Shown one piece after another: positions 1 to 64,000 of a DNA stretch of 64,000 bases. Source of the DNA: Prostheceraeus crozeri (lineage: Eukaryota; Platyhelminthes; Polycladida; Euryleptidae); contig CAJQUW010005739.1 in the NCBI GenBank assembly GCA_907163375.1, positions 62,001 through 126,000 of the forward strand, in the 5' to 3' direction. Below the pieces are notes generated by a model. The model had not been told where the DNA came from and made no database searches. It saw nothing but the letters and a program-made list of their open reading frames with translations. A program made the position numbers and the translations under genes. How positions within the stretch are numbered: position 1 is the first letter of the stretch; every line of letters begins with the position of its first letter.

Positions 1-359
1 AAAATGATATACGAAATTGTGTACTGCTAGTAATTCTTTCCTTGTAATGCAATATTGTCTCTGCGTTTGAGTAAGTTTTTTGGATGCATAGGCAATAACT
101 TTTTCCTTTCCATTTTGAATTTGCGATAGAACAGCTCCCATGCACTCATGCGAAGCGTCAGTATCAAGAACAAATTTATTAACAATTTATACAACAATTT
201 ATCACTTTTCGTTGGAAATGCCAAAACGGGTGCTGTTGTCATAGCAGTTTTCAATTGAATGAATGACTCGTTACACTTATCATTCCAATCGATTGAAGTT
301 TTCCTTTTGTTTTTGTTGTTCCAAATTTGTTTACACAAACTTTCCAGAGGTGCCACCAA
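1..359 (-). pseudogene. RT thumb / RNase H start of the retroelement, broken
   Basis: This continues the RT frame directly after an in-frame TAG at 360-362. The first part reads as the connection segment typical of Ty3/gypsy RT, with an acidic tryptophan-containing stretch and an 'APVLAFP'-like block. From about 190 toward the window edge the expected RNase H-like sequence sits in another frame, so a small indel is present there. The coding region runs off the window at base 1. Non-functional as it stands. Confidence 0.7.
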
Positions 360-1013
360 CTAAGCGTAATTTTTAATGAACTGTCTATAGTACCCGCACA
401 ATCCTAGCCAAGATCGGAATTCTTCTGCTGTCGAAGGTTTTTTGAAATTCAAAATTTTCTCAATTTTCTTTTCATCTGTCTTTGTACCATTCTTTCCAAT
501 AGTATAACCCAAATATGAAACCTCTGTCTTAAGAAATTCGCATTTTTCTGGAGATAATTTCAACCCTGCTGAACGTACCCTTTGAAAAATTATTCGTAAT
601 CGGTGCACTTGTTCTTTTAAAGTTTTCGAGAATACTAAAATGTCATCGAGATATATTAGACACTGATGCCAATTCTCCTTATCGAATACTTTGTGCATTA
701 ATTTTTGAAATGTACTTGGGGAAGTGGAAAGTCCCATCGGCATTCGAACAAATTCCCAATGATTTGTTTTCGTGCTGAAAGCCGTCTTCTGAATATCACT
801 TTCGAGCATTGGCACGTCATAATATCCAGAGGAGAGGTCAAGAGTAGTGAAATATGCAGATCCATGAAGCGTATCTAATAAGTGTCTTGTCTCTGGTATA
901 GGAAATATTGGTCTTTTAGTTATTGCGTTTAATTTCCGGTAATCCACTGTAAGTCTGATATCACCATTCTTTTTCGGTACTACTACCAACGGTGTATCCA
1001 ACGGGTATTCCAT
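360..1013 (-). pseudogene. Reverse transcriptase domain of Ty3/gypsy pol (interrupted)
   Basis: About 217 residues of clear reverse transcriptase. It holds the VPKKNGDIRL and VDYRKLN blocks, the FTTLDLSSGYY block with the first catalytic Asp, the FVRMPMGLSTSPSTFQ block, and the catalytic YLDD at about 638-652. The LGY and WLGLCGYYRQFI blocks near the end are typical of Ty3/gypsy elements. The frame closes at a TAG (360-362), while similar sequence continues in the same frame beyond it, so this is a nonsense mutation and not a natural end. The region at 1014-1080 that should join it to the preceding segment is in a different frame. Confidence 0.88.
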
Positions 1014-1080
1014 GGAGATTCGCTTTCCCGTATTATGCCTTTATTCTGTAAGTCATGTATCATTTCTTCAACTTTATCTT

Positions 1081-1782
1081 CTAACGGAATAGGAACACGC
1101 CTGTAAGCACATGCAATAGGTTTTTATGTCCGGTATCAATTTCATGTTTCACCATATCAGTTAATTCAATATCATGCTTGCTCACACTGAAAATATCCAC
1201 AAATTCTTTTAAAAGAGGAATTAGCAGTTCTTTCTCTTTTTCACCAATTTCGTCTATTTGTTTTTTAAATTTCAATTCTAAAATTTTCCAACGTTTATCT
1301 GCATTCACCTCACTCATTTGGTTAACACACTTTCCACCACGTGAGTTGTTTTTCTGACTCGATGTAACTCCAATGAAACTTCCTAACTTCATACCCTTAT
1401 GCAATTTTACACCATCCTCGAAAGTCCATATTCGCACAGGGACATGTTTCCTGTTGTCAATTTTAACCATTCCTGTAGCTGTCATCCAATTTCTCTCACC
1501 CACATCAGCCACATTTGGTTCATAGAGACCCTCTAGTCCTTCATTTAGATCAACATAACCACGTATCATATATTCTCCAGCTTCATGTAGTGTCACTGTA
1601 TCGAAACATTTAACATCAAAGCCTAAATTTTGAACATCATCACTTATGTCACGATCTTCTGCCTGATCTCGACTCTCAGAGCAGGCTACGCTTAGTTTTC
1701 CGACTTCAAACCACTGCGACTCACACTCCGACTTTTCAGTTGTTGTATCAACGGTACCTCGACATTGTTTACCCAAGCACAA
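1081..1782 (-). pseudogene. Pol segment between protease and RT
   Basis: A 233-codon open stretch overlapping the 3' end of gag in a different frame. Its C-terminal third (LLKEFVDIFS..., MVKHEIDTG) is the conserved segment that precedes RT in Ty3/gypsy pol. It goes out of frame with RT near 1110. The overlap with gag (1692-1782) could be an ancestral gag-pol frameshift region, but the second frame change before RT shows decay. No separate function is assigned. Confidence 0.65.
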
Positions 1783-3407
1783 TTCTCAGGAGGATCTACT
1801 GCTATTTTCAGCTTTTTCATGGCTTGAAATCCCAAAATCAGATTTGGATATATTTTGTCAACAATCCGGAACTTACAGTACCTCTCTTGATCACGTATTT
1901 GAAGGTTAAGCTTAACCCAACCGTCGGTATGCATTCGTGAATCATTCGCACATTTGATAAATTTATTTGCTTTTATTATTCTGCTTCCAGAAATTCCTGT
2001 TCTCTTGACGAACTCTCTATCAATAACATTGATGTCTGCTCCAGTGTCCAAAAACAATATTGAATCGCGCCCCTCGCATTTACCCTCGATCAATGGCTTA
2101 TTTTTCGACTTCTTTGATTTTTTCTTAATTGTCTTGGTTACATCTTGATGAAGTGCTCGAACCGTTTTCCACTGTTTATTCCCTTGAATGTACTCGTACA
2201 AATCATTAATGTCATCTGGATAGACCTTTTTTTCACTTTGATTTCTTCTCGTCTTGACTTCAGCTTGACCTTTTGAGATATTGTCGTCATACATAGTCAT
2301 TGCATGGATCTCTGCGATTACATCCATTTCCTTAATACTGCATTCACTTTCCGTTTGTGATTCGGAAGTGTCATCTGATACATCAGCTGAGTCCCATTCG
2401 GTATTTTCCTCCACTTGTATCTTCCGAAAACGTCGCGGTCTGGTTGAATTTTGTAACCTGCAATTCGATGAATTATGTCCAAATCGTCCACAATGTTTAC
2501 ACTTATTGTTTTCACAGAATCGAGCCTGTTTTCCGCACATCCAACAAATTATTTCTTGTCGTTGAGATCTTGTTCTGGACCTATTGAATTGTATGTCCTT
2601 GTGTTTACTTTGCATCACTTTGTTGGCATCATCAATTTGCCAAGCGTCATTATTTTTCCGCGTAATATCGGCATAAGATCGTCTCGGAGTAACACTTGTA
2701 TTTTGTAAAATTGTCACGATGTAACTAAGCTGCTTCTGTACCATAGTCAATTGGTTTTGCAATTTTTCAATCGCATCATTTTGCACACTTTCCTCCAATT
2801 CAGCTTTTCTCACATACATCGATGCATTAGTTTTCTTCTCTTTCTTCACGAGATTGTATGCCTGGTCAAGAGTATCAACTTTCACTCTGTTTAGGGCCAG
2901 TTTCAGTTCTTCATTTCTTAATCCTTTGGTGAACGCATCAATAAGGTGTTTCTCTCTTTGCTCTGAGCTCATACTTTTTAAAAGTTTAAACCCTTCGATT
3001 CTGATTTCCGACAAGAATTCTCGTAAGTGCTGATCACTCTTCTGCTTACATGCAAATACTTTCACCAGCGGAGTTAACTCAGATTCTTTGGGTAGGAATA
3101 GTTCCATCAATTTGGTTTCGATCCACTCGAAATTGTTTTCATTGTCCTTGAATTCGAGTTGCCCACATAATTCGAAGCGCATTTCATCCGACAATGTATT
3201 TAAGAGAACAATGATTTTAGTCTCGTTCTTCGTAATTCCAGATATCTTGAAATATTGTTTTAATTTTTCCAAATGTGATTTTATGTCATCATTTTTGTCA
3301 CATTGGTGAGGAACAGTAATCGAGTCTTTATGGAGTAACTTTTGCAGTAAGTTTTCCAATATCTGACACTGCTCGCTAACGCCATGTGTTGCATCGCCAG
3401 AAGGCAT
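1692..3407 (-). CDS. gag: Gag with zinc knuckle and aspartic protease (retroelement)
   Basis: 571 codons from the ATG at 3407; a longer reading to 3422 would need a TTG start. The N-terminal half is a helical gag/capsid-like region. A CCHC zinc knuckle (CX2CX4HX4C, about 2470-2510) and a second Cys cluster just before it indicate the nucleocapsid part that binds RNA. Acidic and basic low-complexity stretches follow, then a retropepsin-like segment with LDTGAD at about 2040-2060, whose Asp is the expected catalytic residue. Having gag and protease in one frame, with pol in another, fits Ty3/gypsy elements. The ORF is intact even though the pol downstream of it is broken. Confidence 0.8.
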   Translation of the reverse strand: MPSGDATHGVSEQCQILENLLQKLLHKDSITVPHQCDKNDDIKSHLEKLKQYFKISGITKNETKIIVLLNTLSDEMRFELCGQLEFKDNENNFEWIETKLMELFLPKESELTPLVKVFACKQKSDQHLREFLSEIRIEGFKLLKSMSSEQREKHLIDAFTKGLRNEELKLALNRVKVDTLDQAYNLVKKEKKTNASMYVRKAELEESVQNDAIEKLQNQLTMVQKQLSYIVTILQNTSVTPRRSYADITRKNNDAWQIDDANKVMQSKHKDIQFNRSRTRSQRQEIICWMCGKQARFCENNKCKHCGRFGHNSSNCRLQNSTRPRRFRKIQVEENTEWDSADVSDDTSESQTESECSIKEMDVIAEIHAMTMYDDNISKGQAEVKTRRNQSEKKVYPDDINDLYEYIQGNKQWKTVRALHQDVTKTIKKKSKKSKNKPLIEGKCEGRDSILFLDTGADINVIDREFVKRTGISGSRIIKANKFIKCANDSRMHTDGWVKLNLQIRDQERYCKFRIVDKIYPNLILGFQAMKKLKIAVDPPENCAWVNNVEVPLIQQLKSRSVSRSGLKSEN

Positions 3408-4006
3408 GGTAGATTCAAGCAAACGTCAATATATTATCATAAGCAGTGACATATCACAAGTAATGCACTGTCTTTTAAATTCAAACATAGTTAGTAGTAT
3501 AGCAACATCTAAGATATAAGAAGTGCTATGTCAAGAGGAACACTAGGTCATAGACTGTCAATCAGACAAGATATCAACACACAACTTGTTAAATATCTCT
3601 ACAACATAACAGTATTGCTTTTATTTCTTTTTAATAAATGTGTATCATGACAGTGTTGTCCTATCATCTAGACACTTAACATAGTTACTAGAAATTATTC
3701 AACATATGAAAAATGATTGTAGGTGAATCAATTGAAGCAACGTTATCTGAGAATGAGCCATGAGTTCTTTTAAGAACTGCCTCTATCATTGATGCTAAAT
3801 GATGAAGGGATGAAACGGGAGGTCACTCTTACACTACACGTATACAAAATCATTTTCTATCTTCTCTAATGGTGCGATCCCTTTTGATAGAAAAGTAGAC
3901 CGATAATAAATGTGTTAACTAACCCCATATCTAAATTCCTCCATTTATTTCCATTTCTAGATAAATACATTGCAAAAACAAAGACATCTAGTATGTAGGT
4001 TTTTTT
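3408..4006. other. Intergenic stretch, no gene recognised
   Basis: AT-rich sequence between the retroelement gag and the first small ORF of the left arm. This is where the 5' LTR and primer-binding site of the retroelement should lie. I could not identify LTR ends or a tRNA-complementary primer-binding site by eye, and saw no convincing ORF. Confidence 0.4.
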
Positions 4007-4252
4007 TCACTCAAAGTTGAGAGGGATCACTTTTAAATTTGGATTGATTGTAAAATGTTTTGGGCGCTTGGGAGCACCTGGCACTTTTCTCACACGCGTC
4101 GTTTTTGGTGTAAATTCACCATCAGTCCACACATTTTTTTCAATGACGCTGACTTTCTTGCGGGACTCCTCCTGTTCACACTTGTCTTGATCCCACTAGT
4201 CAATGACTTCTAATATTTGGTTAAATATTTTCAATGCTTGAGAGTTTGACAT
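4007..4252 (-). pseudogene. Small basic ORF interrupted by a TAG, TATA-driven
   Basis: From the ATG at 4252 an 81-codon frame runs to a TGA at 4007-4009, broken by one in-frame TAG at codon 19 (4196-4198). The part after the TAG is rich in Lys/Arg/Pro (KTTRVRKVPGAPKRPKHF) and could be a small nucleic-acid-binding tail. The box CTATATAAG at 4304-4312 lies about 52 bp upstream, in the right direction. Spacing and orientation match the next gene in this arm, so it probably derives from a real gene. Whether the TAG is a mutation, a read-through codon or a sequencing error cannot be decided. No family is recognised. Confidence 0.4.
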
Positions 4253-4303
4253 GTTAGTCTGCTACTTCGTATAACGTGAATGAGAAGTGCTGCAATCGCT
4301 TCA

Positions 4304-4312
4304 CTTATATAG
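4304..4312 (-). promoter_or_regulatory. TATA box upstream of the small basic ORF
   Basis: CTATATAAG on the minus strand, about 52 bp before the ATG at 4252. The same 9-mer stands in the right arm at 60911-60919. Confidence 0.5.
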
Positions 4313-4691
4313 TTATTTAACAATGAGTCCCTCAACAGCCAATCAGAATGATTCTAATTTCAGATGAAGACTACATTATCACTTTATCAACCTGTGTTGC
4401 AGCAAAAAGTTTTGTACAACTTGATAAACTTTCTGACTGCACTCACAAGAGATTGTTTACTACTGAAGAGAGAAATGAGCTTGTGGTTGCGTGTGGCGCA
4501 TGAATGTCCCTTCCAATTCATTCCATTTCATCATTTATTCTTCACCTCTGCATTCCATATCCGAAGATATGTGGCGGGCCTTGGGACCGCTTTAGCTGCA
4601 TTAGAAGGGCTCATGGGGCATTCCCGACGAAAGGTAGTGAAAGAATGTGTTGTATGAAATTTGATCTTATGTTTATAAAAAAGACAATCAT

Positions 4692-4970
4692 CTAACTTTG
4701 GTGGGACTGGCTGATCCTGCTGAGAGAGACTCTTATTCGCTCTATGTCAGCGGGATCGACCTCCTCTACTACCACCCGAGTGTCAGAGGGCGGTATATAC
4801 CCCCACTCTGTTGAATCGGCATAATCATCATCGGCAGCCGATGAACCAATTCGAGCAAGGTTGTTCCACAATCTCTCTTGCTCTTCCATCTGCGAAAACT
4901 CTTTAAACAAATTTCTCGGCTTTAACCGAGGCTTGTCAGGAGAGCTGACTAGCGTGTTTGGCGTCTGCAT
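4692..4970 (-). CDS. Small acidic protein of unknown function, paralogue of the 63012-63278 gene
   Basis: 92 aa from the ATG at 4970. The frame stays open upstream to 5141, but the homologue in the right arm starts at the equivalent Met and the TATA box lies inside the upstream extension, so the internal Met is preferred. Shared blocks with the 88-aa right-arm protein are RPRNLF/KPRNLF, EEQ(E/D)R followed by NNLA(R/Q)IG, Y-I-P-P-S, and a C-terminal VD-A-(D/E)-(I/V)-ER-R-SLSRI. These suggest a short helical, probably protein-binding polypeptide. No known family is recognised. Two diverged copies that both stay open, with conserved promoters, argue that it is coding. Confidence 0.65.
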   Translation of the reverse strand: MQTPNTLVSSPDKPRLKPRNLFKEFSQMEEQERLWNNLARIGSSAADDDYADSTEWGYIPPSDTRVVVEEVDPADIERIRVSLSRISQSHQS

Positions 4971-5005
4971 GATGGAGTATAAATTGAAGACTAGAGAAAA
5001 GACGC

Positions 5006-5018
5006 GGTTTATATACCC
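5006..5018 (-). promoter_or_regulatory. TATA box GGGTATATAAACC of the 92-aa gene
   Basis: Minus-strand GGGTATATAAACC, 36-48 bp upstream of the ATG at 4970. The identical 13-mer precedes the paralogous gene in the right arm at 62970-62982, which supports a core promoter under selection. Confidence 0.7.
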
Positions 5019-5141
5019 AGCGAGCACAAAGCCATGATTCAGACCTTCCTTATTTGGCCATGCGTTTGACATGACAACAGCGGTTTTACCATTTATGGCA
5101 ACGGCAGTCACCATGCTTTCAGTTACCAACTCCCAACACAA

Positions 5142-6340
5142 AGACTGGTTACCTTATGACGCGAAAAGGTTTGACGTCAATGCCTGCAGTAACCCTCTCA
5201 TTTTTACCAAGTTACAATGACAAACGATAGACGTTGCCAACCCTGAGTTACTGAGGCTAGACGAGATTTCACAAAGCCTGATAGCAGAAGCCATAACGAC
5301 TTGATAGCAAGCGTTTAGGTGTTAAGCTCTTGAATCCGTTACAGGCAGTACTCAGAGGGGATGTTATCCCAGCTCCAAGGCCTCGACGCACAAATCCAAC
5401 CTCGGGCGTACACAGCGTGCGTCATGTCACTGTGTTGGTATCCGGGCCCCGAATTTGACATAAAAACCGGTGGAGTTATTTACAAGAGGAAACATCCCAA
5501 GTCGTTGCTTTGATCAGCTTGATAGCAAGCCTTGATTCACAAGCGTTTTGCAATGGAGATGTTTAGATGCCACCCATGACAAGATAGCTAATACTCAACC
5601 GATTGGCGTTCAAAGTGCTACGTTGAGAACTGTGTCAAAAGCCCAACATGAGTTGCCCCAGAGGTTTCGGTATAAAATATGACATACTCCCTTGCCACAC
5701 TTATCACTACGGCATCATCCGCTGTCCCGAAGGAACACCCTGTCATTGGAATATTACAGCAAAACTCTCCGTGTCATGCTCACTTTCAGTGAAAAGCCGC
5801 TTGTATCATAGTAAGACTGGCTCGTACACACTTAACCATGCCTTCATTGACTTCAGCAGGGTCGAAAACCCCAGAAAACCTCCAAAAATAATGAATTTAA
5901 ATTTTTCAGCATTTAGCACTACTTATGAAATTATATAGGTAGTCTGTTAATATAGGTCTGATCAATAGCGATCGAATCTTTTTTGAATCAAGTCAAAAGG
6001 ACTTGTAGAAGCAAAGTTACAAGCCTTTAAAGTTTTGGAGTCTTTTATGGGCTGGAGACTAAGGTCATCTCCTGGCTAACCTTTAAGTCTGACGCCTTAG
6101 CTGATATCAGCAATGAAATTTTCAAAGTCGGTCCGAAATTTTAAATATAGTTTGTGGCGATCAGCTGATGACGTAATCTCAATCATCCAAAACTTTAAAC
6201 ACGTCTATCTCCGGTTCTAGTGCTCCGATTGACTTCAAATTTTGAGTCACGCTTTCTCGCTCTCACCTTTCATTTATGCCTCGATTCTCTACGATTACCA
6301 GAACCCGAGTTAAAAAACTTCATAAATACTTTTGGAAACG
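5142..6340. other. Left-arm non-coding region
   Basis: No convincing gene. It contains the blocks matching the right arm described above. The equivalent of the right arm's spliced gene promoter is present near 6120-6180, but there the TATA-like box has changed. About 380 bp at 5480-5850 have no counterpart in the right arm. Confidence 0.5.
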
Positions 6341-7140
6341 TTTGGAGTCTCATTGGAAACGAAACCTTCCACAGATCTGAAAAGATAGGATCCTAGAGAA
6401 CAAAGTGCGGTCTTGCCCCTAAAAGAAACCCGAGCTCTTCATTCACTTCCAATTCTCCGCTATTCATCGCCAAAGGTGGCCACAATTTAACATTTTCACG
6501 GAAAAATCCGGTGTGGAGACCCAGTGTGAAGAAAATTTTCAACTATTTCTCTCCGATTTACTTGAAACTCACGATGCTTCCAAATCTGGTCTCCGTTTTC
6601 CCGTCCGAGGCTTCGTTCACCCGCTAGAGCCATTTTCGTAAAAATTCTAACTCTGTCGTTTTTCGGTGATGGTCAAAAATTTTAAAGTCACTCTCACACC
6701 TCAGCCAAGGAAGATAGAGCCAAACTGAGCTTTCCACTGCATTTTTCTCACTCTTAGCTTTGAAATGAGATATTGCACGACTTTCTACGATCTCTAGAAC
6801 CAAAGTTGGAAGTCTGACAGGAGGGGGGGGGGACGTCCTCAAAATTTATTCTCTCCGATTCCGCTGGAAACAACCTTCCTAACTCAAAATTTCACGTAGA
6901 CTCCGAATCTGGTCTCCGAACCCGCATTTTTCTAACTCTGCCGTTTGCGGATATTCCTACCCTTGCCTCACAGGAAAACTCCTCCTGCCGTCCTTCCTAA
7001 CCCAAAATTTCACGTAGACTCCGAATCTGACCTCCGTTTTCCCATCCGAAACCTCCTTGAAGACGAAAAACGACCTTTCTCATCCCAAAACCACCAAAAC
7101 CCACCTTTTCTAACTGTATCCTTCATAGATTCCTACCCCT
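6340..7140 (-). repeat. Old, diverged 484-bp satellite copies in reverse orientation
   Basis: Read on the minus strand, this region contains recognisable satellite landmarks: the CGACAGAGTTAGAATTTT block, the GAAAACGGAGACCAGATT block, AATCGGAGAGAA, GACGTCCCCCCCC, CTTCCAACTTTG and AAGCTAAGAGTGAGA. Identity is much lower than within the main array, and the orientation is opposite to it. These are relics of the array on the other side of the palindrome centre. Confidence 0.75.
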
Positions 7141-7144
7141 GCTG

Positions 7145-7256
7145 CTCCTCCTTCCTTCCAGAGGGGGTAGGGAAACCCTTTTCCTCCTCACGGACCATTC
7201 CTCCCAGCACATCCTTGACCATCTCCTTCCTCTCTCCAGAGGGGGGGTTGAGGCAG
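7145..7256 (-). repeat. Short CCCCCTCTGG repeats, reverse orientation
   Basis: Two copies of a C-rich block (CCAGAGGGGG on the plus strand) lie just inside the reversed satellite. The same block occurs three times in forward orientation at 9038-9195, just outside the forward satellite. Confidence 0.55.
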
Positions 7257-9030
7257 CATGATGACTCATCGTTGCACATTTTGGACTTTATTTTGGCACG
7301 GGCTTACTACTGTAACGTTTTAACGTGTTGCCATTATTTTTGAAAGACTCAATTGATTCAACTTTTGATTGTCTAATCAGCTGTTTTTTTTCAGACAGTT
7401 GATTGATCTGTAAAGAGACAGATTTCAAACGCTTCGGTGTCGGATTGTTCGCCATTCTTATTGTGACTGTTACTTGTATAGCTGCTTGTAGCTTCCACTA
7501 AAAAATAACACCAAGTGGTTCGTCACAGTCACGTGATAAGCGATCGATAATCGTAAACCAACCGGCGAGGAGGTATGGGTAATGATTCAGAAATGACAGG
7601 TTGATTCAGTCGGAATACGGCTGACAGTACCAGCTCGTTCAAGCAGCCACGATCAATCAAACATTAACGGAGGCACTACAGATCAGCCGCAGAAACGATG
7701 ACGTCGGATAACAATAGGACGAATTGACACTTAGTAAATCCGAGTGTGCACCAGTCACAGCGAACCGAGGAATGAGTCAAATTCACTAAATCCACCGGTA
7801 ATCGGGAAAACACAAAAATCCTACCCAAAAACGAAGATTTGACCAAAAGCGAAGGCAGCAAGAGACGAACCAGATCGAGACGAACTCAACGAACCAAGAC
7901 CCAACCAAAAAGGATACCGAGAAGCGCCAAGTCGACAGAAAACATCAATACAGGCGGCAGACAGACAAGAGCGCACAACCGCACGACACGACGATTGTTG
8001 TTTGTGATTTTCAGATGATTCTGGTCTCTGACATTGTTGTAGCTTTTAGACTTTTATACTAAAGGTTGTTATTTATTTATGCATACTGAGATGTTATATA
8101 TTTCACTTTCCTTTTCTTCATTTATGACTCTTTAATGCTTTATTGTTACCGATTTATCACTTAACAAGTTTTAATGTCTCGATATGCGGACCTGGCTTTA
8201 TTTACTCGTGTTTTTATTTCATCCTTTAATGAGAACAAAGATTCTATTTATATTTACATCATTGAATGTGATAGTATTCATACAGGGACGATTGATATAC
8301 CTCTATTGTATATTACACTTGTCCTGTGATGAATCCACTGTCTATTGTTTGATGCTTTCTGTGTGATACGCTATAGATAGATGTCAGATCGTTGATCCAA
8401 CTTTTAAGGGACGGGAAATATATCAAAACTGATAATCAATTTTTATTTTAATAATCAAGTTTTAAGATGAGAGCTCAGCATGACGAGAAGGCAACCAAAA
8501 ATTAAAAATCAAAAATGAAGAGATTCAAGCAACAGAGGAAACTGAAATCGCTATGCACGGAGTCATCAGGGAGGAACTATGGGGCCGCATAAAACAAGGT
8601 TTCGGCCCAATAAACAATAGGTTTTTGTCCCCAACCTCCAACCTGTACCACATGGCAGAGCCGGGCCGACCATATCGGAAGAACGACAAGGAAGGTCCCT
8701 CCAAACCTGAGGAAGCATAGCTAAAACTTAGATGCAAATTAAATTAGGATACATGAGAACATAAGGATGCTGTTAGTCAAACATTCCTACGATGGAAGTA
8801 TTTGGCAAAGATTTTCAAGCCAGTATTCATGGCATGTTACTTTCGGAGAAACTATATAGTACCGATGGGAGCCAAAACTCATCATCTTTATGATAGACTT
8901 CCGTGGTGTAAAGGTCACACTACTTTTGATCTTGATCTTGGCGTTCAGATAATCCACGCATTTTTCATTGTTTCCGCTCCTACTAGCCAAGAGGTCTTGT
9001 GGATAAGTAGTAAGAAAACGGCGAACATTC
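7257..9030. other. Central spacer of the inverted arrangement
   Basis: About 1.8 kb with no match to the other side of the palindrome that I could see. ORFs here are short (60-100 codons) and show no recognisable domain. No gene is called. Confidence 0.45.
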
Positions 9031-9037
9031 GACCGGC

Positions 9038-9195
9038 GCCCCCCCTCTGGAACAACAGAGTGTCGTGGTCGGCCGCCGTGGTGTTTCGAGTCTGACTCCC
9101 CCCCTCTGGAACGACAGAGTGTCGTAATGTGCCGGCCAAGTTGGTCCGAAAGGTTCGCTGACGTCCCCCCCTCTGAAACGACAGAGTATCGTGGT
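9038..9195 (+). repeat. Three copies of a C-tract / CTCTGGAACGACAGAG repeat
   Basis: Copies near 9042, 9104 and 9167, about 62-63 bp apart, each a C-run followed by CTCTG(G/A)AA(C)GACAGAGT(G/A)TCGT. The third is preceded by GCTGACGTCCCCCC, a piece also found in the 484-bp satellite. The block is therefore related to the array or was mobilised with it. Confidence 0.6.
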
Positions 9196-9309
9196 GGACT
9201 TGGGCGACCGCCAGGTTTTGACTTGAGGCTATAGTGTGTGTTGTTTTTCGTGCAATCTGCTGAATGTTGGGTTGTAAAATGGGCTGTTTCGAGTGGAAGG
9301 AGTGCCCGG

Positions 9310-10492
9310 ATTGGAAAACGGATTTCAGATTTGGAATCAGCATGAAATTCTCTATCAACATGGTGAGTTTCAAGTCAATCGGAGAGAAAAGATTTTCAAC
9401 ATTTTTCGAAAAAACGACAGAGTTAGAATTTTGGTCGTTTTGGGCTGTAGCGCCAAAACGAAGCATCGGATGGGAAAACGGAGGCCAGATTCGGATTCAG
9501 CGTGAAATTCTGCATCGGTATGGTGAATTTGAAAGCAATCGGAGAGAAAAAATTTTCGCTGACGGCCCCCCCCCCGGCACCGACCTTCCAACTTTGCTTC
9601 CAGTGGACGGATTTTGTCGTGCAATAGGTCGTTTGAAAGCTAAGAGTGAGACAGATTTACTGAAAGAATCGGCTTGTTCATATCGGTCTTCGTTTAGATG
9701 TGAAACGCCATTTAAGATTGTGGGACATTGGCGAAAAATGACAGAGTTAGAATTTTGGACGTTTTGGGCTCTAGCGTCAAAACGAAGCATCGGATTGGAA
9801 AACGGATTTCAGATTTGGAATCAGCATGAAATTCTCTATCAACATGGTGAGTTTTAAGTCAATCGGAGCGAAAAAATTTTCAACATTTTTCGAAAAAGGG
9901 ACAGAGTTAGAATTTTGGTCGTTTTGGGCTGTAGCGCCAAAACGAAGCATCGGATGGGAAAACGGAGGCCAGATTCGGATTCAGCGTGAAATTCTGCATC
10001 GGTATGGTGAATTTGAAAGCAATCGGAGAGAAAAAAATTTCGCTGACGTCCCCCCCATGGCACCGACCTTCCAACTTTGCTTCCAGTGGACGGATTTTGT
10101 CGTGCAATAGGTCGTTTGAAAGCTAAGAGTGAGACAAATTCACTGAAAGAATCGGCTTGTTCATATCGGTCTTCGTTTAGATGTGAAACGCCATTTAAGA
10201 TTTTGGGACATTGGCGAAAAACGACAGAGTTAGAATTTTGGACGTTTTGGGTTCTAGCGTCAAAACGAAGCATCGGATTGGAAAACGGATTTCAGATTTG
10301 GAATCAGCATGAAATTCTCTATCAACATGGTGAGTTTCAAGTCAATCGGAGCGAAAAAATTTTCAACATTTTTCGAAAAAGGGACAGAGTTAGAATTTTG
10401 GTCGTTTTCGGCTGTAGCGCCAAAACGAAGCATCGGATGGGAAAACGGAGGCCAGATTCGGATTCAGCGTGAAATTCTGCATCGGTATGGTG
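9310..10492 (+). repeat. 484-bp satellite, left portion (about 2.5 units)
   Basis: Same orientation and sequence as the main array at 31.3-60.8 kb. It ends abruptly at the Polinton insertion point, inside the segment CGGTATGGTGAATTTG of a unit. Units here carry a few private changes relative to the main array. ORFs in it are by-products of the repeat. Confidence 0.95.
10487..10492. repeat. Target site duplication ATGGTG, left copy
   Basis: ATGGTG directly precedes the left terminus and again follows the right terminus at 31311-31316. Uninterrupted satellite units read TATGGTGAATTTG at this point, so the empty site can be reconstructed by inspection. Six bp is the target duplication length known for Polintons. 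Confidence 0.93.
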
Positions 10493-10808
10493 AGTAGTTT
10501 ATAGTGTGACATCCGGCGCAAGCTTCGCTTCGCTTTGCTTCGCTTCGCTTGCGCCGGATGTCACACTTTTGCGGGTTTTTTCAAAAAAATCAAAATTTCA
10601 AAAATTTAGGTAGATTTCAAATTTCACGTGGCCGAAGGCCGAAGGGCGAAAATTTAAGTTGTCTCAAAATATCACGTGGTCTAAGAATTTTGAAAATTTA
10701 GGCAGACGAAAATTTAAGTTGTCTCAAAATATCACGTAGTCTCAATATACCAGAAGATTGTATTCAAAATATTTATTCAAAATATTTATTCAAAATATTC
10801 ATTTAAAA
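10493..10808 (+). repeat. Left terminal inverted repeat of the Polinton
   Basis: It matches the reverse complement of 30982-31310 almost perfectly over the first roughly 240 bp, then with small indels. It holds a 21-bp-stem hairpin near the tip, a GGCCGAAGGCC hairpin at 10630-10640, two copies of a block ending in CACGT(G/A)GTCT, and three short TATTCAAAATATT repeats before the first ATG. Homology to the right end goes on into the first gene (to about 11161). Confidence 0.93.
10503..10567. repeat. Terminal 21-bp-stem palindrome in the left TIR
   Basis: The stem halves 10503-10523 and 10547-10567 are perfect reverse complements, separated by a 23-nt loop made of TTCGC-type repeats. The same structure lies at the other tip (about 31236-31300). 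A hairpin about 10 nt from each end may matter for terminal protein, replication or integrase recognition. Confidence 0.85.
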
Positions 10809-11549
10809 ATGGAAGAAACAAAAGTGGATGAAACAAAAGTGGAAGGAACCTCAAGAATATATCCTTCGTTATCATATGAACGTAGTTCTACTTTAATGGA
10901 CATTGAAAAAATGGACATTGAAAAGATTAACATTGAAAAAATGAATAAAGAAAAACACAAAGATAGAGTTAGGTATATGAAAGATAAGGAATCTCAATTA
11001 TTATTAAGATTAGAGCATTATAAAAAGTTAAGAAAGAGATGGACTAAAGTTAAGAATGTAACACAAGGAATTGGCATATTCTTAACAATAAGTTTAGGTG
11101 CTTTGACAATTGTTATATCTTCAGGTGTTTTAGTAATTCCAGTAGTTGCTACAGCTTTAACAGGTACGGGTGTTTTTGCAACTTCACTTGTTACAATGTT
11201 AGATAAATCTTTAATAACTAAGAAACGAAAATCATTAAAAACTAAGCATTTACATATTAAAGAAGTCTATGATAAACTACATTACTACTTTCAAAGAGTA
11301 TGTGATGATAATGTTATTACGTTAGATGAGATTGAAAAATTTGATCAAATAGCTAATGAAGTAAATCAAATATCATTTCAATCACAGACAGAAAAAGTTG
11401 ATGATAAAAATAAAAAGGATGGCAAAATTTCTAGTGATGCTAAAATTTCTAATGAAGAAAATGACAAATTTTTTTTAGAAGAGCTAAAAACTTTAAGCGA
11501 AAATTTAAGCAAAACTTTATTAAACAAAACTTTATTAAACAAAACTTAA
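10809..11549 (+). CDS. Polinton membrane protein of unknown function
   Basis: 246 aa from the ATG at 10809. An earlier in-frame Met at 10758 is less likely, because all other genes of this element start right after an A-run, as here. The N-terminal third is charged and repetitive (MDIEKMDIEKINIEKMNKEK). A hydrophobic stretch at about residues 95-140, rich in Gly/Ala/Val/Ile, could form two membrane helices. Then come a basic helical region and a Lys/Asp/Ser-rich tail ending in repeated LLNKT units. The first part lies within the extended TIR, so a partial inverted copy exists at 27464-27762. Family not recognised; a virion membrane or host-interaction protein is possible. Confidence 0.7.
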   Translation: MEETKVDETKVEGTSRIYPSLSYERSSTLMDIEKMDIEKINIEKMNKEKHKDRVRYMKDKESQLLLRLEHYKKLRKRWTKVKNVTQGIGIFLTISLGALTIVISSGVLVIPVVATALTGTGVFATSLVTMLDKSLITKKRKSLKTKHLHIKEVYDKLHYYFQRVCDDNVITLDEIEKFDQIANEVNQISFQSQTEKVDDKNKKDGKISSDAKISNEENDKFFLEELKTLSENLSKTLLNKTLLNKT

Positions 11550-11685
11550 AACGAGAAAACTTTAACCGAGAAAACTTTAAACGAAAAGATGTCAAACAAC
11601 AAAGCAATAAAAAAATAATTTGTTCAGTAAAATGTTTTTGCTGTATTCCAATGTTACCACAAAATTCAAATATTATATTTTAAAA

Positions 11686-12507
11686 ATGGATAAAATTAGA
11701 GCTGATAATTTTAAAAGAATAAAACAATTAGAAGAGTTAATAAAACAAAGAAATATTATGAAAGAAAATCATCTTCAACATAGAATGATAAAAGCTGGTA
11801 TTCAATCTGATATGTTTGAAAAAATGCAGCAAACCGAGCAAGTAAAAACTGATTTTGAGAAAACTATGAAACCATTTAAAACTCTTGAAAAAGAAAGTAC
11901 AAATAATGATAAACAAATTGATATAACAGATCCAGAGCACAAAACTGTATTAGATCACTATGGATTACTAGAATCAAACATTAATAAGAAATTACCAAAA
12001 TCTATGCAATTTGAACATTCTATCTCATTTATAGATGGAAAAACAATACCTAGATTTTATCTCGGACAAAAAGAAATATTTCCACAACCTTTTCGAGGTA
12101 TAATTTTTTCACCAGATAAATCTCCTTTTGATTTAGATAGAAATTTTGTTAATCTTTTAAGAGGAGCAGATTTAAATAATTATGCTGTAGAAGATCTCAT
12201 AAAATATAAAGCTATGTTAGACAGAGTTGGTGCAGTAAAATCTCTTAGACGTTATAAACAATTAGAAAATTTATTATCAACGGGAGTTAAAGTAGGGAAA
12301 GGTTTATCTGAAAAACAGAAAACTGAAACAACCATATTTTTACCAGATGATCCACAAGAATTACTAAATAGATTAAATATTTTAATATCTGCAATAAAAG
12401 AAGGACATAATTCTAGTTTCAATGAAATTCATGCTATATTGAAAAGACTGTTAGAAAAGAAGATTCTAAATGAAGAGGATTATAAAAGTATAACCGGTCA
12501 TCTCTGA
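11686..12507 (+). CDS. Conserved Polinton protein, resembling the DUF8207-type family (tentative)
   Basis: 273 aa; the start at 11686 follows TTTTAAAA. The N-terminus is a Lys/Glu-rich coiled-coil-like segment (residues 1-75). The central part (about 105-200) has a pattern I associate with an uncharacterised protein common in invertebrate Polintons: a short beta region (SFIDGKTIPRFYLG) followed by NLLRGADLNNYAVEDLIKYK, in which a Leu-rich turn leads into a DL..YK helix. The C-terminus is helical. Function is unknown; a structural or assembly role is suggested only by its place beside the minor capsid gene. A GGGC-TTC-GCCC hairpin follows the stop after 9 bp. Confidence 0.72.
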   Translation: MDKIRADNFKRIKQLEELIKQRNIMKENHLQHRMIKAGIQSDMFEKMQQTEQVKTDFEKTMKPFKTLEKESTNNDKQIDITDPEHKTVLDHYGLLESNINKKLPKSMQFEHSISFIDGKTIPRFYLGQKEIFPQPFRGIIFSPDKSPFDLDRNFVNLLRGADLNNYAVEDLIKYKAMLDRVGAVKSLRRYKQLENLLSTGVKVGKGLSEKQKTETTIFLPDDPQELLNRLNILISAIKEGHNSSFNEIHAILKRLLEKKILNEEDYKSITGHL

Positions 12508-12516
12508 TGTCTTTAA

Positions 12517-12527
12517 GGGCTTCGCCC
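12517..12527 (+). terminator. GC-rich hairpin GGGC-TTC-GCCC after the 273-aa gene
   Basis: A perfect 4-bp stem with a 3-nt loop, 9 bp after the stop codon, in a surrounding of almost pure A/T. It is one of a dispersed hairpin family in this element. A role in mRNA 3'-end formation is inferred from position only. Confidence 0.4.
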
Positions 12528-12612
12528 GTAGCTGAAATATGTTGTTGTTTTTAATTTTTTATAAAAAAAAATATTTCATAAAAAAATATTTATTTAAAAT
12601 TTTAACTAAAAA

Positions 12613-13401
12613 ATGTGTTCAGCAGATTTAGACAAAATTAATAATCATTTAGAAAATTTGACAGAGATTTTGGGTTCATCAAAATTTAGTACGACGTTAA
12701 AAATTATAACAACTACTTCATCACACACTTGTAATTTAGAACCCATTCTACATTTGGAACAAAATAAAAATTATCAAATTGCATTGACTAGTTTCTCCAC
12801 ATTTAACACTATTCAAAACGTTATAAAAGATGTGAATGATCAATTTAGATATTCTACTGATAAAGGCAAAACATGGAAAATATTAACTTTTCTTCCTGGT
12901 TCTTACGAAGTTGAAACAATATCAAATGAAATTAAGAGACATTTAGGTATACCATTTAAAGATAAGAAACAATTACATTTTGCAGTTGAACCGGCAGTTA
13001 ATAAATTTTCTCTTACTTTAGACGAAAATCATCAAGTTGATTTTAATCATGATAGATCATTGTCAAAGCTATTAGGATTTAATAAACATACCTATAGTCA
13101 AGGTTATCATTTAGGTGAGAAGATTCCAAAAATAACTGAAATAAATTCAATTGTTGTACATTGTGACATTATTGAAGGAGGATATATAAATGGTAAATTG
13201 TCAAATTTAATATTCAGTTTTCCAGCTTTTACTGTACCCATTGGTTATAGATTAAATGTATTTCCACAAACATTAATATATTTTCCTATTACAAGAAAAA
13301 CTATTAACAACATTAACATTAGAATCACTGATGAAAAAGGACAAGAAATAAATTTTGGAGGTGAAGAGATTATGATAGATCTTTTGGTTCGGGAGGTATA
13401 A
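12613..13401 (+). CDS. Minor capsid protein (penton-like single jelly roll)
   Basis: 262 aa; starts after ACTAAAAA. The sequence alternates short beta strands and loops. NKNYQIALTSFSTFNTIQNV near residue 55, the VHCDIIEGGYINGKLSNLIF block near 180 and a C-terminal strand series ending in INFGGEEIMIDL are typical of the Polinton/adintovirus penton-like protein. In these viruses the protein forms the pentameric vertices of an icosahedral capsid. It lies next to the packaging ATPase, as in many Polintons. No break or missing part is evident. Confidence 0.85.
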   Translation: MCSADLDKINNHLENLTEILGSSKFSTTLKIITTTSSHTCNLEPILHLEQNKNYQIALTSFSTFNTIQNVIKDVNDQFRYSTDKGKTWKILTFLPGSYEVETISNEIKRHLGIPFKDKKQLHFAVEPAVNKFSLTLDENHQVDFNHDRSLSKLLGFNKHTYSQGYHLGEKIPKITEINSIVVHCDIIEGGYINGKLSNLIFSFPAFTVPIGYRLNVFPQTLIYFPITRKTINNINIRITDEKGQEINFGGEEIMIDLLVREV

Positions 13402-13489
13402 ACTCCCACGCGAAGCTAGAGAAGTTTAATTTTCTTCTTCTTTAGAAACAAAAAATACAAAAAATAAAGATAATTTTTTTTATTAAAAA

Positions 13490-14257
13490 ATGAGTGAACT
13501 ACCTCCATTAAATAAAAAAAAACTTAAATTTAATCATCATCCAAATTTATCTAATAAAGTTTTGTCAGTTATTTGTGGAAGATCAGGATGTGGAAAAACA
13601 TATCTATTATTTAAAATTTTAACGACTCCAAATTTTTTGGATTATAACAATCTTATAATTTATACAACAACAGCAGAACAACCCGTCTATCAATTTTTAA
13701 AATATGGATTTGAAAATAATCTTAAAAAAACTGCAATTGCTTCATTATTCAAAGAATATGAAAAATCTGAAGATGAAGAAGAAATAAGTTCGTGGTGTGA
13801 AGAAGCAACAAAAAATAATCAGTTAGTAGAATCTAATAAAAATAAGCATATAAAAATACAATTAATAGATGATAGTGGTAATATGCAAGATCCTAGTAAA
13901 CTAGATAAAACAATGAAACATTGTGTAATTTTTGATGATTGTGTTAATGATAGAAATCAGTCAGTTCAGAGAAATTATTTCACAAGAGGTAGACATAATA
14001 ACTGTAGTGTATTTTATTTAACACAAAGTATGTATTCATTAGACGGAAGTGTTATTAGAAAGAATGCAAATATATTTATACTATTTGAAATAAATGCAAG
14101 AAACTTAAGTGATTTGTTAAGAGATTTATGTGTAAGAAATAAAGATGAATTTAAACAATCGTGTAACAATGCTTGGTCAAAAGATTATGGATTTATCACA
14201 ATTAATATTGATAAAAAAATTCATGAAAGAGTTATAGAAAATATTTTCGAGGAGTGA
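13490..14257 (+). CDS. FtsK/HerA-type genome packaging ATPase
   Basis: 255 aa; starts after TATTAAAAA. Walker A GRSGCGKT is at residues 30-37 and Walker B VIFDD at 146-150, with the second acidic residue as probable catalytic base. A sensor-like LTQSMYSLDGSVIRKNAN segment follows, matching the motif after Walker B in A32-like packaging ATPases. The enzyme uses ATP to pump viral DNA into preformed capsids. The length is normal for Polinton ATPases and no key residue is missing. The stop is followed by a 13-bp direct repeat containing CGAACGGAGTG twice (14264-14290). Confidence 0.93.
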   Translation: MSELPPLNKKKLKFNHHPNLSNKVLSVICGRSGCGKTYLLFKILTTPNFLDYNNLIIYTTTAEQPVYQFLKYGFENNLKKTAIASLFKEYEKSEDEEEISSWCEEATKNNQLVESNKNKHIKIQLIDDSGNMQDPSKLDKTMKHCVIFDDCVNDRNQSVQRNYFTRGRHNNCSVFYLTQSMYSLDGSVIRKNANIFILFEINARNLSDLLRDLCVRNKDEFKQSCNNAWSKDYGFITINIDKKIHERVIENIFEE

Positions 14258-14263
14258 TCGAAC

Positions 14264-14291
14264 GGAGTGACCGAACGGAGTGGCCGAATAA
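14264..14291 (+). repeat. Short GC-rich direct repeat after the ATPase gene
   Basis: CGAACGGAGTG occurs twice in tandem, followed by GGCCGAA. CCG-AA-CGG within it can fold on itself. It sits in an AT-rich spacer directly after the stop, like the other GC-rich elements. Confidence 0.6.
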
Positions 14292-14334
14292 TTTTTTCTT
14301 ATAAATTTTTTGTTAATAAAAATAAAAAAAAAAT

Positions 14335-14640
14335 ATGTTGAATGATTATAAGATAGAGCATGTACCAGTTTTAAAAGATTATCGTCATCCTACAAATCCT
14401 GTAAATTCGAAGAAAGAAGCTAGATTTTATTATCATCATAAATACGTAGCGCTCGTTACAGATTATAAAACAAAACATGGTATTAAACCGTGTGTTAAAA
14501 CAAAAGACTTTCCACTTTGTTTAAGAAGTTTCCGAGTATTTTTGGCGTATAATAATTTATGGTGGTTGGTTAAGAAAGAACATTTAACAGCACATGAATT
14601 AGAAACATTACATCAATTACATATTCCTGTGTATATGTAA
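14335..14640 (+). CDS. Small protein of unknown function between ATPase and PolB
   Basis: 101 aa, His- and Tyr-rich and basic, with one long helix-forming stretch and the motif FRVFLAYNNLWWLVKKEHLTAHEL near the C-terminus. The start follows a long A-run (AAAAAAAATATG). It has typical codon use for this element and is flanked by the same spacer type as its neighbours, so it is probably real. No family is recognised. The position between packaging ATPase and DNA polymerase could indicate a replication or virion accessory role; that is speculation. Confidence 0.65.
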   Translation: MLNDYKIEHVPVLKDYRHPTNPVNSKKEARFYYHHKYVALVTDYKTKHGIKPCVKTKDFPLCLRSFRVFLAYNNLWWLVKKEHLTAHELETLHQLHIPVYM

Positions 14641-14645
14641 AAACG

Positions 14646-14657
14646 GAACCGAGGTTC
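14646..14657 (+). terminator. Hairpin GAACC-GA-GGTTC after the 101-aa gene
   Basis: A perfect 5-bp stem with a 2-nt loop, 5 bp after the stop codon at 14638-14640. Same class as the hairpins after other genes of this element. Confidence 0.4.
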
Positions 14658-14689
14658 TATGTAAAAATTCATTTTTTCTTTTAAAAAAT

Positions 14690-17600
14690 ATGAATCGTGA
14701 AATGTCTCTCGGACAAACGTCTAGGATTGATGAATTAATCAAGAAACAAACTGCTGAGTTTGATGCGCAAATTAAACATAGTAAACGTATTAAAAAACAG
14801 AAACGTACTAGGCGTAGTATTAGACGTAATACTAAAAAACAGAAACGTGGAACAAAAGAAATATTAGAAACTCCTATTAGTGATATCTTTTTTGATGATA
14901 GAATTAAGGATGAACTTGGTGATGATTTATGTAATTTATTTAATCCAAATGAAATTAAATATGAAAATGTATCTTTTATTAATGTAGTAAATGATATGCG
15001 GAAACTTTTAGCAAATGGTAAAATTATTAATTTACTTGGAAAAGTTGTTAAAGATCAGGAAAATATAATTCAAAATTTTTACGTAACCTTCTATAATAAA
15101 AAATCATTTGAAACATGGTTTTCGAATCTGGATGAGAAATCCGATGCTAACGAATGGATTTTTACAGGTAATATTAAATATGAAGATTTTGGAATGAAGT
15201 TAGTACAAAGATCGCATAGAGGGGCAGGGATTAATATGAAATATAGAATCAAAGAATATTTCGGTGAATATTGTTATATTCCTTCTGAAGATTTTTGTTT
15301 TATTAAATGTTATAATGTTTTACGAGGTTTTAATGAAGAACAAGGAGAAATGATGAAAGAAATGTTTAATAATTTTTTATATAAAGAGAAAGCCACATCC
15401 AGAACAGGAGTAATGTCAAACTGTAAATTTTCTCAATTCAATAAATATTTTGGAGAATGTGTTCAATATTATAGTCCTGCCAATCGTCATTTAAATCCTA
15501 GAGGAATTGAAACGTTTCATAATTATGTTTATTACAATTATTTTCACGCAGGTTCAACAATTGGTCACTATTGTTTAATTAATAAATCTCATAAATTAAA
15601 AGCTATTAGAGAAATTGAAAATAATTTCAAACCCATATATAAAACAGTTACTGATGAAAATCTAACAACGCGTCCATATAAAATCATAACAAAGAAAAAA
15701 ATTGACTATGGTTCAACATATATTTGGGATCTCGAAACTTTTCCCGATCCTAACTGTTCAACAGCTCATCCTATTCCTTACGCTGTAGGAGCTATTAATT
15801 TTAATAAATTTATATGTTGTTTACCGAAACAAAGATTGAAAGAATTAGAAACACGTTTGTTAAGTGATATGATTAAAATTAAACGATCAAAAGATGAAGA
15901 TGAAATTAAAAAACTTAAAAAACAGATTAATGAGTATAATAATTTAACTGAATTAGAATTTAATAAACTTCAAAATTGTGTGAAAATATTTACGAGAACT
16001 GAGGATGATGAATGTTCGATCGGGGGAAACCCAGAGGACGTATGTCCGATCCATCAATTTTTTAAAACTCTTGGAAAATTTAATTATTCTAGAGTAACTT
16101 TAATAGCTCACAATTCATCAGGTTTTGATTCCTATTTTCCGATAAAAGCTAATTTTAAATTATCTAAACCGCCTCTTAAAACTTCAAGAGGAATATTGAC
16201 TGCTTCATTACAAAATCCTTATACAACTGAATGTGTTAGTAGATACATTCAAAAATCTTTTAGATTTAAAAACAATATGAAAAAAGATTCACCTTCAGGT
16301 AAATTAGCACTTCAAACTATTATAATGAAATGTAGTTATCAACATGTAAAAACAAGTCTTTCTAAATGGTGTGAGAATTTTAAAATTCCTACGAATGTGT
16401 GTAAATTAAATTATGAAATTGGAGACATAACACATGAAAATTATAAAGAAAAAGAAAATGAATGGAGACCATATTTAGTTAACGATATTCTTTCTTTAGC
16501 TTTTTGTATCTACAAATATAATAATGTTATGCAAGATTTAGTTGGTGAAGATATAACTACTAATTTGACATCCTCTGCTTTAACATTTAACGGTTGGATG
16601 AAAAGCGTACAAAATGACAATATAAATATTCATTCTCATATAGATTTATGGGCTAGAAATTATATTAGAAAATCTGTTAAAGGTGGAAGAGTTTCAGCAA
16701 ATATAAGAAAATACATATCGCCATTTTGTAGCATCTTGTTACCAATATTAAAACAGTATTTACCTGGTCGCTACGCTGGGGGGACTTTGTCCCTTGGTCG
16801 CTACGCTGAGGGGACTTTGTCCCTTGGTCGCTACGCTGGTGGGGTTTTGTCCCCTGGAAATAATTTAATAGATTTAATGAAACAGTATCGAGATTTAGGA
16901 GATAAAACTGAAATTTGTAAGAAAATTGCAAATCAACTACTTGAACAAAAAAATGAATTTCTAATGGCTTTTGATGCAACATCTTTATATCCATCAGCTA
17001 TGTATGATGAAAATTCAGAATACCCTAAAGCTGAATCAGCTAGAAAATTTCGTCAAGAAGAAGAGCGGGAAATAGTATATAAATTTAATACACAAACATT
17101 TAGACCAAAAACTGGAATATTCTCTGTTGTGTTTCAATATCCGAATGATATGTTTTTCCAACCAGTTCCTATTAAAGATAAAGTTAAAAATCAAAATAAT
17201 AATTCTCATGTAAAAGTAATCAGGTTTAGAAATGGTATATGTTATGATGTATTAACTTCTGTTGACATACAAGAAATTGTTAGATGTGGGGGGAAAATCT
17301 TACATATTACTGATGGTATAATTTATGAAAAAAATTATCAAGTTTCACCATTTCGAAATTATATTGAAAAACTTTTTAATTTGAGAAAAAGATATAAAAC
17401 AGAAGGAAATACTGTAGGTGATGAGTTAATTAAATTATTGATGAATTCGCTATATGGCAAAACTGTGCAAAAAGATATAACCACTAAATATCATTTATGG
17501 AATGAGAATACATTGAGAAAAAATTTCACTCAAGAAGTAAAAGATTATGAAAAATTAAATGATGACCAATATTTAGCGAAAGTAGAAATGGAAGATGATG

Positions 17601-18247
17601 AATTTCTCAAAACTAATATTGTAAAAGATGGGAAGACGTCATTCATGCCATCACACTTAGGTTCTTTCATTCTTTCTCACTCTAGAAGAATCATGAATAA
17701 CTTTATTTTAGAAATTAATGGTTTCAAAGAAAAATACATTCATTATACAGATACTGATTCAATATATATTTCCAATGAGCTCTTTAATAAATTAGACGCG
17801 GCTGGATATGTTGGAGGAGAATTGTGTCAAGGGAAAAATGATTATGGAAATGGTGGAATTATTTTTGCAATGTTTATTGCACCTAAAGTAAAATACTGTA
17901 TTACTGTAGATGAACAAGGGAGACTTAGTGAAAAGAAAACATTCAAAGGTTATTCACAAAACAAAGTAAAAGTAGAAGATTTTCTAAAATTATATTCGGG
18001 GAAAACATTATCGACTACAGTTAATAAACCATGGAAAAGATCTTTAGAAACTGGAATTAGTATTCCTGATAAAAATAATAATACTGAAGAAAAAAAATTT
18101 TCTGGTCAAATAAATATTCTTAAACGTCAAGCACCTGATGAAAATGAAATTATGTTACCTTATAACGGAGAAGATATTCAAGCTGAAATATTTCAAACAA
18201 TCATCTGTGAGAGTAATTTAAGTGATGATGATGACACGTGGGAATAA
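14690..18247 (+). CDS. polB: Protein-primed family B DNA polymerase
   Basis: 1185 aa. A basic N-terminal region (residues 1-65) precedes an N-terminal domain that may include the priming function. Exonuclease motifs: DLET at 347-350 (Exo I) and NSSGFDSY with Asp480 (Exo II). Polymerase motifs: FDATSLYPS with Asp762 (motif A), NSLYGK from Asn919 (motif B) and YTDTDS with Asp1021/Asp1023 (motif C). These define a protein-primed DNA polymerase B, which replicates the linear element from its ends with a terminal protein as primer. Oddities are a triplicated 30-bp GC-rich insert (16766-16855, residues about 693-722) between the exonuclease and polymerase cores, and a GC-rich insert near 16020-16050. 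All catalytic residues are present. Confidence 0.96.
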   Translation: MNREMSLGQTSRIDELIKKQTAEFDAQIKHSKRIKKQKRTRRSIRRNTKKQKRGTKEILETPISDIFFDDRIKDELGDDLCNLFNPNEIKYENVSFINVVNDMRKLLANGKIINLLGKVVKDQENIIQNFYVTFYNKKSFETWFSNLDEKSDANEWIFTGNIKYEDFGMKLVQRSHRGAGINMKYRIKEYFGEYCYIPSEDFCFIKCYNVLRGFNEEQGEMMKEMFNNFLYKEKATSRTGVMSNCKFSQFNKYFGECVQYYSPANRHLNPRGIETFHNYVYYNYFHAGSTIGHYCLINKSHKLKAIREIENNFKPIYKTVTDENLTTRPYKIITKKKIDYGSTYIWDLETFPDPNCSTAHPIPYAVGAINFNKFICCLPKQRLKELETRLLSDMIKIKRSKDEDEIKKLKKQINEYNNLTELEFNKLQNCVKIFTRTEDDECSIGGNPEDVCPIHQFFKTLGKFNYSRVTLIAHNSSGFDSYFPIKANFKLSKPPLKTSRGILTASLQNPYTTECVSRYIQKSFRFKNNMKKDSPSGKLALQTIIMKCSYQHVKTSLSKWCENFKIPTNVCKLNYEIGDITHENYKEKENEWRPYLVNDILSLAFCIYKYNNVMQDLVGEDITTNLTSSALTFNGWMKSVQNDNINIHSHIDLWARNYIRKSVKGGRVSANIRKYISPFCSILLPILKQYLPGRYAGGTLSLGRYAEGTLSLGRYAGGVLSPGNNLIDLMKQYRDLGDKTEICKKIANQLLEQKNEFLMAFDATSLYPSAMYDENSEYPKAESARKFRQEEEREIVYKFNTQTFRPKTGIFSVVFQYPNDMFFQPVPIKDKVKNQNNNSHVKVIRFRNGICYDVLTSVDIQEIVRCGGKILHITDGIIYEKNYQVSPFRNYIEKLFNLRKRYKTEGNTVGDELIKLLMNSLYGKTVQKDITTKYHLWNENTLRKNFTQEVKDYEKLNDDQYLAKVEMEDDEFLKTNIVKDGKTSFMPSHLGSFILSHSRRIMNNFILEINGFKEKYIHYTDTDSIYISNELFNKLDAAGYVGGELCQGKNDYGNGGIIFAMFIAPKVKYCITVDEQGRLSEKKTFKGYSQNKVKVEDFLKLYSGKTLSTTVNKPWKRSLETGISIPDKNNNTEEKKFSGQINILKRQAPDENEIMLPYNGEDIQAEIFQTIICESNLSDDDDTWE
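16036..16047 (+). repeat. In-frame hairpin GGAC-GTAT-GTCC inside polB
   Basis: A 4-bp stem within a short GC-rich island (about 16015-16055) in otherwise AT-rich coding sequence. It encodes a Gly/Cys/Pro-rich loop just before Exo II. Confidence 0.5.
16766..16855 (+). repeat. Three 30-bp GC-rich tandem units inside polB
   Basis: The units start at 16766, 16796 and 16826. The first two contain the hairpin GGGAC-TTT-GTCCC (16781-16793, 16811-16823), and the third a G4..C4 version. Being 30 bp long, they keep the frame and encode GRYA(G/E)G-LS-type repeats. They are probably tolerated in a surface loop. Confidence 0.9.
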
Positions 18248-18249
18248 AA

Positions 18250-18580
18250 ATTTTTTTATAACATCTAAAAAATTTATTACATCTAAAAATTTATAACATC
18301 TAAAAAATTTATAACATCTAAAAAATTTATTACATCTAAAAACTTATTACATCTAAAAACTTTATTACATCTAAAAACTTATTACATCTAAAAAATTTAT
18401 TACATCTAAAAATTTTATAACATCTAAAAATTTTATAACATCTAAAAATTTTATAACATCTAAAAAATTTATTACATCTAAAAAATTTATAACATCTAAA
18501 AATTTATTACATCTAAAAAATTTATTACATCTAAAAATTTATAACATCTAAAAATTTTATTACATATGAAAATATATTTA
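18250..18580. repeat. AT-rich tandem repeat between convergent genes
   Basis: About 18-19 copies of a 17-18-bp unit of the type TTATNACATCTAAAAA, filling nearly the whole gap between polB (plus) and the 433-aa gene (minus). Two alternating forms (ATAACATC and ATTACATC) are intermixed. Its place between converging genes suits a transcription end region, but no function is shown. Confidence 0.9.
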
Positions 18581-18617
18581 TCGAATATTTTGTTATTTTC
18601 TATTAAGTTTTATCATA

Positions 18618-19919
18618 TTAAGTTTCATCATATAATGTTTTATCAAAAGATAATTTAAATTTTTTTTCACTAACTATTGATTCTTCATCATCATCATCAA
18701 TTGATTCTTCATCATCATCATAAATTGTTTCTTCATCATCATAAATTACACTTTTTGGGATTGGATGCCCTTCCATGATAGGATACCATTCTCTTATTGG
18801 AATATCTAATTCTAAATTACATCTTTTATCTGATAATAATATAATAGAGAAAAATATTGGTCTTTGATCTCTTTTGGAAAATTTAATAACACCACCATAA
18901 TCTGAATCACTTTTAGTTTTTGTTAAAGATGATAAAATTTTAAATTGATTAGATGTAAATCCTAATTTAAATTTTGTAGACCCGACACATAGTTGTCTAA
19001 CAGTATCTTCAACTATACCATCATTATTATTTTCAATTGTAAGAAAATGAAATTTAGATAAATTTTTATAATTACTAATATTTTTATAATCTTTTTTACC
19101 ATTTACACCTTTTTCAGATGTTTCAGAATCATCATCTATATTATCATAAGATTCTTTAAGATCGGGCAAAGCCCTAGAACCTTCGGTTCGTTTATTATGA
19201 ATATGATTATGGTCATTGTTAATAGTATAAGGTGTTGTCCACATATAAATTTTTTCTTGTTGAGCTAAGCCATTTATGTAAGATTTTAACAAATTAATAT
19301 TTAAGTTTGAATATAATCCTATATACGTATCATCATCATATCTTTGCGGCATTTCTAATGTTTCTTGTTTATGAATTGTGTCTCTATAATAAACTTGACA
19401 TAATAATTCTTCATTATGTTTTTTACTCTCTATATGAATGTTATATTGATTTTGATCGTCAACAAATAATCTAATTTTTTCTTTCGAAAAAGATTTTAAT
19501 TTTTTAACTAATTCTTTAATATTGATATAATTAATAATTTTAGTTTCTATCCAATCAGTATTACTAATTGGTAACACTGCTCTAATAAATCCATAAACAT
19601 TATTATGACCTATTATAACCATATTTTCTTTATTTAATTCCACATAAGCTACATCATTATATTTACTAACAATATCCATAAATTTAATAAATGGATCCCC
19701 CGGAAATAAACAATAATTAGTTTCTATAGAAGGTAAACCTTTAGTCTGTTCTCTAAATATTTCGGCTTGTAATTGAAATAAAATATTAACATCTATACAT
19801 GGATTATTATTATTATTATTATTATCAAAACATTTATTTTCAAATCCCGTTGATCTCGTCGAATAAGAAGAACAGGATGATGCGGGCGAATATAATTTTT
19901 TTAAATTTGGATTTTCCAT
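18618..19919 (-). CDS. 433-aa protein of unknown function
   Basis: The only gene besides the protease to run on the minus strand in the core. It starts after AAAATAAAAAAA. The N-terminal 50 residues are Ser/Asn-rich, with a run of seven Asn. The middle and C-terminal parts look beta-rich in two similar-sized halves (about 60-215 and 285-385), separated by an acidic, His-rich linker. The C-terminus has an acidic repeat (DDEETIYDDDEESIDDDDEES). The two-half beta layout faintly recalls sliding-clamp proteins, but no diagnostic motif is visible, so this is a weak guess. The linker coincides with a pair of GC-rich hairpins (19164-19189). Confidence 0.7.
   Translation of the reverse strand: MENPNLKKLYSPASSCSSYSTRSTGFENKCFDNNNNNNNPCIDVNILFQLQAEIFREQTKGLPSIETNYCLFPGDPFIKFMDIVSKYNDVAYVELNKENMVIIGHNNVYGFIRAVLPISNTDWIETKIINYINIKELVKKLKSFSKEKIRLFVDDQNQYNIHIESKKHNEELLCQVYYRDTIHKQETLEMPQRYDDDTYIGLYSNLNINLLKSYINGLAQQEKIYMWTTPYTINNDHNHIHNKRTEGSRALPDLKESYDNIDDDSETSEKGVNGKKDYKNISNYKNLSKFHFLTIENNNDGIVEDTVRQLCVGSTKFKLGFTSNQFKILSSLTKTKSDSDYGGVIKFSKRDQRPIFFSIILLSDKRCNLELDIPIREWYPIMEGHPIPKSVIYDDEETIYDDDEESIDDDDEESIVSEKKFKLSFDKTLYDET
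19164..19189. repeat. Two adjacent hairpins inside the 433-aa gene
   Basis: GGGC-AAA-GCCC (19164-19174) and GAACC-TTC-GGTTC (19177-19189), separated by 2 bp, in coding sequence that is otherwise AT-rich. They encode part of a flexible linker (residues about 244-252). Confidence 0.75.
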
Positions 19920-19924
19920 TTTTT

Positions 19925-20040
19925 TATTTTTATTAGAAAAAATTTTATTTTTTATTTTTATTAGAAAAAATTTTATTTTTTATTGTTATTAGAAAAAATT
20001 TTATTTTTTATTTTTATTAGAAAAAATTTTATTTTTTTAT
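19925..20040. repeat. Four 28-bp AT-rich units in a divergent promoter region
   Basis: Four copies of a 28-bp unit containing TTAGAAAAAATTTTATT fill the space between the divergent starts at 19919 (minus) and 20050 (plus). The arrangement suggests a shared bidirectional promoter, by position only. Confidence 0.85.
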
Positions 20041-20049
20041 TGTTAAAAA

Positions 20050-20937
20050 ATGATGTTACCAAATGTTGGTGGAGGTGCATATATCCCGAATAATCGTGAA
20101 TTAGAAATAGAGATAGAAAATTATATTATGAAAACTGGAGACGTTTTATCTGGTCCATTGCATCTTTCTATTCTTCCACAACAAAATACAGAGTTAACAA
20201 ATAAACAATATGTTGATACACAAATCAATGATTTAAAGGAAAAATATATAAACGATGTTTTGGTTCCACTGATGAATGAATTAAAGTTGCTAAAACTTAA
20301 TGACAAATCATTAAACGAAAAATTATTAAAACTTGATAAAAAGGATAGAGAGCTAGAAGCAGATATAGCAAAACTTTTTAAAAAGATTTCAGAACAATCA
20401 AAAATTTTAATATTACTTTCTATAAAGTTAAAATCTGCAGTCATTAAAAATAAACATCAGATAAAAATGTTAAAAGAACAATTAGAAGATGAAATAGAAA
20501 ATCTACCTGAAAGAATTAAAAAAAATTTAAAGCAGTTGCAAACTACATTCCAAAAAAGTGTTGATGAATTGAGTTCTAAAATTACTCAACAAATGAAAAA
20601 GATGAATAGAATAATAAATGAAGTAAACTCACTTAATCAAAAAGTTGATAAAATGAAAACTCTTAAAATCAATTTAGAAAATGAATTAAAGAAAAATTTA
20701 CAAGAAAACTCTAAAGAAAATAAAGAACAGTTAGATGCTGTTAAAAGACAATTAGATGTTCTTAAAATTAAGTTAAATGCTCTTAAAACGGCGTTGAAGA
20801 TTAATCAGCAGAAAATGCAAGTTAATAGAAGAGAAATTAAAGTACATCACACGCTGCTTGACGCAATAGATAAAGTGCAACAGTCAATTAATAAAGTTAT
20901 CTCGAAGTTGTTGTCCATTCACAAACGTAAATCTTAA
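20050..20937 (+). CDS. Coiled-coil protein with phage tail-fibre-like N-terminal motif
   Basis: 295 aa; starts after GTTAAAAA. Residues 27-56 (MKTGDVLSGPLHL, then NKQYVD) match the pattern of a short repeat found in bacteriophage tail-fibre and collar-type proteins: T-G-x-hydrophobic-S-G-P-L-x-L, a gap, then x-N-K-Q-Y-V-D. The rest (about 60-290) is a long, Lys/Glu/Leu-rich coiled coil with heptad character and no Cys. This looks like a trimeric or parallel fibre attached through its N-terminus. A receptor-binding or vertex fibre role is inferred, supported by the adjacent virion genes. It could also be an internal scaffold. Four GC-rich hairpins follow the stop. Confidence 0.75.
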   Translation: MMLPNVGGGAYIPNNRELEIEIENYIMKTGDVLSGPLHLSILPQQNTELTNKQYVDTQINDLKEKYINDVLVPLMNELKLLKLNDKSLNEKLLKLDKKDRELEADIAKLFKKISEQSKILILLSIKLKSAVIKNKHQIKMLKEQLEDEIENLPERIKKNLKQLQTTFQKSVDELSSKITQQMKKMNRIINEVNSLNQKVDKMKTLKINLENELKKNLQENSKENKEQLDAVKRQLDVLKIKLNALKTALKINQQKMQVNRREIKVHHTLLDAIDKVQQSINKVISKLLSIHKRKS

Positions 20938-20939
20938 AC

Positions 20940-20997
20940 GGACCAAAGGTCCTCAGGTTACTAACCAATCGGAGCGAATCTCCTCGAGGCTTTAGCC
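20940..20997 (+). terminator. Cluster of four hairpins after the fibre-like gene
   Basis: GGACC-AAA-GGTCC (20940-20952), GGTTA-C-TAACC (20956-20966), GGAG-CGAAT-CTCC (20971-20983) and GGCT-TT-AGCC (20988-20997). They fill the spacer between the stop at 20937 and the next gene. This is the densest hairpin cluster in the element. Confidence 0.5.
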
Positions 20998-21041
20998 GAT
21001 CGTAAATATTTTTTCCCAAAAGTCAAATTTAATCCTAAAAA

Positions 21042-21563
21042 ATGCCTATAATTTATAAACATAATCTTAAACATTTTGCTTCAAATCAAAGAATTGCTCA
21101 TGAACCACGTATGAATCCTGTTTATCATTATGATAATAGAGAAACAATCGGAACACAAAAGTTCCAAGGCACCGCAGGTGCCGTTCAAAAAGAAGGGGAT
21201 GGCATCTTTTCTGGTATTGGAAGTATCGTTAACGTGATAAAAAATAATAAAGATTTGATTACATCTGCCGCAAAAGGAGCAGCTGCTATAGGTAGTACAG
21301 CTAGTGCAATATCAAATGCTGTCAAGTCTCAAAACGAATTAAAACAACTAGAAGCTATTCGTAAACTTAGGAATGATTCTGAAGAACTAAAAAAATTAAA
21401 AAAACTTTCAGATGAAACAAAGAACAAAATTGCTAACATAGCTGTGGATGGTGATAGTAAACATAATGAAAAAACAATTGAAGAAATAAGAGGAAATGGC
21501 GTGAGTAGCAACCTTCGGTCTAACCAGCATAGCTGTAGCGGAGCTGGGCTAGCAAAATTCTAA
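21042..21563 (+). CDS. Minor virion protein with membrane-active-type segment
   Basis: 173 aa; starts after CCTAAAAA. Residues about 52-95 (GDGIFSGIGSIVNVI, then an Ala/Gly/Ser-rich helix) look like the amphipathic, membrane-active segments found in minor virion proteins of Polintons and adenovirus-like viruses. A charged helix follows. IRGNG at 149-153 fits the adenain cleavage pattern (M/I/L)-x-G-x-G, so the element's own protease could trim the last 20 residues. That tail is coded by a GC-rich hairpin-bearing stretch (21505-21560), perhaps a read-through of a former spacer. The hairpin GGCACC-GCA-GGTGCC lies in frame at 21168-21182. Confidence 0.75.
   Translation: MPIIYKHNLKHFASNQRIAHEPRMNPVYHYDNRETIGTQKFQGTAGAVQKEGDGIFSGIGSIVNVIKNNKDLITSAAKGAAAIGSTASAISNAVKSQNELKQLEAIRKLRNDSEELKKLKKLSDETKNKIANIAVDGDSKHNEKTIEEIRGNGVSSNLRSNQHSCSGAGLAKF
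21150..21182 (+). repeat. Two in-frame hairpins in the membrane-active protein gene
   Basis: GGAAC-ACAAAA-GTTCC (21150-21165) and GGCACC-GCA-GGTGCC (21168-21182). The second is a perfect 6-bp stem with a 3-nt loop, 15 bp long, and so frame-neutral as an insertion. Confidence 0.75.
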
Positions 21564-21656
21564 AATTATATTTTAGTAAAATTTTTTAGTAATTTTTTTA
21601 GTAAAATTTTTTTCTGTCTGTGAGAAAAACAAAAAGTCAAATTATTTTTTATAAAA

Positions 21657-22991
21657 ATGTCTTCGCTTATCGAAAATAAATTTAGATTAGACGATCCTCC
21701 GTTCGTCAGTTATAATCAAAAAAAGAATGACTATATAAGAATTGCTATGAATCCCGGATCTTCCAGTAGAGTAAATACTGGAGGAGATTTAATCTTTGAA
21801 GTTGATAATCAGCAGAGTTATTTATATTTACCTGATTCATTTTTACACTGTGAATATTCTTTATATAGTGATGCTAATTTTACAACACCATTACCTGATA
21901 CCGATAATATTGCACTAGAGAATAATTTCTTTCCAAGATTATTTACACAAATGCGTTTAGATGTTGCAACTCAAAATATAGAAACAATAAGTGATTCTCC
22001 AGGTGTAATTGATACAATGCTTAGATTTGTAACAATTGGTGAAAATAATAAAAATTATGAAATCGAAGGTTGGTTTCCTGATACTAATGATGGTATAATT
22101 GTTGATGATTTAACTCACGCTGGAACAGATGCAGCAGGAATTGCGAAAGATGTAGAAAATATTGCAAAACATTTAAATAAAACAAATAATGAAGCATATA
22201 AAGAAAGACGTGAATTTAACAAGAAAAGTAAACAGACAGTTAATTGGTCATTGTCTCCATTATTCGGATATTTAGATTATGATAAAATATCATATCAATT
22301 AAAATTTAAATTAATAATTCATCGTACAGCAAATAATGAATTAATCTTTTTTGGTAAGACTGGGAAAAAAGCATATTTAAAAATTGATAGACTTGAATGG
22401 TGGATTAAGCATATTACTCCTAGTTTAGAGGTTGAAACAGCTATTGCAAAAAGATTAAATACTAACAAACCAATTCCAGTAAATTTTCTAAAGCGTACTG
22501 CTAGTTCAGTAACTTTTTCCGAACAAAGATTTAACTGGCATTTTACTAGAACTGCGAATACTCCAAGATATTTATTACTAACATTTCAAAGAAATAATTC
22601 TCCAAGTTTTGATAAGAACAATAATATTTTTCATATTAATACAATTCGAAGTTTACAAGTTTCATTAAATCAAACTCGATATCCAATTGATCCATTAAGA
22701 TTCGATGATACCAATAATCAATTTATGGAAGGATATGATTCTTATAGAAATCTTTGTACAGAATTTGGAGTTGAACCACAATTAACTCCTGGAGATTGGA
22801 GACATTTATATCCAAATTTCTGCTTCGATTTAAGTGCACAATCTGAAGATATTATTAAAAATGGTTGTGATGTTACAATTAATATTGAAAAGAAAGATTC
22901 CACAACTTCATTGATGGCTTATGGTTTATTGCTAGAAGATGTAAAATATTCTATTGAAATTCTTAATGGGAAGATGACTAGAATAGGCTAA
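21657..22991 (+). CDS. Major capsid protein (double jelly roll)
   Basis: 444 aa; starts after TTATAAAA. The pattern of the Polinton major capsid protein is clear. There is an N-terminal strand region (IRIAMNPGSSSRVNTGG, then DNQQSYLYLPDSFLHCEY) and a central SPLFGYLDYDKISYQLKFKL block. LEWWIKHITPSLEVE leads into the second jelly roll, with a C-terminal FCFDLSAQSEDIIKNGCDVTINIE strand series. Trimers of this protein form the hexagonal capsomers. The ORF is complete. The stop codon is part of a GGCT-AA-AGCC hairpin (22986-22995). Confidence 0.92.
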   Translation: MSSLIENKFRLDDPPFVSYNQKKNDYIRIAMNPGSSSRVNTGGDLIFEVDNQQSYLYLPDSFLHCEYSLYSDANFTTPLPDTDNIALENNFFPRLFTQMRLDVATQNIETISDSPGVIDTMLRFVTIGENNKNYEIEGWFPDTNDGIIVDDLTHAGTDAAGIAKDVENIAKHLNKTNNEAYKERREFNKKSKQTVNWSLSPLFGYLDYDKISYQLKFKLIIHRTANNELIFFGKTGKKAYLKIDRLEWWIKHITPSLEVETAIAKRLNTNKPIPVNFLKRTASSVTFSEQRFNWHFTRTANTPRYLLLTFQRNNSPSFDKNNNIFHINTIRSLQVSLNQTRYPIDPLRFDDTNNQFMEGYDSYRNLCTEFGVEPQLTPGDWRHLYPNFCFDLSAQSEDIIKNGCDVTINIEKKDSTTSLMAYGLLLEDVKYSIEILNGKMTRIG

Positions 22992-23006
22992 AGCCCAAGA
23001 ATTCTT
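22986..23006 (+). terminator. Hairpin overlapping the MCP stop codon, plus a palindrome
   Basis: GGCT-AA-AGCC (22986-22995) includes the TAA stop at 22989-22991; AAGAATTCTT (22997-23006) is a perfect palindrome directly after it. Confidence 0.45.
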
Positions 23007-23014
23007 CGTTTAAT

Positions 23015-23180
23015 TAATTAAAATTTTTTCATAACTAGAATAGATTAAAAATTCTTAACTTAAAATTTTTCATAACTAGAATAGATTAAAATTTTTTGGT
23101 AACTTAAAATTTTTTAGTAACTTGAAATTTTTTCATAACTAGAATAGATTTAAATTTTTGATAACTTAAAATTTTTTTAT
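23015..23180 (+). repeat. AT-rich degenerate tandem repeat upstream of the 161-aa gene
   Basis: Repeated pieces of the type TTTTTCATAACTAGAATAGATT (four copies in varying states) and GGTAACTTAAAATTTTT. They fill the spacer between the MCP gene and the next start. Confidence 0.8.
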
Positions 23181-23185
23181 TAAAA

Positions 23186-23671
23186 ATGTCGCAAGCGAAA
23201 AGTAATATTAATAATAAAACTGTTGAATTAAAATTACGTAATATTGTTGACAAAAATACCCCTAAAACTATTACGATTAACAAAAAAAAGTATTACATAA
23301 GTAAACCAATGATAGAGAATATTCAATTACAAGAAGAAAAGAATGGTGGAATTCTCCCATTAATTCCACTAATAATAGGAGGCATAGCAGCTGCAGGAAG
23401 TGTTGCAGGCGGGACAGCTGGTATTGTCCAAGCAGTAAATAAAAATAAATCAGAGAAGGCAGCATTAGAAGAACAAAAACGTCATAATAGGGAGTTAGAG
23501 AAAGTTGCTAGGGGAGAAGGAATAGTAGATAATTTTATCAGTAAATTAAAATTAGTTGATGAAGGAAAACGAGTTCTTAAAAATATTCTCCACAATGTTG
23601 ATGATTTAATTGAAATTAAAGAAACTAAAGATGGTTCTGGAATATATCTAAGTCCTAGTATGATAAGGTAA
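23186..23671 (+). CDS. Conserved Polinton minor virion protein (membrane-segment, GxYLxP type)
   Basis: 161 aa; starts after TTATTAAAA. It has a basic N-terminus and then a hydrophobic Gly/Ala-rich segment (GGILPLIPLIIGGIAAAGS, about residues 53-72) continuing as GGTAGIVQAVN. A charged helix with EEQKRHNRELEKVARGEG follows, and the C-terminal SGIYLSPS. This combination recurs in invertebrate Polintons and adintoviruses, where the protein is thought to be a minor virion component analogous to small adenovirus core or membrane-lytic proteins. The role is by family analogy. It is followed after 7 bp by an AGAACC-TTT-GGTTCT hairpin. Confidence 0.8.
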   Translation: MSQAKSNINNKTVELKLRNIVDKNTPKTITINKKKYYISKPMIENIQLQEEKNGGILPLIPLIIGGIAAAGSVAGGTAGIVQAVNKNKSEKAALEEQKRHNRELEKVARGEGIVDNFISKLKLVDEGKRVLKNILHNVDDLIEIKETKDGSGIYLSPSMIR

Positions 23672-23678
23672 TAACCTC

Positions 23679-23693
23679 AGAACCTTTGGTTCT
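23679..23693 (+). terminator. Hairpin AGAACC-TTT-GGTTCT after the 161-aa gene
   Basis: A perfect 6-bp stem with a 3-nt loop, 7 bp after the stop at 23669-23671. One of the clearest members of the hairpin family. Confidence 0.5.
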
Positions 23694-23742
23694 TTTCGGT
23701 AAAACTTTTATTTTATCTTTTAAAAGTTTTTTATCTTTAAAA

Positions 23743-25086
23743 ATGGATTCCGCAAATTCCACAAATTCAGAAAATTTAATTAAATTAAAAATTGCTAATT
23801 TAGATTTATTAAATTATCTATTAAACAAAAATAAAAACTCAAACTGTCAGCATATTGGAGGTGACAAGAACAAAGTTCCACACCACTTCGGTGGTGATAT
23901 ACAAAAAACATTAGAAAACTTTCCTGGATTTATTTGGAGTAAATATTCGAAAGAAAAACATCTTCCTGGTCATTCATATACTGGGCCAGGAACTCGATTA
24001 GATATAAGACTAGATGAGAATAATAATCCGAAACCAGGTGAAGAACCAATAAATAGAGTAGATGCCGCCGCTTACAGGCATGATTTAGCTTATCGAAATC
24101 ATGATCTAAGTTCTCGACATGCAGCTGATAAGAAGATGATTCAAGAATTAGATAGTATTCAAAATCCTACATTTAGAGAAAAAATTGAAAGAATGTTTGT
24201 TAAGAAAGCTTTACAAGCTAAAATATTATTCGGTCAGGGTATTGATCCGTCAGCAAATGAAACGACAGCTAAGCTGTCTGAGAGCAACGCTCGAACCTAC
24301 GCGTCTGAAATTCATAAAGAATACAGAAGGCCTAAATATTTATTAAAAGTAAAAGTATTTAATAAAGATGATATTTGGAGTGCTGATCTTATTCATATGC
24401 CGAATGAAAGGGACTACAAATACGCATTGACCGTTATAGATTTATATACACGATACGCTTGGGTAAAGCCTTTAAAAAATAAAAGTGGTCTATCAGTTAA
24501 ATATGCGTTTGAAGAAATCTTTAAAGAAAGTAAGAGAAAGCCAAAAAAATTGTTTGTTGATAAAGGGTCGGAATTTTATAACAGAAACGTTCAGCCACTA
24601 TTTGAAATTGTTTATTCAACTGAAAACGCTGGGAAGGCCGTAGTGATAGAAAGATTCAATCGGACGTTAAAAAATAAATTATTCAAGAAATTTACTGAGC
24701 AAAGAAATCAGAAATGGTTAAAAATATTACCAGGAATTGTAGATGAGTACAATAATAAAGTTCATTCTGGTATTGAAGAAACTCCAAAGAATGCTTCTGA
24801 CGACCCTGATCTAGTACGAAAGAAAATATTCGAGAATAATAATTTGAATGAGAGTAATCCGAATTTGCAGAAACTTAAGCCGAAATTTAAAATTGGAGAT
24901 AGAGTTAGAATATTTAAATATAAGAATAAATTTGAAAAAGGCTTTGTTGGTTATTGGACTAAAGAAATATTTGAAGTTTGCAAAATAAATAAAACTTATC
25001 CGATTACTTATGAAATTAAAGATTTAGATAATGAGGATATCAGAGGTCGTTTTTATCAAAATGAATTACAGAAAACAGAGCTTTAA
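23743..25086 (+). CDS. Phospholipase A2-like domain fused to retroviral-type integrase
   Basis: 447 aa from the ATG at 23743, chosen because it follows CTTTAAAA as in other genes of the element. Residues 75-140 are a parvovirus-type phospholipase A2 domain: YTGPG at 79-83 (calcium loop) and HDLAY at 113-117 with catalytic His113/Asp114. Such domains breach endosomal membranes during entry. Residues about 195-330 are an integrase core with Asp215, Asp273 and Glu303. The second Asp to Glu spacing (29 residues between) is shorter than the common 35. The C-terminus (about 385-440) looks like the small beta domain of Polinton integrases. The joint (residues about 173-184) is coded by two GC-rich hairpins. 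The fusion is one uninterrupted frame. Confidence 0.88.
   Translation: MDSANSTNSENLIKLKIANLDLLNYLLNKNKNSNCQHIGGDKNKVPHHFGGDIQKTLENFPGFIWSKYSKEKHLPGHSYTGPGTRLDIRLDENNNPKPGEEPINRVDAAAYRHDLAYRNHDLSSRHAADKKMIQELDSIQNPTFREKIERMFVKKALQAKILFGQGIDPSANETTAKLSESNARTYASEIHKEYRRPKYLLKVKVFNKDDIWSADLIHMPNERDYKYALTVIDLYTRYAWVKPLKNKSGLSVKYAFEEIFKESKRKPKKLFVDKGSEFYNRNVQPLFEIVYSTENAGKAVVIERFNRTLKNKLFKKFTEQRNQKWLKILPGIVDEYNNKVHSGIEETPKNASDDPDLVRKKIFENNNLNESNPNLQKLKPKFKIGDRVRIFKYKNKFEKGFVGYWTKEIFEVCKINKTYPITYEIKDLDNEDIRGRFYQNELQKTEL
23881..23896 (+). repeat. In-frame hairpin CACCAC-TTCG-GTGGTG
   Basis: A 6-bp stem closing a TTCG tetraloop with a C-G pair, the especially stable RNA tetraloop class. It lies in the N-terminal part of the phospholipase-integrase gene and encodes part of a repeated GGD motif. 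Confidence 0.8.
24264..24292 (+). repeat. Two hairpins at the phospholipase-integrase junction
   Basis: GACAGC-TAA-GCTGTC (24264-24278) and GAGC-AAC-GCTC (24282-24292). They lie exactly between the end of the phospholipase domain and the start of sequence that resembles the usual beginning of Polinton integrases. Confidence 0.8.
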
Positions 25087-25120
25087 CCTTTAGGTGGCGC
25101 TTTAGCTAGCTTCGCTTGAG

Positions 25121-25582
25121 TTATAGATTGTTTAACTCTAACATAATATCTAGAAATGGTACTCCTTTTTGTAATTTGTACAAAACGTATAAACATAATT
25201 GACCACAATAGGTAGTGCCTGGTGTTTGAATTTGAAACGTATTGTATGTTCCCGTTCCAAATAATTCTTTTACTTCATTTGTAGGTTGAAGCCCGTATGA
25301 GTCAAAATAATAATTATCTCCGTTTTTACTAAAGATACCTGCTGACCAATGTACGCCGTTTTGGTCTGAAGTGTGAAGATTCGTTATGAAATTTACAGTT
25401 ATTGATGGAACTTTGTTCCGGGAACTGAAGGTTCCTGTTGGCCTATTTTTTAGGAATTGTAATTCATCCCTCATCAATATGTGAAAATTCTTTATTCCTA
25501 ATTCATTTGCGATTTTCTTTAGGTCGAAATTCGTTGTTGTCTGTGTTCCATATAATTTCAAAAACTCATTTATGTTGCTCAT
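25121..25582 (-). CDS. Adenain-like cysteine protease
   Basis: 153 aa; starts after TTATTATAAA on the minus strand. Catalytic residues are visible: His78 in GVHWSA, Asp94 in YYFDSYG, Gln119 and Cys126 in TTYCGQLCLY. The Gln-Cys spacing of seven is that of the adenovirus maturation protease family. The enzyme cleaves virion precursor proteins during maturation; one candidate substrate site is seen in the 173-aa protein. It runs toward the integrase gene, with only 34 bp of GC-rich spacer (25087-25120) between the two stops. The gene contains two GC-rich hairpins (25407-25435). The length is somewhat short, but all key residues are present. Confidence 0.93.
   Translation of the reverse strand: MSNINEFLKLYGTQTTTNFDLKKIANELGIKNFHILMRDELQFLKNRPTGTFSSRNKVPSITVNFITNLHTSDQNGVHWSAGIFSKNGDNYYFDSYGLQPTNEVKELFGTGTYNTFQIQTPGTTYCGQLCLYVLYKLQKGVPFLDIMLELNNL
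25407..25435. repeat. Two adjacent hairpins inside the protease gene
   Basis: GGAAC-TTT-GTTCC (25407-25419) and GGAAC-TGAAG-GTTCC (25421-25435). They encode the segment around residues 50-58, before the catalytic His, probably a loop. Confidence 0.75.
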
Positions 25583-25612
25583 TTTATAATAAAAAAATTT
25601 CTTAAGGGACCC

Positions 25613-25918
25613 CTAGAAGTCAGAAGGAGGGGGGGTATTGATTTAAAACTGTTCTCTAATGATGTCTTTCCTTACTACTTAGTCAGAAGGGGGTATTGAT
25701 TTAAAACATTTTTATAATGATGACTTTCCTTACTACTTGGGGGGGGGTATTGATTTAAAACTGGTCTCTAATGATGTCTTTCCTTACTACTTAGTCAGAA
25801 GGGAGGGGGTATTGATTTAAAACTGTTCCACAATGATGACTTTCCTTGCTACTTAGTCAGAAGGGAGGGGGTATTGATTTAAAACTGGTCTCTAATGATG
25901 TCTTTCCTTACTACTTAT
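25613..25918 (+). repeat. Minisatellite with G-run and GTATTGATTTAAAAC units
   Basis: Five units of about 55-65 bp, each with a G-run, GTATTGATTTAAAAC and ATGATG(T/A)CTTTCCTTACTACTT. Units differ in G-run length and a few bases. It lies just beyond the protease start, at the border between the AT-rich core and the right accessory region. Confidence 0.9.
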
Positions 25919-25919
25919 T

Positions 25920-26309
25920 CGATTTTGAAATTATTTAATTTAATCTAAATTTAAACGTTACATTGTTGCATTTTATTCTTATGAACTCTTGTTAAGAGAA
26001 TATTGATTGTTTTATCTGTATTAAGACATTAGCAACATCTGTTACCAAATTTCTCAACATGAACAGCTGCTAGCAGTTTAAGCTATTCAGTATGAGAGAA
26101 TTCTTTGTGACCCGCATAACTCAACTTTTCACTTGAACAGCTGCTGCCATTATTCCACGTATTACTGCGTGCATTCATGCTGCGAGCGTTCTACGAGACT
26201 GTGACTGCTTACGAATCATCTGTGACCTTTATCTATTTTGGTCAATTTCATCAGCGACTTTCAACAATTTTATTTTTTATCATAATTAATTCACTACGTT
26301 TTAACGAAA
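25920..26309. other. Upstream region of the accessory ORF
   Basis: Less AT-rich than the virion-gene block. No ORF is convincing, and no clear TATA box at the usual distance was recognised. It presumably carries the promoter of the following gene. Confidence 0.4.
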
Positions 26310-26900
26310 ATGGCACGTTCAAGCATCGCCTTTGCCGATTTGAAAAGAAAAATTTCAGACACTATTGTGAACGAAGATCAACGGAAGAAGTGTATTGAGA
26401 TGCTAACAGAATTTCAGGAGAAATATCTTAAACCAAGGGAAGAAGAAGACATCCACGCATCAAAAACATTCAGAGAATTTTTAGTGATAAATCGATTTGA
26501 AGACACATTGCAAGATAACGCCATCAATATCAGTTCAAACGATAATTTTGAAGAAGAAATTCAAAGAGACATCTTGGCATCAGAGCTAACTAATTATTTA
26601 GCACATTTAAGAAGAGAAGAAGACATTTCGGTGAACAATACTGTGAAGTTATCGTTGTTAAAAGGAAGAGCTTTGACTGCAATCCGGGGAAGTGGCCATG
26701 TTTGTAAACAATTAGGTTATTCGAGAGGCTATAGCATCTTTTTAAGAAAATTTTATAAACTATATTTACGATTTCCGTTTATTAAGAACTCGACGGAATC
26801 TATATCATTTTTCAAAAGGAACTTCGCTATTATTGACTCGTATCTTCGCCATGGGAGACACCGCCCAACCCTTGATCAAATTTTAAACTCAATCAATTGA
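26310..26900 (+). CDS. 196-aa accessory protein of unknown function
   Basis: Begins MARSSIAFADLKRKISD. It is predicted helical throughout, charged, with no signal peptide or membrane segment. One Arg/Gly/Ser-rich loop (RGSGHVCKQLGYSRGYS) lies near residue 130, followed by an aromatic basic helix (LRKFYKLYLRFPF). The start lacks the T-rich/TAAAAA leader seen on the other Polinton genes and the codon use is less AT-biased, so it may have been acquired from a host or another virus. It is flanked by two minisatellites. No family is recognised. It is intact and probably coding. Confidence 0.6.
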   Translation: MARSSIAFADLKRKISDTIVNEDQRKKCIEMLTEFQEKYLKPREEEDIHASKTFREFLVINRFEDTLQDNAINISSNDNFEEEIQRDILASELTNYLAHLRREEDISVNNTVKLSLLKGRALTAIRGSGHVCKQLGYSRGYSIFLRKFYKLYLRFPFIKNSTESISFFKRNFAIIDSYLRHGRHRPTLDQILNSIN

Positions 26901-26922
26901 AACGGTAAGCTACTCCCAATAG

Positions 26923-27400
26923 ATAATAGTACTATGACCCTTCCCTTATTTCAATTTACGAGAAACAATTGTATCATGTCATAACACATTTTCTAGTCAA
27001 CATATTTTATTCGTTGTAAACGATGCTACTTGTCCTCATTGGTTTTATAGTTCTATGAGCCTTACTTTATTTTACTCATACAGAAACAATTGTATCATGT
27101 CATAACACATTTTCTAGTCAACATATTTTATTCGTTGTAAACGATGCTACTTGTCCTCATTGGTTTTATAGTTCTATGAGCCTTACTTTATTTTACTCAT
27201 ACAGAAACAATTGTATCATGTCATAACACATTTTCTAGTCAACATATTTTATTCGTTGTAAACGATGCTACTTGTCCTCATTGGTTTTATAGTTCTATGA
27301 GCCTTACTTTATTTTACTCATACAGAAACAATTGTATCATGTCATAACACATTTTCTAGTCAACATATTTTATTCGTTGTAAACGATGCTACTTGTACAT
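26923..27400 (+). repeat. Tandem repeat of a 121-bp unit, about four copies
   Basis: The first copy is diverged; the next three are nearly identical and exactly 121 bp apart (CATATTTTATTCG at about 27000, 27122, 27243 and 27364). It directly follows the 196-aa gene. Confidence 0.93.
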
Positions 27401-27463
27401 AGTACTTGTCTGTGATGTGAATAAAATATTTCAAAGATGGAAATGTGTTTTCATTTTGTATCG

Positions 27464-27762
27464 AGTTAAAGCAGTAGCAACTACTGGAATTGTAAGAACG
27501 CCAGATGAAATGACAATTGTTAAAGCATTAGACCATCTCTTTCTTAACTTTTTATAATGCTCTAATCTTAATAATAATTGAGATTCCTTATCTTTCATAT
27601 ACCTAACTCTATCTTTGTGTTTTTCTTTATTCATTTTTTCAATGTTAATCTTTTCAATGTCCATTTTTTCAATGTCCATTAAAGTAGAACTACGTTCATA
27701 TGATAACGAAGGATATATTCTTGAGGTTCCTTCCACTTTTGTTTCATCCACTTTTGTTTCTT
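27464..27762 (-). pseudogene. Inverted partial copy of the first Polinton gene (inner TIR part)
   Basis: On the minus strand this matches 10814-11161, the N-terminal part of the 246-aa membrane protein. It is diverged by substitutions and lacks 51 bp (17 codons, in frame) after the RKRW motif. It continues the right TIR inward, so the original TIRs were about 670 bp long. It has no start of its own: the ATG side has been replaced by the polypyrimidine tract. The frame stays open from there to a stop at 27431. Confidence 0.85.
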
Positions 27763-30700
27763 TTACTTTCAGCTTCTTAGCTCTTTCTATACTCCTCCAT
27801 TCTTTGTCCTCGTAAGTTTCTTTTCCGTTCCTTCTCTCTCTTCTTCTTGGTCTGTTTCTTCTTTTTTCTTCTACACATCTGTCTTTTCTCACTCTTGTCC
27901 TCTGTTTTTCTTCTTTCTTGCTTCTTCTTTCCTTCTTCTCTCTCTCTTCTTTCCTTCTACTTTCTTCTTATCATCTATCTTTCTTCTCTCCTCTTTCGTT
28001 TTCACTTCTTGCTATTCTTTCCTCTCTTCTTCTTCTTTCTGTGTCCCTTTCTATCTCTTCCCTTCTATCTTCTCATCTCCACTCTTCTGCTTTCCTCTTT
28101 AGTTTCTTCCTCACCTTTCTCTTTCTTCTTTCCCTCCTTCTCTTCTCCTCTTTCTTCCTCTTCTTCTATCTTCCTATCTTTCCTGTTTCTACTTCAATTC
28201 CTTCTTCCTTCTTCTCGTCTTGCTCTCTGTCTCCTATTTCTTCCTCTCTTTCTTTTCCAATCTCTCTTTCCTCTTGCGGTTTCTCTCTTCTATTTCTTTC
28301 TCCTCTTTCTCCTTCCAATCTTCTACTTCTCTTTCTTCACTTTTCATTCCTCTCTTCCTCTTCCTCTCTTGTCCTTTCCGGTTCTTCTCTTCTTCCTCTT
28401 TCTCTTCTCTTCTTTTCTCTTCTCTCTATCTTTTCTTCATATCTCAATTCTCCTTCGTCCTCTTCTCTTCGTTCTCTTTCATTACTGTCTTTTCTTCATC
28501 TCCTTGACTCATTTCTTCTTCTTGTCTTTTCTTCTACTTTCTGCGTTCTCTCTTTCTTCCTTCTCTGTCTTCATTTCTCTCCTTCTTCTCTTCTTCTCTC
28601 TTCTTCTTCTATCTTTTGTTTCTATTCTCTTCTCTTCGCGTACTTCTCATTACTTGTTTCTTCTTCTTTTCTTGCACCTCTTCTTCTTCATTCTATTCTA
28701 CCTCTCATTTTTCTCTTCTCCTTTCTCTCTTTCTATCTCTCTTTCTTTCCCATTCTTCTCCTTTCTCTTCATCTTCTTTCATCTTCCTCTACTCATGCTT
28801 CTTCTCTCTTCTTTCTGTTTACTTCTCTTCTTCTCTCTTCCTCTTTCTCATCCTTTTCTTTCTCTTCTTTTCTTTCTTCTTTGCTCTTCTTCTTCTCGTA
28901 TCTTTTCTTTCTCTTCTCCTTCTTCTCTTTCTGCGTTTCTTATGTCACTCTCATTCGCTTTTCTCCCTCCTCGTCGTCTTAGATAGCTACTTCTTCTATT
29001 CTTCTTCATCTCTTCTTATCTTCCTCTTCTCGTACTCTTTCTTTCTTCCCTTTCCGTACTCTTTCTTCTCTTCTTTTCTTCTTCTCTCCTTCTCTATCTT
29101 TCTTCTCTTTCTCCTTCTTCTTCACTACTTCTCCTTTCCTCCTTCCCTTTCTTCCTTCGTCTTCATTCTTACTCTTCTTCTTATTTGCTTTTCTCCCCTC
29201 TCTTTCTCTCACTTCTTTATCGTTGTTGTCTTCTTCTATCTTCTCTCTTCTCTTATAGACTTAACCCTCTTCTTCTTTTCTTCTTACTTCTTCTCTTCTT
29301 TCCATTTCTCTCATTCTTCTTCTTCTTCTCCTTCTTTCTTTCTTTCTCACGGGGGTAGCTGGAGTGGTCTGCGTTCTTTGGGTACTCTTCCTTCTCTACT
29401 TCGGAGATATGCGTACAGACAGAGGACATAGAGCCTTCCTTTTCTTCTCTTACTTCTTCTTCTCTTTTCAGCCTATCTCGTCGTCTGTCTGTCTTTAGCT
29501 AACACTTCCTATACACTTGGGCGCTTATACCTCTCCTTTTCTTCTTCTTCTTCTCTTCTTTCTTTCTACTCCGTTCTGTTTCTCTTCTTCTTCCTTTCCC
29601 CCTTTCGTTCACACCTCTCTCTCTCTCTTCTTCTCTTCTCTCTCTTCTTACTACTATCTTCTTTCACTCTTTTTCTTCTACCTTCTTCTTTCTTTCTCTT
29701 CTCTCTCTTCTTCGATTCTTTCTTCTCTACTCATCTCTTCTTTCTCTTCTCGTTCCTTCCTCTTCTTCTTTACGCACTCTCTTCATTCTTCTATCTTGCT
29801 TCTCTGACTTTCGCAACAATCTTCCAACTTCTTCTTCTTTCTAAGCTTCTCTTCTTTCGCTCTCTTCTCTCTTACTATCCTTTCTTACTTATCTATCTCT
29901 CTTCATTTCTCTTCCTCGTACTTCTCTTCTATCTTCCCTTTCTATCTTCCTTTTTCTTGCTCTTTATCTCTACTTTCTTTCTTAAGTTCACTCTCTCTTA
30001 CTCTTCTTCCCTTCTTTCATACTCTTTTCTTCTCTTCTTTTCATTCTTCTCTCCTTCTCTTGACTTCTTTCTTCTCTACTTCACCTCTTCTCGTTCTTCT
30101 CTTTCGCACTTTCTTCTTCATTCTTCTCTTTCTTTATCTTCTTTTACTCTCTTACATCTTCTTCTTTCTTCTTCTCTTCTTTTCTTCTCTTCTCTTCTTT
30201 CTTCTTCGATTACTGCTCATTACTTCTCTCTCTTTCTTTCCTATTCTTCCTCTTTCTACTCTTCCTTCAATCATTCTTCTTAACTCGTACTTACATTCTA
30301 CTTAATACTTTCTCTTCCTTTCCTCTTCTTTCTATCTTTCCTTTTCTTCTCCTTACTCTTCTAGTCTCTTCTCTTTACCTTTTCTTATACTTAAATATCT
30401 TCTCTAATACCGCTCTATTCTCTATCTTTCTTCTTCTTTTCTCCTAGTCTCATCTTCTCTCTTCGTCTTCTCTCTGAGTTTCTCTTTCTCTTTCTCTTCT
30501 CGCTTTCTTGCCTTCGATCTTCTTCTCTGTTCTCTTTTCTACTTTCCTCCTCTGCTCTTCTTACTTATTTTCTTCTTCTTTCTATCCCTCTTTACCCTCT
30601 ATCTGTTTTCTTCTTCTCTTCTTCCTCTTCTTTCTTATCCTCTTACTATCTATCTTCTTTTCTTTCTTCCTTTTACTTCTCTCTCTCTTCTTCCTCTCTT

Positions 30701-30955
30701 CTTCTCCTCTTCTTACTTCTACTTCTCCCTCTCTTCTCTTCTCTCTTTAGCTTCTTCTTTCTTCCTCTTTTCTTCTCTTTCCTCTACTCTTCCTCTTTTA
30801 CTAAGTTCTTCATTTCTTCTTCTCTCTCCGATTCTTCCTTCTACTTCGTACTTTTCTTCATCTTCTCTTCTTTCGCCTTCTCTCCTCTTTCTTTCTTCTA
30901 CTTTCTCCTTCTCTCATTCTGTCTTCACTTCTTCTCTTTTTCCATATAAAACTAC
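27763..30955. repeat. 3.2-kb polypyrimidine (C/T) tract splitting the right TIR
   Basis: Almost pure C and T on the plus strand (TTCTTC, TCTCTT and similar) from the broken gene copy to just before the TIR. An island of mixed sequence lies at about 29349-29435. The long ORFs in it are low-complexity by-products of missing purines (Ser/Phe/Leu on plus, Lys/Arg/Glu on minus) and are not called as genes. The tract could form triplex (H-DNA) structures. It was inserted into, or expanded within, the right TIR. Confidence 0.95.
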
Positions 30956-30981
30956 GTCCTTCTTTCCTTTCCACATTAGAG

Positions 30982-31310
30982 ATTAAATGAATAAGTTTGA
31001 ATAAATATTTTTTGAATATATATTTTAATACATTCTCTCCTGGTATATTGAGAGACTGCACGTGGATATTTGGTGAGACAACTTAAATTTTTTCGTCTGC
31101 CTAAATTTTCAAAATTCTTAGACCACGTGATATTTTGAGACAACTTAAATTTTCGCCCTTCGGCCTTCGGCCACGTGAAATTTGAAATCTACCTAAATTT
31201 TTGAAATTTTGATTTTTTTGAAAAAAACCCGCAAAAGTGTGACATCCGGCGCAAGCGAAGCGAAGCAAAGCGAAGCGAAGCTTGCGCCGGATGTCACACT
31301 ATAAACTACT
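30982..31310 (-). repeat. Right terminal inverted repeat of the Polinton
   Basis: Reverse complement of 10493-10808, nearly identical over the outer 240 bp. It holds the same 21-bp-stem palindrome near the tip and the GGCCTTCGGCC hairpin at 31162-31172. It ends ...CTATAAACTACT. Confidence 0.93.
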
Positions 31311-31316
31311 ATGGTG
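31311..31316. repeat. Target site duplication ATGGTG, right copy
   Basis: Identical to 10487-10492; the satellite unit resumes with AATTTGAAAGC exactly as in an uninterrupted unit. Confidence 0.93.
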
Positions 31317-34300
31317 AATTTGAAAGCAATCGGAGAGAAAAAATTTTCGCTGACGTCCCCCCCCCGGCACCGACCTTCCAACTTTGCTTCCAGTGGACGG
31401 ATTTTGTCGTGCAATAGGTCGTTTGAAAGCTAAGAGTGAGACAAATTCACTGAAAGAATCGGCTTGTTCATATCGGTCTTCGTTTAGATGTGAAACGCCA
31501 TTTAAGATTTGGGACATTGGCGAAAAACGACAGAGTTAGAATTTTGGACGTTTTGGGCTCTAGCGTCAAAACGAAGCATCGGATTGGAAAACGGATTTCA
31601 GATTTGGAATCAGCATGAAATTCTCTATCAACATGGTGAGTTTTAAGTCAATCGGAGAGAAAAGATTTTCAACATTTTTCGAAAAAACGACAGAGTTAGA
31701 ATTTTGGACGTTTTGGGCTCTAGCGTCAAAACGAAGCATCGGATGGGAAAACGGATTTCAGATTTGGAATCAGCGTGAAATTCTGCATCGGTATGGTGAA
31801 TTTGAAAGCAATCGGAGAGAAAAAATTTCGCTGACGTCCCCCCCGGCACCGACATTCCAACTTTGCTTCCAGTGGACGGATTTTGTCGTGCAATAGGTCG
31901 TTTGAAAGCTAAGAGTGAGACAAATTCACTGAAAGAATCGGCTTGTTCATATCGGTCTTCGTTTAGATGTGAAACGCCATTTAAGATTTTGGGACATTGG
32001 CGAAAAACGACAGAGTTAGAATTTTGGACGTTTTGGGCTCTAGCGTGAAAACGAAGCATCGGATTGGAAAACGGATTTCAGATTTGGAATCAGCATGAAA
32101 TTCTCTATCAACATGGTGAGTTTTAAGTCAATCGGAGAGAAAAGATTTTCAACATTTTTCGAAAAAACGACAGAGTTAGAATTTTGGACGTTTTGGGCTC
32201 TAGCGTGAAAACGAAGCATCGGATTGGAAAACGGATTTCAGATTTGGAATCAGCATGAAATTCTCTATCACCATGGTGAGTTTTAAGTCAATCGGAGCGA
32301 AAAAATTTTCAACATTTTTCGAAAAAACGACAGAGTTAGAATTTTGGACGTTTTGGGCTCTAGCGTCAAAACGAAGCATCGGATGGGAAAACGGATTTCA
32401 GATTTGGAATCAGCGTGAAATTCTGCATCGGTATGGTGAATTTGAAAGCAATCGGAGAGAAAAAATTTTCGCTGACGTCCCCCCCGGCACCGACATTCCA
32501 ACTTTGCTTCCAGTGGACGGATTTTGTCGTGCAATAGCTCGTTTGAAAGCTAAGAGTGAGACAAATTCACTGAAAGAATCGGCTTGTTCATATCGGTCTT
32601 CGTTTAGATGTGAAACGCCATTTAAGATTTTGGGACATTGGCGAAAAACGACAGAGTTAGAATTTTGGACGTTTTGGGCTCTAGCGTCAAAACGAAGCAT
32701 CGGATTGGAAAACGGATTTCAGATTTGGAATCAGCATGAAATTCTCTATCAACATGGTGAGTTTTAAGTCAATCGGAGAGAAAAGATTTCAACATTTTTC
32801 GAAAAAACGACAGAGTTAGAATTTTGGACGTTTTGGGCTCTAGCGTCAAAACGAAGCATCGGATGGGAAAACGGATTTCAGATTTGGAATCAGCGTGAAA
32901 TTCTGCATCGGTATGGTGAATTTGAAAGCAATCGGAGAGAAAAAATTTTCGCTGACGTCCCCCCCCGGCACCGACCTTCCAACTTTGCTTCCAGTGGACG
33001 GATTTTGTCGTGCAATAGGTCGTTTGAAAGCTAAGAGTGAGACAAATTCACTGAAAGAATCGGCTTGTTCATATCGGTCTTCGTTTAGATGTGAAACGCC
33101 ATTTAAGATTTTGGGACATTGGCGAAAAACGACAGAGTTAGAATTTTGGACGTTTTGGGCTCTAGCGTGAAAACGAAGCATCGGATTGGAAAACGGATTT
33201 CAGATTTGGAATCAGCATGAAATTCTCTATCAACATGGTGAGTTTCAAGTCAATCGGAGAGAAAAAATTTTCAACATTTTTCGAAAAAACGACAGAGTTA
33301 GAATTTTGGACGTTTTGGGCTCTAGCGTCAAAACGAAGCATCGGATTGGAAAACGGATTTCAGATTTGGAATCAGCGTGAAATTCTGCATCGGTATGGTG
33401 AATTTTTTCAAGATTTTGCGACATTGGCGAAAAACGACAGAGTTAGAATTTTGGACGTTTTGGGCTGTAGCTTCAAAACGAAGCATCGGATGGGAAAACG
33501 GATTTCAGATTTGGAATCAGCGTCAAATTCTCTATCAACATGGTGAGTTTTAAGTCAATCGGAGAGAAAAAATTTTCAACATTTTTCGAAAAAACGACAG
33601 AGTTAGAATTTTGGACGTTTTGGGCTCTAGCGCCAAAACGAAGCATCGGATGGGAAAACGGATTTCAGATTTGGAATCAGCGTGAAATTCTGCATCGGTA
33701 TGGTGAATTTGAAAGCAATCGGAGAGAAAAAATTTTCGCTGACGTCCCCCCCCCGGCACCGACCTTCCAACTTTGCTTCCAGTGGACGGATTTTGTCGTG
33801 CAATAGGTCGTTTGAAAGCTAAGAGTGAGACAAATTCACTGAAAGAATCGGCTTGTTCATATCGGTCTTCGTTTAGATGTGAAACGCCATTTAAGATTTT
33901 GGGACATTGGCGAAAAACGACAGAGTTAGAATTTTGGACGTTTTGGGCTCTAGCGTCAAAACGAAGCATCGGATTGGAAAACGGATTTCAGATTTGGAAT
34001 CAGCATGAAATTCTCTATCAACATGGTGAGTTTTACGTCAATCTGAGAGAAAAAATTTTCAACATTTTTCGAAAAAACGACAGAGTTAGAATTTTGGTCG
34101 TTTTGGGCTCTAGCGCCAAAACGAAGCATCGGATGGGAAAACGGAGGCCAGATTCAGATTCAGCGTGAAATTCTGCATCGGTATGGTGAATTTGAAAGCA
34201 ATCGGAGAGAAAAAATTTTCGCTGACGTCCCCCCGTCGGGAAAGCTAGCTTCGATCTTGGCTTCCAGTTGACGGATTTTGTCGTGCAATAGGTCGTTTGA

Positions 34301-37300
34301 AAGCTAAGAGTGAGACAAATTCACTGAAAGAATCGGCTTGTTCATATCGGTCTTCGTTTAGATGTGAAACGCCATTTAAGATTTTGGGACATTGGCGAAA
34401 AACGACAGAGTTAGAATTTTGGACGTTTTGGGCTCTAGCGTCAAAACGAAGCATCGGATTGGAAAACGGATTTCAGATTTGGAATCAGCATGAAATTCTC
34501 TATCAACATGGTGAGTTTCAAGTCAATCGGAGAGAAAAGATTTTCAACATTTTTCGAAAAAACGACAGAGTTAGAATTTTGGACGTTTTGGGCTCTAGCG
34601 TCAAAACGAAGCATCGGATTGGAAAACGGATTTCAGATTTGGAATCAGCGTGAAATTCTGCATCGGTATGGTGAATTTGAAAGCAATCGGAGAGAAAAAA
34701 TTTTCGCTGACGTCCCCCCCCCGGCACCGACCTTCCAACTTTGCTTCCAGTGGACGGATTTTGTCGTGCAATAGGTCGTTTGAAAGCTAAGAGTGAGACA
34801 AATTCACTGAAAGAATCGGCTTGTTCATATCGGTCTTCGTTTAGATGTGAAACGCCATTTAAGATTTTGGGACATTGGCGAAAAACGACAGAGTTAGAAT
34901 TTTGGACGTTTTGGGCTCTAGCGTCAAAACGAAGCATCGGATTGGAAAACGGATTTCAGATTTGGAATCAGCATGAAATTCTCTATCAACATGGTGAGTT
35001 TTAAGTCAATCGGAGAGAAAAAATTTTCAACATTTTTCGAAAAAACGACAGAGTTAGAATTTTGGACGTTTTGGGCTGTAGCGCAAAACGAGGCATCGGA
35101 TGGGAAAACGGAGGCCAGATTCGGATTCAGCGTGAAATTCTGCATCTGTATGGTGAATTTGAAAGCAATCGGAGAGAAAAAATTTTCGCTGACGTCCCCC
35201 CCCCCGGCACCGACCTTCCAACTTTGCTTCCAGTGGACGGATTTTGTCGTGCAATAGGTCGTTTGAAAGCTAAGAGTGAGACAAATTCACTGAAAGAATC
35301 GGCTTGTTCATATCGGTCTTCGTTTAGATGTGAAACGCCATTTAAGATTTTGGGACATTGGCGAAAAACGACAGAGTTAGAATTTTGGACGTTTTGGGCT
35401 CTAGCGTCAAAACGAAGCATCGGATTGGAAAACGGATTTCAGATTTGGAATCAGCATGAAATTCTCTATCAACATGGTGAGTTTCAAGTCAATCGGAGAG
35501 AAAAGATTTTCAACATTTTTCGAAAAAACGACAGAGTTAGAATTTTGGACGTTTTGGGCTGTAGCGCCAAAACGAAGCATCGGATGGGAAAACGGAGGCC
35601 AGATTCGGATTCAGCGTGAAATTCTGCATCGGTATGGTGAATTTGAAAGCAATCGGAGAGAAAAAATTTTCGCTGACGTCCCCCCCCCCGGCACCGACCT
35701 TCCAACTTTGCTTCCAGTGGACGGATTTTGTCGTGCAATAGGTCGTTTGAAAGCTAAGAGTGAGACAAATTCACTGAAAGAATCGGCTTGTTCATATCGG
35801 TCTTCGTTTAGATGTGAAACGCCATTTAAGATTTTGGGACATTGGCGAAAAACGACAGAGTTAGAATTTTGGACGTTTTGGGCTCTAGCGTCAAAACGAA
35901 GCATCGGATTGGAAAACGGATTTCAGATTTGGAATCAGCATGAAATTCTCTATCAACATGGTGAGTTTCAAGTCAATCGGAGAGAAAAAATTTTCAACAT
36001 TTTTCGAAAAAACGACAGAGTTAGAATTTTGGACGTTTTGGGCTGTAGCGCCAAAACGAAGCATCGGATGGGAAAACGGAGGCCAGATTCGGATTCAGCG
36101 TGAAATTCTGCATCGGTATGGTGAATTTGAAAGCAATCGGAGAGAAAAAATTTTCGCTGACGTCCCCCCCCCCGGCACCGACCTTCCAACTTTGCTTCCA
36201 GTGGACGGATTTTGTCGTGCAATAGGTCGTTTGAAAGCTAAGAGTGAGACAAATTCACTGAAAGAATCGGCTTGTTCATATCGGTCTTCGTTTAGATGTG
36301 AAACGCCATTTAAGATTTTGGGACATTGGCGAAAAACGACAGAGTTAGAATTTTGGACGTTTTGGGCTCTAGCGTCAAAACGAAGCATCGGATTGGAAAA
36401 CGGATTTCAGATTTGGAATCAGCATGAAATTCTCTATCAACATGGTGAGTTTCAAGTCAATCGGAGAGAAAAGATTTTCAACATTTTTCGAAAAAACGAC
36501 AGAGTTAGAATTTTGGACGTTTTGGGCTGTAGCGCCAAAACGAAGCATCGGATGGGAAAACGGAGGCCAGATTCGGATTCAGCGTGAAATTCTGCATCGG
36601 TATGGTGAATTTGAAAGCAATCGGAGAGAAAAAATTTTCGCTGACGTCCCCCCCCCCGGCACCGACCTTCCAACTTTGCTTCCAGTGGACGGATTTTGTC
36701 GTGCAATAGGTCGTTTGAAAGCTAAGAGTGAGACAAATTCACTGAAAGAATCGGCTTGTTCATATCGGTCTTCGTTTAGATGTGAAACGCCATTTAAGAT
36801 TTTGGGACATTGGCGAAAAACGACAGAGTTAGAATTTTGGACGTTTTGGGCTCTAGCGTCAAAACGAAGCATCGGATTGGAAAACGGATTTCAGATTTGG
36901 AATCAGCATGAAATTCTCTATCAACATGGTGAGTTTCAAGTCAATCGGAGAGAAAAGATTTTCAACATTTTTCGAAAAAACGACAGAGTTAGAATTTTGG
37001 TTGTTTTGGGCTGTAGGGCCAAAACGAAGCATCGGATGGGAAAACGGATTTCAGATTCGGATTCAGCGTGAAATTCTGCATCGGTATGGTGAATTTGAAA
37101 GCAATCGGAGAGAAAAAATTTTCGCTGACGTCCCCCCCCCGGTCACCGACCTTCCAACTTTGCTTCCAGTGGACGGATTTTGTCGTGCAATAGGTCGTTT
37201 GAAAGCTAAGAGTGAGACAAATTCACTGAAAGAATCGGCTTGTTCATATCGGTCTTCGTTTAGATGTGAAACGCCATTTAAGATTTTGGGACATTGGCGA

Positions 37301-40300
37301 AAAACGACAGAGTTAGAATTTTGGACGTTTTGGGCTCTAGCGTCAAAACGAAGCATCGGATTGGAAAACGGATTTCAGATTTGGAATCAGCATGAAATTC
37401 TCTATCAACATGGTGAGTTTCAAGTCAATCGGAGAGAAAAGATTTTCAACATTTTTCGAAAAAACGACAGAGTTAGAATTTTGGACGTTTTGGGCTCTAG
37501 CGTCAAAACGAAGCATCGGATGGGAAAACGGAGGCCAGATTCGGATTCAGCGTGAAATTCTGCATCGGTATGGTGAATTTGAAAGCAATCGGAGAGAAAA
37601 AATTTTCGCTGACGTCCCCCCCCCCCGGCACCGACCTTCCAACTTTGCTTCCAGTGGACGGATTTTGTCGTGCAATAGGTCGTTTGAAAGCTAAGAGTGA
37701 GACAAATTCACTGAAAGAATCGGCTTGTTCATATCGGTCTTCGTTTAGATGTGAAACGCCATTTAAGATTTTGGGACATTGGCGAAAAACGACAGAGTTA
37801 GAATTTTGGACGTTTTGGGCTCTAGCGTCAAAACGAAGCATCGGATTGGAAAACGGATTTCAGATTTGGAATCAGCATGAAATTCTCTATCAACATGGTG
37901 AGTTTCAAGTCAATCGGAGAGAAAAGATTTTCAACATTTTTCGAAAAAACGACAGAGTTAGAATTTTGGACGTTTTGGGCTGTAGCGCCAAAACGAAGCA
38001 TCGGATGGGAAAACGGAGGCCAGATTCGGATTCAGCGTGAAATTCTGCATCGGTATGGTGAATTTGAAAGCAATCGGAGAGAAAAAATTTTCGCTGACGT
38101 CCCCCCCCCCGGCACCGACCTTCCAACTTTGCTTCCAGTGGACGGATTTTGTCGTGCAATAGGTCGTTTGAAAGCTAAGAGTGAGACAAATTCACTGAAA
38201 GAATCGGCTTGTTCATATCGGTCTTCGTTTAGATGTGAAACGCCATTTAAGATTTTGGGACATTGGCGAAAAACGACAGAGTTAGAATTTTGGACGTTTT
38301 GGGCTCTAGCGTCAAAACGAAGCATCGGATTGGAAAACGGATTTCAGATTTGGAATCAGCATGAAATTCTCTATCAACATGGTGAGTTTCAAGTCAATCG
38401 GAGAGAAAAAATTTTCAACATTTTTCGAAAAAACGACAGAGTTAGAATTTTGGACGTTTTGGGCTGTAGCGCCAAAACGAAGCATCGGATGGGAAAACGG
38501 AGGCCAGATTCGGATTCAGCGTGAAATTCTGCATCGGTATGGTGAATTTGAAAGCAATCGGAGAGAAAAAATTTTCGCTGACGTCCCCCCCCCCGGCACC
38601 GACCTTCCAACTTTGCTTCCAGTGGACGGATTTTGTCGTGCAATAGGTCGTTTGAAAGCTAAGAGTGAGACAAATTCACTGAAAGAATCGGCTTGTTCAT
38701 ATCGGTCTTCGTTTAGATGTGAAACGCCATTTAAGATTTTGGGACATTGGCGAAAAACGACAGAGTTAGAATTTTGGACGTTTTGGGCTCTAGCGTCAAA
38801 ACGAAGCATCGGATTGGAAAACGGATTTCAGATTTGGAATCAGCATGAAATTCTCTATCAACATGGTGAGTTTCAAGTCAATCGGAGAGAAAAAATTTTC
38901 AACATTTTTCGAAAAAACGACAGAGTTAGAATTTTGGACGTTTTGGGCTGTAGCGCCAAAACGAAGCATCGGATGGGAAAACGGAGGCCAGATTCGGATT
39001 CAGCGTGAAATTCTGCATCGGTATGGTGAATTTGAAAGCAATCGGAGAGAAAAAATTTTCGCTGACGTCCCCCCCCCCGGCACCGACCTTCCAACTTTGC
39101 TTCCAGTGGACGGATTTTGTCGTGCAATAGGTCGTTTGAAAGCTAAGAGTGAGACAAATTCACTGAAAGAATCGGCTTGTTCATATCGGTCTTCGTTTAG
39201 ATGTGAAACGCCATTTAAGATTTTGGGACATTGGCGAAAAACGACAGAGTTAGAATTTTGGACGTTTTGGGCTCTAGCGTCAAAACGAAGCATCGGATTG
39301 GAAAACGGATTTCAGATTTGGAATCAGCATGAAATTCTCTATCAACATGGTGAGTTTCAAGTCAATCGGAGAGAAAAGATTTTCAACATTTTTCGAAAAA
39401 ACGACAGAGTTAGAATTTTGGACGTTTTGGGCTGTAGCGCCAAAACGAAGCATCGGATGGGAAAACGGAGGCCAGATTCGGATTCAGCGTGAAATTCTGC
39501 ATCGGTATGGTGAATTTGAAAGCAATCGGAGAGAAAAAATTTTCGCTGACGTCCCCCCCCCCGGCACCGACCTTCCAACTTTGCTTCCAGTGGACGGATT
39601 TTGTCGTGCAATAGGTCGTTTGAAAGCTAAGAGTGAGACAAATTCACTGAAAGAATCGGCTTGTTCATATCGGTCTTCGTTTAGATGTGAAACGCCATTT
39701 AAGATTTTGGGACATTGGCGAAAAACGACAGAGTTAGAATTTTGGACGTTTTGGGCTCTAGCGTCAAAACGAAGCATCGGATTGGAAAACGGATTTCAGA
39801 TTTGGAATCAGCATGAAATTCTCTATCAACATGGTGAGTTTCAAGTCAATCGGAGAGAAAAAATTTTCAACATTTTTCGAAAAAACGACAGAGTTAGAAT
39901 TTTGGACGTTTTGGGCTGTAGCGCCAAAACGAAGCATCGGATGGGAAAACGGAGGCCAGATTCGGATTCAGCGTGAAATTCTGCATCGGTATGGTGAATT
40001 TGAAAGCAATCGGAGAGAAAAAATTTTCGCTGACGTCCCCCCCCCCGGCACCGACCTTCCAACTTTGCTTCCAGTGGACGGATTTTGTCGTGCAATAGGT
40101 CGTTTGAAAGCTAAGAGTGAGACAAATTCACTGAAAGAATCGGCTTGTTCATATCGGTCTTCGTTTAGATGTGAAACGCCATTTAAGATTTTGGGACATT
40201 GGCGAAAAACGACAGAGTTAGAATTTTGGACGTTTTGGGCTCTAGCGTCAAAACGAAGCATCGGATTGGAAAACGGATTTCAGATTTGGAATCAGCATGA

Positions 40301-43300
40301 AATTCTCTATCAACATGGTGAGTTTCAAGTCAATCGGAGAGAAAAAATTTTCAACATTTTTCGAAAAAACGACAGAGTTAGAATTTTGGACGTTTTGGGC
40401 TGTAGCGCCAAAACGAAGCATCGGATGGGAAAACGGAGGCCAGATTCGGATTCAGCGTGAAATTCTGCATCGGTATGGTGAATTTGAAAGCAATCGGAGA
40501 GAAAAAATTTTCGCTGACGTCCCCCCCCCCGGCACCGACCTTCCAACTTTGCTTCCAGTGGACGGATTTTGTCGTGCAATAGGTCGTTTGAAAGCTAAGA
40601 GTGAGACAAATTCACTGAAAGAATCGGCTTGTTCATATCGGTCTTCGTTTAGATGTGAAACGCCATTTAAGATTTTGGGACATTGGCGAAAAACGACAGA
40701 GTTAGAATTTTGGACGTTTTGGGCTCTAGCGTCAAAACGAAGCATCGGATTGGAAAACGGATTTCAGATTTGGAATCAGCATGAAATTCTCTATCAACAT
40801 GGTGAGTTTCAAGTCAATCGGAGAGAAAAAATTTTCAACATTTTTCGAAAAAACGACAGAGTTAGAATTTTGGACGTTTTGGGCTGTAGCGCCAAAACGA
40901 AGCATCGGATGGGAAAACGGAGGCCAGATTCGGATTCAGCGTGAAATTCTGCATCGGTATGGTGAATTTGAAAGCAATCGGAGAGAAAAAATTTTCGCTG
41001 ACGGCCCCCCCCCCGGCACCGACCTTCCAACTTTGCTTCCAGTGGACGGATTTTGTCGTGCAATAGGTCGTTTGAAAGCTAAGAGTGAGACAAATTCACT
41101 GAAAGAATCGGCTTGTTCATATCGGTCTTCGTTTAGATGTGAAACGCCATTTAAGATTTTGGGACATTGGCGAAAAACGACAGAGTTAGAATTTTGGACG
41201 TTTTGGGCTCTAGCGTCAAAACGAAGCATCGGATTGGAAAACGGATTTCAGATTTGGAATCAGCATGAAATTCTCTATCAACATGGTGAGTTTCAAGTCA
41301 ATCGGAGAGAAAAAATTTTCAACATTTTTCGAAAAAACGACAGAGTTAGAATTTTGGACGTTTTGGGCTGTAGCGCCAAAACGAAGCATCGGATGGGAAA
41401 ACGGAGGCCAGATTCGGATTCAGCGTGAAATTCTGCATCGGTATGGTGAATTTGAAAGCAATCGGAGAGAAAAAATTTTCGCTGACGTCCCCCCCCCCGG
41501 CACCGACCTTCCAACTTTGCTTCCAGTGGACGGATTTTGTCGTGCAATAGGTCGTTTGAAAGCTAAGAGTGAGACAAATTCACTGAAAGAATCGGCTTGT
41601 TCATATCGGTCTTCGTTTAGATGTGAAACGCCATTTAAGATTTTGGGACATTGGCGAAAAACGACAGAGTTAGAATTTTGGACGTTTTGGGCTCTAGCGT
41701 CAAAACGAAGCATCGGATTGGAAAACGGATTTCAGATTTGGAATCAGCATGAAATTCTCTATCAACATGGTGAGTTTCAAGTCAATCGGAGAGAAAAAAT
41801 TTTCAACATTTTTCGAAAAAACGACAGAGTTAGAATTTTGGTCGTTTTGGGCTGTAGCGCCAAAACGAAGCATCGGATGGGAAAACGGAGGCCAGATTCG
41901 GATTCAGCGTGAAATTCTGCATCGGTATGGTGAATTTGAAAGCAATCGGAGAGAAAAAATTTTCGCTGACGTCCCCCCCCCCGGCACCGACCTTCCAACT
42001 TTGCTTCCAGTGGACGGATTTTGTCGTGCAATAGGTCGTTTGAAAGCTAAGAGTGAGACAAATTCACTGAAAGAATCGGCTTGTTCATATCGGTCTTCGT
42101 TTAGATGTGAAACGCCATTTAAGATTTTGGGACATTGGCGAAAAACGACAGAGTTAGAATTTTGGACGTTTTGGGCTCTAGCGTCAAAACGAAGCATCGG
42201 ATTGGAAAACGGATTTCAGATTTGGAATCAGCATGAAATTCTCTATCAACATGGTGAGTTTCAAGTCAATCGGAGAGAAAAAATTTTCAACATTTTTCGA
42301 AAAAACGACAGAGTTAGAATTTTGGACGTTTTGGGCTGTAGCGCCAAAACGAAGCATCGGATGGGAAAACGGAGGCCAGATTCGGATTCAGCGTGAAATT
42401 CTGCATCGGTATGGTGAATTTGAAAGCAATCGGAGAGAAAAAATTTTCGCTGACGTCCCCCCCCCCGGCACCGACCTTCCAACTTTGCTTCCAGTGGACG
42501 GATTTTGTCGTGCAATAGGTCGTTTGAAAGCTAAGAGTGAGACAAATTCACTGAAAGAATCGGCTTGTTCATATCGGTCTTCGTTTAGATGTGAAACGCC
42601 ATTTAAGATTTTGGGACATTGGCGAAAAACGACAGAGTTAGAATTTTGGACGTTTTGGGCTCTAGCGTCAAAACGAAGCATCGGATTGGAAAACGGATTT
42701 CAGATTTGGAATCAGCATGAAATTCTCTATCAACATGGTGAGTTTCAAGTCAATCGGAGAGAAAAAATTTTCAACATTTTTCGAAAAAACGACAGAGTTA
42801 GAATTTTGGACGTTTTGGGCTGTAGCGCCAAAACGAAGCATCGGATGGGAAAACGGAGGCCAGATTCGGATTCAGCGTGAAATTCTGCATCGGTATGGTG
42901 AATTTGAAAGCAATCGGAGAGAAAAAATTTTCGCTGACGTCCCCCCCCCCGGCACCGACCTTCCAACTTTGCTTCCAGTGGACGGATTTTGTCGTGCAAT
43001 AGGTCGTTTGAAAGCTAAGAGTGAGACAAATTCACTGAAAGAATCGGCTTGTTCATATCGGTCTTCGTTTAGATGTGAAACGCCATTTAAGATTTTGGGA
43101 CATTGGCGAAAAACGACAGAGTTAGAATTTTGGACGTTTTGGGCTCTAGCGTCAAAACGAAGCATCGGATTGGAAAACGGATTTCAGATTTGGAATCAGC
43201 ATGAAATTCTCTATCAACATGGTGAGTTTCAAGTCAATCGGAGAGAAAAAATTTTCAACATTTTTCGAAAAAACGACAGAGTTAGAATTTTGGACGTTTT

Positions 43301-46300
43301 GGGCTGTAGCGCCAAAACGAAGCATCGGATGGGAAAACGGAGGCCAGATTCGGATTCAGCGTGAAATTCTGCATCGGTATGGTGAATTTGAAAGCAATCG
43401 GAGAGAAAAAATTTTCGCTGACGTCCCCCCCCCCGGCACCGACCTTCCAACTTTGCTTCCAGTGGACGGATTTTGTCGTGCAATAGGTCGTTTGAAAGCT
43501 AAGAGTGAGACAAATTCACTGAAAGAATCGGCTTGTTCATATCGGTCTTCGTTTAGATGTGAAACGCCATTTAAGATTTTGGGACATTGGCGAAAAACGA
43601 CAGAGTTAGAATTTTGGACGTTTTGGGCTCTAGCGTCAAAACGAAGCATCGGATTGGAAAACGGATTTCAGATTTGGAATCAGCATGAAATTCTCTATCA
43701 ACATGGTGAGTTTCAAGTCAATCGGAGAGAAAAGATTTTCAACATTTTTCGAAAAAACGACAGAGTTAGAATTTTGGACGTTTTGGGCTCTAGCGTCAAA
43801 ACGAAGCATCGGATGGGAAAACGGAGGCCAGATTCGGATTCAGCGTGAAATTCTGCATCGGTATGGTGAATTTGAAAGCAATCGGAGAGAAAAAATTTTC
43901 GCTGACGTCCCCCCCCCCGGCACCGACCTTCCAACTTTGCTTCCAGTGGACGGATTTTGTCGTGCAATAGGTCGTTTGAAAGCTAAGAGTGAGACAAATT
44001 CACTGAAAGAATCGGCTTGTTCATATCGGTCTTCGTTTAGATGTGAAACGCCATTTAAGATTTTGGGACATTGGCGAAAAACGACAGAGTTAGAATTTTG
44101 GACGTTTTGGGCTCTAGCGTCAAAACGAAGCATCGGATTGGAAAACGGATTTCAGATTTGGAATCAGCATGAAATTCTCTATCAACATGGTGAGTTTCAA
44201 GTCAATCGGAGAGAAAAGATTTTCAACATTTTTCGAAAAAACGACAGAGTTAGAATTTTGGACGTTTTGGGCTGTAGCGCCAAAACGAAGCATCGGATGG
44301 GAAAACGGAGGCCAGATTCGGATTCAGCGTGAAATTCTGCATCGGTATGGTGAATTTGAAAGCAATCGGAGAGAAAAAATTTTCGCTGACGTCCCCCCCC
44401 CCGGCACCGACCTTCCAACTTTGCTTCCAGTGGACGGATTTTGTCGTGCAATAGGTCGTTTGAAAGCTAAGAGTGAGACAAATTCACTGAAAGAATCGGC
44501 TTGTTCATATCGGTCTTCGTTTAGATGTGAAACGCCATTTAAGATTTTGGGACATTGGCGAAAAACGACAGAGTTAGAATTTTGGACGTTTTGGGCTCTA
44601 GCGTCAAAACGAAGCATCGGATTGGAAAACGGATTTCAGATTTGGAATCAGCATGAAATTCTCTATCAACATGGTGAGTTTCAAGTCAATCGGAGAGAAA
44701 AAATTTTCAACATTTTTCGAAAAAACGACAGAGTTAGAATTTTGGTCGTTTTGGGCTGTAGCGCCAAAACGAAGCATCGGATGGGAAAACGGAGGCCAGA
44801 TTCGGATTCAGCGTGAAATTCTGCATCGGTATGGTGAATTTGAAAGCAATCGGAGAGAAAAAATTTTCGCTGACGTCCCCCCCCCCGGCACCGACCTTCC
44901 AACTTTGCTTCCAGTGGACGGATTTTGTCGTGCAATAGGTCGTTTGAAAGCTAAGAGTGAGACAAATTCACTGAAAGAATCGGCTTGTTCATATCGGTCT
45001 TCGTTTAGATGTGAAACGCCATTTAAGATTTTGGGACATTGGCGAAAAACGACAGAGTTAGAATTTTGGACGTTTTGGGCTCTAGCGTCAAAACGAAGCA
45101 TCGGATTGGAAAACGGATTTCAGATTTGGAATCAGCATGAAATTCTCTATCAACATGGTGAGTTTCAAGTCAATCGGAGAGAAAAGATTTTCAACATTTT
45201 TCGAAAAAACGACAGAGTTAGAATTTTGGTCGTTTTGGGCTGTAGCGCCAAAACGAAGCATCGGATGGGAAAACGGAGGCCAGATTCGGATTCAGCGTGA
45301 AATTCTGCATCGGTATGGTGAATTTGAAAGCAATCGGAGAGAAAAAATTTTCGCTGACGTCCCCCCCCCCGGCACCGACCTTCCAACTTTGCTTCCAGTG
45401 GACGGATTTTGTCGTGCAATAGGTCGTTTGAAAGCTAAGAGTGAGACAAATTCACTGAAAGAATCGGCTTGTTCATATCGGTCTTCGTTTAGATGTGAAA
45501 CGCCATTTAAGATTTTGGGACATTGGCGAAAAACGACAGAGTTAGAATTTTGGACGTTTTGGGCTCTAGCGTCAAAACGAAGCATCGGATTGGAAAACGG
45601 ATTTCAGATTTGGAATCAGCATGAAATTCTCTATCAACATGGTGAGTTTCAAGTCAATCGGAGAGAAAAGATTTTCAACATTTTTCGAAAAAACGACAGA
45701 GTTAGAATTTTGGTCGTTTTGGGCTGTAGCGCCAAAACGAAGCATCGGATGGGAAAACGGAGGCCAGATTCGGATTCAGCGTGAAATTCTGCATCGGTAT
45801 GGTGAATTTGAAAGCAATCGGAGAGAAAAAATTTTCGCTGACGTCCCCCCCCCCCGGCACCGACCTTCCAACTTTGCTTCCAGTGGACGGATTTTGTCGT
45901 GCAATAGGTCGTTTGAAAGCTAAGAGTGAGACAAATTCACTGAAAGAATCGGCTTGTTCATATCGGTCTTCGTTTAGATGTGAAACGCCATTTAAGATTT
46001 TGGGACATTGGCGAAAAACGACAGAGTTAGAATTTTGGACGTTTTGGGCTCTAGCGTCAAAACGAAGCATCGGATTGGAAAACGGATTTCAGATTTGGAA
46101 TCAGCATGAAATTCTCTATCAACATGGTGAGTTTCAAGTCAATCGGAGAGAAAAGATTTTCAACATTTTTCGAAAAAACGACAGAGTTAGAATTTTGGTC
46201 GTTTTGGGCTGTAGCGCCAAAACGAAGCATCGGATGGGAAAACGGAGGCCAGATTCGGATTCAGCGTGAAATTCTGCATCGGTATGGTGAATTTGAAAGC

Positions 46301-49300
46301 AATCGGAGAGAAAAAATTTTCGCTGACGTCCCCCCCCCCCGGCACCGACCTTCCAACTTTGCTTCCAGTGGACGGATTTTGTCGTGCAATAGGTCGTTTG
46401 AAAGCTAAGAGTGAGACAAATTCACTGAAAGAATCGGCTTGTTCATATCGGTCTTCGTTTAGATGTGAAACGCCATTTAAGATTTTGGGACATTGGCGAA
46501 AAACGACAGAGTTAGAATTTTGGACGTTTTGGGCTCTAGCGTCAAAACGAAGCATCGGATTGGAAAACGGATTTCAGATTTGGAATCAGCATGAAATTCT
46601 CTATCAACATGGTGATTTTCAAGTCAATCGGAGAGAAAAGATTTTCAACATTTTTCGAAAAAACGACAGAGTTAGAATTTTGGTCGTTTTGGGCTGTAGC
46701 GCCAAAACGAAGCATCGGATGGGAAAACGGAGGCCAGATTCGGATTCAGCGTGAAATTCTGCATCGGTATGGTGAATTTGAAAGCAATCGGAGAGAAAAA
46801 ATTTTCGCTGACGTCCCCCCCCCCCGGCACCGACCTTCCAACTTTGCTTCCAGTGGACGGATTTTGTCGTGCAATAGGTCGTTTGAAAGCTAAGAGTGAG
46901 ACAAATTCACTGAAAGAATCGGCTTGTTCATATCGGTCTTCGTTTAGATGTGAAACGCCATTTAAGATTTTGGGACATTGGCGAAAAACGACAGAGTTAG
47001 AATTTTGGACGTTTTGGGCTCTAGCGTCAAAACGAAGCATCGGATTGGAAAACGGATTTCAGATTTGGAATCAGCATGAAATTCTCTATCAACATGGTGA
47101 GTTTCAAGTCAATCGGAGAGAAAAGATTTTCAACATTTTTCGAAAAAACGACAGAGTTAGAATTTTGGTCGTTTTGGGCTGTAGCGCCAAAACGAAGCAT
47201 CGGATGGGAAAACGGAGGCCAGATTCGGATTCAGCGTGAAATTCTGCATCGGTATGGTGAATTTGAAAGCAATCGGAGAGAAAAAATTTTCGCTGACGTC
47301 CCCCCCCCCGGCACCGACCTTCCAACTTTGCTTCCAGTGGACGGATTTTGTCGTGCAATAGGTCGTTTGAAAGCTAAGAGTGAGACAAATTCACTGAAAG
47401 AATCGGCTTGTTCATATCGGTCTTCGTTTAGATGTGAAACGCCATTTAAGATTTTGGGACATTGGCGAAAAACGACAGAGTTAGAATTTTGGACGTTTTG
47501 GGCTCTAGCGTCAAAACGAAGCATCGGATTGGAAAACGGATTTCAGATTTGGAATCAGCATGAAATTCTCTATCAACATGGTGAGTTTCAAGTCAATCGG
47601 AGAGAAAAGATTTTCAACATTTTTCGAAAAAACGACAGAGTTAGAATTTTGGTCGTTTTGGGCTGTAGCGCCAAAACGAAGCATCGGATGGGAAAACGGA
47701 GGCCAGATTCGGATTCAGCGTGAAATTCTGCATCGGTATGGTGAATTTGAAAGCAATCGGAGAGAAAAAATTTTCGCTGACGTCCCCCCCCCCGGCACCG
47801 ACCTTCCAACTTTGCTTCCAGTGGACGGATTTTGTCGTGCAATAGGTCGTTTGAAAGCTAAGAGTGAGACAAATTCACTGAAAGAATCGGCTTGTTCATA
47901 TCGGTCTTCGTTTAGATGTGAAACGCCATTTAAGATTTTGGGACATTGGCGAAAAACGACAGAGTTAGAATTTTGGACGTTTTGGGCTCTAGCGTCAAAA
48001 CGAAGCATCGGATTGGAAAACGGATTTCAGATTTGGAATCAGCATGAAATTCTCTATCAACATGGTGAGTTTCAAGTCAATCGGAGAGAAAAGATTTTCA
48101 ACATTTTTCGAAAAAACGACAGAGTTAGAATTTTGGTCGTTTTGGGCTGTAGCGCCAAAACGAAGCATCGGATGGGAAAACGGAGGCCAGATTCGGATTC
48201 AGCGTGAAATTCTGCATCGGTATGGTGAATTTGAAAGCAATCGGAGAGAAAAAATTTTCGCTGACGTCCCCCCCCCCCGGCACCGACCTTCCAACTTTGC
48301 TTCCAGTGGACGGATTTTGTCGTGCAATAGGTCGTTTGAAAGCTAAGAGTGAGACAAATTCACTGAAAGAATCGGCTTGTTCATATCGGTCTTCGTTTAG
48401 ATGTGAAACGCCATTTAAGATTTTGGGACATTGGCGAAAAACGACAGAGTTAGAATTTTGGACGTTTTGGGCTCTAGCGTCAAAACGAAGCATCGGATTG
48501 GAAAACGGATTTCAGATTTGGAATCAGCATGAAATTCTCTATCAACATGGTGAGTTTCAAGTCAATCGGAGAGAAAAGATTTTCAACATTTTTCGAAAAA
48601 ACGACAGAGTTAGAATTTTGGTCGTTTTGGGCTGTAGCGCCAAAACGAAGCATCGGATGGGAAAACGGAGGCCAGATTCGGATTCAGCGTGAAATTCTGC
48701 ATCGGTATGGTGAATTTGAAAGCAATCGGAGAGAAAAAATTTTCGCTGACGTCCCCCCCCCCGGCACCGACCTTCCAACTTTGCTTCCAGTGGACGGATT
48801 TTGTCGTGCAATAGGTCGTTTGAAAGCTAAGAGTGAGACAAATTCACTGAAAGAATCGGCTTGTTCATATCGGTCTTCGTTTAGATGTGAAACGCCATTT
48901 AAGATTTTGGGACATTGGCGAAAAACGACAGAGTTAGAATTTTGGACGTTTTGGGCTCTAGCGTCAAAACGAAGCATCGGATTGGAAAACGGATTTCAGA
49001 TTTGGAATCAGCATGAAATTCTCTATCAACATGGTGAGTTTCAAGTCAATCGGAGAGAAAAGATTTTCAACATTTTTCGAAAAAACGACAGAGTTAGAAT
49101 TTTGGTCGTTTTGGGCTGTAGCGCCAAAACGAAGCATCGGATGGGAAAACGGAGGCCAGATTCGGATTCAGCGTGAAATTCTGCATCGGTATGGTGAATT
49201 TGAAAGCAATCGGAGAGAAAAAATTTTCGCTGACGTCCCCCCCCCCCGGCACCGACCTTCCAACTTTGCTTCCAGTGGACGGATTTTGTCGTGCAATAGG

Positions 49301-52300
49301 TCGTTTGAAAGCTAAGAGTGAGACAAATTCACTGAAAGAATCGGCTTGTTCATATCGGTCTTCGTTTAGATGTGAAACGCCATTTAAGATTTTGGGACAT
49401 TGGCGAAAAACGACAGAGTTAGAATTTTGGACGTTTTGGGCTCTAGCGTCAAAACGAAGCATCGGATTGGAAAACGGATTTCAGATTTGGAATCAGCATG
49501 AAATTCTCTATCAACATGGTGAGTTTCAAGTCAATCGGAGAGAAAAGATTTTCAACATTTTTCGAAAAAACGACAGAGTTAGAATTTTGGTCGTTTTGGG
49601 CTGTAGCGCCAAAACGAAGCATCGGATGGGAAAACGGAGGCCAGATTCGGATTCAGCGTGAAATTCTGCATCGGTATGGTGAATTTGAAAGCAATCGGAG
49701 AGAAAAAATTTTCGCTGACGTCCCCCCCCCCCGGCACCGACCTTCCAACTTTGCTTCCAGTGGACGGATTTTGTCGTGCAATAGGTCGTTTGAAAGCTAA
49801 GAGTGAGACAAATTCACTGAAAGAATCGGCTTGTTCATATCGGTCTTCGTTTAGATGTGAAACGCCATTTAAGATTTTGGGACATTGGCGAAAAACGACA
49901 GAGTTAGAATTTTGGACGTTTTGGGCTCTAGCGTCAAAACGAAGCATCGGATTGGAAAACGGATTTCAGATTTGGAATCAGCATGAAATTCTCTATCAAC
50001 ATGGTGAGTTTCAAGTCAATCGGAGAGAAAAGATTTTCAACATTTTTCGAAAAAACGACAGAGTTAGAATTTTGGTCGTTTTGGGCTGTAGCGCCAAAAC
50101 GAAGCATCGGATGGGAAAACGGAGGCCAGATTCGGATTCAGCGTGAAATTCTGCATCGGTATGGTGAATTTGAAAGCAATCGGAGAGAAAAAATTTTCGC
50201 TGACGTCCCCCCCCCCCGGCACCGACCTTCCAACTTTGCTTCCAGTGGACGGATTTTGTCGTGCAATAGGTCGTTTGAAAGCTAAGAGTGAGACAAATTC
50301 ACTGAAAGAATCGGCTTGTTCATATCGGTCTTCGTTTAGATGTGAAACGCCATTTAAGATTTTGGGACATTGGCGAAAAACGACAGAGTTAGAATTTTGG
50401 ACGTTTTGGGCTCTAGCGTCAAAACGAAGCATCGGATTGGAAAACGGATTTCAGATTTGGAATCAGCATGAAATTCTCTATCAACATGGTGAGTTTCAAG
50501 TCAATCGGAGAGAAAAGATTTTCAACATTTTTCGAAAAAACGACAGAGTTAGAATTTTGGTCGTTTTGGGCTGTAGCGCCAAAACGAAGCATCGGATGGG
50601 AAAACGGAGGCCAGATTCGGATTCAGCGTGAAATTCTGCATCGGTATGGTGAATTTGAAAGCAATCGGAGAGAAAAAATTTTCGCTGACGTCCCCCCCCC
50701 GGCACCGACCTTCCAACTTTGCTTCCAGTGGACGGATTTTGTCGTGCAATAGGTCGTTTGAAAGCTAAGAGTGAGACAAATTCACTGAAAGAATCGGCTT
50801 GTTCATATCGGTCTTCGTTTAGATGTGAAACGCCATTTAAGATTTTGGGACATTGGCGAAAAACGACAGAGTTAGAATTTTGGACGTTTTGGGCTCTAGC
50901 GTCAAAACGAAGCATCGGATTGGAAAACGGATTTCAGATTTGGAATCAGCATGAAATTCTCTATCAACATGGTGAGTTTCAAGTCAATCGGAGAGAAAAG
51001 ATTTTCAACATTTTTCGAAAAAACGACAGAGTTAGAATTTTGGTCGTTTTGGGCTGTAGCGCCAAAACGAAGCATCGGATGGGAAAACGGAGGCCAGATT
51101 CGGATTCAGCGTGAAATTCTGCATCGGTATGGTGAATTTGAAAGCAATCGGAGAGAAAAAATTTTCGCTGACGTCCCCCCCCCCCGGCACCGACCTTCCA
51201 ACTTTGCTTCCAGTGGACGGATTTTGTCGTGCAATAGGTCGTTTGAAAGCTAAGAGTGAGACAAATTCACTGAAAGAATCGGCTTGTTCATATCGGTCTT
51301 CGTTTAGATGTGAAACGCCATTTAAGATTTTGGGACATTGGCGAAAAACGACAGAGTTAGAATTTTGGACGTTTTGGGCTCTAGCGTCAAAACGAAGCAT
51401 CGGATTGGAAAACGGATTTCAGATTTGGAATCAGCATGAAATTCTCTATCAACATGGTGAGTTTCAAGTCAATCGGAGAGAAAAGATTTTCAACATTTTT
51501 CGAAAAAACGACAGAGTTAGAATTTTGGTCGTTTTGGGCTGTAGCGCCAAAACGAAGCATCGGATGGGAAAACGGAGGCCAGATTCGGATTCAGCGTGAA
51601 ATTCTGCATCGGTATGGTGAATTTGAAAGCAATCGGAGAGAAAAAATTTTCGCTGACGTCCCCCCCCCCGGCACCGACCTTCCAACTTTGCTTCCAGTGG
51701 ACGGATTTTGTCGTGCAATAGGTCGTTTGAAAGCTAAGAGTGAGACAAATTCACTGAAAGAATCGGCTTGTTCATATCGGTCTTCGTTTAGATGTGAAAC
51801 GCCATTTAAGATTTTGGGACATTGGCGAAAAACGACAGAGTTAGAATTTTGGACGTTTTGGGCTCTAGCGTCAAAACGAAGCATCGGATTGGAAAACGGA
51901 TTTCAGATTTGGAATCAGCATGAAATTCTCTATCAACATGGTGAGTTTCAAGTCAATCGGAGAGAAAAGATTTTCAACATTTTTCGAAAAAACGACAGAG
52001 TTAGAATTTTGGTCGTTTTGGGCTGTAGCGCCAAAACGAAGCATCGGATGGGAAAACGGAGGCCAGATTCGGATTCAGCGTGAAATTCTGCATCGGTATG
52101 GTGAATTTGAAAGCAATCGGAGAGAAAAAATTTTCGCTGACGTCCCCCCCCCCGGCACCGACCTTCCAACTTTGCTTCCAGTGGACGGATTTTGTCGTGC
52201 AATAGGTCGTTTGAAAGCTAAGAGTGAGACAAATTCACTGAAAGAATCGGCTTGTTCATATCGGTCTTCGTTTAGATGTGAAACGCCATTTAAGATTTTG

Positions 52301-55300
52301 GGACATTGGCGAAAAACGACAGAGTTAGAATTTTGGACGTTTTGGGCTCTAGCGTCAAAACGAAGCATCGGATTGGAAAACGGATTTCAGATTTGGAATC
52401 AGCATGAAATTCTCTATCAACATGGTGAGTTTCAAGTCAATCGGAGAGAAAAAATTTTCAACATTTTTCGAAAAAACGACAGAGTTAGAATTTTGGTCGT
52501 TTTGGGCTGTAGCGCCAAAACGAAGCATCGGATGGGAAAACGGAGGCCAGATTCGGATTCAGCGTGAAATTCTGCATCGGTATGGTGAATTTGAAAGCAA
52601 TCGGAGAGAAAAAATTTTCGCTGACGTCCCCCCCCCCGGCACCGACCTTCCAACTTTGCTTCCAGTGGACGGATTTTGTCGTGCAATAGGTCGTTTGAAA
52701 GCTAAGAGTGAGACAAATTCACTGAAAGAATCGGCTTGTTCATATCGGTCTTCGTTTAGATGTGAAACGCCATTTAAGATTTTGGGACATTGGCGAAAAA
52801 CGACAGAGTTAGAATTTTGGACGTTTTGGGCTCTAGCGTCAAAACGAAGCATCGGATTGGAAAACGGATTTCAGATTTGGAATCAGCATGAAATTCTCTA
52901 TCAACATGGTGAGTTTCAAGTCAATCGGAGAGAAAAAATTTTCAACATTTTTCGAAAAAACGACAGAGTTAGAATTTTGGTCGTTTTGGGCTGTAGCGCC
53001 AAAACGAAGCATCGGATGGGAAAACGGAGGCCAGATTCGGATTCAGCGTGAAATTCTGCATCGGTATGGTGAATTTGAAAGCAATCGGAGAGAAAAAATT
53101 TTCGCTGACGTCCCCCCCCCCGGCACCGACCTTCCAACTTTGCTTCCAGTGGACGGATTTTGTCGTGCAATAGGTCGTTTGAAAGCTAAGAGTGAGACAA
53201 ATTCACTGAAAGAATCGGCTTGTTCATATCGGTCTTCGTTTAGATGTGAAACGCCATTTAAGATTTTGGGACATTGGCGAAAAACGACAGAGTTAGAATT
53301 TTGGACGTTTTGGGCTCTAGCGTCAAAACGAAGCATCGGATTGGAAAACGGATTTCAGATTTGGAATCAGCATGAAATTCTCTATCAACATGGTGAGTTT
53401 TAAGTCAATCGGAGAGAAAAGATTTTCAACATTTTTCGAAAAAACGACAGAGTTAGAATTTTGGTCGTTTTGGGCTGTAGCGCCAAAACGAAGCATCGGA
53501 TGGGAAAACGGAGGCCAGATTCGGATTCAGCGTGAAATTCTGCATCGGTATGGTGAATTTGAAAGCAATCGGAGAGAAAAAATTTTCGCTGACGTCCCCC
53601 CCCCCGGCACCGACCTTCCAACTTTGCTTCCAGTGGACGGATTTTGTCGTGCAATAGGTCGTTTGAAAGCTAAGAGTGAGACAAATTCACTGAAAGAATC
53701 GGCTTGTTCATATCGGTCTTCGTTTAGATGTGAAACGCCATTTAAGATTTTGGGACATTGGCGAAAAACGACAGAGTTAGAATTTTGGACGTTTTGGGCT
53801 CTAGCGTCAAAACGAAGCATCGGATTGGAAAACGGATTTCAGATTTGGAATCAGCATGAAATTCTCTATCAACATGGTGAGTTTCAAGTCAATCGGAGAG
53901 AAAAGATTTTCAACATTTTTCGAAAAAACGACAGAGTTAGAATTTTGGTCGTTTTGGGCTGTAGCGCCAAAACGAAGCATCGGATGGGAAAACGGAGGCC
54001 AGATTCGGATTCAGCGTGAAATTCTGCATCGGTATGGTGAATTTGAAAGCAATCGGAGAGAAAAAATTTTCGCTGACGTCCCCCCCGCCCGGCACCGACC
54101 TTCCAACTTTGCTTACAGTTGACGGATTTTGTCGTGCAATAGGTCGTTTGAAAGCTAAGAGTGAGACAAATTCACTGAAAGAATCGGCTTGTTCATATCG
54201 GTCTTCGTTTAGATGTGAAACGCCATTTAAGATTTTGGGACATTGGCGAAAAACGACAGAGTTAGAATTTTGGACGTTTTGGGCTCTAGCGTCAAAACGA
54301 AGCATCGGATTGGAAAACGGATTTCAGATTTGGAATCAGCATGAAATTCTCTATCAACATGGTGAGTTTCAAGTCAATCGGAGAGAAAAGATTTTCAACA
54401 TTTTTCGAAAAAACGACAGAGTTAGAATTTTGGTCGTTTTGGGCTGTAGCGCCAAAACGAAGCATCGGATGGGAAAACGGAGGCCAGATTCGGATTCAGC
54501 GTGAAATTCTGCATCGGTATGGTGAATTTGAAAGCAATCGGAGAGAAAAAATTTTCGCTGACGTCCCCCCCCCCGGCACCGACCTTCCAACTTTGCTTCC
54601 AGTGGACGGATTTTGTCGTGCAATAGGTCGTTTGAAAGCTAAGAGTGAGACAAATTCACTGAAAGAATCGGCTTGTTCATATCGGTCTTCGTTTAGATGT
54701 GAAACGCCATTTAAGATTTTGGGACATTGGCGAAAAACGACAGAGTTAGAATTTTGGACGTTTTGGGCTCTAGCGTCAAAACGAAGCATCGGATTGGAAA
54801 ACGGATTTCAGATTTGGAATCAGCATGAAATTCTCTATCAACATGGTGAGTTTCAAGTCAATCGGAGAGAAAAGATTTTCAACATTTTTCGAAAAAACGA
54901 CAGAGTTAGAATTTTGGTCGTTTTGGGCTGTAGCGCCAAAACGAAGCATCGGATGGGAAAACGGAGGCCAGATTCGGATTCAGCGTGAAATTCTGCATCG
55001 GTATGGTGAATTTGAAAGCAATCGGAGAGAAAAAATTTTCGCTGACGTCCCCCCCCCCGGCACCGACCTTCCAACTTTGCTTCCAGTGGACGGATTTTGT
55101 CGTGCAATAGGTCGTTTGAAAGCTAAGAGTGAGACAAATTCACTGAAAGAATCGGCTTGTTCATATCGGTCTTCGTTTAGATGTGAAACGCCATTTAAGA
55201 TTTTGGGACATTGGCGAAAAACGACAGAGTTAGAATTTTGGACGTTTTGGGCTCTAGCGTCAAAACGAAGCATCGGATTGGAAAACGGATTTCAGATTTG

Positions 55301-58300
55301 GAATCAGCATGAAATTCTCTATCAACATGGTGAGTTTCAAGTCAATCGGAGAGAAAAGATTTTCAACATTTTTCGAAAAAACGACAGAGTTAGAATTTTG
55401 GACGTTTTGGGCTGTAGCGCCAAAACGAAGCATCGGATGGGAAAACGGAGGCCAGATTCGGATTCAGCGTGAAATTCTGCATCGGTATGGTGAATTTGAA
55501 AGCAATCGGAGAGAAAAAATTTTCGCTGACGTCCCCCCCCCCGGCACCGACCTTCCAACTTTGCTTCCAGTGGACGGATTTTGTCGTGCAATAGGTCGTT
55601 TGAAAGCTAAGAGTGAGACAAATTCACTGAAAGAATCGGCTTGTTCATATCGGTCTTCGTTTAGATGTGAAACGCCATTTAAGATTTTGGGACATTGGCG
55701 AAAAACGACAGAGTTAGAATTTTGGACGTTTTGGGCTCTAGCGTCAAAACGAAGCATCGGATTGGAAAACGGATTTCAGATTTGGAATCAGCATGAAATT
55801 CTCTATCAACATGGTGAGTTTCAAGTCAATCGGAGAGAAAAGATTTTCAACATTTTTCGAAAAAACGACAGAGTTAGAATTTTGGTCGTTTTGGGCTGTA
55901 GCGCCAAAACGAAGCATCGGATGGGAAAACGGAGGCCAGATTCGGATTCAGCGTGAAATTCTGCATCGGTATGGTGAATTTGAAAGCAATCGGAGAGAAA
56001 AAATTTTCGCTGACGTCCCCCCCCCCGGCACCGACCTTCCAACTTTGCTTCCAGTGGACGGATTTTGTCGTGCAATAGGTCGTTTGAAAGCTAAGAGTGA
56101 GACAAATTCACTGAAAGAATCGGCTTGTTCATATCGGTCTTCGTTTAGATGTGAAACGCCATTTAAGATTTTGGGACATTGGCGAAAAACGACAGAGTTA
56201 GAATTTTGGACGTTTTGGGCTCTAGCGTCAAAACGAAGCATCGGATTGGAAAACGGATTTCAGATTTGGAATCAGCATGAAATTCTCTATCAACATGGTG
56301 AGTTTCAAGTCAATCGGAGAGAAAAGATTTTCAACATTTTTCGAAAAAACGACAGAGTTAGAATTTTGGTCGTTTTGGGCTGTAGCGCCAAAACGAAGCA
56401 TCGGATGGGAAAACGGAGGCCAGATTCGGATTCAGCGTGAAATTCTGCATCGGTATGGTGAATTTGAAAGCAATCGGAGAGAAAAAATTTTCGCTGACGT
56501 CCCCCCCCCCGGCACCGACCTTCCAACTTTGCTTCCAGTGGACGGATTTTGTCGTGCAATAGGTCGTTTGAAAGCTAAGAGTGAGACAAATTCACTGAAA
56601 GAATCGGCTTGTTCATATCGGTCTTCGTTTAGATGTGAAACGCCATTTAAGATTTTGGGACATTGGCGAAAAACGACAGAGTTAGAATTTTGGACGTTTT
56701 GGGCTCTAGCGTCAAAACGAAGCATCGGATTGGAAAACGGATTTCAGATTTGGAATCAGCATGAAATTCTCTATCAACATGGTGAGTTTCAAGTCAATCG
56801 GAGAGAAAAAATTTTCAACATTTTTCGAAAAAACGACAGAGTTAGAATTTTGGTCGTTTTGGGCTGTAGCGCCAAAACGAAGCATCGGATGGGAAAACGG
56901 AGGCCAGATTCGGATTCAGCGTGAAATTCTGCATCGGTATGGTGAATTTGAAAGCAATCGGAGAGAAAAAATTTTCGCTGACGTCCCCCCCCCCGGCACC
57001 GACCTTCCAACTTTGCTTCCAGTGGACGGATTTTGTCGTGCAATAGGTCGTTTGAAAGCTAAGAGTGAGACAAATTCACTGAAAGAATCGGCTTGTTCAT
57101 ATCGGTCTTCGTTTAGATGTGAAACGCCATTTAAGATTTTGGGACATTGGCGAAAAACGACAGAGTTAGAATTTTGGACGTTTTGGGCTCTAGCGTCAAA
57201 ACGAAGCATCGGATTGGAAAACGGATTTCAGATTTGGAATCAGCATGAAATTCTCTATCAACATGGTGAGTTTCAAGTCAATCGGAGAGAAAAAATTTTC
57301 AACATTTTTCGAAAAAACGACAGAGTTAGAATTTTGGTCGTTTTGGGCTGTAGCGCCAAAACGAAGCATCGGATGGGAAAACGGAGGCCAGATTCGGATT
57401 CAGCGTGAAATTCTGCATCGGTATGGTGAATTTGAAAGCAATCGGAGAGAAAAAATTTTCGCTGACGTCCCCCCCCCCGGCACCGACCTTCCAACTTTGC
57501 TTCCAGTGGACGGATTTTGTCGTGCAATAGGTCGTTTGAAAGCTAAGAGTGAGACAAATTCACTGAAAGAATCGGCTTGTTCATATCGGTCTTCGTTTAG
57601 ATGTGAAACGCCATTTAAGATTTTGGGACATTGGCGAAAAACGACAGAGTTAGAATTTTGGACGTTTTGGGCTCTAGCGTCAAAACGAAGCATCGGATTG
57701 GAAAACGGATTTCAGATTTGGAATCAGCATGAAATTCTCTATCAACATGGTGAGTTTCAAGTCAATCGGAGAGAAAAGATTTTCAACATTTTTCGAAAAA
57801 ACGACAGAGTTAGAATTTTGGTCGTTTTGGGCTGTAGCGCCAAAACGAAGCATCGGATGGGAAAACGGAGGCCAGATTCGGATTCAGCGTGAAATTCTGC
57901 ATCGGTATGGTGAATTTGAAAGCAATCGGAGAGAAAAAATTTTCGCTGACGTCCCCCCCCCCGGCACCGACCTTCCAACTTTGCTTCCAGTGGACGGATT
58001 TTGTCGTGCAATAGGTCGTTTGAAAGCTAAGAGTGAGACAAATTCACTGAAAGAATCGGCTTGTTCATATCGGTCTTCGTTTAGATGTGAAACGCCATTT
58101 AAGATTTTGGGACATTGGCGAAAAACGACAGAGTTAGAATTTTGGACGTTTTGGGCTCTAGCGTCAAAACGAAGCATCGGATTGGAAAACGGATTTCAGA
58201 TTTGGAATCAGCATGAAATTCTCTATCAACATGGTGAGTTTCAAGTCAATCGGAGAGAAAAAATTTTCAACATTTTTCGAAAAAACGACAGAGTTAGAAT

Positions 58301-60838
58301 TTTGGTCGTTTTGGGCTGTAGCGCCAAAACGAAGCATCGGATGGGAAAACGGAGGCCAGATTCGGATTCAGCGTGAAATTCTGCATCGGTATGGTGAATT
58401 TGAAAGCAATCGGAGAGAAAAAATTTTCGCTGACGTCCCCCCCCCCGGCACCGACCTTCCAACTTTGCTTCCAGTGGACGGATTTTGTCGTGCAATAGGT
58501 CGTTTGAAAGCTAAGAGTGAGACAAATTCACTGAAAGAATCGGCTTGTTCATATCGGTCTTCGTTTAGATGTGAAACGCCATTTAAGATTTTGGGACATT
58601 GGCGAAAAATGACAGAGTTAGAATTTTGGACGTTTTGGGCTCTAGCGTCAAAACGAAGCATCGGATTGGAAAACGGATTTCAGATTTGGAATCAGCATGA
58701 AATTCTCTATCAACATGGTGAGTTTTAAGTCAATCGGAGAGAAAAAATTTTCAACATTTTTCGAAAAAACGACAGAGTTAGAATTTTGGTCGTTTTGGGC
58801 TGTAGCGCCAAAACGAAGCATCGGATGGGAAAACGGAGGCCAGATTCGGATTCAGCGTGAAATTCTGCATCGGTATGGTGAATTTGAAAGCAATCGGAGA
58901 GAAAAAATTTTCGCTGACGTCCCCCCCCCCGGCACCGACCTTCCAACTTTGCTTCCAGTGGACGGATTTTGTCGTGCAATAGGTCGTTTGAAAGCTAAGA
59001 GTGAGACAAATTCACTGAAAGAATCGGCTTGTTCATATCGGTCTTCGTTTAGATGTGAAACGCCATTTAAGATTTTGGGACATTGGCGAAAAATGACAGA
59101 GTTAGAATTTTGGACGTTTTGGGCTCTAGCGTCAAAACGAAGCATCGGATTGGAAAACGGATTTCAGATTTGGAATCAGCATGAAATTCTCTATCAACAT
59201 GGTGAGTTTTAAGTCAATCGGAGAGAAAAAATTTTCAACATTTTTCGAAAAAACGACAGAGTTAGAATTTTGGTCGTTTTGGGCTGTAGCGCCAAAACGA
59301 AGCATCGGATGGGAAAACGGAGGCCAGATTCGGATTCAGCGTGAAATTCTGCATCGGTATGGTGAATTTGAAAGCAATCGGAGAGAAAAAATTTTCGCTG
59401 ACGTCCCCCCCGCCCGGCACCGACCTTCCAACTTTGCTTACAGTTGACGGATTTTGTCGTGCAATAGGTCGTTTGAAAGCTAAGAGTGAGACAAATTCAC
59501 TGAAAGAATCGGCTTGTTCATATCGGTCTTCGTTTAGATGTGAAACGCCATTTAAGATTTTGGGACATTGGCGAAAAATGACAGAGTTAGAATTTTGGAC
59601 GTTTTGGGCTCTAGCGTGAAAACGAAGCATCGGATTGGAAAACGGATTTCAGATTTGGAATCAGCATGAAATTCTCTATCAACATGGTGAGTTTTAAGTC
59701 AATCGGAGAGAAAAAATTTTCAACATTTTTCGAAAAAACGACAGAGTTAGAATTTTGGTCGTTTTGGGCTGTAGCGCCAAAACGAAGCATCGGATGGGAA
59801 AACGGAGGCCAGATTCGGATTCAGCGTGAAATTCTGCATCGGTATGGTGAATTTGAAAGCAATCGGAGAGAAAAAATTTTCGCTGACGTCCCCCCCCCCG
59901 GCACCGACCTTCCAACTTTGCTTCCAGTGGACGGATTTTGTCGTGCAATAGGTCGTTTGAAAGCTAAGAGTGAGACAAATTCACTGAAAGAATCGGCTTG
60001 TTCATATCGGTCTTCGTTTAGATGTGAAACGCCATTTAAGATTTTGGGACATTGGCGAAAAATGACAGAGTTAGAATTTTGGACGTTTTGGGCTCTAGCG
60101 TCAAAACGAAGCATCGGATTGGAAAACGGATTTCAGATTTGGAATCAGCATGAAATTCTCTATCAACATGGTGAGTTTCAAGTCAATCGGAGAGAAAAGA
60201 TTTTCAACATTTTTCGAAAAAACGACAGAGTTAGAATTTTGGTCGTTTTGGGCTGTAGCGCCAAAACGAAGCATCGGATGGGAAAACGGAGGCCAGATTC
60301 GGATTCAGCGTGAAATTCTGCATCGGTATGGTGAATTTGAAAGCAATCGGAGAGAAAAAATTTTCGCTGACGTCCCCCCCCCCGGCACCGACCTTCCAAC
60401 TTTGCTTCCAGTGGACGGATTTTGTCGTGCAATAGGTCGTTTGAAAGCTAAGAGTGAGACAAATTCACTGAAAGAATCGGCTTGTTCATATCGGTCTTCG
60501 TTTAGATGTGAAACGCCATTTAAGATTTTGGGACATTGGCGAAAAACGACAGAGTTAGAATTTTGGACGTTTTGGGCTCTAGCGTGAAAACGAAGCATCG
60601 GATTGGAAAACGGATTTCAGATTTGGAATCAGCATGAAATTCTCTATCAACATGGTGAGTTTCAAGTCAATCGGAGAGAAAAGATTTTCAACATTTTTCG
60701 AAAAAACGACAGAGTTAGAATTTTGGTCGTTTTGGGCTGTAGCGCCAAAACGAAGCATCGGATGGGAAAATGGAGGCCAGATTCGGATTCAGCGTCAAAT
60801 TCTACATGGATATGGTATATTTCCAGCTCAATCAGACC
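31311..60838 (+). repeat. Main 484-bp satellite array, about 61 units
   Basis: Head-to-tail units of 484 bp (485 where the C-run has one more C), very homogeneous from about 35 kb on. The first 3.7 kb next to the Polinton are irregular, with missing and extra sub-blocks. Each unit contains the block CGACAGAGTTAGAATTTTGG twice, at alternating spacings of 161 and 323 bp, so it is a higher-order unit built from related sub-repeats. It has a C9-C10 run after GACGT. The unit length is not a multiple of three, and ORFs of 84-215 codons recur on both strands. They are repeat artefacts with no sign of a gene. Confidence 0.97.
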
Positions 60839-60910
60839 TCTAGAATCGGTGATAGAAGCGTTTTAAGTTTTTGGATGATGGGTATTACGTCATCAGCTGA
60901 TCGCCACAAA

Positions 60911-60919
60911 CTATATAAG
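60911..60919 (+). promoter_or_regulatory. TATA box CTATATAAG of the spliced coiled-coil gene
   Basis: About 50 bp upstream of a strong 5' splice site (CG|GTAAGT at 60965/60966), so transcription would start near 60940 and give a short non-coding first exon. Confidence 0.6.
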
Positions 60920-60965
60920 CTGGGAACCGACAGAGACTTGACATTAATACGAGAGATTGTCAACG

Positions 60966-61626
60966 GTAAGTCGTCTCTCTGAGCTCCGATGATAGCTTCG
61001 GACATTTCAAATTCCGGGTTTCTGTAAGAAACCGACTTAGAAAATTTCATTGCTGATATCAGCTAAGCCGTCATACTTAGAGGTTAGCCAGGAGATGGCC
61101 TTCGTCTCCAGGCCATAAAAGACTCCAAAACTTTAAAGGCTTGTAACTTTGCTTCTACAAGTCCGTTTGACTTGATTCAAAAAAGGTTCGGTCGTTATTG
61201 ACCTGCCCTAAGTGATAGACTACTTATAAAATTTCATAAGTAGTGCTAAAAAAGTGAAAAATTTAAATTCACTAGTTTTGGAGATTTTCTGGGGTTTTCG
61301 ACCCTGCTGAATTCAAGTAAGACATTTATAAAGTTGTGGGAGGCAAGCTTCGGCTTGGAATTTGCAACCTTTGTAAACAATCCACTGGTTTTCATGTCAA
61401 AATCGGGGTCCGGATACCAACACAGTGATATGACGCACGCTCTGTCCGCGGGAGTTTGGATTTGTGGGCCGAGGCCTTGGAGTTGGGATAAGATTCCCTC
61501 TGAGTAATGCCTGTAACGGATTCAAAAGTTCGACACTTTCCACCAATCTCACAATTTAGCTGTATGATTATAAGAATGACTGCCAATGTCGCCTGTTAGT
61601 AATTCTATTTCATCCTTCCTTTACAG
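60966..61626 (+). other. Intron 1 of the coiled-coil gene (predicted)
   Basis: 661 bp from GTAAGT (60966) to a pyrimidine-rich stretch ending TTTACAG (61626). It lies between the TATA box and the ATG at 61643, so it would be a 5' UTR intron. Most of the sequence shared with the left arm falls inside it. Confidence 0.55.
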
Positions 61627-61642
61627 ATACATAAGTTACAAA

Positions 61643-62737
61643 ATGGGAGGCAACTCAAAATTTTTATTTAAAAAGTGCTCTTGCGGAGAAATAAAGAGAG
61701 GTGGCGAATTCAAACGCCACATTAACAAGTATAAGAATACTCCTCACTTTCACGAGGAAAGAGCCGTTATTTCCGGCTGTACACATTGCCTGAAATTTTT
61801 AAAAGGCAAGGAGCATGAGGCATTTTACATCGCCCACGCCGATTGTCCGCTCAAAAAGGCTAACAATTATATAACATCAGACATCGGCAAAGTGATCGCG
61901 CCCTTCTTCAACGAAGAAACAGTCGATCTAGACGCAGCACTACAAGAGGCTATTGCAACAATTTTGGAACCTGTTGCTTCGGTCACTACCTCATCGACAG
62001 CAGAAGAGAAGGCCCCACTAAGCGATTTGGACTGCTCAGATGACTCCGATTCTGAGGAGGTCGTCATCACTAAAAACGCGGAAGAGATAGGAAAACCGAC
62101 AAATCAGTCTTCCCCGAAAAAGAAAGTGATCGCACCTTCCCCAGTAAAGAAGGGGATTAAGCAGCAGATGAACAGCTGGAATAAGGATGAGCAGATCGCA
62201 AAAGTGAGCCAGGAATATGCACTCACGAAATTAAAAGATGAGCTCACACGTTACAAAAACGATTGTTCGGCCCTTAGGGATGACAATGTCCACCTGAAGG
62301 GTCAGGTAGCCGAGATTCGGACCCTCAAGACCCAAGTAATTAACTTAGAACCTTTCCGCGAAAAGGCGCTTGCCAGCGAAAAACGAGTTGAAGAGCAGGC
62401 GACGTACATAAAATCACTAAAAGCTCAGGAAGAGGTGTCAAATTTAAAAATCGAGCAACTAAAGACTAGCCTGACTGAGAGTCAGAAGAAAGAAGAGAGA
62501 CGAACAACGCTCCACATTCCCATCATCAAGAGCAGAATCGTCGACAGGGTCATCCTTGAGAGTGAGGACTTGGATATTACATTCGAGTGCTACGATGGGG
62601 CGATGGCGGAGATGCGCTGTCTCCATGTCTCCATCAAGCATGATGGCGAAATAAAGGAGCTGCGCCACCGGAAGCGGAAACTGCCAGCCAAATACTTGCC
62701 TCAGCCACCACCATCGAAGGTTCAACGAACCGGTTGA
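61643..62737 (+). CDS. Cys/His-rich coiled-coil protein of unknown function
   Basis: 364 aa from the ATG at 61643. The frame is open from 61586, but the predicted splice acceptor at 61626 lies inside that extension and MGGNSKF follows an A-rich leader. Residues 1-75 contain Cys/His pairs (CSCG, HINKY, HFHEE, CTHC, HADC), a probable zinc-binding module. An acidic Ser-rich middle (about 120-145) and a Pro/Lys segment (PSPVKKG) follow. The second half (about 185-285) is a coiled coil, then a beta-like segment with basic residues and a Pro-rich tail. No family is recognised. A second small intron (62749-62810) follows the stop. Only the right arm carries this gene. Confidence 0.7.
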   Translation: MGGNSKFLFKKCSCGEIKRGGEFKRHINKYKNTPHFHEERAVISGCTHCLKFLKGKEHEAFYIAHADCPLKKANNYITSDIGKVIAPFFNEETVDLDAALQEAIATILEPVASVTTSSTAEEKAPLSDLDCSDDSDSEEVVITKNAEEIGKPTNQSSPKKKVIAPSPVKKGIKQQMNSWNKDEQIAKVSQEYALTKLKDELTRYKNDCSALRDDNVHLKGQVAEIRTLKTQVINLEPFREKALASEKRVEEQATYIKSLKAQEEVSNLKIEQLKTSLTESQKKEERRTTLHIPIIKSRIVDRVILESEDLDITFECYDGAMAEMRCLHVSIKHDGEIKELRHRKRKLPAKYLPQPPPSKVQRTG

Positions 62738-62748
62738 ATTGATTTATG

Positions 62749-62810
62749 GTGAGTTAATATCATCTCTATCACTTGAATATAATTTCATCCATTTTTCCTT
62801 CTATTTTCAG
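62749..62810 (+). other. Small predicted intron after the coiled-coil ORF
   Basis: ATG|GTGAGT at 62748/62749 and CTATTTTCAG ending at 62810. At 62 bp it has the typical size of small introns in some invertebrates. It follows the stop codon (62735-62737), so it is either in the 3' UTR or marks alternative splicing to the next exon. Confidence 0.45.
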
Positions 62811-62816
62811 ATACGA

Positions 62817-62958
62817 CGAGAACGAACCAACGGCTCTCATAAGGGCCACCATGGGGCAAGACATGATAGAACCTCCACGCGGTTTGCCCTCGGCAGTCTT
62901 TAGACTGGCGAATACTATCATTAAGTTAAATCTGCTATCAGTCAACTAGAACGTTGCA
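62817..62958 (+). repeat. First copy of a 142-bp direct duplication
   Basis: Nearly identical to 63299-63439. It contains a short frame (ENEP-ALIRATMGQDMIEPPRGLP and so on) closed by a TAG at 62947-62949. It lies immediately before the TATA box of the 88-aa gene. Confidence 0.85.
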
Positions 62959-62969
62959 TCACATTAGAG

Positions 62970-62982
62970 GGGTATATAAACC
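62970..62982 (+). promoter_or_regulatory. TATA box GGGTATATAAACC of the 88-aa gene
   Basis: Identical to the 13-mer upstream of the left-arm paralogue (5006-5018, minus). It lies about 30 bp before the ATG, so the 5' UTR must be very short. Confidence 0.7.
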
Positions 62983-63011
62983 ACTACCTCTCATTTCATT
63001 TCATTTCAATC

Positions 63012-63278
63012 ATGGAGACACCAAACGCTGCAGTGAATTCTCCTCGCGGACCGCAGTTAAGACCGCGAAATTTATTTAATGAATTTGCTAGAATAGAGGA
63101 GCAAGACAGAGTTCACAACAATCTTGCTCAGATTGGCAATGCGATGACAGCAAGTGTTGCCAATCCAATGAAATGGCCCTACATTCCACCCTCCACTCAA
63201 ATACCAACTATCATGGAAGTCGACACTGCTGAGGTTGAACGGTTTCGACTCTCTCTCAGCAGAATCGGTATGGAGTAA
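63012..63278 (+). CDS. Small protein of unknown function, paralogue of the 4692-4970 gene
   Basis: 88 aa (METPNAAV...SRIGME). It shares with the left-arm 92-aa protein the blocks RPRNLFNEF, EEQDR followed by NNLAQIG, YIPPS and the C-terminal VDTAEVERFRLSLSRI. Identity is roughly half by eye, with no frame break in either copy. It has no signal peptide, membrane segment or known domain, and is probably a short helical protein. It is flanked on both sides by copies of a 142-bp duplication. Confidence 0.68.
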   Translation: METPNAAVNSPRGPQLRPRNLFNEFARIEEQDRVHNNLAQIGNAMTASVANPMKWPYIPPSTQIPTIMEVDTAEVERFRLSLSRIGME

Positions 63279-63280
63279 GA

Positions 63281-63484
63281 TTGCTGATGACGACTCCCGA
63301 GAACGAACCACCGGCTCTCTTAAGGGCCACCATGGGGCAAGACATGATAGAACCTCCACGCGGTTTGCCCTGGGCAGTCTTCAGACTGGCGAATACTATC
63401 ATTAAGTTGAATCTGCTATCAGTCAACTTGAACGTTGCAAATGAAGTTCGGTGTAATACTTCCTTTCGACGGGCGTTCCTGTAA
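63281..63484 (+). CDS. Possible small ORF in the second duplication copy
   Basis: 67 codons starting 3 bp after the 88-aa gene's stop. It contains the RATMGQDMIEPPRGLPWAVFRLANT segment also present, with a few changes and an earlier stop, at 62817-62958. The protein-level similarity could be a passive result of the DNA duplication. Whether either copy is translated, or is an exon of the neighbouring spliced gene, is unclear. Confidence 0.3.
   Translation: MLMTTPENEPPALLRATMGQDMIEPPRGLPWAVFRLANTIIKLNLLSVNLNVANEVRCNTSFRRAFL
63299..63439 (+). repeat. Second copy of the 142-bp direct duplication
   Basis: See 62817-62958. The two copies bracket the 88-aa gene and its promoter, and their starts are 482 bp apart. 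Confidence 0.85.
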
Positions 63485-64000
63485 AGGGCGGCGGTGAAAC
63501 CCGTAGCTATGTATACCGCAAGGGACATTCGGCAATGGTCAATCTTGTTAAACCTCTCTGCGTCATGTTTGCAAGTGATTGCCTCTGTCTCAACGTAGTA
63601 TGCATTCGCGCCAGGGCGACATTTAGCCAACTGTCGAAGGTTGCCTAAAACTTTCCATTGCATACGTTATTAGAACCATGAGTTCTACCTGTCTCTATCA
63701 ATGAGACGAATTGATGAATGGAATGAAATTGGAGGAAACTCGCGCCACACGCAACATAACACACTTCCCTCTTCCGTAGTCTAACAAGCTCTTTACACAT
63801 GGATCGCAGTCGATTGATATCCCTGTATCAGAAGTGTAAGCTATCTTAATTTTTTTAACACTATTTCATCTATTATCATCGCCCATATGAAATGTTATAA
63901 GATTTACAAGTTAGACTAAGCGTGCTACTATTTCCAAATGAAAAAGTATACATGGTTAAATCATCCACTTAAGCCCATCCGTAGTCTAACAAGCTCTTTA
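63485..64000. other. Outer part of the right arm
   Basis: About 63715-63810 is the reverse complement of about 4440-4540 in the left arm. A 23-bp segment beginning TCCGTAGTCTAACAAG occurs at 63773-63795 and again at 63978-64000, the window edge. No gene is supported on either strand, although a 135-codon frame is open on the minus strand (63256-63663). Confidence 0.45.

What the first reader, a model, noticed from the sequence alone, without database searches (positions are those of the whole stretch)
12517..25435. Dispersed family of GC-rich micro-hairpins with mostly 3-nt loops across the Polinton
More than 20 short palindromes (stems 4-7 bp, loops mostly TTC, TTT, AAA, AAC, TAA or GCA) stand out as GC islands in very AT-rich DNA. 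Some lie 5-10 bp after stop codons (12517, 14646, 20940, 23679) or overlap one (22986). Others lie in frame inside polB, the 433-aa gene, the membrane-active gene, the integrase and the protease. Stem sequences differ while the architecture is kept, so they are not one copied element in a simple sense. Mimivirus and its virophages are known to end transcripts at hairpins, and Polintons are related to virophages, so the intergenic ones may be 3'-end signals. The intragenic ones recall palindromic selfish inserts such as Rickettsia palindromic elements or mitochondrial GC clusters.
Basis: partly seen in the sequence, partly recalled or inferred. Interest (0 to 1): 0.85.

Follow-up and report, generated by a model that had tools for sequence, protein, structure and literature searches.

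The report
Mobile mini-hairpins inside a Polinton
Tiny GC-rich DNA hairpins, often in pairs about 28 letters long, turn up at differing places in copies of a virus-like transposon and sometimes add a stretch to its proteins, which suggests a minute selfish element living on a larger one.

Summary
The micro-hairpins are real and far above chance: 23 against 5.2 expected, 7 strict three-base-loop ones against 0.08. Host flanks and two related contigs show no comparable excess. Many form double hairpins of 22-33 nt. In polB and the protease they are insertions absent from nearly all relatives aligned. In the host genome (2.05 Gb) one hairpin occurs 7,588 times, its backwards control 19 times; all 28 loci looked at hold Polinton genes, though most hairpins there lie in DNA that does not align to this window's copy. 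One 26-nt double hairpin sits in three unrelated contexts. Ten sites or site clusters differ between Polinton copies in presence of a hairpin insert, one being private to a single copy's integrase gene. I read them as non-autonomous mobile double-hairpin elements, working like organellar GC clusters but in a nuclear virus-like element. A 3'-end role is not excluded for the hairpins near stop codons (6 of 15 clusters), but some copies lack them. How they move is unknown; target-site duplications are only suggestive.

The parts
10493..31310 (.). Polinton that carries the hairpins, 20,818 bp, flanked by the 6-bp direct repeat ATGGTG
   Evidence: termini AGTAGTTTATAG / CTATAAACTACT, inverted repeats 94% alike
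12517..12527 (.). hairpin GGGC-TTC-GCCC behind the second gene; in copy L045 a full double hairpin stands here; L054, L057, L059 lack it (3 of the 6 loci whose aligned range covers it)
13391..13407 (.). GGGAG-GTATAAA-CTCCC over a stop codon (loop of 7, weaker)
14646..14657 (.). GAACC-GA-GGTTC 6 nt behind a stop codon; not compared between copies
16010..16055 (+). polB insert 1 with GGACGTATGTCC; 14 aa longer than 11 of the 14 relatives listed; P0001 shares it
16765..16857 (+). polB insert 2: three tandem 30-nt units with GGGAC-TTT-GTCCC; P0001 (98% identical) is 20 aa shorter here, 12 of the 14 relatives listed 26-29 aa shorter
19162..19191 (-). double hairpin CGGGCAAAGCCC-TA-GAACCTTCGGTTCG in the 433-aa gene; absent in L097 (1 of 20) and in L005, L049, L055 (3 of 11 loci covering it)
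20936..20998 (.). row of hairpins behind the 295-aa gene; absent in L076 (1 of 20), absent or part-absent in L041, L048, L053 (3 of 5 loci covering it); first hairpin swapped in L067, L078
21150..21182 (+). double hairpin GGAACACAAAAGTTCC-AA-GGCACCGCAGGTGCC in the 173-aa gene; present in all 20 copies aligned
21497..21544 (+). 48-nt hairpin-bearing insert near the end of the 173-aa gene; absent in L076, L078 (2 of 20) and L042 (1 of 5); TGG on both sides
22986..22995 (.). GGCT-AA-AGCC over the stop codon of the capsid gene; absent in L052 (1 of 2 loci covering it)
23679..23693 (.). AGAACC-TTT-GGTTCT behind the 161-aa gene; other versions in other copies
23866..23898 (+). 33-nt double-hairpin insert in the integrase gene; clean empty site in L021, L022, L032 (3 of 28 copies); direct repeat GGTGA
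24262..24293 (+). double hairpin in the integrase gene; absent in 7 of 28 copies and in L051, L060; extra tandem 27-nt units in others
25406..25438 (-). 33-nt double-hairpin insert in the adenain-like protease gene; absent in L047, L056, L060 (3 of 6 loci covering it) and from 35-36 of 38 homologues

Best explanation
The hairpins are copies, intact or decayed, of a family of very short non-autonomous mobile elements, typically a 22-33-nt double hairpin such as CGGGC(A/G)AAGCCC-TA-GAACCTTCGGTTCG, that has spread in and around a high-copy Polinton family. Shown: insertion relative to homologues (polB, protease); presence or absence at the same site between copies; one sequence in several contexts; an insert private to one of the copies aligned. 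Inferred: selection keeps inserts where they are tolerated, in flexible protein loops and next to stop codons. Inferred without direct evidence: copying to new sites happens while the hairpin is exposed on displaced single strands during protein-primed replication, by template switching or by a nuclease acting in trans, followed by gene conversion between copies.
For: Excess and pairing. Shared sequence. Insert status: polB 33 of 33 hairpin residues fall in columns gapped in at least half of the rows, against 78 of 1152 elsewhere; protease 10 of 10 against 4 of 143; integrase 10 of 22 against 42 of 425. Clean empty sites and the private L031 insert; more empty sites. The 13-nt hairpin in 10 flank clusters, about eight distinct places by eye, and an exact 26-mer in 3 contexts. 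7,588 genomic copies against 19 for the control; 28 of 28 loci looked at hold Polinton genes. The protease insert is the only stretch of 3 or more residues with pLDDT under 50 in a model of mean 89.
Against: No transposing enzyme or autonomous partner was identified. Flanking direct repeats are short and inconsistent (0-6 nt), and the random-position test in the window was not significant. Some changes at a site could be gene conversion or tandem duplication. Hairpin-bearing coding indels are less often in frame (12 of 19) than the others (34 of 40), although four of the seven out-of-frame ones lie at gene ends. Only 9 of 38 hairpins in the 28 loci lie in DNA that aligns to this window's element, so confinement to Polintons is not shown. 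The loci came from the first 100 places listed of 7,588, and two pairs of them overlap. Clusters near stop codons are enriched, which hints at function or selection. The integrase sites lie in linkers that vary anyway.
Confidence: 0.75

Rival explanations
1. The hairpins near stop codons are 3'-end signals for transcript cleavage or termination, as in Mimivirus and Marseilleviridae; the intragenic ones are by-products.
For: 6 of 15 clusters lie within 40 nt of a stop codon against 1.25 expected, P 0.0009. At 23679 three different fully complementary versions occur, in 19 of the 29 rows that have the site, and at 20940 the first hairpin is swapped for another complementary one in 2 of 20 copies. 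Marseilleviridae palindromes cluster behind stop codons (PMC5413956, passages).
Against: At 23679 the other 10 of 29 rows pair imperfectly. Copies without any hairpin in the 70 nt after an anchor: 3 true ones of 6 for the second gene (a fourth hit, in L045, is a match elsewhere), 3 of 25 for the 295-aa gene, 1 of 1 for the capsid gene. The related fragment L001 has no hairpin behind three stop codons. The same elements sit inside open reading frames. No RNase III or poly(A) polymerase family matched.
Confidence: 0.15
2. Local mutation only: template switching and tandem duplication create and enlarge palindromic, linker-coding repeats, with gene conversion spreading them; nothing moves to new sites.
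For: Tandem differences at polB insert 2 (P0001 is 20 aa shorter) and at 24262 (extra 27-nt units). 40 of 59 coding indel events between copies carry no GC hairpin, and many look like AT-rich tandem repeats.
Against: The same 26-mer in three unrelated contexts, and the 13-mer in ten flank clusters. Indels with a hairpin are GC-rich (0.49 against 0.26) in an AT-rich element. The private L031 insert carries the family sequence at a new site.
Confidence: 0.15
3. Chance palindromes or ordinary GC-rich codons.
For: About 5 of 23 are expected by chance; 17029 is conserved codons; several GC islands hold no clear hairpin.
Against: Shuffles, codon shuffles and insert status.
Confidence: 0.02

Closest known systems
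Double-hairpin elements of fungal mitochondrial DNA (Allomyces; Paquin et al. 2000, paper not read; features recalled)
   Same: two adjacent short GC-rich hairpins, dispersed, thought mobile
   Different: mitochondrial there; here in a nuclear Polinton, several inside genes
Yeast mitochondrial GC clusters such as GC42 (PMC4478555, passages)
   Same: GC-rich palindromes in AT-rich DNA, presence/absence polymorphism, merging and shuffling of clusters
   Different: 42 nt, mitochondrial, the four most abundant flanked by AG or ACT; flanks vary here
Repetitive hairpin-forming elements of sponge mtDNA and palindromic repeats of Volvox organelles (PMC2800124 and PMC2670323, passages)
   Same: short palindromes, in Volvox with loops of 3-5 nt; invasion of many sites
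   Different: organellar and mostly outside coding sequence; in Volvox the nuclear copies are judged inert
Rickettsia palindromic elements (PMC3767692, passages)
   Same: insertion into open reading frames without breaking them, at solvent-exposed places
   Different: 100-150 bp, bacterial; here 22-33 nt
Mimivirus and Marseilleviridae hairpin rule for mRNA 3' ends (PMC4402537 and PMC5413956, passages)
   Same: palindromes behind stop codons; in Mimivirus the sequence is not conserved
   Different: here also inside genes, absent in some copies, no processing enzyme found

Membership tests
Polinton | terminal inverted repeats starting 5'-AG and a 6-bp target-site duplication (definition recalled) | tested here: met
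   ATGGTG on both sides, inverted repeats 94% alike
Polinton | type B DNA polymerase, retroviral-type integrase, A32-like ATPase, adenain-like protease, double-jelly-roll capsid protein (definition recalled) | tested here: met
   PF03175, PF00665, PF04665, PF21738; protease profile matches 1avp at E 0.00063
Double-hairpin elements / GC clusters of organelles | short GC-rich palindromes in AT-rich DNA, often two side by side | tested here: met
Double-hairpin elements / GC clusters of organelles | insertion polymorphism between related genomes or copies | tested here: met
Double-hairpin elements / GC clusters of organelles | located in organelle DNA | tested here: not met
   the window's copies lie in a Polinton inserted in satellite DNA; 28 of 28 loci looked at hold Polinton genes. 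Whether organelle copies exist as well was not tested
Yeast GC clusters | flanked by AG or ACT direct repeats | tested here: not met
   flanking repeats differ from site to site: GGTGA, TGG, ATCG or none
Rickettsia palindromic elements | in-frame residence in proteins at exposed sites | tested here: met
   the window's polB, integrase and protease genes stay open through their inserts; 12 of 19 hairpin indel events in copies are in frame; protease insert modelled without structure at low confidence
Rickettsia palindromic elements | 100-150 bp length | tested here: not met
   distinct double hairpins are 22-33 nt
Mimivirus-type hairpin rule | genes end at hairpins, and hairpins are rarer in coding sequence than between genes | tested here: inconclusive
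   6 of 15 clusters near stop codons and a higher density between genes (6 in 1,451 nt against 16 in 13,323 nt), but also an excess inside coding sequence
Mimivirus-type hairpin rule | RNase III-like and viral poly(A) polymerase genes | tested here: not met
   none among 14 element proteins scanned against Pfam; a helper virus could still supply them
Mimivirus-type hairpin rule | mapped RNA 3' ends at the hairpin | not testable with these tools
   no RNA data

The most novel reading that the evidence does not exclude
A hyperparasite at the smallest scale: a roughly 28-nt non-coding element with no known enzyme of its own transposes in a eukaryotic nucleus, lives in and beside one virus-like transposon family, has reached thousands of copies, and writes peptide segments of about 11 residues into that element's proteins.
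Probability: 0.45. Interest if true: 0.88.

Novelty: new variant of a known kind. Interest (0 to 1): 0.76.

Why it matters
Mobile micro-palindromes are known from organelles and from Rickettsia, but the passages I read leave open how they move. A nuclear, virus-borne family with thousands of hairpin copies, empty sites and a private insert in one assembly would make insertion preference, target-site duplication and rate directly measurable. It also shows a route by which non-coding hairpins become protein loops in viral genes, and it warns that hairpins behind viral stop codons need not be 3'-end signals.

Tried and rejected
Relatives in viral contigs: polB, integrase and capsid queries found none; the polB tandem unit as a pattern had no match; the protease alignment gave one distant contig, L002, with 5 hairpins against 2.2 expected and none strict. 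One 7.2-kb Polinton fragment, L001, came from genome contigs. Phage records: no match with polB. Rfam: no match at gathering thresholds. PHROGs: only weak matches for 7 proteins. Target-site duplication test on window positions: not significant. Sliding RNA folding did not separate the cases: 12 low-energy windows against 1.5 expected in the element, of which one of three clusters is not a hairpin of this set, and 5 against 0.7 in the hairpin-poor L001. Tree of the protease insert: single origin neither shown nor excluded; 6% of bootstrap trees have it. Rejected: chance for the set as a whole; an inherited 3'-end signal as the sole function.

Not in print, as far as searched: the listings show no title or abstract start describing palindromic inserts in Polintons; beyond listings I saw passages of seven papers only. 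[quoted passage not shown]

The Mimivirus row on gene ends went from not met to inconclusive.
Full report
Observation. I scanned the Polinton for perfect palindromes. With stem >=4, at least 3 GC pairs and loop 2-6 there are 23 in 10809-25582; 200 dinucleotide shuffles give 5.17 on average and at most 14. With at least 4 GC pairs and loop exactly 3 there are 7 in 10740-25582 against 0.08 (100 shuffles). Inside coding sequence, codon shuffles give 5.7 where 16 are seen, and 0.12 where 5 strict ones are seen (0 of 300 reach either); in the 1,451 intergenic bases 6 are seen against 0.88. Controls: the left host flank has 19 against 22.3 expected (one adjacent pair) and the right host satellite 22 against 98 (two adjacent pairs in 32.7 kb). 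The related contigs L001 and L002 have 5 against 2.4 and 5 against 2.2, above the mean but within the shuffles' range (maxima 9 and 7), and no strict ones. So, in this window, the excess belongs to the gene-bearing part of the element.

Anatomy. Ten of the 23 hairpins stand in 5 adjacent pairs within 8 nt, where random placement of 23 gives 0.30 pairs and at most 3 in 5000 trials. They are related in sequence: 6 of 22 five-prime arms hold GAAC and 19 of 22 begin with a purine; in 5000 samples of shuffled-sequence hairpins no 4-mer was shared so often and no sample had so many purine starts. Of 15 clusters, 6 lie within 40 nt of a stop codon against 1.25 expected (P 0.0009) and 2 near a start codon against 1.19. 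For these counts I dropped the second copy of the polB tandem (16811); for the clusters I merged neighbours and dropped 17029, whose codons are conserved.

Insertions against homologues. Homologues came from three protein searches; I aligned 15 of 76 polB, 38 of 120 listed integrase (2,014 found) and 38 of 78 protease proteins. In polB, 33 of 33 hairpin residues fall in columns where at least half of the rows have a gap, against 78 of 1152 elsewhere; in the protease 10 of 10 against 4 of 143; in the integrase 10 of 22 against 42 of 425, weaker because the linkers vary anyway. Near relatives share some inserts: P0001 has polB insert 1, and P0197 and P0198 have the protease insert. The weak hairpin at 17029 is made of codons without any gap in 15 rows. 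In the predicted protease structure (mean pLDDT 89) the only low segment, 51-59, is the insert.

Copies in the host genome. The genome search answered three times. The assembly has 2.05 Gb. GAACCTTCGGTTC occurs 3693 + 3895 times; read backwards, 11 + 8 times. The protease gives 150 scored matches among 11,585 first-look candidates; those listed are 95-100% identical. I looked at 28 loci of the hairpin, 8 cut by the tool and 20 chosen by me from the first 100 places listed; two pairs overlap. All 28 hold a tblastn match to the window's Polinton proteins, but only 9 of the 38 hairpins in them lie in DNA that aligns to the window's element. The rest lie in another gene beside the 433-aa gene or in non-coding DNA near either the first gene or the integrase-protease end, as a terminal repeat of other Polinton variants would; that is inference, and host DNA is not excluded.

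Presence and absence. Around the integrase and protease I aligned the window with 29 of 30 loci (L017 was too short; L011 is the window's own copy), so 28 other copies. The integrase insert at 23866-23898 is cleanly missing, 33 nt, in 3 of 28. The one at 24262 is missing in 7 of 28 and tandemly enlarged in others. L031 alone has a 35-nt, frame-shifting insert after 24411 in the integrase gene, with a GAACCGAAGGTTC-TA-AGACAAAGTCT double hairpin. All 28 have the protease insert, but they were chosen by likeness to the protein that has it; of six further loci whose aligned range covers it, L047, L056 and L060 lack exactly 33 nt. Of 20 copies, one lacks the cluster at 20936, two lack the 48-nt insert at 21497, and all 20 have the double hairpin at 21150. 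Of 20 copies, one lacks the insert in the 433-aa gene, as do 3 of 11 further loci covering it. The hairpin behind the second gene is missing in 3 of 6 loci covering it, and L045 has a full double hairpin there. L052 lacks the hairpin over the capsid stop codon (1 of 2 covering), and eight loci have a further hairpin insert near 21450 that the window lacks. polB was covered by only three of the fetched loci (L041, L042, L048), and no indel was reported at its inserts; 14646 was not compared. The outgroup proteins lack the polB and protease inserts, so there the empty state is probably the older one. Over L003-L100, 59 coding indel events of 15-90 nt (grouped by place and length, so one site can count more than once) were found; 19 carry a GC hairpin (12 in frame, mean GC 0.49) and 40 do not (34 in frame, mean GC 0.26). 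Indels in general are common here; the hairpin class stands out by composition and repeated sequence, not by being in frame.

One element in many places. In the fetched loci the hairpin GAACCTTCGGTTC has 52 oriented occurrences (overlapping loci included) in 10 flank clusters; by eye two pairs of clusters are variants of the same place, leaving about eight. In 37 of 52 it is preceded exactly by CGGGC(G/A)AAGCCCTA. Of 161 double hairpins there are 17 distinct sequences of 22-33 nt; the exact 26-mer GAACCGAAGGTTCTAGGGCTTCGCCC stands in 3 unrelated contexts, and GGAGCGAAGCTCCTCTGGCTTTAGCC also in 3 by the same flank test. Local duplication does not explain this; copying to new sites does.

Target sites. 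Flanking direct repeats: GGTGA (integrase, 23860 and 23893), TGG (21497 and 25406), ATCG (L042 insert), none or one base at several others. A random-position test in the window was not significant. A target-site duplication is thus suggested, not shown.

3'-end signals. For: enrichment near stop codons; a higher hairpin density between genes than in them; at 23679 three different complementary versions in 19 of 29 rows, and a swapped but complementary hairpin at 20940 in 2 of 20 copies. Against: imperfect pairing in the other 10 of 29 rows at 23679, copies without any hairpin in the 70 nt after the anchor, L001, residence inside genes, no processing enzyme matched. The gene ends at 18247 and 18618 have none by my criteria.

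Verdict. It works like organellar GC clusters and double-hairpin elements and, inside genes, like Rickettsia palindromic elements; by location, length or flanks it is not filed as a member of these. Mechanism of movement, confinement to Polintons and host identity remain open.

Noticed in passing
10493-10806 and 30983-31310; 27465-27769: The right terminal inverted repeat is separated by about 3.2 kb of pyrimidine-rich sequence (27800-30990) from an inverted copy of the start of the first gene at 27465-27769.
   Followed up: partly
about 10503-10568 and its mirror near 31236-31300: Each Polinton end carries a long palindrome with a (CTTCG)n centre.
   Followed up: no
window 9307-10493 and 31504-60816: The Polinton sits in a 160/484-bp satellite array.
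   Followed up: no
G000: The protease query gives 150 scored matches, 95-100% identical as listed, out of 11,585 first-look candidates: probably a very large and young Polinton expansion.
   Followed up: partly
L001: A 7.2-kb Polinton fragment is filed in an uncultured Muriicola genome assembly, probably a misbinned eukaryotic contig.
   Followed up: no
P0198 and P0202, protease: Both have a further insert of roughly 10 aa at another shared site that the window lacks, possibly another hairpin insert; DNA not available.
   Followed up: no
18255-18578: AT-rich 18-nt tandem repeat behind polB where no hairpin stands.
   Followed up: no
window 27-3422: Left flank holds pieces of a retrotransposon-like polyprotein (reverse transcriptase-like ORFs; named by eye, no search).
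   Followed up: no
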